Origin: Caldifarciminota bacterium
Lineage (GTDB): Bacteria; Hydrothermota; Hydrothermia; UBA1063; CAJXJZ01
Direction of reading: 5' to 3'
Assembly: GCA_026986775.1 (NCBI GenBank)
Contig: JALSNX010000004.1
Span: 133,622 to 197,593 of the forward strand
DNA length: 63,972 nt
The position numbers and the translations under genes were made by a program. Positions within the stretch are counted from its first letter, which is position 1, and each line of letters starts with the position of its first letter. The notes under the pieces are model-generated. The model was not told the DNA's origin. It did no database searches and saw nothing but the letters and a program-made list of their open reading frames with translations. Positions 1 to 63,972 of the stretch are shown one piece after another.

Positions 1-1
1 T

Positions 2-385
2 GTGGATAGAATAAGACCACGTACTGTGAGAGTAAGAGGACCAAGAACCATTCTCAGAACCATGCGATTTGTTACCACAGATACGGTGTCACTGGATACG
101 TTTAAAACAGGAAGATATAAAGTTAATGTTGGACTCAGAACCAATCTCAAGTATGTTACCATATTGAACCCAAAAAGGGCAGAGATATATTTTACTGTTA
201 CAAGGTTTGTGTATGATACGCTTAAAGTGAAAACAGATAATAAAACTCTACTGGTTTTTGTCGTTTACCCGGACACAGTGAGTTTTCAAAGTGATAGCAT
301 TACATGTAGTATAGATTCTGTATCCAAAATTCCATCCTGCAAAGCACCTTCTCAAGTACTGATTCAGAAGGTAACATTTAAATAG
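2..385 (+). CDS. YbbR-domain protein, C-terminal part
   Basis: This is the 3' end of a gene that begins before the window; the frame is open from base 2, so the GTG there is probably internal. The 127 visible residues start with a YbbR-type repeat (a V-x-V-x-G-P motif, then hydrophobic strands and a V-x-L core) and end in a further beta-rich stretch. YbbR repeats form extracytoplasmic domains; the best-known member, CdaR, regulates the cyclic-di-AMP synthase CdaA. Whether a cdaA gene lies upstream cannot be seen here. The gene is followed by an inverted repeat. The domain call rests on the V-x-V-x-G-P pattern alone, so confidence is moderate. Confidence 0.6.
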   Translation: MDRIRPRTVRVRGPRTILRTMRFVTTDTVSLDTFKTGRYKVNVGLRTNLKYVTILNPKRAEIYFTVTRFVYDTLKVKTDNKTLLVFVVYPDTVSFQSDSITCSIDSVSKIPSCKAPSQVLIQKVTFK

Positions 386-390
386 TAACA

Positions 391-414
391 GGAGGCAGGT
401 TTTAACCTGCCTCC
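391..414 (+). terminator. Perfect inverted repeat after the YbbR gene
   Basis: GGAGGCAGGTT and AACCTGCCTCC are separated by two bases and can form a GC-rich hairpin five bases after the YbbR stop codon. No run of T follows, so it is either a weak or factor-assisted terminator or a 3'-end stabilising hairpin. Confidence 0.5.
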
Positions 415-550
415 AGACACGGGGAGGTGTTTGTTCATTATTATAACAGCAATAACAATGCCAGACCTGGAGGGCCTAAAACTCTCAGTATGCCGCGCTT
501 GTATTGTGTATTGATTCTGTTCTGTAAATTTTCGTTATAGCAAAATTGTG

Positions 551-579
551 GGAACAATTTGCACTATTTACGTGTCTAA
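551..579 (+). promoter_or_regulatory. ECF-type promoter of the sigma factor gene
   Basis: GGAAC at 551-555 and GTCTAA at 574-579 match the -35 and -10 signatures used by RpoE/SigW-like ECF sigma factors and differ from the sigma70 boxes seen elsewhere in the window. The start codon of the ECF sigma gene lies 18 bases downstream, so the sigma factor probably activates its own transcription. Confidence 0.6.
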
Positions 580-596
580 TATACTGGAGCATGTGA

Positions 597-1067
597 GTGG
601 ACTTTGATAAGATTTATAAAAAGTACAAGGATGCTGTTTACAACTATGTATTCTGGCGTGTTTATAATGAAGAGGATGCGATTGATATTACGCAGGAGGT
701 TTTTGTGAAAGTATACAAAGGTCTTGATGGTTTTCAGGGCAGAAGTTCTATTAAGACATGGATTTTTTCCATTGCCCATAACACAGTGTTGAATTTTCTT
801 ACGAGAAAGAAGATTGATGAAAATGATATTGAGGTACATTTCCTTAGCGATGGAAGTTATAAAAGGATGGAGGTAAGGATTAAGGTGCTCAGGGCAATGG
901 AAAAACTTTCACCAGAACACATGGAAATACTTAAACTGTACTATTTTGATGGTTTTTCCTATAAGGAAATAGCAAAACTTTTGAAAATAAGCACCGGTAC
1001 GGTAAAGTCAAGGTTAAATAGAGCGAAAACGAGTCTCAGAGAAAATCTGGGGGATTTCCATGGATAA
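597..1067 (+). CDS. ECF-family RNA polymerase sigma factor
   Basis: A 156-residue sigma70-family protein with the two-domain ECF layout. Region 2 occupies roughly residues 5-75 (an ITQEVFVKVY core followed by a KTWIFSIAHN segment that contacts the -10 region), and region 4 spans about residues 100-150 as a helix-turn-helix with the FSYKEIAKLL and GTVKSRLNRAK motifs. It starts at GTG; the upstream ATG at 591 is followed directly by TGA. An ECF-type promoter lies just upstream, suggesting autoregulation. Its 3' end overlaps the next gene by 8 bases, so the two are translationally coupled, as expected for a sigma/anti-sigma pair. The stimulus is unknown. Confidence 0.92.
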   Translation: MDFDKIYKKYKDAVYNYVFWRVYNEEDAIDITQEVFVKVYKGLDGFQGRSSIKTWIFSIAHNTVLNFLTRKKIDENDIEVHFLSDGSYKRMEVRIKVLRAMEKLSPEHMEILKLYYFDGFSYKEIAKLLKISTGTVKSRLNRAKTSLRENLGDFHG

Positions 1068-1512
1068 CAGGGAACTTGAGAAGATTCTCAGGAGTTTTAA
1101 GAAAGTTAAGGCTCCCGAGGAACTTGATGAAAGGCTCTTACCCTATCTTTCAAATAAAAAAAATAGTAGACGTAGATCGTATGTTATAGCCATAGCAACA
1201 GCAGGAATTGTACTGTCTATTGCTCTCTCTTCTATACTGAAAAGAAAAAGACTTTCCACATTCTTTTATGAACCACTTTATGCAGCTTATATGGTTCCTG
1301 GCTATTTTCAAACCAGCGTGGTAGTAACAGATGGTGAACAACTTAAAGTAATATTAGACGGTTATGTTATGGAGGATACGACGGTTTTGTCCACTGACAC
1401 TTTGAATCTTGAATTTGATACGTCTTCGGGATTACATTATCTTATTATAGAAGTAAGAGATAACAATGGGAACCTGAAATACACCAGAACTCTGGATATT
1501 TATTCTCTGTAA
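1060..1512 (+). CDS. Membrane protein, probable anti-sigma factor
   Basis: A 150-residue protein overlapping the ECF sigma gene. Residues 1-38 are charged and cytoplasmic, resembling the short sigma-binding arm of anti-sigma factors. One transmembrane helix follows at about residues 41-60, preceded by a KKNSRRR positive patch. The remaining ~90 residues are predicted to be extracytoplasmic and beta-rich. No zinc-binding HxxxCxxC motif is present, so it is not a classical ZAS-domain anti-sigma. The role is inferred mainly from position and topology. Its end overlaps the convergent barrel gene by 13 bases. Confidence 0.6.
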   Translation: MDNRELEKILRSFKKVKAPEELDERLLPYLSNKKNSRRRSYVIAIATAGIVLSIALSSILKRKRLSTFFYEPLYAAYMVPGYFQTSVVVTDGEQLKVILDGYVMEDTTVLSTDTLNLEFDTSSGLHYLIIEVRDNNGNLKYTRTLDIYSL

Positions 1513-2267
1513 AAAGACAGGTATGTTATGTAAGTGGGGCCCATAAGAGTGTGGGATTTTATCCTTACACCCATGCCCATCCGTTTCCCCCTTAAACCTA
1601 TGCCGCCCTCAACGGTATTGTTCTGGATACCAAAAACAACGTTGAATCCATGAGTAAACCATACTTCTGTGCTCAGGAAGGGACTTTCGTAGGACCCATT
1701 TTTTTCGTATCCAACAGTGAAGAATACTGAAGATGGATAGTTCAGAGATATAAGACCTCGCTGGGCTATTTTGCTTTTTTCTCCTGAAGAGAAGGTAAGG
1801 TCTGGTCTTAGGATGTTAAAAAGGGCATAACCTGCCATAAAGGGATAATGATTAAATAGCAGGGAAAAATCAAAAGTGCCTTTCAGTATACTGTTCTCAT
1901 TTTCAAGTGTCTCATATACAGCTCTTAAGTTGGCTCCCACACTAATATTGCTTATTTTAAAAACACCTCCTGTTATAAAAGTGCCTTCAGTATAAATGTC
2001 TGAGAGTTTTCGCATTCTAAATCCTGAAAAAAGATACATCCCTTTTATTCTGTGAAGTACACTGATTGAAGTATGTTTCAGCTCAGATGAGGAGTACGGT
2101 AATATACCTGTAAGGGTAATTGAGCTTTTATATCCAGTCCATGTAAGTGCAGCTGGCAGATACCATACATTCTGGGAATACAAGGATGAGGTACCCAGAT
2201 ATGTTGGCGTTTCGTACTGATAAAAGATAGAATAACCAAGTAATAATAAATTCAAAATATACAGCAT
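1500..2267 (-). CDS. Outer-membrane beta-barrel-like protein, function unknown
   Basis: A 255-residue protein with a short hydrophobic N-terminus (about residues 1-16) that looks like a signal peptide. The rest is a series of alternating hydrophobic/polar strands rich in Gly, Tyr and Phe, ending in an aromatic SFYRE terminus, as is common for outer-membrane barrels. The closest general resemblance is to PorP/SprF-like or small porin-like barrels, but I cannot assign a family. It converges on the anti-sigma-like gene and is divergent from the GGDEF gene. Confidence 0.5.
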   Translation of the reverse strand: MLYILNLLLLGYSIFYQYETPTYLGTSSLYSQNVWYLPAALTWTGYKSSITLTGILPYSSSELKHTSISVLHRIKGMYLFSGFRMRKLSDIYTEGTFITGGVFKISNISVGANLRAVYETLENENSILKGTFDFSLLFNHYPFMAGYALFNILRPDLTFSSGEKSKIAQRGLISLNYPSSVFFTVGYEKNGSYESPFLSTEVWFTHGFNVVFGIQNNTVEGGIGLRGKRMGMGVRIKSHTLMGPTYITYLSFYRE

Positions 2268-2305
2268 TCTTAAATTTTAAGATTCAAGCTGTGTACGGAC
2301 AAGCC

Positions 2306-2334
2306 TTGTGGTTTTAGTAATATGGGTTTAAAAT
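2306..2334 (+). promoter_or_regulatory. Sigma70-like promoter, leaderless start
   Basis: TTGTGG at 2306-2311 and TAAAAT at 2329-2334 are 17 bases apart. The ATG of the GGDEF gene begins only 7 bases after the -10 box and there is no Shine-Dalgarno sequence, so the transcript probably starts at or next to the start codon. Confidence 0.5.
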
Positions 2335-2341
2335 AATAGTA

Positions 2342-5300
2342 ATGCAGGATATTCTTCAGGAGACTTATAAGGACGAATTGACCGGTGTTTACAACAGAAA
2401 ATATCTCAATCTAATATTTGAGAGAGAACTTGCCAGATCAAGGAGATACAAAGACAGTCTTTCCCTCATGATTCTTGACCTTGATAATTTCAAAGAAATA
2501 AACGATTCTCTGGGACATCTTGAAGGTGACAAAACCCTTGTAAAGTTCGCGGATGTACTAAAGAATACTGTCAGGGAATCCGATACAGTGGTAAGATACG
2601 GCGGAGATGAGTTTGTTATCATAATTCCCTCCACCTCTTACGAAGGTGCAGTTAGACTTGGGGAGAGGATACTTGAAAATCTCAAAAAGGTAAACACCCC
2701 ATATGGACATTTAAGTGCAAGTATTGGTATATCAACGTATCCTGAACACGGTGTGGATTTTAAAAGTCTTTTTGACTATGCAGATAGATGTCTCTATGAT
2801 GCAAAGCGTTCTGGAAAGGGAAGGGTTGGTGTTTACAAGGATTCAAATCTTGTTCCCGGTATTCCCTCTCCTGTTCTTGTTGGACGTAGAGAAGAAAAGA
2901 ACTATGTGATAAAAGCAAGTAAGGAACCCCTCAAAATTCACTTTATCTCAGGTGATGCTGGAATTGGGAAAACAAGGCTTTTGCTTGATACTCTGTCCTC
3001 TTTAAATGTAAAATTTGCTCAGGGTATGGCCTATGGTGCCATAACTGCAATGCCCTATATTGCGATAAGAACTCTCCTGATTGACATGATAAGAAAGTAT
3101 CCCGTGGAATTCAAAGAGGCCTATGGTAAAATGCAGGAGTCGTCACGAATAGAGTTGGGTAAACTCATACCTCAACTTTCATCCTCTCAAACAGTGCAAA
3201 CGGGAACTGGCGATAAGTTTACTCTATTTGCAGCGGTATCTGATCTTTTTACCATGCTATCATCAAAAGAGCCACTGGTGCTGGCTTTTGACGACCTGCA
3301 CTGGGCAGATGAGTTGAGCCTTGAACTTGTTTACTATCTTCTCCATATGATGCTTCCCAATGTGGTTATGTTTGCAACTTACAGGAACGACGAAATTGCC
3401 GGTACTCCGCTGGAGAAAACCATCCACCTTCTTGGTAGAGAAAGATTATATGATGAACTGGTACTTCATCCTATGACTAAGGGAGAAGTTAAACTTCTTT
3501 CGGAAAGTATTTTAAAAAGACCCCTATCTCCTGAACTCATTGACAGAATATATGAGTTTAGCGGAGGAAATCCATTTTTCGTGGAAGAATTTATAAGAAC
3601 ACATTTTGATGCAGGGGCACTGAGGTATGTGGAGGGCGAGTGGACTCTTACCAATCCTGAGAATATCGTTGTTTCAAGGAGTATAAAGGATACAATTGAG
3701 AGAAAACTTGAACATCTTGGTAATAGGGAGAAGAAAGTTATACGATACGGTGCATGTGCTGGAAAGAGTTTTTATCCCGAAATTATAGCCAGAGCAATGG
3801 GCATGAATGTGGGTGAGGTTTATGGGATTCTGGATAAACTGGTGAGATTGAACATACTTATTGAAAGTGAGGGAGGTGAGGTCTATTCATTCAAGGAGGA
3901 TGCAATAAGGCTTGTGGTGCTTGATGATATGGGGGATGGGGTTAAAAAAGTCATATACGATTCACTGGCAAGACATCTTGAAGAGAAATACGGAGTCACA
4001 GATAACAGTGTGGAGATGGTCCTGCACTACTATTACCTTGCAAGAAATAAAGAAAAACTTGCACAGTATGGAGAACTTGCAGGTGATATGGCTCTAAAGG
4101 TCTATGCATATAACAGTGCAGTAAAGTACTATGAGTTTGCACTTCAGAGTATAAATGATGAAAAGAAAAAGGGTATTCTGCACAGAAAAATAGGCACAGC
4201 ATACATACACCTTGGAAGATATGAAGATGCGCTCAAACACTTCGGTGAAGCACTGAAGTATCTTGAAGATGAGAGAGGAGACCTTGAGGGGCGGTTTATA
4301 GCATATACGTATAATTTAATGGGTAACAGGAAAAAAGCCATAGAATACTATCGGCTGGCCATTGAACATACGGGTAGTCTTGCGGAAAAATGTGGCTTCA
4401 AATTTATGCTGGCATTCCATCTTGCACACGAAGGGAACCTGAAAGATGCAGAGCGCCTTGTACACGAGGCTTTAGAGGAACTTCCCTCTGAATCTCTTGA
4501 AGTCAAAGCCCTTGGGTATAATACTCTTGCGACCATTTATGAAATGTTTAATGATTCAGAACATCTTGAAAAGGCTGAACGGTATTTCATGAAGGCTCTT
4601 GAAACTGGTAAAAAAGCAAAGGCCAGTGCCCGTAATATGGCGGCTTTTTACAATAATCTCGGGGGATATTATGCCAGAAGAGGGATGTTTGATAAAGCCC
4701 TGCCCATGTTTATAGAGGCTAAAAAACTTCATGAGAAGACAAATTTCGCCTATGGAAAAAGTATGCTGTACGGGAACCTTGCCATGCTGTACATGGACAT
4801 GGAAATGTGTTCAAAGTCAATTGAATGTGCCACAAAAGGGATAAAGATAAACAATGCTATGGGAAGGGCATATCTCAATATTCCTCTTTATCTAATAAGA
4901 GGTGAGATGTATTTTGAACTGGCTCGCTATGAGGAAGCAGGTAGAGACCTTTACAAAGTTTGTGAGTATGCTAAAGAAAATAAAAAGCATAATGAATTTC
5001 TACGTGCCTGCCTTATTCTCCACAAACTTGCAGCACATATCAAGATTAACCTATGGGAAGAGTGTTACAACGAAATTTCCAGATCTATAGAAAAGGGAAG
5101 CGTTGATGCTCTTGATGCAGCTTTGTATACATTGTTTCTAACTCGTGAGGTGGATGAGGCAAAGAAACTGTTTAAAAACAACAAAAAGTCTTTTGAATCT
5201 ATGCTTAAAAGAGCCAGTACTTATAACAAACTTTTATATAAAGTATGGTCTTTTGTTCTGGGTTTTGATGAAATATCTGACATGAATGTAAAAAAGGTGG

Positions 5301-5476
5301 ATTTACCTGTCAGGAATAGAACTTATATTCATTATCTGATTGCAGAGGGTTACAGGAAAAAAGGTAATATTGAAAAATCTCTAAGATACATTGATGAGGG
5401 GCTTAAATTGGCGGAATCTTCAGACCTTTACAGATTAAAGGACCTCCTTTACAGACTCAGGGAGTCTATGAGTTAG
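2342..5476 (+). CDS. GGDEF-AAA ATPase-TPR signalling protein
   Basis: A 1,044-residue three-part protein. Residues ~1-165 form a complete diguanylate cyclase domain with an intact GGDEF signature (87-91) and an RxxD inhibitory site (RESD, 78-81) exactly five residues before it, so it should make cyclic di-GMP and be product-inhibited. Residues ~175-560 form an AAA/STAND-type ATPase with a Walker A motif (GDAGIGKT, 204-211) and a Walker B-like segment (LVLAFDDLHWAD) like those of MalT/LAL regulators and large adenylate cyclases. The remainder carries many tetratricopeptide-type helical repeats. No DNA-binding domain, signal peptide or transmembrane helix is visible. The repeats probably sense a partner and gate cyclase output. 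Its 3' end overlaps the convergent MFS gene by 42 bases. Confidence 0.88.
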   Translation: MQDILQETYKDELTGVYNRKYLNLIFERELARSRRYKDSLSLMILDLDNFKEINDSLGHLEGDKTLVKFADVLKNTVRESDTVVRYGGDEFVIIIPSTSYEGAVRLGERILENLKKVNTPYGHLSASIGISTYPEHGVDFKSLFDYADRCLYDAKRSGKGRVGVYKDSNLVPGIPSPVLVGRREEKNYVIKASKEPLKIHFISGDAGIGKTRLLLDTLSSLNVKFAQGMAYGAITAMPYIAIRTLLIDMIRKYPVEFKEAYGKMQESSRIELGKLIPQLSSSQTVQTGTGDKFTLFAAVSDLFTMLSSKEPLVLAFDDLHWADELSLELVYYLLHMMLPNVVMFATYRNDEIAGTPLEKTIHLLGRERLYDELVLHPMTKGEVKLLSESILKRPLSPELIDRIYEFSGGNPFFVEEFIRTHFDAGALRYVEGEWTLTNPENIVVSRSIKDTIERKLEHLGNREKKVIRYGACAGKSFYPEIIARAMGMNVGEVYGILDKLVRLNILIESEGGEVYSFKEDAIRLVVLDDMGDGVKKVIYDSLARHLEEKYGVTDNSVEMVLHYYYLARNKEKLAQYGELAGDMALKVYAYNSAVKYYEFALQSINDEKKKGILHRKIGTAYIHLGRYEDALKHFGEALKYLEDERGDLEGRFIAYTYNLMGNRKKAIEYYRLAIEHTGSLAEKCGFKFMLAFHLAHEGNLKDAERLVHEALEELPSESLEVKALGYNTLATIYEMFNDSEHLEKAERYFMKALETGKKAKASARNMAAFYNNLGGYYARRGMFDKALPMFIEAKKLHEKTNFAYGKSMLYGNLAMLYMDMEMCSKSIECATKGIKINNAMGRAYLNIPLYLIRGEMYFELARYEEAGRDLYKVCEYAKENKKHNEFLRACLILHKLAAHIKINLWEECYNEISRSIEKGSVDALDAALYTLFLTREVDEAKKLFKNNKKSFESMLKRASTYNKLLYKVWSFVLGFDEISDMNVKKVDLPVRNRTYIHYLIAEGYRKKGNIEKSLRYIDEGLKLAESSDLYRLKDLLYRLRESMS

Positions 5477-6625
5477 GTGCTGTTTTATTAAATGAATTGC
5501 AGCAATACTTCCCACAAACGCAACAAGTGAAGATATAATCAGACTGTAAATATAACTTCCTGTTATATCGTAAGCATAACCTCCTGCTGGTGGCCCTGTA
5601 AGGCCAGCGATACCATAGGCAAACGAAACAAAAGGATATATTTCTCCAATCCTTTCTATACCGAAGAATATGGATGCTCCGGTTGCGTAGAGCACGAAGT
5701 TTGCACCGAATGCGAGCCCTATAAATAGTGATAGAATAACAAAGAGCAAACCTGACTTTACAAATGCATAGATGGGTATCAATATGGCGATTATAATAAG
5801 CGATAATCTGATACTTTTCTGTATCCCAATCCTGTCTGCTATGTAACCCCAGAGGATTCTGCCAGCAGTATTTCCCATTGATAGAGATGAAATGGCCAGT
5901 ATTGCTGAAGTTGAATCAATACCAAAGTATAAAGCAAGTGGTTTTAAATTACCTATTATTACAAGACCTGCAAATGCTCCTGAAAACATGCCCCAGAATA
6001 ATGCCCAGAATTTAGTATCTTTCAGAAAATCAAGATTCCACTCTGCACTTTTGGTACTTTTTACGGTGTCTTTGGGGTCATTGAGGAAAAGAGAGGCTGT
6101 AATTATTATAAGTCCGTATGTTATGCCTATTATCATGAAAATGCGAGAAACAGGCATTCCTGTTTTCAAAAGTTCTCTTACGATAAAGGAAAGAAAAATA
6201 GCACCAGCCCCAAATCCAGAGGTTGCTATGCCTGTGATAAGACCTCTCTTTTGTGGAAACCATTTAACAGGACTGCTCAGCGCTGCTATATAGCCAAATC
6301 CGGTTCCTATACCTGACATTAACCCTATCCCTGTTATTAAAAAAAGAGGCCTGGCACCACTTTTACCCGCCATTATATACCCTGCACCAAATAAAATACC
6401 GCTTATGATTCCTGAATACATAGGTCCTTTGCTTTCAAGGAGCCTTCCACCAAAGACCATGGCAACGGGCAAAATTCCTATTATAAGACCGAAAATTATC
6501 TGTGTGAAACCTGTGGAAACTCCTATCTGTTCCTTGAGAGGTGGTACAAAAATGCTCCATGCATACAGGCCTCCCAGTGTAGCCATTATAAGAAATGAGG
6601 AGACCACAATCAGGTATTTTCTCAT
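5435..6625 (-). CDS. MFS transporter, OFA (oxalate/formate antiporter) type
   Basis: A 396-residue protein with twelve predicted transmembrane segments. The N-terminus (GGLYAWSIFVPPL) and the GGRLLE loop between helices 2 and 3 are typical of the oxalate:formate antiporter family of the major facilitator superfamily. Family members exchange small carboxylates, but many are uncharacterised and the substrate cannot be read from the sequence. It stands alone and converges on the GGDEF gene. Confidence 0.8.
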   Translation of the reverse strand: MRKYLIVVSSFLIMATLGGLYAWSIFVPPLKEQIGVSTGFTQIIFGLIIGILPVAMVFGGRLLESKGPMYSGIISGILFGAGYIMAGKSGARPLFLITGIGLMSGIGTGFGYIAALSSPVKWFPQKRGLITGIATSGFGAGAIFLSFIVRELLKTGMPVSRIFMIIGITYGLIIITASLFLNDPKDTVKSTKSAEWNLDFLKDTKFWALFWGMFSGAFAGLVIIGNLKPLALYFGIDSTSAILAISSLSMGNTAGRILWGYIADRIGIQKSIRLSLIIIAILIPIYAFVKSGLLFVILSLFIGLAFGANFVLYATGASIFFGIERIGEIYPFVSFAYGIAGLTGPPAGGYAYDITGSYIYSLIISSLVAFVGSIAAIHLIKQHLTHRLPESVKEVL

Positions 6626-6705
6626 GGGTAAAATTATACAGGTTAAGTTATGATTTGAATACTACATGCCCAAAACGGAAAACATAAAAATGTTCCAGCT
6701 TTTCC

Positions 6706-6734
6706 TTGACAGACCATTCAATGTCATTTAAAAT
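6706..6734 (+). promoter_or_regulatory. Promoter of the tRNA gene
   Basis: TTGACA at 6706-6711 and TAAAAT at 6729-6734 are separated by 17 bases, and the mature tRNA 5' end is 11 bases downstream of the -10 box. Confidence 0.6.
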
Positions 6735-6744
6735 TTATAATACT

Positions 6745-6818
6745 GGCGGTGTAGCTCAGCTGGTTAGAGCAGCGGAATCATAATCCGCGTGTCCGGGGTT
6801 CGAGTCCCTGCGCCGCCA
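6745..6818 (+). tRNA. tRNA with CAT anticodon (probably elongator Met)
   Basis: The sequence folds as a 74-nt cloverleaf: acceptor GGCGGTG/CGCCGCC with one G-T pair, D-loop TAGCTCAGCTGGTTAGAGC, anticodon arm GCGGA-ATCATAA-TCCGC with CAT at the anticodon, and T-arm with GGTTCGAGTCC. The first acceptor pair is G-C and the anticodon stem lacks three consecutive G-C pairs, so it is not the initiator. A tRNA-Ile with a modified CAU anticodon cannot be excluded. CCA is not encoded. Confidence 0.95.
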
Positions 6819-6861
6819 TATTTTATTTCTTTTCCATCTATTGTATTAGAATTCAAACAGT

Positions 6862-6890
6862 TTGACTTTCTCATCTAAAAGATTTATAAT
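6862..6890 (+). promoter_or_regulatory. Sigma70-like promoter upstream of the MBL protein
   Basis: TTGACT at 6862-6867 and TATAAT at 6885-6890 with a 17-base spacer, 29 bases before the ATG of the flavodiiron-like gene. Confidence 0.65.
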
Positions 6891-6919
6891 GTTAATCTAA
6901 TTTAAAAGTGGAGGGTGAC

Positions 6920-8059
6920 ATGCAGAAGGTTATTGAAATAGTTAAAGGGTATTATAAGCTACAATCCGATGAAAAAGATTTTCACAGAAATATCTACATA
7001 AGGAAGTTCCCCATAAAAAATGAAGGCCTTGGTTTGCTCTTTAATAGATTTAAAAGGAAGCAGAGTATCAACATGATTATGGATCCAGGAACGAAACTTG
7101 ACCTGCCACGACTTGAGGATACACTAAAGGAACTCATTGGAGGGCTCAAAAACCTTGATATTATATTTGTAAGTCACCAGGACCCTGATGTTTCTTCCAA
7201 TGTGTTGCCTCTTCTTATGAGAGCAAAGAATTCCGTTTTAATAGGTTCCATTGATTCTTGGAGACTGATTAAAATGTACGGGGTTCCACGTGGCAGGTTT
7301 AAAGCAGCAGAATCCTTTATATCGTCATACTTTGAAATACCAGGAACCAATTCAAAGATATACTTTGTTCCAGCATCTTACTGTCATTTCAGGGGTGCCA
7401 TGATGGTTTATGACCCTGATACAAGAGTGCTCTTCACAGGGGATTTTATGGCAGGTTTGAATACCATGAACAAACAATCCGTATATGCCGATGAAAGCGC
7501 ATGGCCGGGGATTGCTCTCTTTCATCAGATATATATGCCATCCAAAAAGGCTTTAAGAACGACAATTGATCTCATAAGAATGCTTACTCCAAAGGTAGAG
7601 ATTATAGCTCCCCAGCATGGCTATGTTATAAAGGGTGAACTGGTGGACGAGTTCCTTGAGAGATTGTATCATCTTGATGTTGGTGTGGATATTGAGGATG
7701 TAAACAATGTATACACTGGAAGGCTTGTTCTTGCCCTATCAGAGTTCTTAAACAAGGTAAGGGTTTATAACATAATAGTTCATACCAAACTGCTTAAACT
7801 CATGAAAGAGTCACAGACCAGAGACTTTACACAGCCTCTTGTGTTTATGGGAGACGAGGTCGCCAAGATAAATGTGGGTTATGAGCAGGCTGTTGAATAT
7901 ATTGTGAGTTTGATAAGAAGACACTTCAAGAAAGAAGAGGAGGAACTTCTTATTCTTTTAAACGATGCCCTTGTTGGTCTTTCTCTGCCAATTCCGCAGT
8001 TTATGGCATCTATTCTTACAGAAGAAATGAGGAAAGAGGTGTTTAAGGAAGTACAATAA
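6920..8059 (+). CDS. Flavodiiron-type metallo-beta-lactamase-fold protein (ODP domain)
   Basis: The ATG at 6920 follows a GGAGGG ribosome site; a GTG at 6908 is in frame but lies inside that site. The ~379-residue product has the metallo-beta-lactamase fold of the oxygen-binding diiron (ODP) part of flavodiiron proteins: SHQDPDVSS replaces the usual H-x-E-x-D-H metal motif, followed by a YCHFRGAMMVYDP strand, FTGDFMAG, and the APQHG histidine near residue 235. No C-terminal flavodoxin domain is present; the last ~130 residues are helical. Family members reduce O2 or NO at a diiron site or act as sensors. The missing flavodoxin and the D for E exchange make a sensor or atypical reductase plausible. 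Confidence 0.75.
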   Translation: MQKVIEIVKGYYKLQSDEKDFHRNIYIRKFPIKNEGLGLLFNRFKRKQSINMIMDPGTKLDLPRLEDTLKELIGGLKNLDIIFVSHQDPDVSSNVLPLLMRAKNSVLIGSIDSWRLIKMYGVPRGRFKAAESFISSYFEIPGTNSKIYFVPASYCHFRGAMMVYDPDTRVLFTGDFMAGLNTMNKQSVYADESAWPGIALFHQIYMPSKKALRTTIDLIRMLTPKVEIIAPQHGYVIKGELVDEFLERLYHLDVGVDIEDVNNVYTGRLVLALSEFLNKVRVYNIIVHTKLLKLMKESQTRDFTQPLVFMGDEVAKINVGYEQAVEYIVSLIRRHFKKEEEELLILLNDALVGLSLPIPQFMASILTEEMRKEVFKEVQ

Positions 8060-10388
8060 ATTTAGTTCTGGCACTTTTAAAGGTTGTGTGGCAGAAAGCA
8101 ATGTATAACCCAGGGGAGAGGTCTTTTATTGAAACGGGAAAAGTCAGTATTCCGGGACCTCTCTCATAGAACTTTATTGTTCTTACAGTTTTTCCATTTG
8201 CTGTGAGTATTTTTATTATTCCATCACCTCTGTGGACAAATTTGAGGGGCAGGATAATTTCCCGATTCTGTGATACACGTGCAGGATTGGGATATGGATT
8301 TAAAAACTCCACGTCTTTCTCCACAGCCTCTTTAAAAGGCAAAACATTGTACACCTTAACAGGGTCTATTCTACCGTAACCTGTAATATTATTGGGCGTA
8401 TTATATCCTGGAAGCTGTGTCGCGTTTTTGATAATAAGTGATCGCATATAATCTGCATCCATTTCAGGGTCAGCGCTCCATAGGGAAGCCACTATGCCTG
8501 CCACAATAGCGGTGGATACCGATGTACCTCCCAATCTATAGATGGTACCATCTGAGTCAGCCCAGTAGGCATTAAAAGGTGCAACAATTTCAGGCTTTAT
8601 TCTTCCATCTCCGGCAGGTCCATAGGAGCAGTTAGCAGGCTCTGTGCATGTGGAATCACACCCACCTACTGCAAGAATATTGTGAGCATCTGCAGGTGCA
8701 ACGAGGGATGTATCCCCATTTTCAGGGATGTATTCATGGGTATCATTACCCATGGCATTTATTACAAGCACACCTAAAGAAAGTGCTTTTGATGCCATTC
8801 TTGAAGATATAGGGTATTTGCCATCAAGTTGTGATTTTGAATACCAGTCTTTGTATCCCAGTGAACTTGATACAACCTGTGCTCCATTATCAATGGCAAA
8901 TTCAAGTGCCTCAGCCCAGAAGTCTTCCTCAATTTGATTTTCAAAGTTGTGTCCATCTGGTGATGCACCCCTCTCTGTTTTGCAAAGAACAAATCTGGCA
9001 AGTGGTGCAATACCAGTTATTTTTCCCTCCCAGAAGCCTCCAATGAGTGACAGCATTTCAGTTCCGTGCATATTATAATCATTTTTTACATCAGGAGTTA
9101 CATCTTCATCCCCCCTCTGTCTTATAAGAAAACTGCTGCCACTTGCTGATACGAGGTCTGTTAGGCCTCTATGGATTTCTGTAAGTTTGCCGTGTTGTAT
9201 TATATAAGCGTTATAGTTGTTGAATGTGGCAAAAATAAGAGAGTCACCATTGAAGACTGGTGGAGATGTTAGAATACTGGAGGTTAAAAATCTCAGGCTA
9301 TTATTATGGATATCGTACTCCCAGGTTCCTGTACTGTCAGAGTAATAAAAAAGACCACAGGCTGGATTAAATCCCGGATAAAAACCTTCTGTTTCAAATA
9401 TTATTTCTGGAGTATCCGATAATGTCAATATTCCGATGCTATCAAATGTAGCATAAATGGCGTAGTTATCGTAAACCTTAAGATAAGAGAGGTCCGGCTT
9501 TTTAAAGATAGTATCGGTGAAAACCACAGTATTGTTAAATACACCTGATTTTAGTATGCCAGATGAGTTTATATAGTAAACAAAAATTGTATCGTCTTTG
9601 AATGTCATATCAGGATATATATTGTCCACCGTGTTGTCAGTGAGAGATATCTTTGTTATAGCTCCCTCTGGAGACCTCTTTGCAAGTTGAATCTGCATAA
9701 ATCCGCTTCTGATAACCTCATACACGATAAAGAGTGTGTCCTGTTTTAGTCTGATTCGTGGTTTTATACCGCGCTCGTTAATTGAAACAAGTTCCTTTTC
9801 TCCATTATGGAGTATAACCACTCTGTAGCCATTGTCGTTTAACGCAAGTATATCTATGGGAACATAAGACACCACCGCAAAACTGTCAGCAATATCAAAT
9901 CCATTTAAATAGATTATAGAATCGCTGAGTTGTATTTCATTGTCCTTCAGGAAAAGATGGTCACCTGAGTTAAAATCATACTGTGCTATAACTCTGTGTT
10001 CATCAAATATCGTTTTTATGGCAGGATGAGTTGAGTCAAAGCCCGTGTCAAACACGCCTACTACTATGTCCTGTCCATATAGCCCTTTTGAGTGGATAAA
10101 ATCAATGCCGAGTGTTTTAAATATAAATTCGTTGTTACCGTATGAAGGTATTTTTTCTGAAAATGTGTGGTTTATTTTCCCTCGTGCCACTGGTAATAAT
10201 TGAAGGTTTAGAGATTTTTTTTGAATCACATCTTGAGGTATGGCAAATGATGAAACGTCTAAGAAGTATAACTGAGTTCTTTTTCTTGCTCCAAGGGCTT
10301 CTATTTTCAGGTGAAGATTGTAGGATGTGGTATTCAGCCAGAAATTTCCTGCTGTGATAAATGATAAAAAGAGGCTTCCTATATGCAA
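8043..10388 (-). CDS. Secreted S8 (subtilisin-like) peptidase with sorting domain
   Basis: A 781-residue subtilase. The triad is visible: Asp114 in VGVFDTG, His441 in MHGTEM, Ser623 in GGTSVSTA, with the oxyanion Asn548. In most subtilases Asp and His lie a few dozen residues apart; here about 327 residues separate them, and this insert is beta-rich with repeating D-x-I/L-F-x-Y blades, suggestive of a propeller-like domain. The N-terminus is hydrophobic (signal peptide, ~1-15). The last ~85 residues (NPYPNPA, then GLYIAF) match a Por/type IX secretion C-terminal sorting domain. The product is therefore probably an exported, surface-attached protease. Its stop overlaps the convergent MBL gene by 17 bases. 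Confidence 0.88.
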   Translation of the reverse strand: MHIGSLFLSFITAGNFWLNTTSYNLHLKIEALGARKRTQLYFLDVSSFAIPQDVIQKKSLNLQLLPVARGKINHTFSEKIPSYGNNEFIFKTLGIDFIHSKGLYGQDIVVGVFDTGFDSTHPAIKTIFDEHRVIAQYDFNSGDHLFLKDNEIQLSDSIIYLNGFDIADSFAVVSYVPIDILALNDNGYRVVILHNGEKELVSINERGIKPRIRLKQDTLFIVYEVIRSGFMQIQLAKRSPEGAITKISLTDNTVDNIYPDMTFKDDTIFVYYINSSGILKSGVFNNTVVFTDTIFKKPDLSYLKVYDNYAIYATFDSIGILTLSDTPEIIFETEGFYPGFNPACGLFYYSDSTGTWEYDIHNNSLRFLTSSILTSPPVFNGDSLIFATFNNYNAYIIQHGKLTEIHRGLTDLVSASGSSFLIRQRGDEDVTPDVKNDYNMHGTEMLSLIGGFWEGKITGIAPLARFVLCKTERGASPDGHNFENQIEEDFWAEALEFAIDNGAQVVSSSLGYKDWYSKSQLDGKYPISSRMASKALSLGVLVINAMGNDTHEYIPENGDTSLVAPADAHNILAVGGCDSTCTEPANCSYGPAGDGRIKPEIVAPFNAYWADSDGTIYRLGGTSVSTAIVAGIVASLWSADPEMDADYMRSLIIKNATQLPGYNTPNNITGYGRIDPVKVYNVLPFKEAVEKDVEFLNPYPNPARVSQNREIILPLKFVHRGDGIIKILTANGKTVRTIKFYERGPGILTFPVSIKDLSPGLYIAFCHTTFKSARTKFIVLP

Positions 10389-10410
10389 ACTACCCCCTTA
10401 AATAAAAAAA

Positions 10411-10483
10411 TGCGCCGCGGAGGACTCGAACCCCCAGCCCACGGATTAAGAGTCCGTTGCTCTACCAGTTGAGCTAGCGGCGC
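10411..10483 (-). tRNA. tRNA-Lys (CTT)
   Basis: Read on the minus strand this is a 73-nt cloverleaf: acceptor GCGCCGC/GCGGCGC with discriminator A, a D-loop TAGCTCAACTGGTAGAGC, anticodon arm ACGGA-CTCTTAA-TCCGT giving CTT, and a T-arm GGGGGTTCGAGTCCTCC. CCA is not encoded. Confidence 0.95.
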
Positions 10484-10531
10484 TTTTGAAGTTTTAATAT
10501 TATAAAAGACCCTTACTGAATGTTCAACCTA

Positions 10532-10900
10532 TCAGGGCAGAACTTCCTTGAACTTCTTGGCAAATTTTGACATGAGGACCTTTGCAATTCCCCAGTTGCC
10601 CTGTTTTGTCAGAACAACGCAGTGCATGTAGTTTGTGCCTGGAATCATTCTCATTACTATGAAGTTCGTATCCGTTGTAAGAAGTATATCCTCTGTTTTG
10701 CCAAAGTTGGAATTTTCTGTTGCCATCATTCCTTTCCTTGCCACTTCTGTCATAAAAGCAACAGGGATTGTAATGTCTATGGACTCATCTGTGGAATATC
10801 CAGTAACCGGTGTTGCATCATCCATTGATACTATTGTGGAAAACACTATTTCGTCTACCTGTTCCACAAACTGGTTCATTACCTCGTCTATCTTAGCCAT
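10532..10900 (-). CDS. Roadblock/LC7-like small protein
   Basis: A 122-residue single-domain protein with the alternating strands and helices of the roadblock/LC7 fold, including a central strand that reads LLTTDTNFIVMRMI. In bacteria such proteins often pair with small GTPases (MglA/MglB-like systems) that control polarity and type IV pili. Its start overlaps the 3' end of pilT by 8 bases, so it is cotranscribed with the pilus retraction motor, which fits a pilus-regulatory role. No MglA-like GTPase is present in the window. Confidence 0.65.
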   Translation of the reverse strand: MAKIDEVMNQFVEQVDEIVFSTIVSMDDATPVTGYSTDESIDITIPVAFMTEVARKGMMATENSNFGKTEDILLTTDTNFIVMRMIPGTNYMHCVVLTKQGNWGIAKVLMSKFAKKFKEVLP

Positions 10901-12056
10901 TATTACCCTCCTGTTTCTTCTTTTCTCTTAACTCTCTTAAAGCTCTTCTCTCAAAGAGTTCCCAGTTTCTTCCTTCTTCCCCGCTTGAGATACCTCTCAT
11001 GCGGAGTTCAAGGGTTTCTCTCTGGGTGGCAAATTCAAGAGCTGTTTCCTTGGAAATCACTTCCTTTTTCCACAGATAGAAGAGTGACTGGTCAATGGTC
11101 TGCATGCCGTATGGTACAAAACCATCGGCAATTGCATCCTGTATTTCATGTGTTCTTGAAGGGTCTTTAATCATTTCTGATACTCTTGCAGTATTGACCA
11201 TTACCTCTGCTGCAGGGACAAGTCCTGGAATATCACTTCGTGGCACCAGCCTCTGTGCTATCGTGGCTTTCAACACTGCTGCAAGCTGAAGTCTTATCTG
11301 GTCCTGCTGATGAGATGGAAATATGGCAATAAATCTGTTAATCGTTTCTCTTGCATCAAGAGTGTGCAATGTGGAAAAAACTAAATGTCCTGTTTCTGCA
11401 GCAAGGAGAGCAGTCTGAGCAGTTTCAAGGTCTCTTATCTCTCCCACCATAATTACATTGGGGTCCTGTCTTAAGGCCTCTTTAAGTCCATGTGCAAAAC
11501 TCTGAGTATCAATTCCCACTTCTCTCTGGACAATATAGGCTTTCTCGTCCTCAAGTTCATATTCTATTGGGTCTTCAATGGTAATAATTGTGCATGTACG
11601 GTTTTTGTTGATATGTGAGAGCATGGCTGCTAAAGTTGTTGATTTTCCTGAACCTGCTACACCTGTTACGAGTATGAGACCTCTTCTGGAAAGAGCAAGT
11701 TTCTCAAGTACTCTGGGAAGGTTTAACTCCGTAATACTTTTGATAAATGCAGGGATAAGTCTGATTGCAATTGCCCATTCACCTTTTTGTTTGTAGATGT
11801 TGACCCTGTGCCTTCCCACACCTTCAATAACAAATGCCACATCCAGACTGAGTTCTCGTTTTAATCTCTCTTCCTGCTCCGGGGTTATTATAGACTCAAT
11901 GATAAACTCCATATCATCCTTGGAAATAACCCGGTATTCTGTCTGTGGATATAAACTACCATGAACCCTGAATATGGGTTCACGCCCCACTTTAAGGTGA
12001 ACGTCTGATACGTCCTTTTCCCTCGCCTCTCTTAAAAGCCTTTCAAGTTCAATCAT
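10893..12056 (-). CDS. pilT: Type IV pilus retraction ATPase PilT
   Basis: A 387-residue hexameric secretion-type ATPase. The N-terminal PAS-like domain begins with a DVHLKVG motif typical of PilT. The core carries Walker A GVAGSGKST, the Asp box around TIITIEDPIE, Walker B GEIRD and the His box HTLDA. Downstream is a helical C-terminal part. PilT depolymerises pili for twitching and DNA uptake. Length and motifs are normal. It follows rpmF directly (the rpmF stop and pilT start share base 12,056) and overlaps the roadblock gene. Confidence 0.95.
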   Translation of the reverse strand: MIELERLLREAREKDVSDVHLKVGREPIFRVHGSLYPQTEYRVISKDDMEFIIESIITPEQEERLKRELSLDVAFVIEGVGRHRVNIYKQKGEWAIAIRLIPAFIKSITELNLPRVLEKLALSRRGLILVTGVAGSGKSTTLAAMLSHINKNRTCTIITIEDPIEYELEDEKAYIVQREVGIDTQSFAHGLKEALRQDPNVIMVGEIRDLETAQTALLAAETGHLVFSTLHTLDARETINRFIAIFPSHQQDQIRLQLAAVLKATIAQRLVPRSDIPGLVPAAEVMVNTARVSEMIKDPSRTHEIQDAIADGFVPYGMQTIDQSLFYLWKKEVISKETALEFATQRETLELRMRGISSGEEGRNWELFERRALRELREKKKQEGNNG

Positions 12057-12238
12057 TATCTGGATTTAACTACTACAACTGGCTTTCCAGCATAATATCC
12101 ACAATTTCTGCAAACTCTGTGTGGTTCCATTGGAGCACCACAGTTGGGGCACTTAACGTATTGTGGAACCCTGAATTTGTAATGAGTTCTTCTTTTTCTT
12201 GACCTCATTCTGGAACTCTTTCTTGCTGGAACTGGCAT
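12056..12238 (-). CDS. rpmF: 50S ribosomal protein L32
   Basis: A 60-residue basic protein beginning MPVPARKSSRMRSRKRR, with the zinc-ribbon CPNCG and CRNCG pairs of the cysteine-containing L32 variant. It is a structural protein of the large ribosomal subunit. A GGAGGA ribosome site precedes the ATG. The usual neighbours (plsX, fabH, DUF177) are absent; here it heads an operon with pilT. Confidence 0.95.
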   Translation of the reverse strand: MPVPARKSSRMRSRKRRTHYKFRVPQYVKCPNCGAPMEPHRVCRNCGYYAGKPVVVVKSR

Positions 12239-12453
12239 ATTCCATCCTCCCTGTTAAAGTAGGTTAATTATAAGTCCTATTTTTCGGATTTTCAATAAGT
12301 TGAAAGATTTTATGAATAAACACCAGTAAATAAAAGCGATTCTTTGTCTTTATGCCGTTTTAACTGTATCATAATATATGTTGATTTTTCATAATATGAC
12401 AAGAATCTATAAGAGATAATGAGAAATGTATTTGGCTCATATAAGGGACGTGC

Positions 12454-13149
12454 ATGACTGAACGCATAGAAGTACACAACGTTTTTAAAAAGTACGGAAA
12501 AAAGGTAGCACTTTCAGGGGTATCACTTTCTTTTGAACGGGGTAAGATATATGGTGTTTTTGGGCCAAATGGAATGGGCAAGACCACCCTTTTGAAAGTA
12601 ATTGCAGGTATTCTAAGACCCACAACAGGAAGTGTCCTTTTAAAGAATGGTGAGAACGTACTTGATAGAAGAATGTTTATTTCATACTCACCGGAAGATG
12701 GTGGTCTGTACGAGAATATGAGAGTTAAAGATTTTCTTGATTTTGTTTCTCATATTTTCTATTCCTGGTCAAAAGAGAGAGAATCTCAACTTGTTGAACT
12801 ACTGGATATTCCGCTTGAAGAGAGGATAGACAGACTATCACGAGGTTATAAGGCGAGATTAAGGGTACTTGCAGCCCTTTCAAAAAAAGCAATGTTTTAT
12901 CTTTTAGACGAGCCTTTTTCCGGTATTGACCCTACCTCAAGGCACAGGATAAAGAACGCAATCAGTGAGTACTTAAAAGAGGGTGCTGCTTTGATAATAA
13001 CTTCCCATCTTATAGGAGAGATAGAATCTCTTTTTGACTTTGTTTATTTTATTGATAGAGGGGAGATTGTGCTTTCTGGAGATGCTGAAGAACTCAGAAA
13101 ACAGTACGGAACAAGTATTGAAGGCATTTATATAAATACTTTCAGGTAA
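12454..13149 (+). CDS. ABC transporter ATP-binding protein
   Basis: A 231-residue ABC ATPase: Walker A GPNGMGKTT (about residues 36-44), signature LSRGY in place of LSGGQ, Walker B FYLLDEP and an H-loop in IITSH. It belongs to the short ABC-2-type exporter ATPases. The permease gene begins 7 bases after its stop, so the two should form one transporter. The substrate is unknown. A 215-base gap to the divergent rpmF contains its promoter region, but I see no convincing boxes. Confidence 0.9.
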   Translation: MTERIEVHNVFKKYGKKVALSGVSLSFERGKIYGVFGPNGMGKTTLLKVIAGILRPTTGSVLLKNGENVLDRRMFISYSPEDGGLYENMRVKDFLDFVSHIFYSWSKERESQLVELLDIPLEERIDRLSRGYKARLRVLAALSKKAMFYLLDEPFSGIDPTSRHRIKNAISEYLKEGAALIITSHLIGEIESLFDFVYFIDRGEIVLSGDAEELRKQYGTSIEGIYINTFR

Positions 13150-13156
13150 GAAGGCT

Positions 13157-13855
13157 ATGAGGATTTTTTACATGGTCAGGCGAATGTTAAAGGATGAAAA
13201 AGGGGCGGTACTTTCTTTTTCTCTGGTTTTCCTTGTACCTTTTGCAACTGTCATTTTTTTTAGTGGCAGACTCCTTGAAAATATTGTCGTTTTTCTTATT
13301 GCATTGCCCATGGTTTTCTATCCACTTTTCTTTCTCCTGAGAGGTGTACATATAACAAGAAAAGAATGGTCAAGGGGTACAGTTTACATATACAGGACAA
13401 ATCCTGTAAGTTCTCTTGAAAATGAAACGGCGTATCTTGTATATTTTACTCTTGAATCTCTGTTGTTTACAATTATTCCCGTTGTTCTTGTTCATATCCT
13501 TTCACATGATTTTAAGACCTTTGTCGTATTCACACTCTCATGGGGTACGTTTTTTGTATATCTCCCTCTGTTTGTTCTTGCATTTCTTTCTGGGAGATTT
13601 CTCTATCTTTTATCGCGTTCTATCTATAGGAACAGAGTAATCATAATTTTATCTGCAGGTATTGCAGAGGTTGTGTTATTTCTCAAACTGTACAGTGTTT
13701 TTGATGATTTTATTCCTGCTCCCTTTAAATTAAAAGTTATAACCAGCTCGGTTCATGTCTATAATATTGGTGCTTTCTCTTTTGTTTATTCTTCAGCCTG
13801 GCTTTTCATTATGTTTCTTTTAAATCTGTATTTCTGGAAAATTTCAGAAGGTTAG
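13157..13855 (+). CDS. ABC-2 type permease
   Basis: A 232-residue integral membrane protein with about six hydrophobic segments (near residues 17-38, 42-60, 90-110, 122-140, 158-176 and 205-225). It directly follows the ATPase and is its probable membrane partner. It is very hydrophobic, with no recognisable extracytoplasmic domain. Assigned by topology and position rather than by a specific motif. Confidence 0.75.
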   Translation: MRIFYMVRRMLKDEKGAVLSFSLVFLVPFATVIFFSGRLLENIVVFLIALPMVFYPLFFLLRGVHITRKEWSRGTVYIYRTNPVSSLENETAYLVYFTLESLLFTIIPVVLVHILSHDFKTFVVFTLSWGTFFVYLPLFVLAFLSGRFLYLLSRSIYRNRVIIILSAGIAEVVLFLKLYSVFDDFIPAPFKLKVITSSVHVYNIGAFSFVYSSAWLFIMFLLNLYFWKISEG

Positions 13856-13865
13856 GAGGTAAAAG

Positions 13866-14066
13866 ATGGCAAGAAAAAGACTCGTAAGGCCGAAAAAGGG
13901 GAGGGTAATTGCAGGTGTTTGTGCTGGAATTGGTGAGTATTTTGATATTGACCCTGTATTGGTGAGGCTTTTGCTGATTCTCTTTGTTATGAGCGGTGGT
14001 TCTGTGCTCTTTTACATTATTGCATGGATTGTGATACCTGACGAAGAACAGGTTAAGGAGGATTAA
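13866..14066 (+). CDS. PspC-domain membrane protein
   Basis: A 66-residue protein matching the PspC domain almost exactly: basic N-terminus (KKGRVIAGVCAGIGEYF), the DIDPVLVR segment, one transmembrane helix with IAWIVIP, and a short acidic tail. PspC proteins respond to envelope stress. It sits in the ABC transporter operon, preceded by a GGAGG ribosome site and followed after 2 bases by the barrel gene. Confidence 0.9.
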   Translation: MARKRLVRPKKGRVIAGVCAGIGEYFDIDPVLVRLLLILFVMSGGSVLFYIIAWIVIPDEEQVKED

Positions 14067-14068
14067 GC

Positions 14069-16195
14069 ATGGTTTTTATTGTTTCAATGCTTTTCTGGAC
14101 ACTTGTGTCACGTACTCCATCTCTCAGTGTGAGATACGGTTCAATAAAGGTGGATGGTTTTGAGGATGATGTCTGGAATAAGGCTGACTCCGTACTCATT
14201 ACAAAAATTAGTGAGCCTTATTATGGTGAAAAGTCCACCTATAAAACAGTGGTTAAGGTGCTCCAGGATAAACACAATCTATACATTTTATTCAGGGTAG
14301 ATTATGGAAAAAGAAGGCCCTCTACAAAACTCTCAGGCATAAAAGACCATTATACGGTTTTTCTTGATCCATTAATGACAAAGGTAGAGAGTTATTTATT
14401 CTCTGTCTCCACAGCAGGTGAGAGGTTTGATGGAATGGTTTTAGGTGATGGCAGTGATTTTGATGGGGCATGGGATGGCGTATGGGATGCAAAGGTCAGG
14501 ATTTTTCTCAAAGATGGACACTATTTTGCTTCAAGTGAGTTCAAGATTCCCTTCAAAACCCTGAAATTCAAAAAGGATGTTCACACATGGGGGGCAAATT
14601 TCAAATGTGGCTTTGATGAGATTGGCGAAGACGCCTGGTGGATTCTTCCACCTGAAAATGAAGATGTAAGGGTCTCCATGTTTGGCAGGCTTATGGGAGT
14701 AAATCCACAGGATGAAGGATTGGGTCTTGAGGTATATCCTGTGCTCCTTCTGAGACACGAATATTCTGAATATGCGGAAGTAGAGGGGTTTAAATTGAAA
14801 GGTGGCCTTGACTTTAAGTACAAAACGGGTCCCTATTCTTTGAGTATTACAACTTTCCCTGATTTTGCTGAAATAGAGGCAGACCCATTCAGAATGAGTC
14901 TTGGAAGGAATGAAATATATTACACTGAAAGAAGGCCATTTTTCCTTGAGGGACAGGAGGTATTTTCTGCAAGTGGTGTAAGATATTCCCCGGTTGAAAT
15001 ACTCTACACAAGAAGGATAGGAAAAAAGTATTCTGATATTGCAACTTATGTACCCATCCTCTTTGGTGGTAAGTTTATTGAGAAGGGAGAAAGAACTGAA
15101 TTGGGCGTTATGAGCGTGCTTACAGGTAAACTGAATACACCCACGGATACAGCCTTTCCCCTGTTGTTTAACGCAGTGCGGGTGAAACAAAAGATGCTTT
15201 CAAACTCTGAAGTGGGTATGGCAGGAGTTTTTCTCAAAGGTATTGAGAGAGATTCTGTGTTTTATGCAGCAGAGGCTGATGGTATTTTGAGAAAAAAGAG
15301 AAATGCGTTTGCATGGCAGTTTGTTACCAATAAAAGTGATTCTGGAACACTGGGGCTTTTATTTCAGGCAGGTGGTCTGTTTTATTTTAAGAAAAGCTAT
15401 CTTGCTGGATTTTACACTGGTGTGGCGAACTCAAAATTCAACGTCTCGCCAACCGGGTATACTAACTTTTTTCCGGATGATAAAATTGCCTCACTGTACC
15501 TGGGTTATTACAAATACGGAAAGAAGGGTTCTTCCTTCAGGAGGTTATCCATTAATTTGAGTTTAAATGGTGTCAAATATGCAAATGACCCGGGACTCTC
15601 AAAGGCTATAAGTATGAATGGTTTAATATCTTTTGAACGTCCCATAAAAGGTGGAATGCACACATACCTTTCAATAGGGAGGGATTATACGCAGGATACT
15701 GCGAAAATACTGTATACTTCAAAAGCAGGTGAAATAGGATTATGGGGGAGAATTAAAGATACGAGGTTTCATATAAATTACAATCAAACCTATGGCTGGA
15801 ATTATGCGCGTGGATATAGAGCAAAGTACAGTTTTGTATCCCTGGGCATATACATGCCTCTTTCTTCAAGAATCTCTTTAGATTATGATTTAAATTTCTG
15901 GAATGAGTACATGCCTTCGGGCAGTTTCTTGAGTTCAACCCTATCTGGTGAAGGCAGATTGACGTATAAATTTACACCATTTATGGAGCTGTCCTTATCC
16001 TCAAACCATGTGGGTCTGTATGAAGATTCATTCACCCCGCTTACCAATCGGATTTCCCTGTACTATTCATGGGAAATAAAGCCCAAATCAAAATTGTATG
16101 TGGTTTTCAATGAGTCACTTAACAGGATTGAAAATACATGGAAGAGCACCGAACATATATATGCCTTTAAAATAAGGTATCTGTTTTTAATATAG
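14069..16195 (+). CDS. DUF5916-like outer-membrane protein with CBM9-like domain
   Basis: A 708-residue secreted protein with an N-terminal signal (about residues 1-14), a CBM9-like domain at ~20-200 (IKVDGFEDDVW, FLDP, DGAWDGVWDAK) and a long C-terminal beta-barrel. The hinge carries the family pattern FPDFAEIEADP followed by ERRPFFLEGQEVF, typical of DUF5916 proteins. The family is common in Bacteroidetes and relatives and its function is not established; fold and location suggest an outer-membrane receptor or exit channel. Here it follows an ABC-2 transporter. A shorter relative is part of the RiPP cassette at 42,720 and 59,978, also beside ABC transporters. Confidence 0.82.
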   Translation: MVFIVSMLFWTLVSRTPSLSVRYGSIKVDGFEDDVWNKADSVLITKISEPYYGEKSTYKTVVKVLQDKHNLYILFRVDYGKRRPSTKLSGIKDHYTVFLDPLMTKVESYLFSVSTAGERFDGMVLGDGSDFDGAWDGVWDAKVRIFLKDGHYFASSEFKIPFKTLKFKKDVHTWGANFKCGFDEIGEDAWWILPPENEDVRVSMFGRLMGVNPQDEGLGLEVYPVLLLRHEYSEYAEVEGFKLKGGLDFKYKTGPYSLSITTFPDFAEIEADPFRMSLGRNEIYYTERRPFFLEGQEVFSASGVRYSPVEILYTRRIGKKYSDIATYVPILFGGKFIEKGERTELGVMSVLTGKLNTPTDTAFPLLFNAVRVKQKMLSNSEVGMAGVFLKGIERDSVFYAAEADGILRKKRNAFAWQFVTNKSDSGTLGLLFQAGGLFYFKKSYLAGFYTGVANSKFNVSPTGYTNFFPDDKIASLYLGYYKYGKKGSSFRRLSINLSLNGVKYANDPGLSKAISMNGLISFERPIKGGMHTYLSIGRDYTQDTAKILYTSKAGEIGLWGRIKDTRFHINYNQTYGWNYARGYRAKYSFVSLGIYMPLSSRISLDYDLNFWNEYMPSGSFLSSTLSGEGRLTYKFTPFMELSLSSNHVGLYEDSFTPLTNRISLYYSWEIKPKSKLYVVFNESLNRIENTWKSTEHIYAFKIRYLFLI

Positions 16196-16206
16196 GAGGG
16201 TGAATT

Positions 16207-16992
16207 ATGCTTTTAATATTGGTGATGCTCAGTCTTACCAGTTTAAACTTAAGTAAAAAGATTACCGATGGTATGGAACTTGATATAAACTGTGCTGGTA
16301 AATGCACTGTTACAACTGCAAAAGGTGATAGAATAACCATAAAGGTTACGGCGCCTGATTCTCTCAAAGACCTTTTTGGTTTGAAAAAAGAAGATAATAA
16401 GATTGTATGTGGACTGATTGAGGAAAGGAAAAAGGATATTGAAATTTCTGGAGATTTTAAAGACCTTTTTAAGCATCTTTCAGATTCCATCACTATGGAA
16501 ATACAGATACCGGGGAAAAAGGAATTTTTCTTCGTTGAGATAAACTCAGGAATGGCAGAAACCAGTGTGGAACTTGGAAAATATAACATAAAGAATCTTT
16601 GGTTAAATATTGGTGCTGGAAAACTTGATGTCTCCTTCAACAAAAAGAACAGGATTTCACGGGGAGCAATACAGGTGAACATGGGTGCAGGAACTGTGTA
16701 TCTGTATGCGCCGGAGAATTTTAGAGCAGATACAATACAGGTGTTTGCAGGAGCCTCTCAGGTTACCCTTGATTTTGAAAAAAGACCATACATAAAACCC
16801 ACGCATCTTGTCATAAAACAGGCCATTGCAAGCAGCACTGTTTTACTGCCCATGGACATAAAGTGCCTTGCAGAGAAAGATGGAATTTTAAGCTTAAATG
16901 GACTGGATGTATGCAGTGATACTCTGGACCCCGAACTCATAATTCACCTTGAAAGTGCATTGAGCAGTGTAAATATCATAAGGAAAAAATGA
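16207..16992 (+). CDS. Secreted DUF4097/toast-rack-like protein
   Basis: A 261-residue protein with an N-terminal hydrophobic signal (about 1-14) and then right-handed beta-helix-like strands. The central part, with a LWLNIGAGKLDVSF segment and repeating G-A-G turns, resembles the toast-rack adhesin domains (DUF4097/DUF2154) often found beside PspC proteins. That association fits the PspC gene 2 kb upstream. It overlaps the next gene by 4 bases (ATGA). Exact function unknown. Confidence 0.6.
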   Translation: MLLILVMLSLTSLNLSKKITDGMELDINCAGKCTVTTAKGDRITIKVTAPDSLKDLFGLKKEDNKIVCGLIEERKKDIEISGDFKDLFKHLSDSITMEIQIPGKKEFFFVEINSGMAETSVELGKYNIKNLWLNIGAGKLDVSFNKKNRISRGAIQVNMGAGTVYLYAPENFRADTIQVFAGASQVTLDFEKRPYIKPTHLVIKQAIASSTVLLPMDIKCLAEKDGILSLNGLDVCSDTLDPELIIHLESALSSVNIIRKK

Positions 16993-17588
16993 GAACTGCC
17001 CGTTTTCTGATACCATTCATAGTTTTCCTGATTTCCTGTGATGCTGGAACAGTGGATATAAGGCTGAAGTCATTTTTGAAAATAGAAGATGCCACTTTAC
17101 CCGTTTTTACAGACAGTATATACGTTGATGTTCATGATACACTATATCTTGTCCTGAAAGATGCCATTTTCTATATAAATGGCGAATTAAGTAAAGACAG
17201 AATAAAAATAAAATTTGCAAAACCTGAGGGGCATCCTGTGTTTTTAAAGGATACAATTTTCCTTGAACATTCATCATTGATTGAAGTACCCCCGTATGTC
17301 CCTCTTGTGATTAATGCTGAATCTTCGGGGGTTTATCCATCAAAAGTGCATCTTTCTGGTGGCACATTTGAAAAATCAACTCTGGGCATTGACACAGAAT
17401 GCGATATAGGTCCTTTAACCATAAAAGGATCGTATGTGGAATTAAAAATGCCAGTTTCATGTGAGGTAAAGTTTGTTCCGGAAAAAGGGGCTGTTTTACG
17501 TGGAAGTATTATGATTTCATCACTTTCAATAAAAAGGTACAGGGTTGACTCAGCAACCATGTATCTTTTTAAAAAACAGGATGGTTAA
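16989..17588 (+). CDS. Putative lipoprotein, function unknown
   Basis: A 199-residue protein whose first 18 residues form a signal peptide ending in a lipobox-like LISC, so it is probably a lipoprotein. The mature part is beta-rich. No family is recognised. Its ATGA overlap with the preceding toast-rack gene and a 14-base gap to the next gene place it in the same transcription unit. Confidence 0.55.
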   Translation: MRTARFLIPFIVFLISCDAGTVDIRLKSFLKIEDATLPVFTDSIYVDVHDTLYLVLKDAIFYINGELSKDRIKIKFAKPEGHPVFLKDTIFLEHSSLIEVPPYVPLVINAESSGVYPSKVHLSGGTFEKSTLGIDTECDIGPLTIKGSYVELKMPVSCEVKFVPEKGAVLRGSIMISSLSIKRYRVDSATMYLFKKQDG

Positions 17589-17602
17589 AAAGGGGGTATG
17601 CC

Positions 17603-18124
17603 ATGAATACGGTCATCTTTCTTTTTATAATAAGCATCACGCAAACAGTAAAACCCGATAAAGGGTTCTACATGGAAATTCCTGCTTTCAAAGACACAAA
17701 ATATATTCCTGCACAGTATACCTGTGATGGCAGGGACATTTCACCTGAGATACAGTTTCACAACATCCCTGATAGTGCAAAAAGTATTGTTGTGATTTCG
17801 GATGACCCCGATGCCCCCATGGGCACGTGGGTCCACTGGGTAATATACAATATTCCACCTGATAGCATTCATATACCTGAAAAATTCCCTAAAAAGATGA
17901 AGGTGGGGGTGATATGTCAGGGAATCAATGATTTTGGTAAATATGGATATGGAGGGCCATGTCCACCGAAAGGCGCTCACAGATACTTCTTTAAAGTATA
18001 TGTTCTTGACACAGTGTTTGTCTGTAATCATAAAATGACAAAGAAGAAGCTGCTAAAACTTATGGAAGGACATATCATAGCAGGTGATACGGTTATCAAG
18101 AAGTATAGAAGAATGAAAAGATAA
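17603..18124 (+). CDS. YbhB/YbcL-type (PEBP/RKIP-like) protein
   Basis: A 173-residue protein with a cleavable-looking signal peptide (~1-17) and the phosphatidylethanolamine-binding fold. Hallmarks are YTCDGRDISPE, DDPDAPMGTWVHWVIYNIP and GPCPPKGAHRYFF, which line the anion-binding pocket. Bacterial members are small ligand-binding or regulatory proteins of unclear role; here it is exported. It ends the cluster that starts at 12,454. Confidence 0.9.
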   Translation: MNTVIFLFIISITQTVKPDKGFYMEIPAFKDTKYIPAQYTCDGRDISPEIQFHNIPDSAKSIVVISDDPDAPMGTWVHWVIYNIPPDSIHIPEKFPKKMKVGVICQGINDFGKYGYGGPCPPKGAHRYFFKVYVLDTVFVCNHKMTKKKLLKLMEGHIIAGDTVIKKYRRMKR

Positions 18125-18181
18125 CCCTTTGCTTTTTCGCCCTTTGATGTTTAAAATTTACTTTAAAAGAAAGGAGAGATC

Positions 18182-19003
18182 ATGGGGGAACTTATCTGGT
18201 TTTTCCCGAAAACAGTAGAAGAGGTTAAAGACATTATAACATCCCGGGAAGGTGTTGTTCCGCACGGTGGCGGAACAGGTCTTTTGAGAGGGGACATAAA
18301 AAGATATAGAGGGCTTTTGGACCTCGGAAAATTGGGGCTTTCCTATATAACGGAGCATAATGGATTTGTTGAAATAGGTGCTATGACCACATACGGTGAC
18401 GTTGTGAGATATTTCAAAAAGAAAGATTCAAAATCAGTACTTTACAGGTCCCTTGTGGATTCTGCGACTACTCCGCTTAAGAACAGAATAACTGTGGGCG
18501 GAAGCATAGCCTATTTTCCGCCATGGTCTGATATTATGGGGTCGCTGTTTATACTTTCTGCTGAGGTATTTCTAACAGGCGAAAGAGAAGGCTGGTTTAA
18601 AATTCTTGATTACGTTTCAAATCGTGGTCTATACCGGAAAACAGTGATTCTGAAGATTCGTTACAATAAGGATAAAGATACAGGCTATTCTGCACATTAC
18701 CGGGCGGTGAGAACCAGGGTGGACCACCCTGCTTTTACAATAACTCTGCTTGTGGATATAAAGGATAAAAGGGTAGATGATGCCTCCATTTATGTGGTTG
18801 GAACAAAGGATAAGTTCAAAAAACTAACCGCTGTGGAAAAAGAGATAATAGGGAAAAAGGCCAGTGAAATTGACACCGAAGCATTAAATGTGGATAATGT
18901 TGAATTTTACGGTAAACCACAGTTTACATCGGAGTATCAGAAGGCCCTGTTTGAAATAGAGGTAAAAAGAAAATTAAGAGAGGTTCTGGAGAGTGTGAAA
19001 TGA
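18182..19003 (+). CDS. Molybdenum hydroxylase FAD-binding subunit (set 1)
   Basis: A 273-residue medium subunit of the xanthine dehydrogenase/CO dehydrogenase family. It shows the FAD-pyrophosphate loop (PHGGGTGLL near residue 25) and the TVGGSIAYFPPWSDIMGSL segment equivalent to the usual T-x-G-G-N loop. It accepts electrons from the Fe-S subunit. The first loop (HGGGTGLL) is less canonical than in set 2 (AGGTDLM). It overlaps the Fe-S gene by 4 bases and starts set 1, in the order FAD, Fe-S, Mo. A GGAGAG ribosome site precedes the ATG. Confidence 0.85.
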   Translation: MGELIWFFPKTVEEVKDIITSREGVVPHGGGTGLLRGDIKRYRGLLDLGKLGLSYITEHNGFVEIGAMTTYGDVVRYFKKKDSKSVLYRSLVDSATTPLKNRITVGGSIAYFPPWSDIMGSLFILSAEVFLTGEREGWFKILDYVSNRGLYRKTVILKIRYNKDKDTGYSAHYRAVRTRVDHPAFTITLLVDIKDKRVDDASIYVVGTKDKFKKLTAVEKEIIGKKASEIDTEALNVDNVEFYGKPQFTSEYQKALFEIEVKRKLREVLESVK

Positions 19004-19470
19004 GGGGAGTTTTCATTATTAACGGCCAGAGAAAAGAAATAGAATTTGCGCCCCATAAAAGGCTTCTGGATGTATTAAGGGAGAATGGTTACACAGAGGT
19101 GAAAGAGGGGTGCAGAGAAGGGGAATGCGGTGCCTGTGTTGTGTTACTTGATGGCAAACCTGTAAATTCCTGTCAGGTTCTTGCTGCATCTGTTATGGAA
19201 AAGGAGATTATAACAGTCAGGGGGCTGGGAACCATACATAAGCCCCATCCCATTGAAGAGGCATTTGTTGAGGCAGGTGCTGTTCAGTGCGGCTTCTGTA
19301 CACCCGGAATGATTATATCTACGTATGCTTTACTTAAAGAGAATCCTGATCCAGAAGATGATGATATAAAGCGTGCTCTTGATGGTAATCTCTGTCGCTG
19401 CACAGGATATGTGAAAATTACAAAAGCAGTAAAACTTGCATCAAAAAAGGTGAAGAAAGATGGAAAATAG
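19000..19470 (+). CDS. Molybdenum hydroxylase [2Fe-2S] subunit (set 1)
   Basis: A 156-residue small subunit with both [2Fe-2S] cluster domains. The plant-ferredoxin-type domain has [11 protein letters not shown] and a later single Cys (NSCQ), and the helical domain has QCGFCTPGM and LCRCTGY. It passes electrons from the Mo site to FAD. It overlaps its neighbours on both sides (4 and 11 bases), indicating tight coupling in the operon. Confidence 0.95.
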
Positions 19471-21790
19471 GGAGTTTAATGTGGTAGGAAAAAGCATTAA
19501 GAAAATTGATGCGCTTGCCCTTGCTACGGGAGAGGTGAAGTTTACTGCTGATATAGAAATGCCGGGAATGCTCCACATTGCTTTTCTCTACTCACCCCAT
19601 CCCCATGCCGAAATAGTGGATATAGATACAGAGGAAGCGAAAAATATACCAGGAGTGGTTCTTGTTCTTACTTACAGGGATGTTCCTGATACACTTCACA
19701 CAACAGCAGGACAGGGATATCCAGAACCATCACCCTATGATACGAGAATCCTTGATAAAAGAGTGCGTTTTGTTGGTGATAGGGTGGCAATCGTTGCGGC
19801 AGAAACAAAGGAAATTGCAGAAGAGGCCCTCAAAAAGATTAAGGTGAAATATAGAGAACTTCCGTACAATTTAGACCCCGAGAAGGCAGAAGAAAGTGAA
19901 CAAATTCCGCCAGAGGATGCCTATCATCTTCTCCCAACAGTGTATGAACCTTCTAAAAACCTTGCAGCTTCTGTTGAACTGTCTTTTGGAGACGTTGAAA
20001 AGGGCTTTTCAGATGCGGATTTTGTCCTTGAGGAGAGGTTTGAGGTCCAGTATGCAAATCACTGTGCCATAGAACCTCATGCAGCAGTGGCCTTTTACGA
20101 TGAGCGGGGAAGACTGAATATTATTTCCACAACACAGGTTCCCTTCCATGTAAGGAGAATAGTATCCCGGGTTCTTGGTATTCCGTTAAAGAACCTCAGG
20201 GTGATAAAGCCGAGAATCGGAGGTGGGTTTGGCGGAAAGCAGGAGGTTTTTCTTGAACAGGTGGTTGCACTTGTGACTTATATGACTAAAAGGCCATCAA
20301 AAGTGGTGTTTTCACGAAAGGAGGTCTTTGTATCGTCACGCACGAGGCATCCCATGATCACATGGTATAAAGTAGGTGCAAAAAGGGACACAGGTGAAAT
20401 TACTTCGCTTTACTTAAAGGCTCTTATGAATGCAGGTGCCTATGGTCCACATGCCCTAACTGTTATGGCAAATGCGGGTTCCAAGGTTTTACCGCTATTT
20501 AATAAAATAAAGAATCTTAAATTTGAGGGCTTTAGCGTATACACCAATCTTCCGGTAGGAGGTGCATACAGAGGATACGGAGCCACACAGGGATATTTCG
20601 GTTACAATGTTATGCTGGATATGATAGCAGAAAAGCTGGGCATTGATACACTTGAGTTTTTCAAAAAATGGCATATTAAAAAGGGAGAGACATCTCCTAT
20701 TTTTGAAGAACTGGGGGAGGGAAAAGAAGGGGTATCACAGATAATACGTTCCTGTGGACTTTCTGAGTGCATAGAAAAAGGTGCAAAAGCCATAGGGTGG
20801 TATGAAAAGAGAAGAAAAAGAATAAAAAACGGTGATAAGGTAAGAGGTGTTGGTGCCGCAATTTTGATGCAGGGCTCAGGCATACCCAAGATTGATATGG
20901 GTGCAGCATATATGAAAATGAATGAGGACGGGTCATTTAACCTGCACATAGGTGCCACAGATATAGGGACAGGTTCTGATACGATTTTAGCCCAGATTGC
21001 TGCTGAGGAAATTGGAACCAGCGTGGATAAAATAATTGTCTATTCTTCTGATACGGATTTTACTCCCTTTGATGTGGGAGCCTATGCATCAAGCACCACC
21101 TATATTTCAGGGGGAGCAGTGTTGAAATGTGCAAAAAAAATAAGAAAAGAGATACTGAAGGTTGCACAAGAGATGCTGAACGTTCCTGAAGATGCTCTTT
21201 ACATTGAAAATGGAACGGTGTATACGAGGGATGGACAGCAGAAGGTATCCTTCCAGGATATTGTAATTTACTCCCTGTATACGAAAAACCAGCACCAGAT
21301 ACAGGCAGTTGCTTCCCATATTGGACTTGAATCACCCCCCCCGTTTATGGCACAGTTTGCAGAAATTGAGGTGGATATAAGAATCGGTAGAATTGAGGTT
21401 ATAAAATTTGTTTCCGCTGTGGACTGTGGAAAACCCATAAACCCCGTGCTTGTGGAGGGGCAGGTGGAAGGTGCAACAGTGAATGGCATAGGTTACGCTC
21501 TCTGGGAAGATTATGTTTTTGATGAAAAAGGCAGAGTGAAGAATGCCTCCTTCTGGGATTATAAGATACCGTCTATCAGGGATATTCCAGAAATTGAGGT
21601 TATTATCTGCGAGACCTATGAGCCCACAGGACCACATGGTGCAAAATCAGTGGCAGAGATAGGCATCAATGGGCCCATACCGGCCATAGCCAATGCTGTT
21701 TATGATGCCATAGGTATCAGGCTTACAAAGACTCCATTCACACCGGAAAGGGTATTAAAAGCCATAAAGTCGCAGGGTATAAAACTTTAA
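19460..21790 (+). CDS. Molybdenum hydroxylase molybdopterin subunit (set 1)
   Basis: A 776-residue large subunit of the xanthine dehydrogenase family. Visible motifs are the N-terminal [16 protein letters not shown] domain, the cofactor loop GGGFGGKQE, the AYRGYGATQ segment, and the C-terminal GAKSVAE that positions the active-site glutamate. Substrate cannot be assigned: the residues specific for purines are not evident. A run of eight C at 21,335-21,342 lies in frame within an S-P-P-P-F segment and could be slippage-prone. The mocA-like gene begins one base after the stop. Confidence 0.93.
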
Positions 21791-21791
21791 A

Positions 21792-22361
21792 ATGATTGGT
21801 GCTGTGATACTTGCTGCTGGATGTTCTGAGAGAATGGGAAGGTTTAAACTTACTCTTAAAGTTAAAGGTAAAACTATTATAGAGCATACGTTAAGCGGAG
21901 TTTACAATGTTGTAGATGAAATAGTGGTTGTAGGAGGATGCAGAACAGATGAATTGAAAAAAGTGCTCAAGCTGTATGAAAAAGTGAGAATAGTTGAAAA
22001 TCAGGACTACAAAAAGGGCATGTTTACATCGGTAAAGAAGGGGCTTTCAGAGACACATTCAGATTACATATTTGTAGTCCCAGCTGACTGTCCCCTCATA
22101 TCAAAAAGAATCTACAGACTTTTACTTGAAAACAAAAATGGCATTGTTGTGCCTTCCTATAAGATGAGGGCAGGACATCCTGTGCTTGTGAATAAATACG
22201 TAAAGGAACTCATTTTAAAAGAGCCAGATGAGTTTAACCTGAAAGAGTTTATCAAAAAACATGGCGCAAAATATGTTGAAGTTGATACAGATGAGATTTT
22301 AATGGACATGGATAGACCAGAAGATTTTGAAAAGATAAAAGAGAGAATAGAAAATGGGTGA
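21792..22361 (+). CDS. MobA-like NTP transferase (molybdenum cofactor cytidylyl/guanylyltransferase, MocA type)
   Basis: A 189-residue nucleotidyltransferase with the N-terminal LAAGCSERMGRFK loop and the VPADCPLI metal-binding strand. The family attaches CMP or GMP to molybdopterin; enzymes next to xanthine-dehydrogenase-type hydroxylases are usually MocA, forming the cytidine dinucleotide cofactor. Location between two Mo subunits strongly supports that role. It overlaps the following Mo subunit gene by 8 bases. Confidence 0.88.
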   Translation: MIGAVILAAGCSERMGRFKLTLKVKGKTIIEHTLSGVYNVVDEIVVVGGCRTDELKKVLKLYEKVRIVENQDYKKGMFTSVKKGLSETHSDYIFVVPADCPLISKRIYRLLLENKNGIVVPSYKMRAGHPVLVNKYVKELILKEPDEFNLKEFIKKHGAKYVEVDTDEILMDMDRPEDFEKIKERIENG

Positions 22362-24486
22362 TATTTCAAAACCAGTAAGAAGGTTTGATGCGCCAGAAAA
22401 AATAATGGGCACTGCCCGATACGTGGACGACTACTTTGAAGAGGAGATGCTCTTTGTAAGAATAGTGAGGTCCACAAGGCCGAGGGCAAGGATAAAAAGT
22501 ATAAAACTTCCCAAATTACCTTCAGGCTATTGTGTGGTGGATAAAAATGATGTCCCCGGAGAAAATCGGATCAAGATGATATTTGATGACTGGCCATTTT
22601 TTGCTGAGGATGTTGTAAACTTTTACGGTGAGCCCATTCTCGCTATAGCAGGGCCTGATAGAGAAAAGGTTTATGAACTTTCCAATGCTGTGAAAATAGA
22701 ATATGAAGATATTCCACCCATATATACCATTGAGGAATCTGAGGAAAACAAAAGACCACCTATTTTTGGAGAAAACAACCTCTTTGCGGATTACTTTTAC
22801 GAAAAGGGTGACCCCGATGGTGCCTTCAGGGATGCAGACCAGATAGTTGAGGAAGAGTTCAGAACAGGGTTTCAGGAACATATTTATCTTGAACCTCAGG
22901 GTATGATTGCAAAGTATGAAGATGGCAGGATTACGGTTTTCGGTTCAATGCAGTGTCCATATTATGTGAAAAACGCCCTTATAAAGGCATTTGGGTTTCC
23001 AGAAGATAGAATAAGGGTTGTCCAGACCACAACAGGTGGCGGATTTGGAGGAAAGGAAGAGTATCCTTCGCAGATAGCAGGCATTGCAGCCTTTTGTGCT
23101 TATAAGACGGGAAAAACCGTAAAACTCGTCTATGACAGGGCGGAAGATGTTGAATTTACCACAAAAAGGCACCCATCACGCATAAGAATAAAAGGTGCAA
23201 TTAAGGATAAAAGGGTTGTGGGGATTGAAGTTGATATTGCACTCAATGCAGGTGCCTATGCAGGACTTTCAAGTGTTGTGCTTCAGAGAGCCATGTTTGC
23301 AGCCACAGGAGCATACAGAATTGACAATGTTCGGGTTCTGGGAAAAGCATTTGCCACAAATATTGTGCCATTGGGCGCATTCAGAGGGTTTGGTGCGCCG
23401 CAGGCTATATTTGCTATAGAAACATTTATGAATCATGTGGCAAAGAAAATGGGAGAAGACCCTGTAAGGTTTAAACTCGCTCACAGATACAAAAAGGGTG
23501 ATACAACAGCAACAGGAGGTCTTTTAAGGAGCGAGGTAAGACTTCCCGAGATTACAGAGAAAATAATTGAAATGTCTGAATACTATGAAAAAAAGAAACA
23601 GAAAGAAAAGGATGGAAAACTCTATGGAATCGGGTTTTCCATGTTCCTTCACGGGTGCGGTTTTACTGGAAATGGGGAGGAGGTTTTAAAGAGTATAGCA
23701 AGACTCAAAAAAAGAAAGGATGATAAGGTAGAAATTCTCATATCAAACGTTGAAATGGGACAGGGACCCCAGACTACCCTGAGAAAGGTGGTGGCACAGG
23801 TGCTTGGAATACCCATGGAAGATGTTATATACGAAAACCCCGATACTGATAAAGTGCCTGATTCAGGTCCAACCGTTGCCTCAAGAACAGCCATGATTGT
23901 CGGCGGATTGCTTTATCGGGTGGCAAAAGAGCTTAAAGAAAAATGGAAAGAGGGGGAAGAAGTAGTGGTGGAAAAACAGTACAGGCACCCCGAATACATA
24001 AAATGGGACCAGAGCACATTTAAGGGAGATGCCTATCCTGAATATTCATGGGGAGCAAATGTTATTGAAGTTGAGGTGGACCCACTAACCTATGAAATTG
24101 AAGTGAAAAAGGCATATGCAGTTTTTGACCTTGGTACACCTCTGGATAAAAAAATAATAGAAGGTCAGATACATGGAGGAATGCTGCAGGGTATAGGGTA
24201 CGCCACACTTGAGGTGATGGAGTTTGAAAATGGACGGTTTAAACAACGCACCATAACAGATTACATTATTCCCACAGCCATGGATGCTCCTTTATTTGAA
24301 ACAGACCTCGTTGTAGAGCCTTATAAAAATGGGCCCTTTGGTGCAAAGTGTGCAGGTGAATTGACCCTTGTTGGCGCTGCACCTGCTGTTTGCGCTGCGG
24401 TGGAGGATGCACTTGGTATAAACCTTTACGAGATACCCATAAGACCCGAAAAACTTCTTGTGCTCATGAACAAAGAGGACAATTAA
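22354..24486 (+). CDS. Molybdenum hydroxylase molybdopterin subunit (set 2)
   Basis: A 710-residue large subunit with GTARYVDDYF near the N-terminus, the cofactor loop TGGGFGGKEE, AFRGFGAPQ, and the active-site GAKCAGE. It is clearly a distinct paralogue of the set 1 protein, ~65 residues shorter. It starts set 2, which is arranged Mo, Fe-S, FAD, the reverse of set 1. Two separate sets suggest two substrates. The substrate is not readable from sequence. Confidence 0.93.
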   Translation: MGDISKPVRRFDAPEKIMGTARYVDDYFEEEMLFVRIVRSTRPRARIKSIKLPKLPSGYCVVDKNDVPGENRIKMIFDDWPFFAEDVVNFYGEPILAIAGPDREKVYELSNAVKIEYEDIPPIYTIEESEENKRPPIFGENNLFADYFYEKGDPDGAFRDADQIVEEEFRTGFQEHIYLEPQGMIAKYEDGRITVFGSMQCPYYVKNALIKAFGFPEDRIRVVQTTTGGGFGGKEEYPSQIAGIAAFCAYKTGKTVKLVYDRAEDVEFTTKRHPSRIRIKGAIKDKRVVGIEVDIALNAGAYAGLSSVVLQRAMFAATGAYRIDNVRVLGKAFATNIVPLGAFRGFGAPQAIFAIETFMNHVAKKMGEDPVRFKLAHRYKKGDTTATGGLLRSEVRLPEITEKIIEMSEYYEKKKQKEKDGKLYGIGFSMFLHGCGFTGNGEEVLKSIARLKKRKDDKVEILISNVEMGQGPQTTLRKVVAQVLGIPMEDVIYENPDTDKVPDSGPTVASRTAMIVGGLLYRVAKELKEKWKEGEEVVVEKQYRHPEYIKWDQSTFKGDAYPEYSWGANVIEVEVDPLTYEIEVKKAYAVFDLGTPLDKKIIEGQIHGGMLQGIGYATLEVMEFENGRFKQRTITDYIIPTAMDAPLFETDLVVEPYKNGPFGAKCAGELTLVGAAPAVCAAVEDALGINLYEIPIRPEKLLVLMNKEDN

Positions 24487-24487
24487 C

Positions 24488-24964
24488 ATGAAAATAGAAT
24501 TTATTTTAAACGGAAAGAAGGTTGAGGTCAATACAGACCCTGCAAGACGGCTTCTTGATGTCTTGAGGGAGGATTTTGGCCTTATAGGCGTCAAGGAGGG
24601 CTGTGGTGAGGGTGAATGCGGTGCATGTGCTGTGCTTATAGATGGTAAAATAGTCCATTCCTGTCTTGTGCCAGTGGGCAATGTAAAAGGGAAAGAGGTA
24701 ACCACAATAGAAGGCCTCAAAGATACAGAGGAATATAAAGTCATACATGAGTCCTTCCTTGATGCAGGCTCTGTTCAGTGTGGTTTCTGTACGCCTGGAT
24801 TTGTCATGGCCACTTATGCACTCTTAAAGGAAAACCCACAACCCCATGAAGACGATATAAGAAAGGCCATCTCAGGTAATCTATGCAGGTGTACAGGCTA
24901 CAGCATGATAATTGATGGCGTTAAACTTGCCGCAAAAAGAGGTGAGAAACTATGGAAGGATTGA
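24488..24964 (+). CDS. Molybdenum hydroxylase [2Fe-2S] subunit (set 2)
   Basis: A 158-residue small subunit with [23 protein letters not shown] and LCRCTGY, all cluster ligands present. It begins one base after the Mo subunit stop and overlaps the FAD subunit gene by 13 bases. It is a close paralogue of the set 1 protein at 19,000. Confidence 0.95.
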   Translation: MKIEFILNGKKVEVNTDPARRLLDVLREDFGLIGVKEGCGEGECGACAVLIDGKIVHSCLVPVGNVKGKEVTTIEGLKDTEEYKVIHESFLDAGSVQCGFCTPGFVMATYALLKENPQPHEDDIRKAISGNLCRCTGYSMIIDGVKLAAKRGEKLWKD

Positions 24965-25800
24965 TTCCAGAGAGCCTTGATGAAGCACTTGAGGCCTTAA
25001 GTGAAAGGAAGTTCATCCCCATAGCCGGGGGAACGGATTTAATGGTAAGATACAAAAGATGGAAAAATTTGCCGCCCTCTTTTCCATCCTTACCACTGTT
25101 TATCGGCCATATTGCAGAACTTTCAGGTATTGAAAAAAAGGATGATGAGATTGTAATAAAAGCAGCTACTTTGCTTTCTGAGATAGAACAATCTCCTCTT
25201 GTTCCCTCTATACTGAGAAAGGCAATAAGCCAGATGGCTGCTCCCGGTATAAGAAATATGGGAACAATAGGAGGCAACATAGTAAATTCTTCACCAGCAG
25301 GAGATACATTGCCGCCACTTTACGTTCTTGATGCAAAGGTTGTGTTGCTCTCAAAGAATGAGAGAAGATGTCTTTTTATTTATGACTTCATCACGGGCCC
25401 CGGAAAAAATCAGAGAAGGGATGATGAACTCCTGTATGAGGTGAGGTTTAAGGTACCTAAACACACCCATGAGATGTATCGTAAGGTGGGAACAAGAAAA
25501 GCCAATGCTCTTTCCAAACTATCGGTTGCTGCCCTCGCCTCTTCAAGAGATGGAAAGATTGATGATTTTCGTATTGGTTTTGGGGCTGTAGCACCCACAC
25601 CTGTAAGAGTAAAGTCCATAGAGGAGAAGGTAAAATCAAGGCATGTTTCGGAACTTTCTGATGATTTTATAAATGAGATTGTTAATGAGTATGGAGAATG
25701 GATCAAGCCCATTGATGACCAGCGCTCTACTGCATTATACAGAAAAACAGTGGCTCTCCGTCTGTTAAGGGCGTTTCTTCTCCAGTTAAAGCCAGTCTAA
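24952..25800 (+). CDS. Molybdenum hydroxylase FAD-binding subunit (set 2)
   Basis: A 282-residue medium subunit with the canonical FAD loops IAGGTDLMV (about residue 24) and GTIGGNIVNSSPAGD (about residue 103), and the C-terminal domain (KVGTRKANALSKLSVAA). It closes the molybdenum hydroxylase locus and converges with the MBL gene, sharing 4 bases. Confidence 0.93.
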   Translation: MEGLIPESLDEALEALSERKFIPIAGGTDLMVRYKRWKNLPPSFPSLPLFIGHIAELSGIEKKDDEIVIKAATLLSEIEQSPLVPSILRKAISQMAAPGIRNMGTIGGNIVNSSPAGDTLPPLYVLDAKVVLLSKNERRCLFIYDFITGPGKNQRRDDELLYEVRFKVPKHTHEMYRKVGTRKANALSKLSVAALASSRDGKIDDFRIGFGAVAPTPVRVKSIEEKVKSRHVSELSDDFINEIVNEYGEWIKPIDDQRSTALYRKTVALRLLRAFLLQLKPV

Positions 25801-26420
25801 ATGCGCAGGTTATCCAGTTTTACAGGCTTTCCATGGGCAGGATAAAAGGTTTTTACGCCCATTTCAATCAGTTTCTGTATGCTCTTTTTGACCTCTTCTA
25901 TGTCATGAGCAAATATGGGAAGATGCGAATGGGGCCGCCATGAGAGGTTCATAATAAGGTCTCCACAGAAAGCCATGTCACCTAATACGATACTTATGGA
26001 CCCGGGAGTGTGTCCAAAAGTGGGGACAAGAACAAGGTCTTCTATTTTCGTGACGTCTGATATCACGATATCTGGTTTTACGGGAGGGAACTTAAAGGAT
26101 TTGAGAGATGAAAATCTCATAATTGTCTTTCCCACATATTTTATTCCCGGTGGTTTAGGTGTTTCTCCACTCATTAACCAATCTTCCTCGTTTTTATGTA
26201 CTACAATCAAACTCCCTTTTTCTTTTAGATACGCAGCGTTTCCCGAATGGTCAAAATGTGTATGTGTAAGCACCACAAAATCAATATCTTTAAAGTGTTC
26301 TATCTTTTCAAAAAAGCGTTTTTTACTCAATGGGTAGCCCGTGTCAATCAATACACGCATTTTACGAGAGGTAATAAAAAAAATATTGGTAAAAAGTATC
26401 TTTACACTTTCAATCTTCAT
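25797..26420 (-). CDS. Metallo-beta-lactamase-fold hydrolase
   Basis: The ATG at 26,420 gives a 207-residue protein; an upstream GTG (26,456) would add 12 residues inside uvrC. The metal ligands are complete: HTHFDHSG, FGHTPGS, GDLIMN and PAHGKPV, the pattern of glyoxalase-II/quorum-lactonase-like hydrolases. The substrate is unknown. It overlaps the uvrC stop by ~11 bases, so the two are cotranscribed. Confidence 0.85.
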   Translation of the reverse strand: MKIESVKILFTNIFFITSRKMRVLIDTGYPLSKKRFFEKIEHFKDIDFVVLTHTHFDHSGNAAYLKEKGSLIVVHKNEEDWLMSGETPKPPGIKYVGKTIMRFSSLKSFKFPPVKPDIVISDVTKIEDLVLVPTFGHTPGSISIVLGDMAFCGDLIMNLSWRPHSHLPIFAHDIEEVKKSIQKLIEMGVKTFYPAHGKPVKLDNLRI

Positions 26421-28191
26421 GGAGGAAATTATAGAGTTTGGTGGCGATTTTTTCACCTATCCCTGGAACCCTTTTAAGTTCTTCTATGGTAGCCTCTTTG
26501 AGTCTCTTAAGACTTCCAAAATGCCTTATGAGGACTTTTTTTCTCTTTTCACCTATATCCGGTATAAAATCCAAAAAATCCCTGAATGATTCCCTATTTC
26601 TTATGTTACGATGATAGGTTATCGCAAACCTGTGCGCCTCATCTCTAATCTGTTTAAAGAGTTTTAAGCTGAAACTTCTCTGTGGTAGCATAATTCTTTT
26701 ACCGGTTTCAAGATAAAAATCGTCAAATCTCTTGGCAAATGCCACAAAGAGAACATCCTGTATCCCAAGTTCAAACTTCGCTTTTAGTGCTGCTTTCAGT
26801 TGTAGAAGTCCACCATCCAGCACGTAAATATCCGGCATTTTTGTATTCTCTAACAGGGCTCTTTTAAATCTCCTGAAAGTGACCTCATAAATCATTCTGA
26901 AATCATCCTTACCTTCAGGTCCTTTTATTCTGTATCTTCTGTATTCACTCTTTTTGGGCTTTCCTTGTTCAAAAACCACAAGAGATGCCACCCTGTATGC
27001 ACCGAATAACTGCGATGCATCCACACACTCTATTCTTTCCGGTACCCTGTTTAAACCAAACAACTTTTTTATCTCCATGAGTGCAGGATGTACCCTGAAT
27101 CTTTTTTTCTCATCATTTAAGGCCACTTCTTCGGCATTTTTTCGGGCAATCTCAAGGAGATTTTTAAATTCCTTATCTGGACTTTCAATTTTTGTATTGA
27201 GGAGGTTTTCAATTTCCTTTTTGTCTTCAGGAGTAGTATCCGTTATAATCTTTTCCGGCACTGTAGAAAGAGAGGAGTAAAACTGTAAGAGAAATGCGCT
27301 TATAACTTCTTCTTTAGTGTTGCTATCAGGATTTTCAGTCCTGAAATGCGCCGTCTGAACAACCTTTCCATCCCTGTAAAACAGCATGTAGAAATAGGTT
27401 CTACCTTTTACAGAAAAAGAACCAATTATGTCTATTGAACCTTCCTTTAGACTTGATATATAAAAGTGATACTTTAGTTCATGAAGAGCGGCTATTCTAT
27501 CCCTCAAAAGTGCAGCATATTCAAAGTTCAGGTTCTCTGATGCCTTTTCCATCTCATTATTTAAGTATTCTATTGCCTCTTTTAAATCTCCCTTTAAGAC
27601 TCTTTTTATGTTCTCAACGTTACGTCTGTAATCTTCAGGGTTAACAAGGTTTCTTATACATGGTGCCTGACACAGACCCATATGAAATTCTATACATGGT
27701 TTTATTTCCCTTTTCGCTGGCAACCTGTATTTACAATTTCTTACAGGAAATATCTCTCTCAATATCTTGAGAGACTTTCTTATTGCGCCTGCACTCATGT
27801 ATGGGCCGAAAATGTCGGCGTTTTTCAGGGTAAGGTTTCTTGTAACAAAAATACGAGGGTACATTTCCCCTTTTGTTATTGCTATGTAAGGGTATTTTTT
27901 ATCGTCAGTCAGGCGGATATTGTATCTTGGAGAATATTCTTTGATAAGATTTGCTTCAAGAAGAAGTGCCTCTGATTCTGTTCGTGTTATAATGTATTCA
28001 AGTTCGCTTGCCTTTTTTACAAAAGAAGGAGAGGTGGTAATGTGTGTTTTAATTCTGTTTCTGAGATTTTTTGCTTTTCCCACGTATAGAATTTGCTCTT
28101 TTGACCTGAAAATATAAACTCCAGGAAGTTCGGGTATATCTTCAGGGTTTATGCTTATTGGCATAAGATAAAAGAACTTTTTTAAACTCAT
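26410..28191 (-). CDS. uvrC: UvrABC excinuclease subunit C
   Basis: A 593-residue nucleotide-excision-repair nuclease. The N-terminal GIY-YIG domain is visible (PGVYIFR...LYVGKAKNL), then a cysteine-containing region around CKYRLPAKREIKPC, a UVR domain near residue 200, the RNase H-like endonuclease domain (ECVDASQLFG, YVLDGGLLQLKAAL) and two C-terminal helix-hairpin-helices ending near VPGIGEKIA. It makes both incisions around UvrB-marked lesions. An internal ATG at 28,164 fits the usual N-terminus better and reduces overlap with the upstream gene; neither start has a clear ribosome site. Confidence 0.96.
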   Translation of the reverse strand: MSLKKFFYLMPISINPEDIPELPGVYIFRSKEQILYVGKAKNLRNRIKTHITTSPSFVKKASELEYIITRTESEALLLEANLIKEYSPRYNIRLTDDKKYPYIAITKGEMYPRIFVTRNLTLKNADIFGPYMSAGAIRKSLKILREIFPVRNCKYRLPAKREIKPCIEFHMGLCQAPCIRNLVNPEDYRRNVENIKRVLKGDLKEAIEYLNNEMEKASENLNFEYAALLRDRIAALHELKYHFYISSLKEGSIDIIGSFSVKGRTYFYMLFYRDGKVVQTAHFRTENPDSNTKEEVISAFLLQFYSSLSTVPEKIITDTTPEDKKEIENLLNTKIESPDKEFKNLLEIARKNAEEVALNDEKKRFRVHPALMEIKKLFGLNRVPERIECVDASQLFGAYRVASLVVFEQGKPKKSEYRRYRIKGPEGKDDFRMIYEVTFRRFKRALLENTKMPDIYVLDGGLLQLKAALKAKFELGIQDVLFVAFAKRFDDFYLETGKRIMLPQRSFSLKLFKQIRDEAHRFAITYHRNIRNRESFRDFLDFIPDIGEKRKKVLIRHFGSLKRLKEATIEELKRVPGIGEKIATKLYNFLHED

Positions 28192-28612
28192 TCAATTGGT
28201 TTTCTTTGAAGGTTTTTGTGGAAAGGTGCGAGTATTTATCAGGCAGGAAAAAAGAGTAAACAGGTTTTCCAAGTTTGTGTGCTATTGCAAGTTCAATAAG
28301 TGTTCCGTTACTTATTCCCACCGATACCACAATATTTGCAGATGATATAACAAGGAAGTTTCTGAGTTCATTCATATGGGTGGGTATTTTTATCTGGACA
28401 CATGGGTTTGCATCCTCAAAATCACTGGGAAGTATGCCCACTGTAAGCCCGCCTTTTTCTTTTGCGCCACATGATGCTGCTTCCATTATTCCACCCCGTC
28501 CTCCCGTAATCAACACCGCCTTCATCTCTCCTATCATACTGCCAATTCTGTATGCTGTTTCTCTTTCCTTTTTGTACGGACTGGATGGGCCTATAACGCT
28601 TACCTGGAGCAT
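28142..28612 (-). CDS. LOG/TIGR00725-family nucleotide-binding protein
   Basis: A 156-residue Rossmann-like protein of the SLOG superfamily: the GGRGGIMEA loop, an ISSANIVVSVG strand and GTLIELAIA are typical of TIGR00725 and lysine-decarboxylase-like (LOG) proteins. Some relatives cleave nucleoside monophosphates or bind nucleotides; no specific role is established for this branch. It overlaps the uvrC start and probably belongs to its operon. Confidence 0.8.
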   Translation of the reverse strand: MLQVSVIGPSSPYKKERETAYRIGSMIGEMKAVLITGGRGGIMEAASCGAKEKGGLTVGILPSDFEDANPCVQIKIPTHMNELRNFLVISSANIVVSVGISNGTLIELAIAHKLGKPVYSFFLPDKYSHLSTKTFKENQLNEFKKVLLSYANKHKP

Positions 28613-28616
28613 GGAC

Positions 28617-29072
28617 TCAGAGGTTTTTAACGATTTTATTTATTCTGAAAATCCATTTATCAGGGTCTTTTATAAGCCATGCAACTTTATCCTCTATACC
28701 TCTTTCGCTGAAAAAATGTATTCTAAGTAAAGGTCTTAGCTTTGTCTTACCAAGAAAACTATTTGTTTTGTCGGCTTCTATTATTGAGGACAGAGGTATC
28801 TGTATAGATTTTTTAGGGAGCCACATCTCAAAGAATATACCTTTATCTGTTAAAATGAGTATTCCATTACCCCGTTGTTGTGCCATGCCCTTACTCTCCT
28901 GTCCAAAAAAGTTTGCAGCCTTCTCCATTAAGAATATTTTATGCCTCTTTACAAGATTGAGAGCTGTATTGGTTCGGTCTTTTATAATAAGCAGAAGTCT
29001 GATATACAGTGCCACCAGTATAACGGCAAGTGCAGTAAGAATGCCGAGTGGAATAAGTATTGCTTCCCTCAT
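28617..29072 (-). CDS. Membrane-anchored small protein, PH/GRAM-like domain
   Basis: A 151-residue protein with one N-terminal transmembrane helix (~8-30), then a helical linker and a beta-rich domain beginning GILILTDKGIFFEMW that resembles bacterial PH/GRAM-like domains. It is the first gene of the minus-strand group with the LOG protein and uvrC. Function unknown. Confidence 0.5.
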   Translation of the reverse strand: MREAILIPLGILTALAVILVALYIRLLLIIKDRTNTALNLVKRHKIFLMEKAANFFGQESKGMAQQRGNGILILTDKGIFFEMWLPKKSIQIPLSSIIEADKTNSFLGKTKLRPLLRIHFFSERGIEDKVAWLIKDPDKWIFRINKIVKNL

Positions 29073-29121
29073 ATAAAACTATTTTAAAACAATTTGTATG
29101 CCCATGCAACATGAGTGAGGT

Positions 29122-29150
29122 TTGATTATCCATGTGTCAAACTCTAAAAT
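29122..29150 (+). promoter_or_regulatory. Promoter of hutH
   Basis: TTGATT at 29,122-29,127 and TAAAAT at 29,145-29,150 with a 17-base spacer, 22 bases before the hutH start codon. Confidence 0.55.
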
Positions 29151-29172
29151 AAAGTAAGCAAGAGAGAGTAAA

Positions 29173-30660
29173 ATGGTAAAGATAGACGGGCATAAACTGA
29201 GTCTTGAAGAGGTTTACAGGGTTGCATATTCCCATGAGGCAGTCGTGCTTGATGCTGCTGCCAGAGAGTTTATGAATAGAACGAGAGGTGTAGTAGAGGA
29301 AAAGGCTAAGGGCAGTACTCCCATTTATGGTATAAATACAGGTGTTGGAAAGCTCTCTGAGGTCAAGATAGGTGCTGAAGAGGTTGAGTCCCTTCAGGTT
29401 AATATAATTCGCAGCCACGCTGTAGGTGTGGGAAAACCTCTTGAACCTCCCTTTGTCAGGGCTGCCATTTTGTTGCGTGCCAATACACTGGCAAAGGGTT
29501 ACTCAGGAACAAGACCGGAGGTTGTTGATAAACTGCTTGAGTTTTTGAACAAAGGCATAGTGCCATATGTTCCAGAAAAAGGGTCTGTGGGTGCCAGTGG
29601 TGACCTTGCACCCCTTGCACATATTGCTCTTGCACTTATAGGTGAAGGTTACTGTATTGAAGATGGCAGGAAAATACCCACTTTGAAAATGCTTGATGGC
29701 AAAGGTGTCCTGCCTATAAAATTAAGGGCAAAAGAGGGTCTTTCCCTCATAAATGGCACACAGGCCTCAAGTGCCATTATTGCAATACTCTTGAAAAAAT
29801 CAATTAATCTTCTTTATGCTGCCAATTTCATATCATCGCTGGTTTTTCTTGCCCAGTACGGTGTATTTGAAGAACTTGATGAGAGAATTCAGAAAATAAG
29901 ACCCCATGAAGGGCAGAAAAAGGTTGCCGATTACATGCGCCATCTTATAAAGGATGCTCCTGTTCTTAAAGAAAGGAGGAAGGTCCAGGATGCATATTCA
30001 ATAAGGTGTATTCCCCAAGTACATGGGGCAGTACTGGATATGCTTGAATTCGCAAAGAAGATTATAGAAACTGAGATAAATTCCACCACAGACAATCCCC
30101 TTGTGTTTGAAAACGGAGACATAATATCCAATGGCAATTTTCACGGACAGTATCCCGCTTATGCAGGTGATGTGGCAGGCATTGCCCTTACAACACTTTC
30201 TTCAATCTCTGACAGAAGAAGTTTCAGGCTACTTACTCCTGAACTCTCCATGGGGTTGCCAGCGTTCCTTGCAAAAAATTCTGGAATAAACTCTGGCTTT
30301 ATGATGCTGCAGGTAACACAGGCCTCCCTTGTTGCTCAAAATAGACTGCTTGCCGCACCTGCTTCAGTTCATTCCATCCCCACTTCAGGTGATCAGGAAG
30401 ACAGCGTTTCTCAGTCCATGAATAGTGCTCTTAAACTCAGAGAAATTTATGATAACACACTTGATACTCTTGCCATAGAACTTCTCATTGCCCTTCAGGC
30501 TGTAAGACTGAGGGGTATGCAAATCCTATCACCAAGACTTAGAAGTATTGTGGAAAGTCAGCTTGACTTTATAGATTTTGTGGAATCTGACATGGTCTAT
30601 CAGCAGGATATGGAAAAGTCAAGAGATTTTATAGAGAACACAGATTTTTCAAAGATTTAA
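29173..30660 (+). CDS. hutH: Histidine ammonia-lyase
   Basis: A 495-residue member of the aromatic amino acid lyase family. The Ala-Ser-Gly triad that cyclises into the MIO cofactor is at residues 141-143 (GSVGASGDLAPLAH); YGINTGVG (52-59) and the FHGQYPAYAGD region are also typical. It converts histidine to urocanate and ammonia. No hutU, hutI or hutG is present in the window, so the rest of histidine degradation is elsewhere or absent. A related lyase specificity (e.g. tyrosine) is possible, but the overall match is to HAL. Confidence 0.93.
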   Translation: MVKIDGHKLSLEEVYRVAYSHEAVVLDAAAREFMNRTRGVVEEKAKGSTPIYGINTGVGKLSEVKIGAEEVESLQVNIIRSHAVGVGKPLEPPFVRAAILLRANTLAKGYSGTRPEVVDKLLEFLNKGIVPYVPEKGSVGASGDLAPLAHIALALIGEGYCIEDGRKIPTLKMLDGKGVLPIKLRAKEGLSLINGTQASSAIIAILLKKSINLLYAANFISSLVFLAQYGVFEELDERIQKIRPHEGQKKVADYMRHLIKDAPVLKERRKVQDAYSIRCIPQVHGAVLDMLEFAKKIIETEINSTTDNPLVFENGDIISNGNFHGQYPAYAGDVAGIALTTLSSISDRRSFRLLTPELSMGLPAFLAKNSGINSGFMMLQVTQASLVAQNRLLAAPASVHSIPTSGDQEDSVSQSMNSALKLREIYDNTLDTLAIELLIALQAVRLRGMQILSPRLRSIVESQLDFIDFVESDMVYQQDMEKSRDFIENTDFSKI

Positions 30661-30673
30661 AGGAGGGGAAAGT

Positions 30674-31624
30674 ATGGGACTTTTAATATTCCTTATAATA
30701 CTCGCCATTGCCATATTTATATTTCAGAAAAGCGTTCAAAAATACGTGGTTGTTGAGAAAGGAGGGGAGGTCAGGACTGTGAGAAAGCTGAGTTTACCAG
30801 TTTATAAACTGACGGCAATAATAGTAATTCTTCTGATACTTGCCTTTATCGCGGTGAGTGTCCGTTACGTGCCTGTGGGTCACGCGATGGTTAAGTTTAA
30901 CATAATCACAAAGAAATTCACGGTAGCAGGTGAGGGAATTACCCTTGTTCCGCCTTTTATTTATAATACATACATTTATGACTTAAGACGTCAGGAATAC
31001 ACCATGACCTCCCGTAAGGGTGAAGGTAGAAAAGCCAATATAGATGACAGTTTGTGGGCACCAACAAGCGAAGGTCTGCAGGTTGGTATAGACCTTACCA
31101 CATGGTACAGGGTGAATCCCGATAAACTCATATATGTTCACAGGAATATAGGCCCAGATTATGCCGAAAAGATTGTAAGACCCACCATAAGGTCGGTTGT
31201 AAGACACGTAATTTCAGAATACAAGGTTATGGATGTGTATTCAGCCAAGAGAAGATTGATTCAGGGAGAGGTTGAGAAACGGATAAAAAAGATGCTTGAA
31301 CCGGATGGGTTTATAATTGATGGTGTCGTATTGAGAGATGTGCACTTTACACCCGGTTTTGCAAAGGCTATTGAAGAAAAACAAATTGCCCAGCAGGAAG
31401 CCGAAAGAATGAACTATATACTTTTGAAAGAGAAAAAAGAAGCCGAGCGGAAGAAAATAGAAGCAGAGGGTGAGGCAAAGAAAATAGAAATTGTTTCAAA
31501 GTCTTTAAAGCAGAACCCACAGTATCTAAAATACCTCTACGTCAGTAAGCTCTCAGACAAGATTCAGGTTATTGTTGCAGACCAGCCCACCATTCTTGAC
31601 CTGAAAAATATGCTTTCAAAATGA
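30674..31624 (+). CDS. SPFH/prohibitin-family membrane protein
   Basis: A 316-residue protein with two N-terminal hydrophobic helices (~3-20 and ~36-58), a band-7/SPFH domain beginning RYVPVGHAMV, and a charged coiled-coil (KKEAERKKIEAEGEAKK) toward the C-terminus. This is the layout of HflK/HflC/prohibitin proteins that form membrane scaffolds around proteases. It follows hutH by 13 bases and overlaps the UbiA gene by 4 bases. Confidence 0.85.
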   Translation: MGLLIFLIILAIAIFIFQKSVQKYVVVEKGGEVRTVRKLSLPVYKLTAIIVILLILAFIAVSVRYVPVGHAMVKFNIITKKFTVAGEGITLVPPFIYNTYIYDLRRQEYTMTSRKGEGRKANIDDSLWAPTSEGLQVGIDLTTWYRVNPDKLIYVHRNIGPDYAEKIVRPTIRSVVRHVISEYKVMDVYSAKRRLIQGEVEKRIKKMLEPDGFIIDGVVLRDVHFTPGFAKAIEEKQIAQQEAERMNYILLKEKKEAERKKIEAEGEAKKIEIVSKSLKQNPQYLKYLYVSKLSDKIQVIVADQPTILDLKNMLSK

Positions 31625-32451
31625 AAGACAAATTAACGGAGTTTGTAAAACTTGCACGCTTTGAAAACGCCGTCATTGCAATAATCGTGGTATTTGTTGG
31701 TGTTAAAGCAGCAGGTGGATATGTGCCATTTATTAAAACGCTCTTACTTTCATTATCCGTGTTCTTTCTTAATATCTTTGCCAATGTTCAAAACGACATA
31801 GTTGATATTGACACAGATAGACTGAATAAGAAGGAGCGGCCACTTGTAAAAGGGACTATTACTGAAGATGAGGCATCTTATTTTGCCATTTTCAGTCTCA
31901 TTATGTCATTTATGTTTGCACTTTTTTCAGGGTTCAAGATTTTTTTGATGATTCTATTTATGAGCATTCTGATATACCTCTACAATACCTATATGAAAAG
32001 AGTCGTACTGCTTGGTAATCTTGCTGTAGCTCTTATTACCTCTCTGGTATTCATTACATCAGGGATACTTGTAAGTGCTGTTAAATACTCACTGATTCCC
32101 GCGCTTATAGCATTTTACTATAATTTTATGAGAGAGATAGTCAAAGACTGGGCAGACATTACCGGAGACAAAAGTTCAGGGATAACCACAGTACCCATGG
32201 TGCTGGGACACAAATTGACCACCTTTTTAATATTCCTTCTTTCACTCTTGTTCATTCCCTTTCTGATGATACCCTATGTTGCGGGAGTTTTTGGTAAACT
32301 GTATCTTTACATAAGTGTGGCCTTCTGTGCTGCTCCCTTATTTGCCGCATATATTATGCTCAAGAAGAATAGAGAAGGACTTATCTTATTTGCTAAGATA
32401 ACCAAGTATTTAATGATACCTTTACTGCTTGCCATTTATCTGGGGGTGTAA
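31621..32451 (+). CDS. UbiA-family prenyltransferase
   Basis: A 276-residue polytopic protein with the first Asp-rich motif NDIVDIDTD and the second DWADITGDKSSG, plus about eight membrane helices. The sequence, including RPLVKG and TTVPMVLGHK, resembles the geranylgeranylglyceryl-phosphate synthase branch (archaeal DGGGP synthase-like) known also from some bacteria. Quinone or other lipid substrates are possible. It overlaps the SPFH gene start-to-stop (ATGA). Confidence 0.8.
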   Translation: MKDKLTEFVKLARFENAVIAIIVVFVGVKAAGGYVPFIKTLLLSLSVFFLNIFANVQNDIVDIDTDRLNKKERPLVKGTITEDEASYFAIFSLIMSFMFALFSGFKIFLMILFMSILIYLYNTYMKRVVLLGNLAVALITSLVFITSGILVSAVKYSLIPALIAFYYNFMREIVKDWADITGDKSSGITTVPMVLGHKLTTFLIFLLSLLFIPFLMIPYVAGVFGKLYLYISVAFCAAPLFAAYIMLKKNREGLILFAKITKYLMIPLLLAIYLGV

Positions 32452-32452
32452 T

Positions 32453-32944
32453 ATGAAGATAGGAATAGTATCGGATACACACGACAATAGAGAAAAGGTT
32501 GAAAAAATATTCAGCAAATTTGAAAAATCGGGGATAAAACTTGTAATTCATCTTGGTGACCTTATTTCCCCTTTTGTTCTTGACTGGATTAATGAAAATT
32601 ACACGGGTAAACTGATTTTAATCAGGGGAAACAACGATGGTGAACTTGCCTTTACCCTGAAGAAGGTAGAAAGATATGGCTACGAATACCATGAGGACCC
32701 GGAGATTATAGAAGTAGGAGGTAAAAGGCTTGCAATAATGCATAAACCAGTGTTTTTAGATGAGCTTGTCAGATCTGGCAGGGTGGATTATGTCCTTTAC
32801 GGTCACACGCATAAAAAGGAGATAAGAAAAGTGGATAAAGCGGTTATAATTAATCCGGGAGAATCATGTGGCTATTTAACAGGTGAGGCAACCTATGTGA
32901 TTTTGGATACTGAAACAGGGGAGGTGAGTTTTGAACGGGCTTGA
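32453..32944 (+). CDS. YfcE/MJ0936-type phosphodiesterase
   Basis: The ATG at 32,453 begins with the characteristic MKIGIVSDTHDN; the in-frame upstream codons lie in the UbiA gene. The ~163-residue calcineurin-like phosphoesterase has all metal motifs: SDTHDN, HLGDLIS, RGNND and YGHTHK. Family members hydrolyse phosphodiesters in vitro; the cellular substrate is unknown. It overlaps the cvpA-like gene by 14 bases. Confidence 0.9.
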   Translation: MKIGIVSDTHDNREKVEKIFSKFEKSGIKLVIHLGDLISPFVLDWINENYTGKLILIRGNNDGELAFTLKKVERYGYEYHEDPEIIEVGGKRLAIMHKPVFLDELVRSGRVDYVLYGHTHKKEIRKVDKAVIINPGESCGYLTGEATYVILDTETGEVSFERA

Positions 32945-33479
32945 TCTACTGGTCCTTATCGTTATTCTGGCATTTGTGGCTCGGGGTCTTCACAGGGGGC
33001 TCATAAAAGAGGTGTTTACAACACTTGGACTCTTTGGTGGACTGTATCTTGCCGTATTTGAAACAGGCAAGATTGTATATTATCTTACTCCCTATATTCC
33101 CTCAAAATTTCTCGCATATCTCGTGGCCTTTTTCGTTGTATTTTTCTTTGTATATTTTGTTGTTATGATGATAGGGGATGCTCTTGCAAAACTCATAAAG
33201 GTGTTAATGCTTGGATTCTTTGACAGTTTTCTTGGTGGTGTGCTTGGTTTTGTTGAGGGTTTCTTTATTGCAGGCGCTCTTTTACTTATCATATACAAGG
33301 CATTTCCTGGTGGGGTTAATGCAGTGGAGACAGGCATGATAGCGGCCCCGGTATATGACAGATTCTGGTCACTTTTCGGGAAGGTGTGGGAACAACAGGA
33401 ACAGAAACTCAAAAAACACATTGAAGAGTTGCAAAAAAACGATGCAAAGGGAGATGTGATTAAAAATGGCAATATCTGA
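32931..33479 (+). CDS. CvpA-family membrane protein
   Basis: A 182-residue protein starting at TTG after a GAGGTGAG ribosome site. It has four predicted transmembrane helices and the CvpA-type motif GLHRGLIKEVF near residue 22 and GGVLGFVEGF near residue 100; the C-terminus is a charged helix. CvpA proteins influence envelope homeostasis and colicin V production in E. coli, by unclear means. It overlaps the cytidine deaminase gene by 14 bases. Confidence 0.85.
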   Translation: MNGLDLLVLIVILAFVARGLHRGLIKEVFTTLGLFGGLYLAVFETGKIVYYLTPYIPSKFLAYLVAFFVVFFFVYFVVMMIGDALAKLIKVLMLGFFDSFLGGVLGFVEGFFIAGALLLIIYKAFPGGVNAVETGMIAAPVYDRFWSLFGKVWEQQEQKLKKHIEELQKNDAKGDVIKNGNI

Positions 33480-33855
33480 CAGAGAACTCATTGATATAGC
33501 AAAGAAAGCCATGGAAAATGCCTATGCACCCTATTCAAATTTCAGGGTGGGTGCAGCGCTTTTGACAAAGAGTGGGAAGGTATTTACAGGTGTCAATGTT
33601 GAAAACAGTTCCTATGGCCTTACAATGTGTGCCGAGAGGGTTGCAGTTTTCAAGGCAGTATCAGAAGGAGAAAGGGATTTTATTAAAATAGCCATTGTAT
33701 CTTCAGGTGGAGAAAAAACCTACCCCTGCGGTGCATGCAGACAGGTGCTATATGAATTTTCAGACAGTATTGAAATAATACTTGAGGATAGAGGGAAAAT
33801 TTTCAAAACAGATTTAAAGAAACTATTTCCTGAAGGATTCAGGCTGAAAAAGTAA
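33466..33855 (+). CDS. cdd: Cytidine deaminase
   Basis: A 129-residue homotetrameric-type cytidine deaminase. The substrate loop AYAPYSNFRVGAAL, the zinc/proton-shuttle motif CAERVA and the PCGACRQ pair are all intact. It deaminates cytidine and deoxycytidine for pyrimidine salvage. Length is normal. Confidence 0.96.
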   Translation: MAISDRELIDIAKKAMENAYAPYSNFRVGAALLTKSGKVFTGVNVENSSYGLTMCAERVAVFKAVSEGERDFIKIAIVSSGGEKTYPCGACRQVLYEFSDSIEIILEDRGKIFKTDLKKLFPEGFRLKK

Positions 33856-33870
33856 AACGGAGTTTACAAG

Positions 33871-33957
33871 ATGACTGATAGTACTCTGGTATTGCTTACT
33901 TCCATGTTTCTTTTAGTTGCACTGGTTTATTCTGGCTTTAAAACATTCAAAAAATAG
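33871..33957 (+). CDS. Possible 28-residue single-helix membrane peptide
   Basis: An ATG-started 28-codon frame between cdd and the next gene, encoding one hydrophobic helix (residues ~7-21) flanked by a polar N-terminus and a KTFKK tail. A weak CGGAG-like ribosome site lies 10 bases upstream. No family is recognised. Confidence 0.35.
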   Translation: MTDSTLVLLTSMFLLVALVYSGFKTFKK

Positions 33958-33967
33958 GGCTGGTAAT

Positions 33968-34372
33968 ATGGCATTAAGTTTTACTGGAGCAATATTACTC
34001 ATTCTCCTTTCTCTCTGGAGTTTATATGCAGGAAATACAGATAAACGGGTTCTACTTTTGGCATTTATAATGTTTCTGGGCAGTATGTGGATTACTGGAA
34101 TTGCAGGTCTTTTTTCAGGGAAGAAGGTTAAATTACAGGTTTTTGATGTGGTTATGATACTCCTCTATTTACTCGTATTTTTCTTCGTGGGGCAGACAAA
34201 TAGTTCTCTATTAAGCAGTGCCCTTTCAATAAGTCTTTATTACATAACAGCAACATTTTATAATGCATTAGAGTCCCAGACCCCACCAAAACATGCCCCA
34301 CTCTTTAAAATAATTCTCTGGTTGTGGTTTTTGTTAATGGGCGTTGTGTTTAAGGGTTTCGTAGCGGTATAA
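33968..34372 (+). CDS. Small membrane protein, function unknown
   Basis: Read from the ATG at 33,968 (an upstream in-frame ATG at 33,917 lies inside the preceding small frame) this gives a 134-residue protein with four hydrophobic helices and almost no soluble domain. No family recognised. It is the last gene before the accessory island: its stop codon is followed immediately by truncated exporter sequence. Confidence 0.55.
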   Translation: MALSFTGAILLILLSLWSLYAGNTDKRVLLLAFIMFLGSMWITGIAGLFSGKKVKLQVFDVVMILLYLLVFFFVGQTNSSLLSSALSISLYYITATFYNALESQTPPKHAPLFKIILWLWFLLMGVVFKGFVAV

Positions 34373-34468
34373 CTCTTCTTTTTTGTCTCACACAGGGAAA
34401 ATGTGGAACAAAACTATGAATGGGATAGAATTTACAGAATTCACAATGAAGGGCTTGAAGAGGTATGA
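34373..34468 (+). pseudogene. Truncated 3' end of a peptide-exporter ABC gene
   Basis: From about 34,383 the sequence reads VSHR (the H-loop of an ABC ATPase) through YEWDRIYRIHN to a TGA at 34,468. It matches base for base, with few differences, the last ~100 bases of the exporter gene ending at 54,038. Nothing of the upstream gene remains. The homology continues past the stop codon through ~150 bases of intergenic DNA to the poly-C promoter, so a block of exporter end plus promoter was copied or left behind here. Confidence 0.85.
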
Positions 34469-34610
34469 TAGCATTTACACTCCTTTAAGTGCAAACTTTT
34501 GACATGCAATAAGAGGTTAAGACATACTATATTTATATGATTAAGTAATCAAAAGAACATGTAACGCAATAAATTCATAGTTTCAACTGGAATTTAAATA
34601 ATTAAACTTC

Positions 34611-34639
34611 TTGACAAAACTCCCCCCCCCCATTATAAT
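34611..34639 (+). promoter_or_regulatory. Poly-C promoter P1 (upstream of the C25 protease)
   Basis: Perfect TTGACA (34,611-34,616) and TATAAT (34,634-34,639) with a 17-base spacer containing ten consecutive C. The ~90 bases upstream, including ATGATTAAGTAATC, GAACATGTAAC and CATAGTTTCAACT blocks, are shared with P2 and P3. Slippage of the C run would change spacer length and promoter strength. Confidence 0.85.
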
Positions 34640-34720
34640 ATTTTATATCTGGGCACTTGAAAAAGACATAAAATTTGTAAGAGGTGATGGTGATGATAAT
34701 AGTAAAAAAGGAGGTAAGGT

Positions 34721-37078
34721 ATGAGTAAATTGCTAATGTTCCTGATGCTAAATAGTGTGCAATATATTGTGGATACAATAGATATTCAATACAGTCATTT
34801 TAGCATTTATACAGAGGGAGAATATACGCATGTTCACTATTCTGAAGGAGAAAACATGTGGGTGAATCCAGGGAGTCCTTCTCTTCCTGAACTTGTTTAC
34901 TACTATATTATACCTCTTCAAAGTGTGCCTGTAAGAGTTACCCATGAAATCCTTGCGGATACGTTTATAACATTGCACAATAAAGTTTTTCCTGTTCAAC
35001 AACCTGTGAGATTATGTGAAGAACACACAGCCCACAGTAAATTTATTGTCCCTGATACATGCATTTATAACAAAAATGCATATTTTCCAGAATCCCCATT
35101 ACAAATAGCAGATGTGGGATATATGGATGGAGCTAAGATTGTAAAAATTAGATTTTTCCCTGTACAATATAATCCTGTAAAGCAGAATTTACACATAATT
35201 CTCAAAACAAAGATAATCTTACATTTAAAAAGTAGTGTGTATAATTCTGAGCTAAATCTTCCGCAGGTTAGAAATCCGTATTTACAAAAGATATATACAG
35301 ATTACATAACCTATCTTGTCTCCAACCCGCAGGATATTACCAGTTTTTATTACGCACCATCGCTGTTCGTACCAGGTGATACATCTTATGTGGAGTATGC
35401 TATCATAACTAGGGAAAATCTTGTTAATGCCGTAAAGCCGCTTGAAGAACATTTAAGAAAGATGGGATTTGTGTGTAAAACATTTACTGTGTGGAGCATT
35501 ACACATAGCATAGGAGCAATTGGCAGGGATGCTGCAGAGAAAATTAAGAATTTTTTAAGAATGAAGTGGCAAAGTTATGGTCTTGTTTTTGTTCTGTTTG
35601 TGGGTGACGATGATATGGTACCCTTTAGATACTGTCATGTAAAAAATAATTATGACAATGAGGCCTATGTTATACCATGCGATTTGTATTTCTCAGATTT
35701 AACAGGGAATTGGGATGTAGATGGTGACATGAGATTCGGAGAGCCAGAGGACTCAGGAGAAGTATATCCAGAAGTTTTTGTAGGAAGAATAACAGTTAGA
35801 GATTCTTGTGAAATACGTAATTGGTTGGAGAAACTCCAGTCCTATCAAATGGAACCTTATACTGAAGGAATTACCAGTGCATACTTTGAGTATTTAAGCG
35901 AATTCTCACCTGCTGATTTATTTGGCTGTTTTCCAGAGTTCTGGGCAAAAACAGGCAGAAGTGAGCTATCTGCCGGTGATGTAATACATGATTTAAACAA
36001 TGGATACGGTATGGTTTTTCAATATGGACACGGAAGTCCGTATTCCTGGATGACAAAAAATGACAATGGAGATGATTACATTATAAGCACACCTTCTTAT
36101 GGAGACCCATATCATGGTTTATGGGAACTTTCAAATAGGTATAGATATCCTGTTGTTTACTCGATATCCTGTGATAATGCAGCATTTGACAAAAGGTTAC
36201 CCTTGAATACAGATACATGCTTTGCAGATGGCTGGCTGGATGCATACAGTCATAAAGGAGCAGTTACTTTCCTCGGGAATACAAGATATGGGTGGTGGCC
36301 TGGCTCAAAATTACTTAACAGATACTTTCTTGCATTTCTGTTTGATGAGAGAACTATTGAAGCAAGAGTGGGTATCATAGAGTCTTCAAGTAAAATCAGG
36401 ATGGGTTTAGATAATCAACTGAGCAGATATATCTGTTATTCCCATAACGTTTTTGGTGACCCATCTATGTCCATCTGGCGCCATCTACCAGAAAAAATTG
36501 ATGTTAAAGTTTATCCCGAGAGAATACCCGTTAAGCAGGTATCTGAAATATTTTTAAGTGCATATGCTTCCGAAAGGCCACTTGACAGTGCACTCGTTGT
36601 GTTTTATAAAAAGAATGAGATTTATAAAAGATACTTCACAGATGAAAAAGGTGAGTTGAAGGTTTTGGTAGAACCGAAAACAATAGGAGACCTTTATATT
36701 AGCGTGTTGAAATATGAGGCAAATAAAGATTTTATTCCCGGGAGAAAAGATGTCCAGGTGTATTTGCCCCGGGCAAAAGGCGAAATTACCATAAAAAGAG
36801 CCTTACGCCAGAGAAATAATGATAGGGAAAATGTGATAAAAGTGATGATAAAAACCTCCAGTTCTATACGGGAATTAGAGTTTGTTGTTAAAAAAGTGCA
36901 CAGCAGAAATCTTAAACTAAGTGTTTATAATAAAGAAGGCAGAAGGATAATTGAAAATAGGTTTAATCTATGCAAAGAAATTCATTTAGATCTTTCTGAT
37001 TTAAAAAATGGCACATATTTTATTTTGTTTGAAAATGGCAATTACAAGAGCATAAAGAAAATTATAATATCAAACTAA
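34721..37078 (+). CDS. C25 (gingipain-like) cysteine peptidase with sorting domain
   Basis: A 785-residue protein. The caspase-like C25 catalytic domain spans about residues 225-560 with the dyad His437 in QYGHGSP and Cys484 in SISCDNAAF, plus the FVGDDD strand. An N-terminal propeptide-like region (~30-215) precedes it. The end (SVYNKEGRRI, then LKNGTYFI and KKIIIS) matches a Por/type IX C-terminal sorting domain. The N-terminus is weakly hydrophobic (MSKLLMFLMLNSVQYIV), a short signal peptide. It is transcribed from poly-C promoter P1, like the RiPP precursor, so it may be co-switched and could process surface or precursor proteins. It has a GGAGG ribosome site. Confidence 0.88.
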   Translation: MSKLLMFLMLNSVQYIVDTIDIQYSHFSIYTEGEYTHVHYSEGENMWVNPGSPSLPELVYYYIIPLQSVPVRVTHEILADTFITLHNKVFPVQQPVRLCEEHTAHSKFIVPDTCIYNKNAYFPESPLQIADVGYMDGAKIVKIRFFPVQYNPVKQNLHIILKTKIILHLKSSVYNSELNLPQVRNPYLQKIYTDYITYLVSNPQDITSFYYAPSLFVPGDTSYVEYAIITRENLVNAVKPLEEHLRKMGFVCKTFTVWSITHSIGAIGRDAAEKIKNFLRMKWQSYGLVFVLFVGDDDMVPFRYCHVKNNYDNEAYVIPCDLYFSDLTGNWDVDGDMRFGEPEDSGEVYPEVFVGRITVRDSCEIRNWLEKLQSYQMEPYTEGITSAYFEYLSEFSPADLFGCFPEFWAKTGRSELSAGDVIHDLNNGYGMVFQYGHGSPYSWMTKNDNGDDYIISTPSYGDPYHGLWELSNRYRYPVVYSISCDNAAFDKRLPLNTDTCFADGWLDAYSHKGAVTFLGNTRYGWWPGSKLLNRYFLAFLFDERTIEARVGIIESSSKIRMGLDNQLSRYICYSHNVFGDPSMSIWRHLPEKIDVKVYPERIPVKQVSEIFLSAYASERPLDSALVVFYKKNEIYKRYFTDEKGELKVLVEPKTIGDLYISVLKYEANKDFIPGRKDVQVYLPRAKGEITIKRALRQRNNDRENVIKVMIKTSSSIRELEFVVKKVHSRNLKLSVYNKEGRRIIENRFNLCKEIHLDLSDLKNGTYFILFENGNYKSIKKIIISN

Positions 37079-37090
37079 AGGAGGTCAGTT

Positions 37091-38398
37091 ATGAGGATGG
37101 GTGGAATAGCAGTCCTTTTTGTGTTGATTCAGGTAACAGGCTTGGAAGCCAGGGGATGGAATGTTATGAAGGTTTACGGGGGCAACCTTATTCCTTATGA
37201 CTTTGATGCTGATGGAAGTAAGTTTTATATTACGTTCAGAGACTCCGGAGCGAATATGCAGGACAGTTTGTTTGTTTACGATACAATAACACAAAATGGA
37301 GTTTTTGTGAGGATTCCTGACTATGAACATGAAAATCCCGTGGATATTGGTGCCAATATTGAGGTAAAAAGTGGGAGAATTTACCTTCTTCGCTCTTTCA
37401 ATGATACTTCGGTATTCTGGGAAAAGGGGGAATCTGAAAACTGGACTGTGGATACTTTTCCATACATATTTAGCAGTTTTGTTATAGCAAATGTTGACAC
37501 TGTTTATTTTACCGGTGTGTCTTTATCATATACGAGACTATCGCTTGTTTTTGCTAAGAAAATAGATGATACAACATTAACTGAAGTAATTGACACTAAC
37601 TGCTGTGCCGGTAGTGTGCTAAGTGAGGCCATAGTTCTTGATAGAGAGAATGTGCCTCACATAGCATACTACAGCGCAGATGGTGCTCTTATCCATACGT
37701 GGAAGGAAAATCAGGATGTTTGGAGTAAAGAAGTGGTTGACACAGGACTTGCCCCCAATTGGTACAGGTTAAATTTCGTTTTCAATACAACAAATATGAC
37801 CTACTCAATTCTGTATGTAGATGCCAATGTGTTATTAAAGTATGCTGAAGAGCCTTATGGACTCACCTGGACAATTGATACAGTAGGCCCAGGGGGACCG
37901 TCTGGACTCCATCATGTTGCAGTAAATGACAGAGGAAACGTTGTTGTTGTCAAGAATGAGAGAATATTCCATAGAGAAGAGGGGTACTGGTACGAAGATT
38001 CAGGGGTTGACAGTATAAAATGTGTTGCGGTGAGAGTAAGTTCTGATGGTGAGAATTTCTTCATATTAGGGTATAATGATGATGGAATTTATATCCTTAA
38101 GGGACTTCCTTCAGGAGTAAGAGAAGATTTTGAAGGTAGCGGACATTACCATAAAAGTGTAATTTTTCCAGTGGATAATGGATACTATATCCAGTTACCG
38201 GATAATCTAACAGCGAGGGATATTCTTTCAGTAACATTATACGATGTAATCGGGAATAAGAGTTATAACCGTGATATAGTGATGGATAATAATCATATTT
38301 TATTGAGATTGGATGATAAAAACAAAGGCATATACTTCGTTAAAATAAAATTTAAAAATGGAAAACAAATGAAGTTTACAGTTATAAAAAATAGTTAG
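37091..38398 (+). CDS. Secreted protein with C-terminal sorting domain, function unknown
   Basis: A 435-residue protein following the C25 gene by 12 bases with an AAGGAGG ribosome site. Residues ~1-21 are a signal peptide. The body consists of repeated beta strands with D-x-V-x-Y/H patterns, suggestive of a beta-propeller or BNR-like fold. The last ~60 residues (YDVIGNK, then KGIYFVKIKFKNG) fit a type IX sorting domain. It probably accompanies the protease at the cell surface. No enzymatic motif seen. Confidence 0.6.
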   Translation: MRMGGIAVLFVLIQVTGLEARGWNVMKVYGGNLIPYDFDADGSKFYITFRDSGANMQDSLFVYDTITQNGVFVRIPDYEHENPVDIGANIEVKSGRIYLLRSFNDTSVFWEKGESENWTVDTFPYIFSSFVIANVDTVYFTGVSLSYTRLSLVFAKKIDDTTLTEVIDTNCCAGSVLSEAIVLDRENVPHIAYYSADGALIHTWKENQDVWSKEVVDTGLAPNWYRLNFVFNTTNMTYSILYVDANVLLKYAEEPYGLTWTIDTVGPGGPSGLHHVAVNDRGNVVVVKNERIFHREEGYWYEDSGVDSIKCVAVRVSSDGENFFILGYNDDGIYILKGLPSGVREDFEGSGHYHKSVIFPVDNGYYIQLPDNLTARDILSVTLYDVIGNKSYNRDIVMDNNHILLRLDDKNKGIYFVKIKFKNGKQMKFTVIKNS

Positions 38399-38478
38399 AC
38401 TTTTAAACCTGCATAATACCTGAAAGTAATTGAAAACTATTCATTATGACATCTAATGCCTGTCTGTAAAACTCACCT

Positions 38479-38484
38479 TATAAT
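38479..38484 (+). promoter_or_regulatory. -10 box for a near-leaderless ATPase transcript
   Basis: A perfect TATAAT ends 11 bases before the ATG of the cassette ATPase; there is no Shine-Dalgarno sequence, so transcription should begin about 5 bases before the start codon. No good -35 box is visible at 17 bases. The same arrangement is at 55,737-55,742. Confidence 0.5.
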
Positions 38485-38495
38485 AAACTGTCACC

Positions 38496-39386
38496 ATGAG
38501 TAATGTTTTTATATATCTGAAGGGACTCAGGAAGGACTATAAAGGTTTCAGTGCCATAAAAGGCATAAATCTTAAAATAGGGGAACCGCAGAATATTGCT
38601 ATTTTAGGGCCAAATGGCTCTGGAAAATCAACATTGATAAAACTTCTGCCAGGTATTCTTTATCCCACCGAGGGTGAAATAAGGATTATGGGGTTTAAGC
38701 CCTATGAGAAAAGGAAGGAATATCTTATGAAAATTTCTTACCTCAATCCACAGAAAACAAGGCTTATATACGACGTTACAGGATGGGATAACATTTATCT
38801 TTTTGGTTCTGCCTATGGACTCGGGTTTAAAGAAATAAAAAGAAGAGCAGAGAAACTTGCAGACATGTTGAATATACAGCATAAACTGAATTCCTATGTG
38901 AGGACGCTCTCCTTCGGGGAGAGGGTTAAAATAGAACTTATAACAGGTTTACTCCATGAGCCACAACTGATTCTACTTGACGAGCCCTTTGTGGGGCTTG
39001 ACTTTATTTCACGAAAGACAATAAAAGAATTTTTGCTCAGCATAAAAAAACATATCATTATAACTTCTCACATGCTGGACGCAGTTTTAAACCTTGCAAA
39101 ATATGTGCTTGTTCTGAACAAAGGAGAGGTTGTATATTGTGGTGCATGGGATGAGTTGTACAGGAAGGTTGAGGGCAAAAAGACATTTGTCTTATATGTC
39201 AATGAAAGGAAGGGCAAGATTCCTGGTTTTATCAGAAGAGGTGAGTTTGAATATGTGGCACTGATAGATGAAACGAAAACCAGAAAGCTATACGATGAAT
39301 TTGCCACAAAGTCATGGGTAGAAAAGATAGAGGTTCAGAATCCCGATATAGAGGATGTAATCAGAGACTTACTGCAAAATGATTAA
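38496..39386 (+). CDS. Cassette ABC transporter ATPase (copy A)
   Basis: A 296-residue ABC ATPase: Walker A GPNGSGKST near residue 38, signature LSFGE, Walker B LILLDEP and H-loop ITSH, then a ~90-residue C-terminal extension (KTFVLYVNERKG onward). It belongs to ABC-2-type exporter ATPases (CcmA/DrrA-like) and should energise the two permeases encoded directly downstream (8-base overlap). In a RiPP locus such a transporter typically provides self-protection or export. In Walker A context it has LLPGIL where copy B has LLAGIL; Pro here is unusual but outside the catalytic residues. Confidence 0.9.
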   Translation: MSNVFIYLKGLRKDYKGFSAIKGINLKIGEPQNIAILGPNGSGKSTLIKLLPGILYPTEGEIRIMGFKPYEKRKEYLMKISYLNPQKTRLIYDVTGWDNIYLFGSAYGLGFKEIKRRAEKLADMLNIQHKLNSYVRTLSFGERVKIELITGLLHEPQLILLDEPFVGLDFISRKTIKEFLLSIKKHIIITSHMLDAVLNLAKYVLVLNKGEVVYCGAWDELYRKVEGKKTFVLYVNERKGKIPGFIRRGEFEYVALIDETKTRKLYDEFATKSWVEKIEVQNPDIEDVIRDLLQND

Positions 39387-40158
39387 GAAGATAAGGTTTT
39401 ACATCATTGTTGCGATAACTTATTTCAGGGTCTCATACTATTACAAACTCCACTTTGCAGGAATGATTTTACAGAATGTTCTCACATTCACCGTTTTGTT
39501 TTTGTTCTTTAAATGGAGTGGTGGAATTAAAGGCATGACTTCAAAGGATCTCATTACCTATTATCTTCTGCTTACTGCATTTTTCAATCACCTGATACCC
39601 ACCGTTGATATCAGTTTCTTTAATAGTTTAAGAAGGGGAAAACTTGACAGCATAATGACGCTACCAGTCAGTCTCAACGGATATTTCGTATCCATGCATT
39701 TTGAACTTCTTTTATTTAAACTTTTGATTCATGCCGTAATTTTTATCTTAATTGCCCTTTTTGTGGACATCAGGTTTCCTTCAATTAAAGGCGGCTTGAT
39801 GTTTCTTGTTGCCACATCCATTTCCTTCATATTCTACTTCATTTACAGGGTATTTTTCACCCAGTTTGCCTATTTTGTAGAGCGTGCTGATGCACTTTCT
39901 TTCTGGTCGTATTATCTATTTATGTTTTTGAGCGGAGGGTTGCTACCTTTACAGTTGTTTCCCGACACTTTCAGAAAAATACTTTATTTCACCCCGTTTC
40001 CGTATCTAATTGACTATCCCCTTGGTATCTGGTTGGACAGGTACAGTTTAAATATGCACTATCTCATGATAGCCATCTTTTATATCCTTATAATGACTGC
40101 TCTTGTTAGAATAATCAGCATAAAAGGAATAAAAAGGTATGCTGCTTACGGCGGTTAG
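39379..40158 (+). CDS. Cassette ABC-2 permease 1 (copy A)
   Basis: A 259-residue membrane protein with six predicted helices. The layout (IIVAITYFRV..., a GGLLPL motif near residue 185, DYPLGIW) resembles ABC-2 permeases of the PF06182 type, which occur as pairs next to one ATPase. It overlaps the ATPase gene by 8 bases and permease 2 by 20 bases. Sequence identical to the copy at 56,637. Confidence 0.8.
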   Translation: MIKKIRFYIIVAITYFRVSYYYKLHFAGMILQNVLTFTVLFLFFKWSGGIKGMTSKDLITYYLLLTAFFNHLIPTVDISFFNSLRRGKLDSIMTLPVSLNGYFVSMHFELLLFKLLIHAVIFILIALFVDIRFPSIKGGLMFLVATSISFIFYFIYRVFFTQFAYFVERADALSFWSYYLFMFLSGGLLPLQLFPDTFRKILYFTPFPYLIDYPLGIWLDRYSLNMHYLMIAIFYILIMTALVRIISIKGIKRYAAYGG

Positions 40159-40915
40159 AATAGTCTACGCATTGTTCAGGGTATCCATCAAAAAGGATAT
40201 TCTTTATATAAAGGATACCGTAATGCTTGTTTTATTTAATATAACAATACTCTTTATTCAGTTTGCTTTTTTCAGGTTTATCTTCGGGCATATACCTTCA
40301 ATACACTATGTAAGTTTCAACGATGCAATGTTTTTACTTGCCACACAGCAGATTATTGAAATCCTTTACTATACATTGTTTTTAAAGGGTTTTGTTGCCA
40401 TGAACAATCATATAATAGATGGTAAGTTTGATTACTTTTTGCTTATACCTGAAAAAAGAGGCCTTTTTCTCAATTTATGGGAACTTGACTTAAAAGAACT
40501 TGTGGGTATTGTGTTTCCTCTTGTTCTACTTGCAAAATACAGCCCCTTAAATTCCATAAAGAGGGTTGTAATTTACATTGTTTTGCTCCTTTTGGGACTT
40601 GGAATAAGAACATATTTTGGGATGGTAATAAGGAACCTGACTATAAGGGTGGTTAAGGTAATATCTTTACAGAACCTTGAATCTGCGCTTTTCGGTTATG
40701 CGAGTTTTCCGTATGTTATTTACAAAGGCATCTATAAATTACTGTTCATGCTGGTAATTCCAATAGGCCTTGTTGCCAATATGGGCTTTGGATATATTGT
40801 AAGAAGCAATAAAGGTATTGTAGCGATGGGACTGGTTGTTTTGATTATCCTTTGTATTCTTGCAAGAATAAGTTTCAGGTCCTTTTTAAAATTTTATGAT
40901 AGCGCAGGAGGTTGA
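40139..40915 (+). CDS. Cassette ABC-2 permease 2 (copy A)
   Basis: A 258-residue six-helix membrane protein, the second half of the PF06182-like permease pair; like its partner it has no soluble domain. Expected to form a heterodimeric channel with permease 1. Its stop is followed by a 237-base gap that holds the conserved promoter P2 and the start of the precursor gene. Identical to the copy at 57,397. Confidence 0.8.
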   Translation: MLLTAVRIVYALFRVSIKKDILYIKDTVMLVLFNITILFIQFAFFRFIFGHIPSIHYVSFNDAMFLLATQQIIEILYYTLFLKGFVAMNNHIIDGKFDYFLLIPEKRGLFLNLWELDLKELVGIVFPLVLLAKYSPLNSIKRVVIYIVLLLLGLGIRTYFGMVIRNLTIRVVKVISLQNLESALFGYASFPYVIYKGIYKLLFMLVIPIGLVANMGFGYIVRSNKGIVAMGLVVLIILCILARISFRSFLKFYDSAGG

Positions 40916-41076
40916 TATGATTATTTATTTGTAATTAATTTTCAACGGTTTTATTACTGCAACAATTAGATTATGGAACCAGAATTAAACTAAAAGATTT
41001 ATATGATTAAGTCATCAAAGGAACATGTAACACAATAAATCCATAGTTTCAACTATAATCTAAATAATACTACTTC

Positions 41077-41105
41077 TTGACAAAACATTCCCCCCCCATT
41101 ATAAT
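41077..41105 (+). promoter_or_regulatory. Poly-C promoter P2 of the precursor gene (copy A)
   Basis: TTGACA (41,077-41,082) and TATAAT (41,100-41,105), spacer 17 bases with eight consecutive C. Predicted start near 41,112. Shares the upstream blocks seen at P1 and P3 with more substitutions. Confidence 0.88.
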
Positions 41106-41113
41106 ATTTACAT

Positions 41114-41125
41114 CACCCTGGGGTG
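41114..41125 (+). promoter_or_regulatory. Palindrome at the predicted transcription start
   Basis: CACCC-TG-GGGTG, a 12-base inverted repeat just after the -10 box of P2. It recurs at P3 (54,216-54,227) and in copy B (58,372-58,383) but not at P1. It could be an operator or a 5' mRNA hairpin. Confidence 0.5.
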
Positions 41126-41152
41126 TGCAAAAAAATAAAAAGGAGGAATAAA

Positions 41153-41278
41153 ATGTGGGGAAAAATTGACATCATCAACGCAAGTGGACAATCTGTAATT
41201 ACCGGTATCCCAGGGGGACATTTTGATCATCATGCTGATGGACATGCAGATATGCATGCTGATGCATCTGTAAAATAA
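41153..41278 (+). CDS. His/Asp-rich RiPP precursor peptide (copy A)
   Basis: A 41-residue peptide with a strong AAGGAGG ribosome site 7 bases before the ATG. Residues 1-20 are leader-like (Trp at position 2, hydrophobic IDII and VITGI patches). Gly21-Gly22 could mark leader cleavage. The remaining tail, HFDHHADGHADMHADASVK, has six His and four Asp with the repeat H-A-D occurring three times and no Cys, Ser (except near the end) or Thr. It lies directly before a radical SAM/SPASM maturase and exporters. It matches no RiPP precursor class that I recognise; the nearest analogy is the His-Xaa-Ser repeat (HxsA) type. Modified residues and final product are unknown. Confidence 0.85.
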   Translation: MWGKIDIINASGQSVITGIPGGHFDHHADGHADMHADASVK

Positions 41279-41295
41279 ATAAAAAATAATAAGCG

Positions 41296-41310
41296 GGAGG
41301 CGCCTCCTTT
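41296..41310 (+). terminator. Intercistronic palindrome, possible attenuator
   Basis: GGAGGCGCCTCC followed by TTT, 17 bases after the precursor stop and 22 bases before the maturase start. Partial terminators between precursor and maturase are common in RiPP operons and raise precursor dosage. The hairpin is short. Confidence 0.45.
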
Positions 41311-41331
41311 CAGGTAGTCAGGAGTGATGTT

Positions 41332-42723
41332 ATGAGCACGAACTCGTTGATCAGGTTGAAGGATTCTATAAAAATTATTATGAATGATAAGTATCCTGAT
41401 GTTCGGTTATATATAGAACCGAATAGTGGCTACTGGCTTTTCATTGAACGAGAACACTGGAAAATTATGGATAAATTAATTCATGGGGTAGATAAGGAGA
41501 CATTGATGAAGAATTACGGTAATCTATTTAATATATTAAGCACGAGTAGGTTTCTGAATGACAGTGCGGATGTCTATTTAAACGTTTTAAAAGACAAATT
41601 TGGACTACTCATATTGCATTTTGCTGATGGATGCAACCTCAGTTGTAAATACTGTTTTGTCAATGCTCCTTCAGGGAGGCACAACATAATGGATATTTCA
41701 ATAGCGATAAAAGCTATAGAAAATATGGTAAATACCAGTGATAACTTCAGTATAGAATTTAATGCGGGTGAACCATTTTTATATACAGGATTTATAGAGA
41801 AAGTTATTGAATATGTAAAAAAACATTATACTGGGGAGAATATTAGATTCTATGTCCAGACAAATGGGACTTTAATTACTCGTAAAATAGTAAATTTTAT
41901 CAAAAAATATGAAATAAAAGTGGGGGTGAGTATTGATGGTCCAGCAGAAGTCCATGATAAGTTCAGGATATTCCCCAATGGACAGGGAAGTTTTGTTCAC
42001 GTAGTGAAGGGGATAAATATTCTTAAAGATAATAAAGTGCCTTTCGGGGTTTTAAGTGTTATTACTGATCCAGATGACCTGCGAAAATCTTTTGATTTCT
42101 TTGTTAAAAAAGATATAAGATATGTTAAATTTAATATTTTATTTCAGCGGACCAGAACTGAAAACAGCAATACATCCAGAATAAACCAGCTAAAACTGGC
42201 GAAAGCTCATTGTGAAATTTTCCGTGAAGCACTAAATCTTTACAGAAATGGAAAGTACATTTTTCTCAGTAATGTAATTGCTATGTTAAAAAATATTATA
42301 CTCCCTGAAAAGACTTACATGTGTATGAAATCTCCTTGCGGAGCAGCGAGAAATCAAATATCTATAGACTGGAAGGGATTTATATACCCCTGTCATAGAT
42401 TTGTTGGTGTAAAGGAGTTTTCCATGGGCCATGTTAAGGATTATAATGATTACAAAAATTTATATTTGGGTTCACAACAGTTAAGAGACCTTTTAAACAG
42501 AAATGTGGACAGGATAGATAAATGTAAAAAATGTCCCTTCAAGAATTTCTGCGGAGGGGGGTGTGCCGCAGCTGTGTGGGCTAAAACCCAAGATTTATAC
42601 AGGGAAAGCGATACATGCGAATATTATAAATATATGTTTGAATGTTTGTTCTGGGAGATTTATAAAAACAGGAATATAATATTGAATTATATAAATCATC
42701 AAAACCAGAAGGAGGCCAAATGA
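41332..42723 (+). CDS. Radical SAM/SPASM peptide maturase with PqqD-like domain (copy A)
   Basis: A 463-residue enzyme. Residues ~10-78 look like a PqqD-type RiPP recognition element (YIEPNSGYWLFIE, then DKETLMKNYG). The radical SAM core holds the [4Fe-4S] motif C101-x3-C105-x2-C108 (CNLSCKYC), the N-A-G-E-P SAM motif and QTNGT. The SPASM domain has Cys331, 336, 354, 398, 401, 407, 411 and 429, enough for two auxiliary clusters. Such enzymes form thioether, C-C or C-O crosslinks on precursor peptides. The precursor has no Cys, so a carbon-carbon or His/Asp-centred modification is likelier than sactipeptide chemistry. The end overlaps the barrel gene by 4 bases. Confidence 0.93.
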   Translation: MSTNSLIRLKDSIKIIMNDKYPDVRLYIEPNSGYWLFIEREHWKIMDKLIHGVDKETLMKNYGNLFNILSTSRFLNDSADVYLNVLKDKFGLLILHFADGCNLSCKYCFVNAPSGRHNIMDISIAIKAIENMVNTSDNFSIEFNAGEPFLYTGFIEKVIEYVKKHYTGENIRFYVQTNGTLITRKIVNFIKKYEIKVGVSIDGPAEVHDKFRIFPNGQGSFVHVVKGINILKDNKVPFGVLSVITDPDDLRKSFDFFVKKDIRYVKFNILFQRTRTENSNTSRINQLKLAKAHCEIFREALNLYRNGKYIFLSNVIAMLKNIILPEKTYMCMKSPCGAARNQISIDWKGFIYPCHRFVGVKEFSMGHVKDYNDYKNLYLGSQQLRDLLNRNVDRIDKCKKCPFKNFCGGGCAAAVWAKTQDLYRESDTCEYYKYMFECLFWEIYKNRNIILNYINHQNQKEAK

Positions 42724-44756
42724 TGTTGTCACTAATTCTTTTATCTTTAACTCAATTTATTATAGAGCCCGGGTTGTGTAAAAGTATAAACCGTGATAAT
42801 TATTTTGAAGGTGCAATCTTGAAAAAATGCACTCCGGTCATATTGAAGGACTTTCATATGTTTTCACCCCAGAAAAACTCACCCCCTTCCGACTCTACAA
42901 AACTGTTTATTTACAGAACTAAAGATGGTTTACTTTATGTCTTCCAGAATTATGCAAAAAATCTGAATGCCATAAAAAAAACGGTGCTCAAAAGAGATGT
43001 TGATCTAAATAAAGTGGATGATTACGATGCCATTTTTATTTCATCCGAAGAGGATATATCAAACATTTATGTGTTTTTCGTTAATCCTGCTGGCACGCAG
43101 AAAGATTTACTTGCGCTAAACAAAGGAAATGGTGGGGCCGAATGGGATGGTGATTGGGAGGCAGATGCAAAAATTACTACATACGGGTGGAGGGCCTCTT
43201 TATTTATCCCGTATTCGGACCTGCCCCCTTCAAAGACAAACAGATGGAGAATAAACTTTCTGAGAAAAAACAGAAGTATAAATCCATCCGAATTGTATGT
43301 TTTCTATATGCCTTCAACTGACAATATACTGGACCTGAGTGGGGCGCCTTTACTAAAAATAAATAACGTATCAATCCAGCCAAAATTTATCTTTTTAAAC
43401 CCGTATTTTCTTGGGAAAATACTTGAAGATGGACAGGGGAATGGAGTAATAGAAAAAAAGGCCGGGTTTGATCTGGATATATCTACAAGAAGTAAGACAT
43501 TTAGGCTTTTTACTTCCCTTAGACCTGATTTTAATTTTATAGAGGCCGATGAGGAACACATTATTTTTGACGATTATGGGTATTATCTCAATGAAAAAAG
43601 GCAATTTTTCTTGATGAAACAAGAATTATACAACAATGCACTTTTTAAAACCATATATACAAGGAAAATAGACAGTTTTGATTTCGGAACAAATGTATAT
43701 TTTATGCCATTTAATAGAATAGAAATAAACACATTTGTGCTCCAGAGAGATATGGGAAGTGATGGTTCTGGAAAAATAGCAGATTATGCTGGAATTTTAA
43801 AATATAGTGCCAGAAACTTCAATTTGCAGTTAAATATGAGTGGTGAAGGTAGAAATAGGTGTTATGATTTTATATCTGGTGGGTATTTCTTAAGTGTTAA
43901 TGCATTTCTTCAGGTAAGCAGGTATAATAACCTGACAGCAAAATCCCTTGAGATATCAAGAAATAATGATGGCCCAGGTGTTAACTGGTATGCAGGTTTT
44001 CTGGATATTCCTCCTGATTTTAATCCTCCTCTTGGATACCTGCTTATTCCTAAAAATGCTCATGGATTTAAGAGGATTCAGGGTAACGTATCTTACAGAA
44101 AATACTTAAGAAATGACGTGCTTAACTATTTAGAGCCAGCCATTGGGATTTTGAAAGAAAGTGATAAGAATAACAAACCATGGCGTGATATAGTGACTGG
44201 AAACATTGAATTAGATGGTAAGATTGGCCGTTTAGAATATGCAACTTCTGTAATTCTTACACTGGAGAAGAAAATAAGTGATGGTGATACTTCAAAATAC
44301 TACAATAATTTTACCCAGGGAATGTATATTATCCTGAGAAATGAAAATGGTAATTCATCCTTGAGTTTTTCAATTAATACGGGAAGATATCAGGGTGAAA
44401 ATCTTCTCTACCCGAGCGCAAGTCTCTTTTTCCGTCCTGCTGATAATCTTAATATGAGTATCTATGCGGCTTCCATGAGAATGGGAAGTGAAAGTGTTAG
44501 AAAACTTGTTTATTCTCGTATAGGGTGGAAAATCAGTAAAAAAGCACACATGTCCAATTTTGTTCAATGGAGCAATAAATATGGAGAACTTTTACTGAAC
44601 TTAATATTCCAGTATAGACTGAATTCCCGCACATATCTGTATGTAGCAGTGAATGAAATTCACAGACTTACAAATGAGGATATAAAACACTCATCTATAG
44701 GCTTAATACTCAAAGGTATAGCTATAAAAATGACGTATAACCTCGGTATATTGTAA
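42720..44756 (+). CDS. DUF5916-like outer-membrane barrel (copy A)
   Basis: A 678-residue protein with a signal peptide (~1-12), a degenerate CBM9-like domain (~30-200, WDGDWEADAKI, NFLRKNRS) and a large beta-barrel. The family hinge is recognisable as RPDFNFIEADEEH followed by NEKRQFFLMKQELY. It is a relative of the chromosomal protein at 14,069. Its fixed place between maturase and inner-membrane exporter suggests an outer-membrane exit or receptor for the modified peptide. This coupling is inference; no such role is established for the family. Confidence 0.78.
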   Translation: MMLSLILLSLTQFIIEPGLCKSINRDNYFEGAILKKCTPVILKDFHMFSPQKNSPPSDSTKLFIYRTKDGLLYVFQNYAKNLNAIKKTVLKRDVDLNKVDDYDAIFISSEEDISNIYVFFVNPAGTQKDLLALNKGNGGAEWDGDWEADAKITTYGWRASLFIPYSDLPPSKTNRWRINFLRKNRSINPSELYVFYMPSTDNILDLSGAPLLKINNVSIQPKFIFLNPYFLGKILEDGQGNGVIEKKAGFDLDISTRSKTFRLFTSLRPDFNFIEADEEHIIFDDYGYYLNEKRQFFLMKQELYNNALFKTIYTRKIDSFDFGTNVYFMPFNRIEINTFVLQRDMGSDGSGKIADYAGILKYSARNFNLQLNMSGEGRNRCYDFISGGYFLSVNAFLQVSRYNNLTAKSLEISRNNDGPGVNWYAGFLDIPPDFNPPLGYLLIPKNAHGFKRIQGNVSYRKYLRNDVLNYLEPAIGILKESDKNNKPWRDIVTGNIELDGKIGRLEYATSVILTLEKKISDGDTSKYYNNFTQGMYIILRNENGNSSLSFSINTGRYQGENLLYPSASLFFRPADNLNMSIYAASMRMGSESVRKLVYSRIGWKISKKAHMSNFVQWSNKYGELLLNLIFQYRLNSRTYLYVAVNEIHRLTNEDIKHSSIGLILKGIAIKMTYNLGIL

Positions 44757-44773
44757 AAAATCAGTTTTGAATA

Positions 44774-46498
44774 ATGAAAATGAAGAGGGGAAAATACGTC
44801 TCTATAATAAGATACATTTTAATTAAAAACAAAATCACTGTATTCTTAATAGTGTTCTTTACTCTACTCAGTCTTGGATTTCAATTCCCGATGCCTTTAT
44901 TGAGTAAATATGTATTTGATAATGTAATAATACCAGGGAAATCAGAACTCATGAGGGTCGTTATAATGCTATTTTCTATTTACCTTATAGGAAGACTTAT
45001 AAGTGTGTATTTTAAAAACAAATTACTTCTTAATTTTAAAAGCAGGACTTCTTGTAACCTTAGAATCCGGATTTTTGAGAGCTTGTTGCTTTCTCGTATA
45101 AAATCTATGGAAGTATACCAATCTGGTTATCTCGCAGAAAGACTGCATCAGGATAGCGATGAAGTAAGTAGATTTCTTGGTGATTCTGTGACTACACTTA
45201 TTGAGAGTATTCTATTGTTCGCAGGAGGAGCTATATTATCATGGAAAATTTCACATAAACTTGCTTTAATATCATACATGATGTTACCACTTTATGCAAT
45301 TAGCATAAAAGTCTGGGGTAAAAGACTTTACGAGCAACAACAAAACTTTAGAGATACCCGATCCAGGTCTTATAATAGCGCGAGTGCGTATTTAAAAAAT
45401 ATTACTTATATAAAGAGCCTTCCTTTTCCTCAAGAGCTCATAAAGATGTTTGAAAAGTATAGTTTATTATTACTCAAAAGTGAGAGGAGTGTCCTTAACA
45501 CTTCATTACTCGCCTCTCTAACTGTTCAGACAATAGGATTTATCTCCCCCGTGATAATACTTATTTATGGCGCTTATGAAGTAATTAATTCCAGGCTTAC
45601 AGTAGGAGGATTGATTGCCTTTAACTCATTTTTAGGATATATGTTTAATCCAGTCAAAAATTTCGTAAATATAAACCTTTTATATCAGAAAGGTAAAGCT
45701 TCGTTAGATAAAATTCTGGAATTTGTGTCTTTACCGGTGGAAGAAAGTGATCTTGATGAAATATCGGAATCTAAAATCCAGAATTTTGATATATTGTTCA
45801 ATAACGTATCATTTTCACATTACGGGCATGAAGAAAACAAAATTGTATTCAGTAATTTGAATCTTTATATACCGCATGGGAGTTTCACTGTAATAAAGGG
45901 CAGATCAGGTGGAGGCAAGACAACCCTGTTTAAGTTGTTATTAAGAATTTATGACCCTGAATATGGTGGTGTGTTAATTGGTAACAAGGATATAAAGACA
46001 ATTCCTTTACAAACGTTACGGAATATGATAGGTTATGTACCTCAACATCCTGTACTTTTACCGGAAACCATTGCAGATAATTTGAAGATTATAAATCCGC
46101 ATGTTCCTATAGACAGGCTAAATAAAGTTCTGAGGTTAGCCTGTTGTGAATTTGTGTTTGGCCTGGAAAGAGGAATTTATACAAAAATAAATGAAATCAC
46201 TATGAACTTTTCGGGAGGAGAATTGGTTCGTATTAATCTTGCCATGGCACTTCTGAAAAATCCTAAAATACTCTTACTGGATGAGACACTGGCACATTTT
46301 GACTTTGATACAAAACTCTGTGTTCTAAATAATATTTTATTGTTAATTGTTCGAAATAATACTACAGTTTTACTTATTACACATGAGGATATAGGAGATC
46401 TTCTTAAAAGTTTACTGGTAAAGGATGAATTCAAACAAATACACCTGGTTAATATAGATCTTGATAAATTGATGCAGCAAGGGATTTATAAAAAATAG
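44774..46498 (+). CDS. Peptide-exporter ABC protein without C39 domain (copy A)
   Basis: A 574-residue half-transporter: six-helix membrane domain (~20-300) fused to an ATPase domain with Walker A GRSGGGKT (376-383), signature FSGGE (479-483), Walker B LLLDE and an H-loop His537. It resembles bacteriocin/lantibiotic exporters but starts directly with the membrane domain, so it has no C39 peptidase to cut at the Gly-Gly of the precursor; the leader must be removed by something else or retained. The ATPase domain is somewhat diverged (FSGGE for LSGGQ) but complete. Confidence 0.9.
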   Translation: MKMKRGKYVSIIRYILIKNKITVFLIVFFTLLSLGFQFPMPLLSKYVFDNVIIPGKSELMRVVIMLFSIYLIGRLISVYFKNKLLLNFKSRTSCNLRIRIFESLLLSRIKSMEVYQSGYLAERLHQDSDEVSRFLGDSVTTLIESILLFAGGAILSWKISHKLALISYMMLPLYAISIKVWGKRLYEQQQNFRDTRSRSYNSASAYLKNITYIKSLPFPQELIKMFEKYSLLLLKSERSVLNTSLLASLTVQTIGFISPVIILIYGAYEVINSRLTVGGLIAFNSFLGYMFNPVKNFVNINLLYQKGKASLDKILEFVSLPVEESDLDEISESKIQNFDILFNNVSFSHYGHEENKIVFSNLNLYIPHGSFTVIKGRSGGGKTTLFKLLLRIYDPEYGGVLIGNKDIKTIPLQTLRNMIGYVPQHPVLLPETIADNLKIINPHVPIDRLNKVLRLACCEFVFGLERGIYTKINEITMNFSGGELVRINLAMALLKNPKILLLDETLAHFDFDTKLCVLNNILLLIVRNNTTVLLITHEDIGDLLKSLLVKDEFKQIHLVNIDLDKLMQQGIYKK

Positions 46499-46499
46499 C

Positions 46500-46757
46500 A
46501 ATACCACACCCAGAAAACTTTTAACCCTAATTTCCCTATCGTTAACCTTAAATCTCGCTCATAAAACCCATTCGCCTCTACTCTGTCGCCATCCTTAAAT
46601 ATAAATCTCTCTCCGCTACCATCAAAGCATTCAATAACTCCTCTAATATCCCTATTATCGTGATGTTCTCTCCTGCCTGCATCCTCTCTATGTAATGATT
46701 CGCTACCGCACTTATATGCTCTTCTACTGGGCTCTTTTCTCTCCTCTTACTCCCCAT
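46500..46757 (-). pseudogene. IS256/Mutator-type transposase remnant (copy A)
   Basis: On the minus strand an ATG at 46,757 with a GGAGGAGG site opens a 59-codon frame (stop at 46,578) that resembles the N-terminus of Mutator-family transposases (LLNALMVAERD). After one base shift the frame continues as NGFYERDLRLTIGKLGLKV, the usual next segment of these enzymes, then stops matching at ~46,500. So only the first ~85 codons, with a frameshift, remain. It abuts the end of the cassette. The bases AATTGTGTAAAC on the minus strand near 46,814-46,828 may be part of its terminal repeat. Confidence 0.7.
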
Positions 46758-47185
46758 TTCTGCCTCCTCCTTCTTCTTCTCTTTACATCATTTTTTATCT
46801 CCTCTCCCGTTTACACAATTTTTGGGTATACTCCCCCAGAAGGCTTCATAAGAAACATTAATTTTATCTATCCTGGTATATTTAATTCTTTCTTAAGCAA
46901 ATAGATGTAATCTTTTTATTATGCAAATTTTAGACAGTGCTAAAACAGACCAGTCAAACATCTGTATAGAATCAATATAAAAATGCATTATCTGGATTGC
47001 CACAGCACAGCCTTTATCCCTTTGACATTGGGATCACCAATACCTGTATCTACAGAGAAGTAGAAGTAATAATTGATGGTTCTTGAATTGTTTGTATCAT
47101 TATTTGGCTCATGGATTCAACTATTTACCAGAACAATTAATATAGACAAATATTTAATGATCTTCATGCTAATTCAACATTTATA
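46758..47185. other. Gene-poor stretch between IS remnant and TAC module
   Basis: No complete gene is seen. A stop-bounded minus-strand frame (about 46,988-47,120) ending in DTGIGDPNVKGIKAVLWQS looks like the 3' tail of a lost protein gene, but has no start codon. Confidence 0.4.
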
Positions 47186-47629
47186 TTAAGATTTTTTTTC
47201 TTCTGCCTTTTGTGTCTTGTCTGGCACTACTTTTAATAATGGCATTACCAGAGGAGGCCACCCAAAACTCTGGGTTAGTGTTTGTATCCAGAATCTTAGA
47301 TATGGCCAGGCATTAACTAATAAAGAAGTCTCCTTAAAGATTTGAAGTGTTTCATCTGTGGGTACCGTATTAAATATATATTCAAGGTACAGTGACAACT
47401 TTATCTTGGCCATAATCCTTCTTGTTTTAGTATCTTTGAAGGATAGAATTATTGATACAACAGCACGCAGTAAGGTTTCCTCTATTTCAAATTCACTAAA
47501 CATTTTCTGCTCCACTTTTAGTTGTCCCTCAGGAGGGTGTGGAGAACGGAGTTTTGATTCAATGTTTTTCAACCGAATATTTTTGAGTTCCAAACCCTTA
47601 ATAAATTCGTTATAATTATTTTTGTTCAT
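47186..47629 (-). CDS. SecB-like chaperone of a toxin-antitoxin-chaperone module
   Basis: A 147-residue protein. Its C-terminal third carries the SecB hallmark: AWPYLRFWIQTLTQSFGWPPL corresponds to the (F/Y)P-x-R-E-x-I-x-x-x-x-x-x-x-x-F-P-x-L segment of export chaperone SecB, and the preceding part has the expected long strands. It is the third gene after a HigB-like toxin and an XRE antitoxin, the exact order of TAC systems (such as Rv1955-1957 of M. tuberculosis) in which a solitary SecB stabilises the antitoxin. It starts 14 bases after the antitoxin stop with a GGAGGT ribosome site. Confidence 0.75.
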   Translation of the reverse strand: MNKNNYNEFIKGLELKNIRLKNIESKLRSPHPPEGQLKVEQKMFSEFEIEETLLRAVVSIILSFKDTKTRRIMAKIKLSLYLEYIFNTVPTDETLQIFKETSLLVNAWPYLRFWIQTLTQSFGWPPLVMPLLKVVPDKTQKAEEKKS

Positions 47630-47643
47630 TACTAACCTCCGTG

Positions 47644-48135
47644 CTATGCAACATTAGACGGATAACCAGACATATACCTATCAACACCGGTTATATCGTA
47701 GTTTTCTTTGTTTTGCGCAGTTCTTTTATCTGGATTGTCTAATATATACGTTTCAATAGATGTATTGAAAATAAAAGATATTGAACTGTATTCTGCAGGT
47801 TTTCCAGTATCTGAAACCAATATATACACATATTTTTCAGGAAGCTTAATGTTTAAGCTAAGTTCAGCTCCAAGCGCCTTTAAATATTTCCAGATAGATT
47901 CTATTTGATGGTCATAGTTAGCATTTTCCAATCTTGAAACCCAGGATTGACTTACACCTAACCTTTTAGCAACTTCTTCCTGGGACAATCCTAAACTTTT
48001 TCTAATCTTTACCATAGCAAGAGTTATGTTCATCCTTAAAGTGTCTTCTTGCCTGATTTGTTCTTTTTCCTTGATTCCTTTCGTGGCGTTTTTTAGTACC
48101 TTAAATATATTTACCGCGCCTCTTTTTTTACTCAT
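47644..48135 (-). CDS. HigA-like XRE antitoxin
   Basis: A 163-residue protein with a helix-turn-helix at about residues 38-92 (IRKSLGLSQEEVAKRLGVSQSW region) typical of HigA antitoxins that repress their own promoter. A ~65-residue C-terminal extension follows, ending ...RYMSGYPSNVA; in TAC modules an extended C-terminus is the chaperone-addiction region recognised by the SecB-like partner. Its start codon overlaps the stop of the frame-restored toxin (TAATG). Confidence 0.85.
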   Translation of the reverse strand: MSKKRGAVNIFKVLKNATKGIKEKEQIRQEDTLRMNITLAMVKIRKSLGLSQEEVAKRLGVSQSWVSRLENANYDHQIESIWKYLKALGAELSLNIKLPEKYVYILVSDTGKPAEYSSISFIFNTSIETYILDNPDKRTAQNKENYDITGVDRYMSGYPSNVA

Positions 48136-48537
48136 TATTCACCACCTCCATTCTCTAATAATTTAATCAATTCTTTGAAGCGTGTTATTGCTAACTTTAT
48201 GATTTTTTGAGGTATCTTCTGGGTGTCTTTTTCCCATACTTTCGTTACATAAAGTTTTATCTCGGTTTTTTTTGCTCTCTTCTATACCGCATAATAATGC
48301 TCTCAAATTACTCCTTTTACCCTTGGTTATCCGCAGTTCAAATATACAAATTGTACCCATTTCTGACTTCTTAGAATGTATCTTATCAAAGATTTTAGTT
48401 GTTAGCATTATTTCTAATTGTTCACCATTAATGTATTCCAGTTTATTATGAAACTTTACTAATAATTTCTTATCCTTTATATTTTCTATCTCGTATTGCA
48501 CTGCTGGCAAAGTATCTCCACACAGTCTAATTTTCAT
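48135..48537 (-). pseudogene. HigB/Gp49-like toxin, frameshifted at an A8 run
   Basis: From the ATG at 48,537 a frame reads a RelE/HigB-like toxin (FELRITKGKRSNLRAL strand) for ~88 residues, then loses similarity after eight A (minus strand; T8 at 48,266-48,273). A one-base shift there restores a typical C-terminus (KKTEIKLYV, then DTQKIPQKIIKLAITRFKEL) that stops at 48,135-48,137, overlapping the antitoxin ATG. Unshifted, the frame ends at 48,163 with an unrelated polar tail. HigB toxins cleave mRNA on the ribosome. The shift may be decay, programmed slippage or a sequencing error. Confidence 0.75.
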
Positions 48538-48555
48538 GATATATATAGCATAAAT

Positions 48556-48584
48556 AGTATAGTCTTTTTTGTAGGGTGTGTCAA
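48556..48584 (-). promoter_or_regulatory. Promoter of the TAC operon with overlapping operator-like repeat
   Basis: On the minus strand TTGACA (48,584-48,579) and TATACT (48,561-48,556) are 17 bases apart, 18 bases before the toxin ATG. The -10 box is within an imperfect palindrome TATACTATTTATGCTATA, a likely antitoxin operator. Confidence 0.75.
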
Positions 48585-48614
48585 GTCGAGGCGGCGCGGG
48601 TTGTTAACTTTTAT

Positions 48615-49121
48615 TTAACTTAACACCGTTAACAGCACTTTTAGTAATATATAAACCCCTACGGTTAAGGGTAACAGGTCATATACCTTGCTCACATACT
48701 GAAATTTCTGATTTGCTACAACTGAATTAGCTATAATTTGGTCTTTCAGGTCATCCTGAAAATCATCTTGATTTGCCTCTCTGAACTTTTTCAGGTTATT
48801 GGCTATATCACCCCAGAATATAATTGATACATAATCGTCTTTTTTAAGTAATTTTTTAGGGTCTATTCTGGGTTTTACCACCCTGGTAAAATAATAGAAG
48901 AACTTTACGATTAAACAGATCATCCACCCTAATAATAGAACCAGAGCAGTGAATAAAATACAATTAGACCCATAATGTTTTTGCAAAACATGCCATATCT
49001 CAGGAAAATCTTTCACAAGGAATCCCGTTAACACAACATAAAAGGCCAATAAAAAATTGGCCTTACTATCAGCCATCTTAATCTGGTCTATCACATAAGA
49101 TAGGTGTTTCCACCGGTCCAT
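48615..49121 (-). CDS. Pycsar-type membrane effector (DUF5706/PycTM-like)
   Basis: A 168-residue protein with two helices typical of PycTM effectors: residues ~18-36 beginning ADSKANFLLAFYVV, and ~55-76; then a soluble helical domain with FWGDIA and DQIIANSVVANQKFQYV, followed by a third helix near the C-terminus. DUF5706 proteins are the membrane effectors of Pycsar anti-phage systems: on binding cCMP or cUMP they disrupt the inner membrane. The gene starts one base after the stop of a nucleotide cyclase gene, the standard Pycsar arrangement. This gene appears intact. Confidence 0.82.
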   Translation of the reverse strand: MDRWKHLSYVIDQIKMADSKANFLLAFYVVLTGFLVKDFPEIWHVLQKHYGSNCILFTALVLLLGWMICLIVKFFYYFTRVVKPRIDPKKLLKKDDYVSIIFWGDIANNLKKFREANQDDFQDDLKDQIIANSVVANQKFQYVSKVYDLLPLTVGVYILLKVLLTVLS

Positions 49122-49122
49122 G

Positions 49123-50044
49123 TTATTCTCCTTGTAGAACTTGCAGAATGGGAAGTTTGTAGGTACCAGTTTCTTTCGCTTCTAATGTCACAATCCTTTC
49201 CTCATTAACGCGCAACAATACAGTTTTGTCTATGTTTGTTCTGAAAAACTCTGTAGTGTTTTTGATTTTTTCGATAGGTATGGGATCCCATTTAGTGAAA
49301 AGAATGCCAATAACATTCTGATTAAAAGGATTACCCAGCTCATATTCCCGCGGCGCATTCTGGCATGCCTTTGCAGCCATCCATGTAGCGCTACTTACAA
49401 ATTTCTTTTCATTTCCAAACCAGATTTTGTATCCTTTTCCTTTTGAAATCCCTATATGGATAAGCGAAAAAGTTCTGTTATTGTCGTCAACGTTAATCAA
49501 ACCATGTTTCTCGGAGTAATCTCTAAGTAATTCTGCAATGTATAATAATCTTAACAGATGCTCATATGGTGGAATATCGCCTGTTTTAATAATGAAGGAT
49601 GCTCCATCACCTGTGTGTTCAATAAACTCACCCACTTCCCTTAAAAATGTCTTATATATGTTTTTAAAAGCATTATAAAAGTATTGAAAATAACAAATCC
49701 TGTATAACTTTCTTGTTCTTTAAAATAATGGGTGGAGTTAGTAAAATCAACGTAAACTATCCACGCCTTTAAGGGCCTTGAGGGATCCTCAAACCTTACT
49801 GTTTCTTCAGGAATTGATAGATCTCCTATTTCTGCTTCTACTCCAGCAAACTTTCTTAAAGACTCTAAAGTTACCGTATCAAGATTCATGTCAGCAATTT
49901 TGGCTATTCCAAGCCATATATCAAGGGGGCTGTCTCAACTATGTCTTGCAAGTTGAGTATAAAAGTATATTTGGTGCTAGTAAGCCTCTTATAACTATAA
50001 ATGTGTCGTTTTAACTCTTTTAACTGTTTTACAGTACTATCCAT
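49123..50044 (-). pseudogene. Pycsar-type class III nucleotide cyclase, two frameshifts
   Basis: Three consecutive frames assemble into one ~307-residue cyclase if a base is added at two short homopolymers. Part 1 runs from ATG 50,044 (AGGAGGT site) to G5 at 49,925-49,929; part 2 to about 49,661-49,680; part 3 to the stop at 49,123. Part 2 holds the first metal-binding Asp (YVDFTNST), part 3 the second (GDGASFIIK). With the DUF5706-like effector directly downstream this is probably a PycC making a cyclic pyrimidine nucleotide upon infection; specificity is not readable. As written the gene is broken. Confidence 0.78.
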
Positions 50045-50068
50045 AACATACCTCCTATTGTTTGGCCA

Positions 50069-50097
50069 TATATACAAACATCCATCCGAACTGTCAA
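50069..50097 (-). promoter_or_regulatory. Promoter of the Pycsar pair
   Basis: On the minus strand TTGACA (50,097-50,092) and TATATA (50,074-50,069) with a 17-base spacer, 24 bases before the cyclase ATG. Confidence 0.7.
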
Positions 50098-50481
50098 GTA
50101 TTTTTACTTTGGAATAATATGAAGCAATAAATAGATATTCTAATAATCCCGAATCAAAATCGCTTAAATTGGTTATTTATTTCCTTTGACCCAATGTTTA
50201 TAAGGTTTTTATTAAGATTCAATATTTCTAATAAAATAACCGTTATTTTCAATTTGAAGCGCTTCTACTCCAAATTTTCTATTTCTTCTATCGTCCTGTA
50301 TTTTCCGGTAATGGTGCTGTTATATACATATAAGGTAATTGACTATTTTTCATCACCTCAGGAATGATACTATTGTGAAAAGCAGAATCCCTTATTACAG
50401 TGCCACAATGCAGACAATTATTTAACAGTTTTTTGATTTTGAAATCCCTCCTCTACCACATAAAATAATTAGGGAATAAAT
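50098..50481. other. AT-rich intergenic stretch without a clear gene
   Basis: No complete gene is seen. A minus-strand frame ending at 50,288 contains a CLHCG zinc-knuckle-like motif but has no start codon. It separates the divergently transcribed Pycsar and ABC genes. Confidence 0.4.
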
Positions 50482-51408
50482 ATGTTAATTCTAAAAAATA
50501 TAACGAAAATATATAGAAGTGGCTGGAAAAAGGTTTTAGCGCTTAAGGACATATACCTCACGATAAATTCAGGTGAAATCACGGTAATACTTGGGCCTAA
50601 TGGAGCCGGAAAAACGACGCTTTTTAAAATCATGGCAGGACTCGTATATCCAGACAGTGGAGAGATAATCATAAAAAACGAACACAAAAAATACAGTGTT
50701 GCCTATGTTCCCACAAGCGAACGGAGTTTCTATTTTCGTCTTTCAGGATGGGATAATCTGTATTTCTGGGGTGCACTCTGGAAACTGCCTAAAAGGGTTG
50801 TGAAAGATAAAGTAAATACATTTTTAGATAACTATCCCATGTTGAATATTGACGAGAAACTTCTTGAGAGACCTTATATGACATATTCACGGGGAGAGAA
50901 GCAGAAATTAAACCTTTTAAGGGCATTTATTACAAATGCAAAAATACTTTTACTGGATGAACCAACCTCCTTCACTGACCCTGTTTCTACTAACGAGATA
51001 CTGAATTTTGTCAGCCTTTACAGGAGAAACGAAGATGTGTATATACTATATGCCACACATAATTTAAAGGAGGCAGAACAGATAGCAGACCGTGCCATAC
51101 TGCTTAAAAAAGGTGCTGTAATCAGGGACCTAAGAAAAAACCATCTGAAAGAAATAAAAGAAAAGAGGTATATAAAAGTAGTTGCGGACAGGAGCAATTA
51201 CGAAAAACTCAAAAAAATCAGGTTAAATCATAATAAAACCTTTTCTTTTTCCGGTGCACTTTATATAGAAGTTGATAAGGCTAAAGAAGCAGAAAATACC
51301 TACAAATATTTATTGCAAATGCTTGAAAATACCAGCATTATGGCGGATATAAAGGTAGAACAGGCTACACTGGAGCATTTATTTATTGAGATGATGGAGG
51401 ATAAATAA
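50482..51408 (+). CDS. ABC transporter ATPase of a second exporter set
   Basis: A 308-residue ATPase with Walker A GPNGAGKTT, signature YSRGEKQKL, Walker B ILLLDEP and ATH H-loop, plus a ~90-residue C-terminal domain. It is similar in architecture to, but clearly distinct from, the cassette ATPase at 38,496. The permease gene begins 4 bases after its stop. Probably the energy subunit of an ABC-2 exporter or self-protection pump. Confidence 0.9.
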   Translation: MLILKNITKIYRSGWKKVLALKDIYLTINSGEITVILGPNGAGKTTLFKIMAGLVYPDSGEIIIKNEHKKYSVAYVPTSERSFYFRLSGWDNLYFWGALWKLPKRVVKDKVNTFLDNYPMLNIDEKLLERPYMTYSRGEKQKLNLLRAFITNAKILLLDEPTSFTDPVSTNEILNFVSLYRRNEDVYILYATHNLKEAEQIADRAILLKKGAVIRDLRKNHLKEIKEKRYIKVVADRSNYEKLKKIRLNHNKTFSFSGALYIEVDKAKEAENTYKYLLQMLENTSIMADIKVEQATLEHLFIEMMEDK

Positions 51409-51412
51409 GTCC

Positions 51413-52216
51413 ATGTTTTTAAACATATTACTACTCAGTATCTGGAAAAAATTTAAAATATATTTCAGTTACCGATTCTTCGTTGTTCTTAATATTATAA
51501 CAGGAATTTTGCAGGTAATATGGCTTTATTACTTATCCCGCTTTGTTCATGTGAATTTTGGCGGTTATTCTGATTATTTTTCATATGCCTTCATCGGGAT
51601 ACTTTCAGATGTTGTTATTCAAAATTCCATTTATGGATTCAGGAATGTATTGAGACAGGAGCAGGTGGAAGGAACACTTGAAATGGTCATGGCCTCACCT
51701 ACTCCGATAGAAATATTTGCTCTGGGTTCTGCTTTTTCAGAAATAGTTAAAGGGCTTTTGATAGTTTTCATTATGTTTCTTACGGGGTTATTTATGGGTG
51801 CGAATATTGTATTGAATTTACAAACAATCATAAGCCTTCTAATTTTCTTACCCTTTATGATTACTGCATTTTTAGGGTTTGGCTTTGCGGCAAGCGGTGT
51901 AATAATGGTAACCAAGAAAGGTGACCCCGTTTTATTCACTTATTCATGGCTTAACAGGTTGCTTGGTAATATGTATTTTCCGGCCAGGATTCTGCCGCCG
52001 TTTGTGAATTTCCTGCGTTATATACTTCCTTTGAGTTTTGCCCTTAATGGAATAAGGGCTATACTATTAAAAGGACATTTCATTCTTGAAAAAGATGTGG
52101 CAATTAATTTGGCAATACTTATTATTTTTACGGCGGTCACACTTCCTGCAGGGCTTTTATTGTTCAAGAAAGGTGTAAAAAGGGCAAAAAAAGAAGGAAC
52201 TTTGCATCTGTTTTAA
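51413..52216 (+). CDS. ABC-2 type permease
   Basis: A 267-residue protein with six membrane helices; the EGTLEMVMASPTPIEIF loop near residue 85 is characteristic of ABC-2 permeases, as is the GLLLFKKGVKRAKKEGTL tail. Forms a transporter with the preceding ATPase. Only one permease is present here, unlike the pair in the cassettes. Confidence 0.88.
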   Translation: MFLNILLLSIWKKFKIYFSYRFFVVLNIITGILQVIWLYYLSRFVHVNFGGYSDYFSYAFIGILSDVVIQNSIYGFRNVLRQEQVEGTLEMVMASPTPIEIFALGSAFSEIVKGLLIVFIMFLTGLFMGANIVLNLQTIISLLIFLPFMITAFLGFGFAASGVIMVTKKGDPVLFTYSWLNRLLGNMYFPARILPPFVNFLRYILPLSFALNGIRAILLKGHFILEKDVAINLAILIIFTAVTLPAGLLLFKKGVKRAKKEGTLHLF

Positions 52217-52376
52217 ACTTAATAAATGTAACATCTTTAATACCAACGAACAAGATGTGCCCAAAATCTTTGTATTTAAAAAACGAAAGACATGGCCTGT
52301 GGTCAAAGAGTATATTTTTGTGAACTTTTTGGAGTTGCCATTATAATTTTATGTCTGGAAAAATAGCGATTTAAGG

Positions 52377-54038
52377 ATGAAAGAAATTAAAAAGTTATTT
52401 TACATTTCACGGCTTGTTCCGGGATTTTATCTATATCAGTCTGTTCTACTATTTTTTGCTTTCCTGATAACTTTAAGCACTCTGATTGAGCCTGTTTTCA
52501 TTAAAGAGCTCATAGATAAGGTAATTCCATCTAAAAATGGTGCAATGCTTTTGAAGTTTGTTGTTCTACTGCTTTTTCTATATTTACTAAGGCAGGTCTT
52601 TGATTCTATTTTTTACTATATTCAAACCCACCTGGAAGGAAAACTCTATACCAGAATACAACATGTCCTGCTTGAGAAGGCAACACATTTGCCTTATAGA
52701 TACTTTCTGAAAAAGCAAAAAGGCGATATGTTAACGCTTCTCAATGAGGATATCCATATTATTGAGAACTTTTTGAGTAACCTGGTTGTTATATCCATAA
52801 GAAGGGCTATATATCTTGTTGTTGCAGTTGTTTTTCTTGTTTATCTGAATTTGAAAATAACAATTATTGCAATTCCTTTAACTTTTCTGGTTCCCGTTCT
52901 TCTGAAAATTTATAATAAAAAAATTAAAGAGCAATCAAAATTATTGAGGGAATCTATTACTTCCATTATGAACCTTATTCAGGATTTTGTAAATCATCTC
53001 TCTTTAATACTTGCGTGGAGAATAAGAAACTTGATATTAAAGGAACACAAGAATAGAGGGAATAAATATGTGGATTTAAATGTTAAACTCTATTTATTTC
53101 GCGCAAAAGGTGGTATTCTTGCAGAGTTTGTAGTTCGTATAGTAGAGGTTCTTATAGTATTTGGCCTTGGTGGTTATGATGTTATAAAAGGCAGGTGGAC
53201 GCTTGGTTCACTTATTGCGTATTACACATATGTAAAGATGCTCCAGCCACAGGTCGTTGGACTGTTTAATCTTGGTCTGTCCATTAGCAGTATATCTGCT
53301 TCCATAAATAAAATTCATGACTTTTTGATAATAAGAACGGATTCAGAATTGAGGCATAAAAAGACAGCCACAATAGAAAGTAATGTTATTGTAAAAGCAG
53401 AGCACTTAAAATTTGTGGTGGATAATAGATGCATTTTAAATGATGCAAGTATGGTGATAAAGAGGGGTGAAAAGGTTTTGTTAAAAGGACAAACAGGGGC
53501 CGGTAAAAGCACCTTAATATATCTGATTCTGGGACTTTACAGCCCAACTTCAGGCAGGATAAGACTTTTTGGTGAAGAGCCGATGTTGTTAGATGATAAA
53601 GTTTTTCAATACAGTATAGGTTTTGTTCCTCAAGAGCCCGTGTTATTTGAAACATCAATTTTAAACAACATTGTGATGGGCAGGGATTACAATGAAGAGT
53701 GGGTGGAAGAGGTTCTGAAAATAGTATCTATTTATGATGCAGTAATAAAATTACCAGCAGGTTTAAACAGTGTTGTGGGAAAAGACGATATAAAACTTTC
53801 AGGAGGAGAGATACAGCGTCTTGCCCTTGCAAGAGCACTATATACAGAGCCTGAGTTTTTAATTCTTGATGAAGGCACAGCACACCTTGACAGTAAAACC
53901 GAGAGAGAAATCTTGAATAGAATCCTGTCAAAAGAAAGAACAATCCTTTTTGTCTCCCACAGGGTAAATGTGGAGCAAGACTATGAATGGGATAGAATTT
54001 ACAGGGTACATAATAAAGTACTTGAGGAGGTGGGATAG
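52377..54038 (+). CDS. Peptide-exporter-type ABC protein
   Basis: A 553-residue half-transporter: membrane domain (~15-290) and ATPase with Walker A GQTGAGKST, Q-loop VPQEP, canonical LSGGE signature, Walker B FLILDEG, D-loop LD and H-loop VSHR. No C39 peptidase. It is a paralogue of the cassette exporter at 44,774. Its last ~100 bases and the following promoter region are duplicated at 34,373, showing that this gene type existed upstream as well. Start at the ATG near a weak AAGGATG site. Confidence 0.9.
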   Translation: MKEIKKLFYISRLVPGFYLYQSVLLFFAFLITLSTLIEPVFIKELIDKVIPSKNGAMLLKFVVLLLFLYLLRQVFDSIFYYIQTHLEGKLYTRIQHVLLEKATHLPYRYFLKKQKGDMLTLLNEDIHIIENFLSNLVVISIRRAIYLVVAVVFLVYLNLKITIIAIPLTFLVPVLLKIYNKKIKEQSKLLRESITSIMNLIQDFVNHLSLILAWRIRNLILKEHKNRGNKYVDLNVKLYLFRAKGGILAEFVVRIVEVLIVFGLGGYDVIKGRWTLGSLIAYYTYVKMLQPQVVGLFNLGLSISSISASINKIHDFLIIRTDSELRHKKTATIESNVIVKAEHLKFVVDNRCILNDASMVIKRGEKVLLKGQTGAGKSTLIYLILGLYSPTSGRIRLFGEEPMLLDDKVFQYSIGFVPQEPVLFETSILNNIVMGRDYNEEWVEEVLKIVSIYDAVIKLPAGLNSVVGKDDIKLSGGEIQRLALARALYTEPEFLILDEGTAHLDSKTEREILNRILSKERTILFVSHRVNVEQDYEWDRIYRVHNKVLEEVG

Positions 54039-54177
54039 CATTTACACTCCTTTAAGTACAATCTTTTGACATGCAATCATAGGTTAAGACATACTATATT
54101 TATATGATTAAGTAATCAAACGAACATGTAACACAATGATTCTATAGTTTGAACTGGAATTTAAATAATTAAACTTC

Positions 54178-54207
54178 TTGACAAAACATCCCCCCCCCCA
54201 TTATAAT
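54178..54207 (+). promoter_or_regulatory. Poly-C promoter P3 (upstream of the lipoprotein)
   Basis: TTGACA (54,178-54,183) and TATAAT (54,202-54,207), with ten consecutive C and an 18-base spacer, one base longer than P1 and P2. Upstream ~140 bases closely match those of P1; downstream the palindrome and AAAAAAATAAAA leader match P2. Confidence 0.85.
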
Positions 54208-54215
54208 ATCTACAT

Positions 54216-54227
54216 CACCCTGGGGTG
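54216..54227 (+). promoter_or_regulatory. Palindrome CACCC-TG-GGGTG after P3
   Basis: Same 12-base inverted repeat as after P2, at the predicted transcription start. Confidence 0.5.
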
Positions 54228-54252
54228 TGCAAAAAAATAAAAAAGGTGAAGT

Positions 54253-55083
54253 ATGAAGAAGATAAAGATTGTAGTAGTTATAGTGGGAATAATAACAATA
54301 ATGTCTGCTGGCTGCATAAAAAATAGGAGTCAAACCCCAGAAGCCTCTATAAACTGGTTGGAATACCAGGGAATAACATCATTTATGGATAATATTTCAC
54401 AAAAATCGCTACTATTTACAAAAATCTGGGATAACATTAAAAGTGAGAATATAAATTTATCCCACGCAAATGAAGTTAAGTTTTTTAAAAGTGTTGACAA
54501 AACTGGCGCTACAGTAAATAATATAATAGGAGTTATGAATGATGATACTGTAATACTCAGTTATTGGGTTTATGAAGACTATGATACTCTTCATGGGTTT
54601 GTTAATGTTACATCCCATATTGGATTGAATACAATGAGTGTGAAACTTTTTACTAATGAGGAAGGACAGTTGTCAGAATATGGAGAAATTGCTGGTCTTA
54701 AAGATACAGTAATTTATAAAGGAACGGTTCTTAATGATTCAATTTATAATGTTGAGTGGACATATCTTCCCTCAAAGGTAAGTTTCAAAGGCAGCATCAA
54801 TATACAGGATACAGCTATATCTGAACTAATTGTCAAAATCAACAAGTACATCGCTGATAACGATTTCGTTAACAAAAATCTTATCCCAATTCCTGTGGAG
54901 ATGGTGGAAATTATGGCAGAACAGGTTGAAAACTCCAAAGCTAATCAGGCCGTTATAAGTGCGGTAGGTGCAGCAGGAGTGGGATTGGCTCTGGGGTTAA
55001 TTTATCCTCCAAGCATGTGGGTTATTGGCTGGGGTGCATCAACTGTCTATGGATTAATCAATGCTTATGTTACATCACACTGA
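54253..55083 (+). CDS. Putative lipoprotein with glycine-rich hydrophobic C-terminus
   Basis: A 276-residue protein with a signal peptide ending in a lipobox-like MSAGC (Cys21). The central region is beta-rich (repeated D-T-V and Y-K-G strands). The final ~45 residues form a glycine-rich hydrophobic stretch (VGAAGVGLALGLIYPPS, then GWGASTVYG) that could insert in a membrane. It is transcribed from promoter P3 and followed 13 bases later by a small membrane protein gene. No family recognised; a secreted toxin/immunity or surface protein are both possible. Confidence 0.6.
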   Translation: MKKIKIVVVIVGIITIMSAGCIKNRSQTPEASINWLEYQGITSFMDNISQKSLLFTKIWDNIKSENINLSHANEVKFFKSVDKTGATVNNIIGVMNDDTVILSYWVYEDYDTLHGFVNVTSHIGLNTMSVKLFTNEEGQLSEYGEIAGLKDTVIYKGTVLNDSIYNVEWTYLPSKVSFKGSINIQDTAISELIVKINKYIADNDFVNKNLIPIPVEMVEIMAEQVENSKANQAVISAVGAAGVGLALGLIYPPSMWVIGWGASTVYGLINAYVTSH

Positions 55084-55096
55084 CCAGGGATAAGCG

Positions 55097-55573
55097 ATGT
55101 ATAAATATAAAGGAGTAATATTTGCCACGGTTTTTATGGTAGGAATGTCCATAATATTTCTCATGATAGGTGGTATTTTTGTATTTGTCGCAGGAGTATC
55201 CATAGGCACTGCCGGTATGCTGCTCAGTTTTTACTGGCTTGAGACGATACTGGGAAGCGGAAATTATGACAACCAGAAGCTGAAGGAATACAGGAAGATA
55301 AATCTACCTGTATTAGTAGAGGGTCTGGGTCTGGGCATTCTTAACTACTTGATTTTAACAATGCTCTTTAAGGAAGTAACTGACTTTACCGCTGCTATAG
55401 CAATAATCCTGCCAATGTTTGTAAGCGCCTATACAATAAGAATTTTATTTCTGTGCGTTCCAGAAGAAGAACGATTAAAGACACTTACGCCTGCTCGTGA
55501 ATTCTTATTGTCACTATTTGCTGACCTGGGCTTACTGGGGATTATAATAGGGCTAAAGATACTGCTACAATGA
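55097..55573 (+). CDS. Small integral membrane protein, function unknown
   Basis: A 158-residue protein with four to five predicted helices (about 8-26, 30-48, 75-92, 98-118 and 138-156). It probably shares a transcript with the lipoprotein gene. Membrane proteins of this size next to secreted peptides or toxins are often immunity proteins, but nothing in the sequence proves it. Confidence 0.55.
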   Translation: MYKYKGVIFATVFMVGMSIIFLMIGGIFVFVAGVSIGTAGMLLSFYWLETILGSGNYDNQKLKEYRKINLPVLVEGLGLGILNYLILTMLFKEVTDFTAAIAIILPMFVSAYTIRILFLCVPEEERLKTLTPAREFLLSLFADLGLLGIIIGLKILLQ

Positions 55574-55588
55574 GGAAAGATTTTACAT

Positions 55589-55620
55589 GGGAGGGCTTCT
55601 CCCTCCCTTATTGTATTTGC
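55589..55620 (+). terminator. Rho-independent terminator
   Basis: GGGAGGG-CTTCT-CCCTCCC (55,589-55,607) followed by a T-rich TTATTGTATTT, 15 bases after the membrane protein stop. Confidence 0.8.
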
Positions 55621-55736
55621 AGGCACACATTGTATAATTTTTAGAGAGCCTGAAACAGATGTGTTATTGGAGTTTTACCCTGAAAATTGTCTGACAAACA
55701 TTTGCACAGTTTAATGCCTGTCTGTAAAACACACCT

Positions 55737-55742
55737 TATAAT
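55737..55742 (+). promoter_or_regulatory. -10 box for the ATPase transcript (copy B)
   Basis: TATAAT in the same position relative to the ATG as at 38,479. Confidence 0.5.
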
Positions 55743-55753
55743 AAACTGTCACC

Positions 55754-56644
55754 ATGAGTAATGTTTTTATATATCTGAAGGGACTCAGGAAGGACTATAA
55801 AGGTTTCAGTGCCATAAAAAGCATAAATCTTAAAATAGGGGAACCGCAGAATATTGCTATTTTAGGGCCAAATGGCTCTGGAAAGTCAACATTGATAAAA
55901 CTTCTGGCAGGTATTCTTTATCCCACTGAGGGTGAAATAAGGATTATGGGGTTTAAGCCCTATGAGAAAAGGAAGGAATATCTTATGAAAATTTCTTACC
56001 TCAATCCACAGAAAACAAGGCTTATATACGATGTGACTGGGTGGGACAACATTTATCTTTTTGGTTCTGCCTATGGACTCGGGTTTAAAGAAATAAAAAG
56101 AAGAGCAGAGAAACTTGCAGACATGTTGAATATACAGAATAAACTGAATTCCTATGTGAGGACGCTCTCCTTCGGGGAGAGGGTTAAAATAGAACTTATA
56201 ACAGGTTTGCTCCATGAGCCACAACTGATTCTACTTGACGAGCCCTTTGTGGGGCTGGACTTTATTTCACGAAAGACAATAAAAGAATTTTTGCTTCATA
56301 TAAAGAAGAACGTAGTTATAACTTCTCACATGCTGGACGCAGTTTTAAACCTTGCAAAATATGTGATTGTTCTGAACAAAGGAGAGGTTGTATATTGTGG
56401 TGCATGGGATGAGTTGTACAGGAAGGTTGAGGGCAAAAAGACATTTGTCTTATATGTCAATGAAAGGAAGGGCAAGATTCCTGGTTTTATCAGAAGAGGT
56501 GAGTTTGAATATGTGGCACTGATAGATGAAACGAAAACCAGAAAGCTATACGATGAATTTGCCACAAAGTCATGGGTAGAAAAGATAGAGGTTCAGAATC
56601 CCGATATAGAGGATGTAATCAGAGACTTACTGCAAAATGATTAA
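55754..56644 (+). CDS. Cassette ABC transporter ATPase (copy B, hybrid)
   Basis: A 296-residue paralogue of the protein at 38,496 with eight or so amino acid differences, all before residue ~206: for example AIKSIN for AIKGIN, LLAGIL for LLPGIL, QNK for QHK and HIKKNVV for SIKKHII. After that the genes are identical. A patch around 56,028-56,046 has several clustered silent changes. The 5' part therefore has a different history from the 3' part, as expected at a recombination junction. Confidence 0.9.
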   Translation: MSNVFIYLKGLRKDYKGFSAIKSINLKIGEPQNIAILGPNGSGKSTLIKLLAGILYPTEGEIRIMGFKPYEKRKEYLMKISYLNPQKTRLIYDVTGWDNIYLFGSAYGLGFKEIKRRAEKLADMLNIQNKLNSYVRTLSFGERVKIELITGLLHEPQLILLDEPFVGLDFISRKTIKEFLLHIKKNVVITSHMLDAVLNLAKYVIVLNKGEVVYCGAWDELYRKVEGKKTFVLYVNERKGKIPGFIRRGEFEYVALIDETKTRKLYDEFATKSWVEKIEVQNPDIEDVIRDLLQND

Positions 56645-57416
56645 GAAGATAAGGTTTTACATCATTGTTGCGATAACTTATTTCAGGGTCTCATACTATT
56701 ACAAACTCCACTTTGCAGGAATGATTTTACAGAATGTTCTCACATTCACCGTTTTGTTTTTGTTCTTTAAATGGAGTGGTGGAATTAAAGGCATGACTTC
56801 AAAGGATCTCATTACCTATTATCTTCTGCTTACTGCATTTTTCAATCACCTGATACCCACCGTTGATATCAGTTTCTTTAATAGTTTAAGAAGGGGAAAA
56901 CTTGACAGCATAATGACGCTACCAGTCAGTCTCAACGGATATTTCGTATCCATGCATTTTGAACTTCTTTTATTTAAACTTTTGATTCATGCCGTAATTT
57001 TTATCTTAATTGCCCTTTTTGTGGACATCAGGTTTCCTTCAATTAAAGGCGGCTTGATGTTTCTTGTTGCCACATCCATTTCCTTCATATTCTACTTCAT
57101 TTACAGGGTATTTTTCACCCAGTTTGCCTATTTTGTAGAGCGTGCTGATGCACTTTCTTTCTGGTCGTATTATCTATTTATGTTTTTGAGCGGAGGGTTG
57201 CTACCTTTACAGTTGTTTCCCGACACTTTCAGAAAAATACTTTATTTCACCCCGTTTCCGTATCTAATTGACTATCCCCTTGGTATCTGGTTGGACAGGT
57301 ACAGTTTAAATATGCACTATCTCATGATAGCCATCTTTTATATCCTTATAATGACTGCTCTTGTTAGAATAATCAGCATAAAAGGAATAAAAAGGTATGC
57401 TGCTTACGGCGGTTAG
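56637..57416 (+). CDS. Cassette ABC-2 permease 1 (copy B)
   Basis: Protein identical to the 259-residue permease at 39,379; same 8-base overlap with the ATPase gene. Partner of the permease at 57,397. Confidence 0.8.
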   Translation: MIKKIRFYIIVAITYFRVSYYYKLHFAGMILQNVLTFTVLFLFFKWSGGIKGMTSKDLITYYLLLTAFFNHLIPTVDISFFNSLRRGKLDSIMTLPVSLNGYFVSMHFELLLFKLLIHAVIFILIALFVDIRFPSIKGGLMFLVATSISFIFYFIYRVFFTQFAYFVERADALSFWSYYLFMFLSGGLLPLQLFPDTFRKILYFTPFPYLIDYPLGIWLDRYSLNMHYLMIAIFYILIMTALVRIISIKGIKRYAAYGG

Positions 57417-58173
57417 AATAGTCTACGCATTGTTCAGGGTATCCATCAAAAAGGATATTCTTTATATAAAGGATACCGTAATGCTTGTTTTATTTAATAT
57501 AACAATACTCTTTATTCAGTTTGCTTTTTTCAGGTTTATCTTCGGGCATATACCTTCAATACACTATGTAAGTTTCAACGATGCAATGTTTTTACTTGCC
57601 ACACAGCAGATTATTGAAATCCTTTACTATACATTGTTTTTAAAGGGTTTTGTTGCCATGAACAATCATATAATAGATGGTAAGTTTGATTACTTTTTGC
57701 TTATACCTGAAAAAAGAGGCCTTTTTCTCAATTTATGGGAACTTGACTTAAAAGAACTTGTGGGTATTGTGTTTCCTCTTGTTCTACTTGCAAAATACAG
57801 CCCCTTAAATTCCATAAAGAGGGTTGTAATTTACATTGTTTTGCTCCTTTTGGGACTTGGAATAAGAACATATTTTGGGATGGTAATAAGGAACCTGACT
57901 ATAAGGGTGGTTAAGGTAATATCTTTACAGAACCTTGAATCTGCGCTTTTCGGTTATGCGAGTTTTCCGTATGTTATTTACAAAGGCATCTATAAATTAC
58001 TGTTCATGCTGGTAATTCCAATAGGCCTTGTTGCCAATATGGGCTTTGGATATATTGTAAGAAGCAATAAAGGTATTGTAGCGATGGGACTGGTTGTTTT
58101 GATTATCCTTTGTATTCTTGCAAGAATAAGTTTCAGGTCCTTTTTAAAATTTTATGATAGCGCAGGAGGTTGA
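57397..58173 (+). CDS. Cassette ABC-2 permease 2 (copy B)
   Basis: Protein identical to the 258-residue permease at 40,139; overlaps permease 1 by 20 bases. Confidence 0.8.
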   Translation: MLLTAVRIVYALFRVSIKKDILYIKDTVMLVLFNITILFIQFAFFRFIFGHIPSIHYVSFNDAMFLLATQQIIEILYYTLFLKGFVAMNNHIIDGKFDYFLLIPEKRGLFLNLWELDLKELVGIVFPLVLLAKYSPLNSIKRVVIYIVLLLLGLGIRTYFGMVIRNLTIRVVKVISLQNLESALFGYASFPYVIYKGIYKLLFMLVIPIGLVANMGFGYIVRSNKGIVAMGLVVLIILCILARISFRSFLKFYDSAGG

Positions 58174-58334
58174 TATGATTATTTATTTGTAATTAATTTT
58201 CAACGGTTTTATTACTGCAACAATTAGATTATGGAACCAGAATTAAACTAAAAGATTTATATGATTAAGTCATCAAAGGAACATGTAACACAATAAATCC
58301 ATAGTTTCAACTATAATCTAAATAATACTACTTC

Positions 58335-58363
58335 TTGACAAAACATTCCCCCCCCATTATAAT
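58335..58363 (+). promoter_or_regulatory. Poly-C promoter of the precursor gene (copy B)
   Basis: TTGACA (58,335-58,340), eight C, TATAAT (58,358-58,363), 17-base spacer; identical to P2 of copy A including tract length. The palindrome follows at 58,372-58,383. Confidence 0.88.
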
Positions 58364-58371
58364 ATTTACAT

Positions 58372-58383
58372 CACCCTGGGGTG
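58372..58383 (+). promoter_or_regulatory. Palindrome CACCC-TG-GGGTG (copy B)
   Basis: Copy B counterpart of the repeat at 41,114-41,125. Confidence 0.5.
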
Positions 58384-58410
58384 TGCAAAAAAATAAAAAG
58401 GAGGAATAAA

Positions 58411-58536
58411 ATGTGGGGAAAAATTGACATCATCAACGCAAGTGGACAATCTGTAATTACCGGTATCCCAGGGGGACATTTTGATCATCATGCTGATGGA
58501 CATGCAGATATGCATGCTGATGCATCTGTAAAATAA
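58411..58536 (+). CDS. His/Asp-rich RiPP precursor peptide (copy B)
   Basis: Identical 41-codon gene to that at 41,153, with the same ribosome site, Gly21-Gly22 and HAD-repeat tail. Two identical precursor genes double dosage or allow independent phase switching of the two promoters. Confidence 0.85.
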   Translation: MWGKIDIINASGQSVITGIPGGHFDHHADGHADMHADASVK

Positions 58537-58553
58537 ATAAAAAATAATAAGCG

Positions 58554-58568
58554 GGAGGCGCCTCCTTT
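58554..58568 (+). terminator. Intercistronic palindrome (copy B)
   Basis: Same GGAGGCGCCTCC-TTT element as at 41,296, between precursor and maturase. Confidence 0.45.
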
Positions 58569-58589
58569 CAGGTAGTCAGGAGTGATGTT

Positions 58590-59981
58590 ATGAGCACGAA
58601 CTCGTTGATCAGGTTGAAGGATTCTATAAAAATTATTATGAATGATAAGTATCCTGATGTTCGGTTATATATAGAACCGAATAGTGGCTACTGGCTTTTC
58701 ATTGAACGAGAACACTGGAAAATTATGGATAAATTAATTCATGGGGTAGATAAGGAGACATTGATGAAGAATTACGGTAATCTATTTAATATATTAAGCA
58801 CGAGTAGGTTTCTGAATGACAGTGCGGATGTCTATTTAAACGTTTTAAAAGACAAATTTGGACTACTCATATTGCATTTTGCTGATGGATGCAACCTCAG
58901 TTGTAAATACTGTTTTGTCAATGCTCCTTCAGGGAGGCACAACATAATGGATATTTCAATAGCGATAAAAGCTATAGAAAATATGGTAAATACCAGTGAT
59001 AACTTCAGTATAGAATTTAATGCGGGTGAACCATTTTTATATACAGGATTTATAGAGAAAGTTATTGAATATGTAAAAAAACATTATACTGGGGAGAATA
59101 TTAGATTCTATGTCCAGACAAATGGGACTTTAATTACTCGTAAAATAGTAAATTTTATCAAAAAATATGAAATAAAAGTGGGGGTGAGTATTGATGGTCC
59201 AGCAGAAGTCCATGATAAGTTCAGGATATTCCCCAATGGACAGGGAAGTTTTGTTCACGTAGTGAAGGGGATAAATATTCTTAAAGATAATAAAGTGCCT
59301 TTCGGGGTTTTAAGTGTTATTACTGATCCAGATGACCTGCGAAAATCTTTTGATTTCTTTGTTAAAAAAGATATAAGATATGTTAAATTTAATATTTTAT
59401 TTCAGCGGACCAGAACTGAAAACAGCAATACATCCAGAATAAACCAGCTAAAACTGGCGAAAGCTCATTGTGAAATTTTCCGTGAAGCACTAAATCTTTA
59501 CAGAAATGGAAAGTACATTTTTCTCAGTAATGTAATTGCTATGTTAAAAAATATTATACTCCCTGAAAAGACTTACATGTGTATGAAATCTCCTTGCGGA
59601 GCAGCGAGAAATCAAATATCTATAGACTGGAAGGGATTTATATACCCCTGTCATAGATTTGTTGGTGTAAAGGAGTTTTCCATGGGCCATGTTAAGGATT
59701 ATAATGATTACAAAAATTTATATTTGGGTTCACAACAGTTAAGAGACCTTTTAAACAGAAATGTGGACAGGATAGATAAATGTAAAAAATGTCCCTTCAA
59801 GAATTTCTGCGGAGGGGGGTGTGCCGCAGCTGTGTGGGCTAAAACCCAAGATTTATACAGGGAAAGCGATACATGCGAATATTATAAATATATGTTTGAA
59901 TGTTTGTTCTGGGAGATTTATAAAAACAGGAATATAATATTGAATTATATAAATCATCAAAACCAGAAGGAGGCCAAATGA
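58590..59981 (+). CDS. Radical SAM/SPASM peptide maturase (copy B)
   Basis: Identical in sequence to the 463-residue enzyme at 41,332: PqqD-like N-terminus, CNLSCKYC radical SAM motif and eight-Cys SPASM domain. Overlaps the barrel gene by 4 bases. Confidence 0.93.
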   Translation: MSTNSLIRLKDSIKIIMNDKYPDVRLYIEPNSGYWLFIEREHWKIMDKLIHGVDKETLMKNYGNLFNILSTSRFLNDSADVYLNVLKDKFGLLILHFADGCNLSCKYCFVNAPSGRHNIMDISIAIKAIENMVNTSDNFSIEFNAGEPFLYTGFIEKVIEYVKKHYTGENIRFYVQTNGTLITRKIVNFIKKYEIKVGVSIDGPAEVHDKFRIFPNGQGSFVHVVKGINILKDNKVPFGVLSVITDPDDLRKSFDFFVKKDIRYVKFNILFQRTRTENSNTSRINQLKLAKAHCEIFREALNLYRNGKYIFLSNVIAMLKNIILPEKTYMCMKSPCGAARNQISIDWKGFIYPCHRFVGVKEFSMGHVKDYNDYKNLYLGSQQLRDLLNRNVDRIDKCKKCPFKNFCGGGCAAAVWAKTQDLYRESDTCEYYKYMFECLFWEIYKNRNIILNYINHQNQKEAK

Positions 59982-62014
59982 TGTTGTCACTAATTCTTTT
60001 ATCTTTAACTCAATTTATTATAGAGCCCGGGTTGTGTAAAAGTATAAACCGTGATAATTATTTTGAAGGTGCAATCTTGAAAAAATGCACTCCGGTCATA
60101 TTGAAGGACTTTCATATGTTTTCACCCCAGAAAAACTCACCCCCTTCCGACTCTACAAAACTGTTTATTTACAGAACTAAAGATGGTTTACTTTATGTCT
60201 TCCAGAATTATGCAAAAAATCTGAATGCCATAAAAAAAACGGTGCTCAAAAGAGATGTTGATCTAAATAAAGTGGATGATTACGATGCCATTTTTATTTC
60301 ATCCGAAGAGGATATATCAAACATTTATGTGTTTTTCGTTAATCCTGCTGGCACGCAGAAAGATTTACTTGCGCTAAACAAAGGAAATGGTGGGGCCGAA
60401 TGGGATGGTGATTGGGAGGCAGATGCAAAAATTACTACATACGGGTGGAGGGCCTCTTTATTTATCCCGTATTCGGACCTGCCCCCTTCAAAGACAAACA
60501 GATGGAGAATAAACTTTCTGAGAAAAAACAGAAGTATAAATCCATCCGAATTGTATGTTTTCTATATGCCTTCAACTGACAATATACTGGACCTGAGTGG
60601 GGCGCCTTTACTAAAAATAAATAACGTATCAATCCAGCCAAAATTTATCTTTTTAAACCCGTATTTTCTTGGGAAAATACTTGAAGATGGACAGGGGAAT
60701 GGAGTAATAGAAAAAAAGGCCGGGTTTGATCTGGATATATCTACAAGAAGTAAGACATTTAGGCTTTTTACTTCCCTTAGACCTGATTTTAATTTTATAG
60801 AGGCCGATGAGGAACACATTATTTTTGACGATTATGGGTATTATCTCAATGAAAAAAGGCAATTTTTCTTGATGAAACAAGAATTATACAACAATGCACT
60901 TTTTAAAACCATATATACAAGGAAAATAGACAGTTTTGATTTCGGAACAAATGTATATTTTATGCCATTTAATAGAATAGAAATAAACACATTTGTGCTC
61001 CAGAGAGATATGGGAAGTGATGGTTCTGGAAAAATAGCAGATTATGCTGGAATTTTAAAATATAGTGCCAGAAACTTCAATTTGCAGTTAAATATGAGTG
61101 GTGAAGGTAGAAATAGGTGTTATGATTTTATATCTGGTGGGTATTTCTTAAGTGTTAATGCATTTCTTCAGGTAAGCAGGTATAATAACCTGACAGCAAA
61201 ATCCCTTGAGATATCAAGAAATAATGATGGCCCAGGTGTTAACTGGTATGCAGGTTTTCTGGATATTCCTCCTGATTTTAATCCTCCTCTTGGATACCTG
61301 CTTATTCCTAAAAATGCTCATGGATTTAAGAGGATTCAGGGTAACGTATCTTACAGAAAATACTTAAGAAATGACGTGCTTAACTATTTAGAGCCAGCCA
61401 TTGGGATTTTGAAAGAAAGTGATAAGAATAACAAACCATGGCGTGATATAGTGACTGGAAACATTGAATTAGATGGTAAGATTGGCCGTTTAGAATATGC
61501 AACTTCTGTAATTCTTACACTGGAGAAGAAAATAAGTGATGGTGATACTTCAAAATACTACAATAATTTTACCCAGGGAATGTATATTATCCTGAGAAAT
61601 GAAAATGGTAATTCATCCTTGAGTTTTTCAATTAATACGGGAAGATATCAGGGTGAAAATCTTCTCTACCCGAGCGCAAGTCTCTTTTTCCGTCCTGCTG
61701 ATAATCTTAATATGAGTATCTATGCGGCTTCCATGAGAATGGGAAGTGAAAGTGTTAGAAAACTTGTTTATTCTCGTATAGGGTGGAAAATCAGTAAAAA
61801 AGCACACATGTCCAATTTTGTTCAATGGAGCAATAAATATGGAGAACTTTTACTGAACTTAATATTCCAGTATAGACTGAATTCCCGCACATATCTGTAT
61901 GTAGCAGTGAATGAAATTCACAGACTTACAAATGAGGATATAAAACACTCATCTATAGGCTTAATACTCAAAGGTATAGCTATAAAAATGACGTATAACC
62001 TCGGTATATTGTAA
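59978..62014 (+). CDS. DUF5916-like outer-membrane barrel (copy B)
   Basis: Identical to the 678-residue protein at 42,720, in the same position between maturase and exporter. Confidence 0.78.
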   Translation: MMLSLILLSLTQFIIEPGLCKSINRDNYFEGAILKKCTPVILKDFHMFSPQKNSPPSDSTKLFIYRTKDGLLYVFQNYAKNLNAIKKTVLKRDVDLNKVDDYDAIFISSEEDISNIYVFFVNPAGTQKDLLALNKGNGGAEWDGDWEADAKITTYGWRASLFIPYSDLPPSKTNRWRINFLRKNRSINPSELYVFYMPSTDNILDLSGAPLLKINNVSIQPKFIFLNPYFLGKILEDGQGNGVIEKKAGFDLDISTRSKTFRLFTSLRPDFNFIEADEEHIIFDDYGYYLNEKRQFFLMKQELYNNALFKTIYTRKIDSFDFGTNVYFMPFNRIEINTFVLQRDMGSDGSGKIADYAGILKYSARNFNLQLNMSGEGRNRCYDFISGGYFLSVNAFLQVSRYNNLTAKSLEISRNNDGPGVNWYAGFLDIPPDFNPPLGYLLIPKNAHGFKRIQGNVSYRKYLRNDVLNYLEPAIGILKESDKNNKPWRDIVTGNIELDGKIGRLEYATSVILTLEKKISDGDTSKYYNNFTQGMYIILRNENGNSSLSFSINTGRYQGENLLYPSASLFFRPADNLNMSIYAASMRMGSESVRKLVYSRIGWKISKKAHMSNFVQWSNKYGELLLNLIFQYRLNSRTYLYVAVNEIHRLTNEDIKHSSIGLILKGIAIKMTYNLGIL

Positions 62015-62031
62015 AAAATCAGTTTTGAATA

Positions 62032-63756
62032 ATGAAAATGAAGAGGGGAAAATACGTCTCTATAATAAGATACATTTTAATTAAAAACAAAATCACTGTA
62101 TTCTTAATAGTGTTCTTTACTCTACTCAGTCTTGGATTTCAATTCCCGATGCCTTTATTGAGTAAATATGTATTTGATAATGTAATAATACCAGGGAAAT
62201 CAGAACTCATGAGGGTCGTTATAATGCTATTTTCTATTTACCTTATAGGAAGACTTATAAGTGTGTATTTTAAAAACAAATTACTTCTTAATTTTAAAAG
62301 CAGGACTTCTTGTAACCTTAGAATCCGGATTTTTGAGAGCTTGTTGCTTTCTCGTATAAAATCTATGGAAGTATACCAATCTGGTTATCTCGCAGAAAGA
62401 CTGCATCAGGATAGCGATGAAGTAAGTAGATTTCTTGGTGATTCTGTGACTACACTTATTGAGAGTATTCTATTGTTCGCAGGAGGAGCTATATTATCAT
62501 GGAAAATTTCACATAAACTTGCTTTAATATCATACATGATGTTACCACTTTATGCAATTAGCATAAAAGTCTGGGGTAAAAGACTTTACGAGCAACAACA
62601 AAACTTTAGAGATACCCGATCCAGGTCTTATAATAGCGCGAGTGCGTATTTAAAAAATATTACTTATATAAAGAGCCTTCCTTTTCCTCAAGAGCTCATA
62701 AAGATGTTTGAAAAGTATAGTTTATTATTACTCAAAAGTGAGAGGAGTGTCCTTAACACTTCATTACTCGCCTCTCTAACTGTTCAGACAATAGGATTTA
62801 TCTCCCCCGTGATAATACTTATTTATGGCGCTTATGAAGTAATTAATTCCAGGCTTACAGTAGGAGGATTGATTGCCTTTAACTCATTTTTAGGATATAT
62901 GTTTAATCCAGTCAAAAATTTCGTAAATATAAACCTTTTATATCAGAAAGGTAAAGCTTCGTTAGATAAAATTCTGGAATTTGTGTCTTTACCGGTGGAA
63001 GAAAGTGATCTTGATGAAATATCGGAATCTAAAATCCAGAATTTTGATATATTGTTCAATAACGTATCATTTTCACATTACGGGCATGAAGAAAACAAAA
63101 TTGTATTCAGTAATTTGAATCTTTATATACCGCATGGGAGTTTCACTGTAATAAAGGGCAGATCAGGTGGAGGCAAGACAACCCTGTTTAAGTTGTTATT
63201 AAGAATTTATGACCCTGAATATGGTGGTGTGTTAATTGGTAACAAGGATATAAAGACAATTCCTTTACAAACGTTACGGAATATGATAGGTTATGTACCT
63301 CAACATCCTGTACTTTTACCGGAAACCATTGCAGATAATTTGAAGATTATAAATCCGCATGTTCCTATAGACAGGCTAAATAAAGTTCTGAGGTTAGCCT
63401 GTTGTGAATTTGTGTTTGGCCTGGAAAGAGGAATTTATACAAAAATAAATGAAATCACTATGAACTTTTCGGGAGGAGAATTGGTTCGTATTAATCTTGC
63501 CATGGCACTTCTGAAAAATCCTAAAATACTCTTACTGGATGAGACACTGGCACATTTTGACTTTGATACAAAACTCTGTGTTCTAAATAATATTTTATTG
63601 TTAATTGTTCGAAATAATACTACAGTTTTACTTATTACACATGAGGATATAGGAGATCTTCTTAAAAGTTTACTGGTAAAGGATGAATTCAAACAAATAC
63701 ACCTGGTTAATATAGATCTTGATAAATTGATGCAGCAAGGGATTTATAAAAAATAG
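62032..63756 (+). CDS. Peptide-exporter ABC protein without C39 domain (copy B)
   Basis: Identical to the 574-residue exporter at 44,774, complete within the window. Confidence 0.9.
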   Translation: MKMKRGKYVSIIRYILIKNKITVFLIVFFTLLSLGFQFPMPLLSKYVFDNVIIPGKSELMRVVIMLFSIYLIGRLISVYFKNKLLLNFKSRTSCNLRIRIFESLLLSRIKSMEVYQSGYLAERLHQDSDEVSRFLGDSVTTLIESILLFAGGAILSWKISHKLALISYMMLPLYAISIKVWGKRLYEQQQNFRDTRSRSYNSASAYLKNITYIKSLPFPQELIKMFEKYSLLLLKSERSVLNTSLLASLTVQTIGFISPVIILIYGAYEVINSRLTVGGLIAFNSFLGYMFNPVKNFVNINLLYQKGKASLDKILEFVSLPVEESDLDEISESKIQNFDILFNNVSFSHYGHEENKIVFSNLNLYIPHGSFTVIKGRSGGGKTTLFKLLLRIYDPEYGGVLIGNKDIKTIPLQTLRNMIGYVPQHPVLLPETIADNLKIINPHVPIDRLNKVLRLACCEFVFGLERGIYTKINEITMNFSGGELVRINLAMALLKNPKILLLDETLAHFDFDTKLCVLNNILLLIVRNNTTVLLITHEDIGDLLKSLLVKDEFKQIHLVNIDLDKLMQQGIYKK

Positions 63757-63757
63757 C

Positions 63758-63972
63758 AATACCACACCCAGAAAACTTTTAACCCTAATTTCCCTATCGT
63801 TAACCTTAAATCTCGCTCATAAAACCCATTCGCCTCTACTCTGTCGCCATCCTTAAATATAAATCTCTCTCCGCTACCATCAAAGCATTCAATAACTCCT
63901 CTAATATCCCTATTATCGTGATGTTCTCTCCTGCCTGCATCCTCTCTATGTAATGATTCGCTACCGCACTTA
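63758..63972 (-). pseudogene. IS256-like transposase remnant (copy B, cut by window end)
   Basis: Same broken transposase as at 46,500-46,757, with the same in-frame stop and shift; its start lies beyond the window. That both cassette copies carry the same broken remnant shows the duplication came after the transposase had decayed. Confidence 0.7.

Follow-up and report, generated by a model that had tools for sequence, protein, structure and literature searches.

The cassette and its duplicate

The window (the whole stretch of 63,972 nt that was analysed) carries an ABC-2 transporter with paired permeases, followed by a small gene, a radical SAM/SPASM maturase, a DUF5916-type protein and an ABC exporter. 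All the genes listed in a preliminary description of this DNA, including the ABC-2 ATPase and paired permeases ahead of the small gene, were found where it had placed them, and the 41-codon gene with a strong ribosome site is a real ORF (nt 41153–41278) with a Shine-Dalgarno sequence, AAGGAGG, at nt 41140–41146. Absent from that description were a promoter with a C8 tract between TTGACA and TATAAT, and the duplication of the entire unit within the window (second copy, nt 55754–63756). The features of the first copy are:

38496–39386 (+), ABC-2 transporter ATPase; Pfam ABC_tran 6.3e-27, 32% homologue in sister cassette L056
39379–40158 (+), ABC-2 permease 1; weak PF01061 match (0.0013), homologue in L056
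40139–40915 (+), ABC-2 permease 2 (ABC2_membrane_6); PF06182, 3.6e-20
40997–41076 (+), upstream conserved element with dyad TGATTAAGTCATCA and ACATGTAACACAAT; 113-nt repeat D1
41077–41105 (+), promoter TTGACA-17-TATAAT; C8 tract (41090–41097) inside the spacer
41114–41125 (+), 5'-UTR dyad CACCCTGGGGTG, from sequence comparison; variants CACCTCGAGGTG, CACCTGCAGGTG and CACCCCGGGGTG at sister promoters
41140–41146 (+), Shine-Dalgarno AAGGAGG of the precursor; AAAAAGGAGG context common to most sister precursors
41153–41278 (+), 41-aa precursor peptide MWGKIDIINASGQSVITGIPGGHFDHHADGHADMHADASVK, a leader and then HFDHHADGHADMHADASVK; identical in copy 2
41296–41307 (+), palindrome GGAGGCGCCTCC between precursor and maturase; strong hairpin at the equivalent place in several sister loci
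41332–42723 (+), radical SAM/SPASM peptide maturase with RRE-like N-terminus (Pfam, NCBIfam, AF2 model, Foldseek)
42720–44756 (+), DUF5916-type protein, 678 aa, with CBM9-like front and predicted outer-membrane barrel (homology, signature)
44774–46498 (+), ABC exporter; Pfam ABC_membrane and ABC_tran, without C39 peptidase

The second copy and two related promoters are:

55754–58173 (+), ABC-2 trio, copy 2; 24 base differences, all matching nt 38562–39108 of copy 1
58335–58363 (+), C8 promoter, copy 2
58411–58536 (+), precursor, copy 2; peptide identical to copy 1
58590–59981 (+), maturase, copy 2
59978–62014 (+), DUF5916-type protein, copy 2
62032–63756 (+), exporter, copy 2; the contig ends 216 nt further on
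34611–34639 (+), related promoter, C10 tract, spacer 17; precedes a C25-peptidase protein with a T9SS tail (34721–37078)
54178–54207 (+), related promoter, C10 tract, spacer 18; precedes a lipoprotein-like gene (54253–55083)

Repeat D1 (113 nt) occurs at four places in the window and in six copies in the genome, and not at all in a reversed control. The promoter type is the sole feature that the C25-peptidase and lipoprotein-like genes have in common with the cassette.

Sister cassettes

About 11 maturase loci were recognised in this genome, which comes from an uncultured member of candidate phylum WOR-3, nine as maturase matches and two (L056, L061) by reading the loci, and at 10 of the 11 a Shine-Dalgarno-led ORF of 31–48 aa lies ahead of the maturase. 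Like the cassette described above, the sister cassettes consist of a precursor, a SPASM maturase, an ABC exporter or ABC-2 pump and often a DUF5916 protein, but their peptides contain Cys whereas the His/Asp peptide has none. About 11 gene sets each appear to yield a small peptide that is chemically altered and exported, the His/Asp peptide being one member, and the family gives good support to the original assignment of a RiPP-type system. Several of the sister peptides have protein-level counterparts in other WOR-3 genomes. L058 and, in genome G002, L090 have CSCGG(I/V)CI..IQ.WYESNPKK in common, although their codons differ by 16 synonymous and 14 non-synonymous changes; L061 and L093 (G003), which both encode SLHKD(G/N)CC, are a weaker case. 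Peptides with CGCFL(T/V)xC, from three families, occur in G000, G005, G007 and G027 and in every case precede a maturase, an ABC exporter and a DUF5916 gene; their conservation is claimed from the alignment, the profile E-values being partly circular, as the model was made from peptides of the same genomes. No published description of the CGCFLTxC, CSCGG or SLHKDxCC cassettes was found in the literature searched. An alignment of nine maturases was too divergent for profile scanning.

The probable precursor and its maturase

The 41-codon gene is probably the source of a RiPP precursor on which the adjoining radical SAM/SPASM enzyme acts. Conservation of the small gene beside maturase homologues, which the preliminary description had made a test of its reading, holds for the cassette family; the exact His/Asp peptide offers no counterpart to compare, being an orphan with no homologue in 147 WOR-3 genomes and the only HxD-repeat small ORF among the loci collected for comparison. 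An NCBIfam scan of ten precursors returned nothing meaningful. The tail, previously read as three HAD units, is in fact H-x-D-x repeated four times (HFDH HADG HADM HADA). Because the core has no Cys, the peptide is not a sactipeptide, as had been proposed, and with no Cys in the whole precursor, thioether chemistry is likewise ruled out and the Cys-Xn-Asp/Glu motif of PapB-type ranthipeptides is absent. The exporter is without a C39 peptidase domain (Pfam), so there is no evident reason to read the Gly-Gly as a processing site, and its cleavage by the exporter is unsupported; most sister precursors have no Gly-Gly.

The maturase matches PF04055 (radical SAM, 2.4e-17) and PF13186 (SPASM, 8.4e-6). 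Both the CX3CX2C SAM-cluster motif (C101, C105, C108) and the SPASM auxiliary-cluster cysteines (C354, C398, C401, C407, C411, C429) are invariant, the former across 22 aligned sequences. The PqqD-like front end that had been suggested has no Pfam match, but is favoured by the AlphaFold2 topology of residues 13–71, three strands and then helices (pLDDT 56–78 over residues 1–80, medium local confidence), and by a Foldseek alignment of the model with CteB from end to end. CteB carries a PqqD-like domain. No relatives above ~31% identity over the catalytic core were found, and a single-protein scan of a collection of genome contigs returned none. The best NCBIfam model is PapB at 209.5 bits (cut-off 340), and the enzyme falls under every other NCBIfam cut-off as well: GrrM/OscB (125.6 against 310), YhhB (117.1 against 445), AmcB (98.3 against 425) and HxsB of the His-Xaa-Ser (Hxs) system (146.8 against 370).

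Triceptides (three-residue cyclophane RiPPs; XncB, OscB, HaaB, YhhB, YxdB) also have a SPASM maturase beside a short precursor with a repeated aromatic-x-x core, and their motif, aromatic-X2-X3, is present in the His/Asp precursor as HFD, HAD, HAD and HAD. HaaB and YhhB take His as first residue and join its C2, while YxdB and OscB take Asp as third residue and join its C-beta, in all cases from i to i+2 (PMC11002830). Since H-x-D matches the i/i+2 motif, and His and Asp each have a precedent, as many as four links between His and Asp are predicted by analogy, each with a loss of 2 Da. The iterative modification envisaged earlier is plausible. The system differs from described triceptides in that the review (PMC11002830) has no H-x-D member, the maturase lies below the GrrM/OscB, YhhB and AmcB cut-offs, and neither a DUF5916 barrel nor a poly-C promoter is among the described features.

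A PapB-like chemistry, with the Asp beta carbon activated and attacked by a His nitrogen (not a Cys sulfur) to give a C-N link, would make the product a ranthipeptide variant instead. PapA/PapB share with this system the repeated Asp-containing units and the SPASM architecture, PapB is the top model with a score far above the 91–151 bits it gives the sister maturases, it targets Asp C-beta and accepts Cys-Xn-Asp with n = 0–6 (PMC9413430), and a His cross-link made by a radical SAM enzyme is known from dynobactin (PMC10206099). Against this, the score stays under the PapB cut-off, the peptide has no Cys, and PMC9413430 reports no His nucleophile for PapB; we regard this chemistry as unlikely.

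C-tract promoters

Genome-wide pattern searches found 21 tracts of eight or more C, 15 non-coding and 6 coding. All 15 non-coding tracts, of 8–12 C, lie inside -35/-10-type spacers, while the six coding tracts are exactly 8 long; all nine tracts of at least 9 C are in promoters. The reversed pattern is absent from the genome and a poly-G version from the genus. Neither the C≥8 nor the C≥9 tracts are more numerous than a first-order Markov model predicts (31.6 and 7.7), and the argument for phase variation therefore rests on the location of the tracts and on the longest of them, since 7 tracts of at least 10 C were observed against 1.9 expected. Identical flanks, TTGACAAAACAT-Cn-TGTATAAT, were seen with n = 9, 11 and 11. 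Judged by these features, the C-run in the promoter probably flips most of the cassettes on and off by slipped-strand phase variation. In the Neisseria opc promoter the poly-C tract has 11 vs 12 C (PMC3447861); there too the homopolymer lies in the spacer, and the lengths seen here are near the switching range. The present tracts differ in that the operons behind them encode modified peptides and surface proteins and belong to an uncultured phylum, where we infer the switching.

Could the C tract be a fixed regulatory or structural spacer feature that does not switch? Most of the promoters are near the optimal spacing of 16–18 nt, which would suit a fixed tract. The lengths nevertheless vary (8–12) between identical flanks, the L059 sister promoter has an interrupted tract (CCCCCTACCC) although the operon behind it is of the same kind, and opc provides a precedent; a fixed tract is accordingly rather improbable.

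The DUF5916-type protein

The 678-aa protein (nt 42720–44756) has no direct match to Pfam PF19313 (DUF5916). It is homologous by BLASTP (E <= 1e-5) to proteins of L065, L061 and L064, paralogues that, together with the protein at nt 14069–16195 of the window, pass the PF19313 cut-off, and in the alignment it keeps the signature PDFxxIEAD...EKRxFF. A PDB profile search with the barrel family gave no match, the AlphaFold2 model (pLDDT 29.8) was unusable, and an hhalign comparison of the family with the nt 14069–16195 protein was left out of the evidence as circular, that protein being inside the alignment. No paper on DUF5916, an envelope family, was found in the literature searched.

The idea of an outer-membrane barrel dedicated to such cassettes gains from the recurrence of DUF5916 with maturases across WOR-3: among the matches listed, at least 11 of 99 DUF5916 genes lie within 9 kb of a maturase, against 1.6 expected (p 8e-7, ~7-fold), a rough figure in which genes are taken to lie at random in genomes of 2 Mb. 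DUF5916 genes are frequent in WOR-3, and the other 88 of these 99 copies are away from the maturases listed. A barrel encoded within the cassette, and a His/Asp spacing that could suit metal ligation, would also fit a metal-binding RiPP, with the H-x-D array as metallophore, the barrel as its outer-membrane receptor and the radical SAM step a minor one (e.g. epimerisation). In sister cassettes, however, the same type of barrel goes with peptides that contain Cys and no H-x-D array, and the barrel is therefore not specific for the array; we consider a metallophore quite improbable. A short His-rich ORF followed by a palindrome might also suggest attenuation, with the small ORF encoding a leader peptide that senses the supply of His and Asp. 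This is very improbable and was rejected on the sister loci, where very different Cys-rich peptides occupy the same place and amino acids are conserved between species.

Proposed mechanism and significance

On balance we favour, with some reserve, a RiPP cassette that is phase-variable. Its sigma-70-type promoter, in which the C-run sets the distance between -35 and -10, would drive a transcript with the 41-aa precursor, the maturase, the DUF5916 outer-membrane-type protein and the ABC exporter, in that order, the ABC-2 transporter lying just upstream. The leader would be bound by the RRE-like front of the maturase, the product would leave the cytoplasm via the ABC exporter, the barrel may carry it across the outer membrane or present it there, and the ABC-2 pump may shield the producer. 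These roles of barrel and pumps, like any antagonistic function, are putative. Slippage in the C tract would divide the population into ON and OFF cells.

A wider reading, possible but tentative, is that this WOR-3 lineage makes about 11 different radical-SAM peptides, most under independent slipped-strand switches, that DUF5916 is a new outer-membrane outlet, and that the His/Asp member has unprecedented consecutive His-Asp cross-links. As the promoters would switch independently, clonal cells would differ in the peptides they make. No paper joining phase variation, RiPPs and radical SAM enzymes was found in the literature searched. Bet-hedging by simple sequence repeats is best known in host-associated pathogens; if the present reading is true, it would extend to the making of natural products by an uncultured phylum, DUF5916 would gain a candidate function, and the H-x-D tetrads would add a new motif, open to testing, to the substrates of radical SAM cross-linking enzymes.

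The cassette and its duplication

All of the genes named in the preliminary description, which reported a His/Asp-repeat precursor, a SPASM maturase, a barrel protein, an exporter and ABC-2 genes, were found in the window (C4:133622–197593 of a 2.18 Mb WOR-3 genome that is 98% complete) by gene calling and Pfam. The main features are:

38496–46498, cassette, copy 1
55754–63756, cassette, copy 2
41077–41105, C-tract promoter (a −35/−10 pair with a run of C's, here C8, in the spacer)
41153–41278, precursor, 41 aa
41332–42723, radical SAM/SPASM maturase
42720–44756, DUF5916-type protein, a predicted barrel

The precursor has a strong Shine-Dalgarno site, and its C-terminal end consists of four H-x-D-x tetrads followed by SVK. 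Self-comparison of the window showed that 38454–46714 is repeated at +17258. Over 38496–46498 the copies show 24 differences, every one within 38562–39108, and from 39109 onward, precursor included, they are completely identical. Because copy 2 reaches the contig end, which falls inside it (63756–63972), its extent is possibly an assembly artefact; the differing left junction and ATPase sequences argue for two genuine copies, at least of this part. The cassette is real and is probably a functional RiPP cassette.

A decayed ABC exporter tail (34377–34631) is 89% identical to 53944–54198, each lying 5' of a C-tract promoter, and the pair may be a trace of cassette exchange around a shared promoter. 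The window also carries, on the reverse strand (48615–49121), a gene for a Pycsar-effector-like membrane protein (PF18967, PycTM), near an HTH gene (47644–48135).

C-tract promoters

The sequence 5' of the precursor is TTGACA-AAACATTCCCCCCCCAT-TATAAT (spacer 17). A strict search for this pattern gave 14 hits in the source genome, and none for its reversed form. There are 21 tracts of C≥8 in the genome. All 15 non-coding ones lie within such −35/−10 spacers, including one at a contig edge where the start of the −35 is absent from the assembly and another with TATACT as its −10, while the six coding ones are each exactly 8 long. What is unusual is the location of the tracts; their number by itself is not. 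The pattern is present in 4/4 genomes of the genus, with spacers of 14 to 21 and never in a poly-G form, and in 0/5 other genomes of the order. Tracts of 9, 11 and 11 C's share identical flanks (TTGACAAAACAT-Cn-TGTATAAT). These promoters precede either RiPP cassettes or genes for lipoprotein-like proteins and for a C25 peptidase with a T9SS tail. The same pattern is known from contingency loci such as opc of Neisseria, where 11 versus 12 C's set expression (PMC3447861). A slipped-strand switch at the cassette promoter is probable.

Six of the promoters in the source genome have upstream a conserved 14-bp dyad (TGATTAAGTAATCA and ACATGTAACACAAT), possibly the operator of a shared regulator. Contigs G000:C27 (source genome) and G001:C57 each have a C-tract promoter only a few bases from their start. 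At sister locus L064 (reverse strand) the promoter 5' of the precursor, TTGATT...TATAAT, has a T19 rather than a C run in its spacer; at L098, the corresponding locus in G001, the run is C7. A further WOR-3 genus has two identical copies of a TTGACA...G13...TATAAT site (G012:C50:325–357 and C51:9522–9554), perhaps the same device with another base.

Sister cassettes and their precursors

At E ≤ 0.001 the source genome yielded nine matches to the maturase. Inspection of their surroundings, and of those of related promoters, gave about eleven loci: the two in the window, L056, L058, L061, L053, L063, L059, L064 and L065, plus a broken locus in L062. In ten of these an ORF of 31–48 aa with a good Shine-Dalgarno site lies 5' of the maturase. 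At L062 (8694–9944) a C11 promoter remains, the maturase is broken and the precursor is lost, which may reflect turnover of cassettes.

The sister peptides differ from one another, and all contain Cys except the His/Asp peptide of the window. CSCGG(I/V)CI..IQ.WYESNPKK is common to L058 and L090 of G002 (codon differences: 16 synonymous, 14 non-synonymous), SLHKD(G/N)CC is common to L061 and L093 of G003, and CGCFL(T/V)xC peptides occur in four genomes of three families, 5' of a maturase, an ABC exporter and a DUF5916 protein. This conservation of peptide sequences between genomes shows that the small ORFs are genes. The CGCFL(T/V)xC peptides (L154, L155, L156 and L064, within the WOR-3 class; two tandem copies in two cases) form a precursor family without earlier description. 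The L098 counterpart of the L064 precursor (6700–6794) is apparently broken by stop codons, its maturase being intact.

A hairpin after the precursor is usual where this is made in excess of the enzyme. In L053, L056, L061, L059, L065 and L093 the precursor is followed by a strong hairpin; the window locus has only a 12-bp palindrome there.

At the DNA level the H-x-D triple pattern was found, among 147 WOR-3 genomes, in the source genome and at two sites, in G143 and G144, that look unrelated.

The maturase and its likely chemistry

Across 100 genomes, the best relatives of the maturase share about 31% identity with it in the core, and alignment showed its SAM-cluster and SPASM Cys residues to be conserved. 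The top NCBIfam model was PapB (209.5 bits, below the cut-off of 340), followed by anaerobic sulfatase maturase, nif11 and others. Sister maturases scored only 91–151 with PapB and resemble the TIGR04463, CefB, Clo7bot, geopeptide, CcpM and mycofactocin models. In the AF2 model (pLDDT 72.5, pTM 0.74) the N-terminus has three strands plus helices, as in the leader-binding RRE domain, and Foldseek aligned the model end-to-end with CteB and TigE and partially with anSME and a ChlB-leader complex.

Triceptide enzymes link residue i to i+2, joining C2(His) to C-beta of Ala (HaaB) or Arg (YhhB), C3(Tyr) to C-beta of Asp (YxdB) and Trp to C-beta of Asn/Asp (OscB) (PMC11002830). His and Asp are thus each precedented as partners; the window core combines both as H-x-D, four times. 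PapB activates the Asp C-beta (PMC9413430), the same atom as proposed here. On these grounds up to four His–Asp links, C–C or C–N, are predicted in the precursor by analogy, and the chemistry is likely to be of the radical-SAM cross-linking kind, acting on an unusual substrate.

The predicted DUF5916-type barrel

The 678-aa barrel-type protein groups with DUF5916 through homology and signature, although by Pfam score it has no DUF5916 match, and a sequence search of the PDB gave no solved relative. Outer-membrane barrels close with an alternating stretch and an aromatic or aliphatic last residue; most DUF5916-type members likewise have a short alternating C-terminal stretch ending in such a residue. 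In 60 WOR-3 genomes, at least 11 of 99 DUF5916 genes lie ≤9 kb from one of the maturases listed, against a rough expectation of 1.6 that assumes random placement in 2-Mb genomes. Across cassettes the DUF5916 protein is accompanied by a pump of one of two types, ABC exporter or ABC-2, and the window cassette has both. As the pump type varies, the barrel is the constant partner, which suggests that it serves as the outer-membrane step of export; the window cassette has an uncharacterised, predicted outer-membrane partner.
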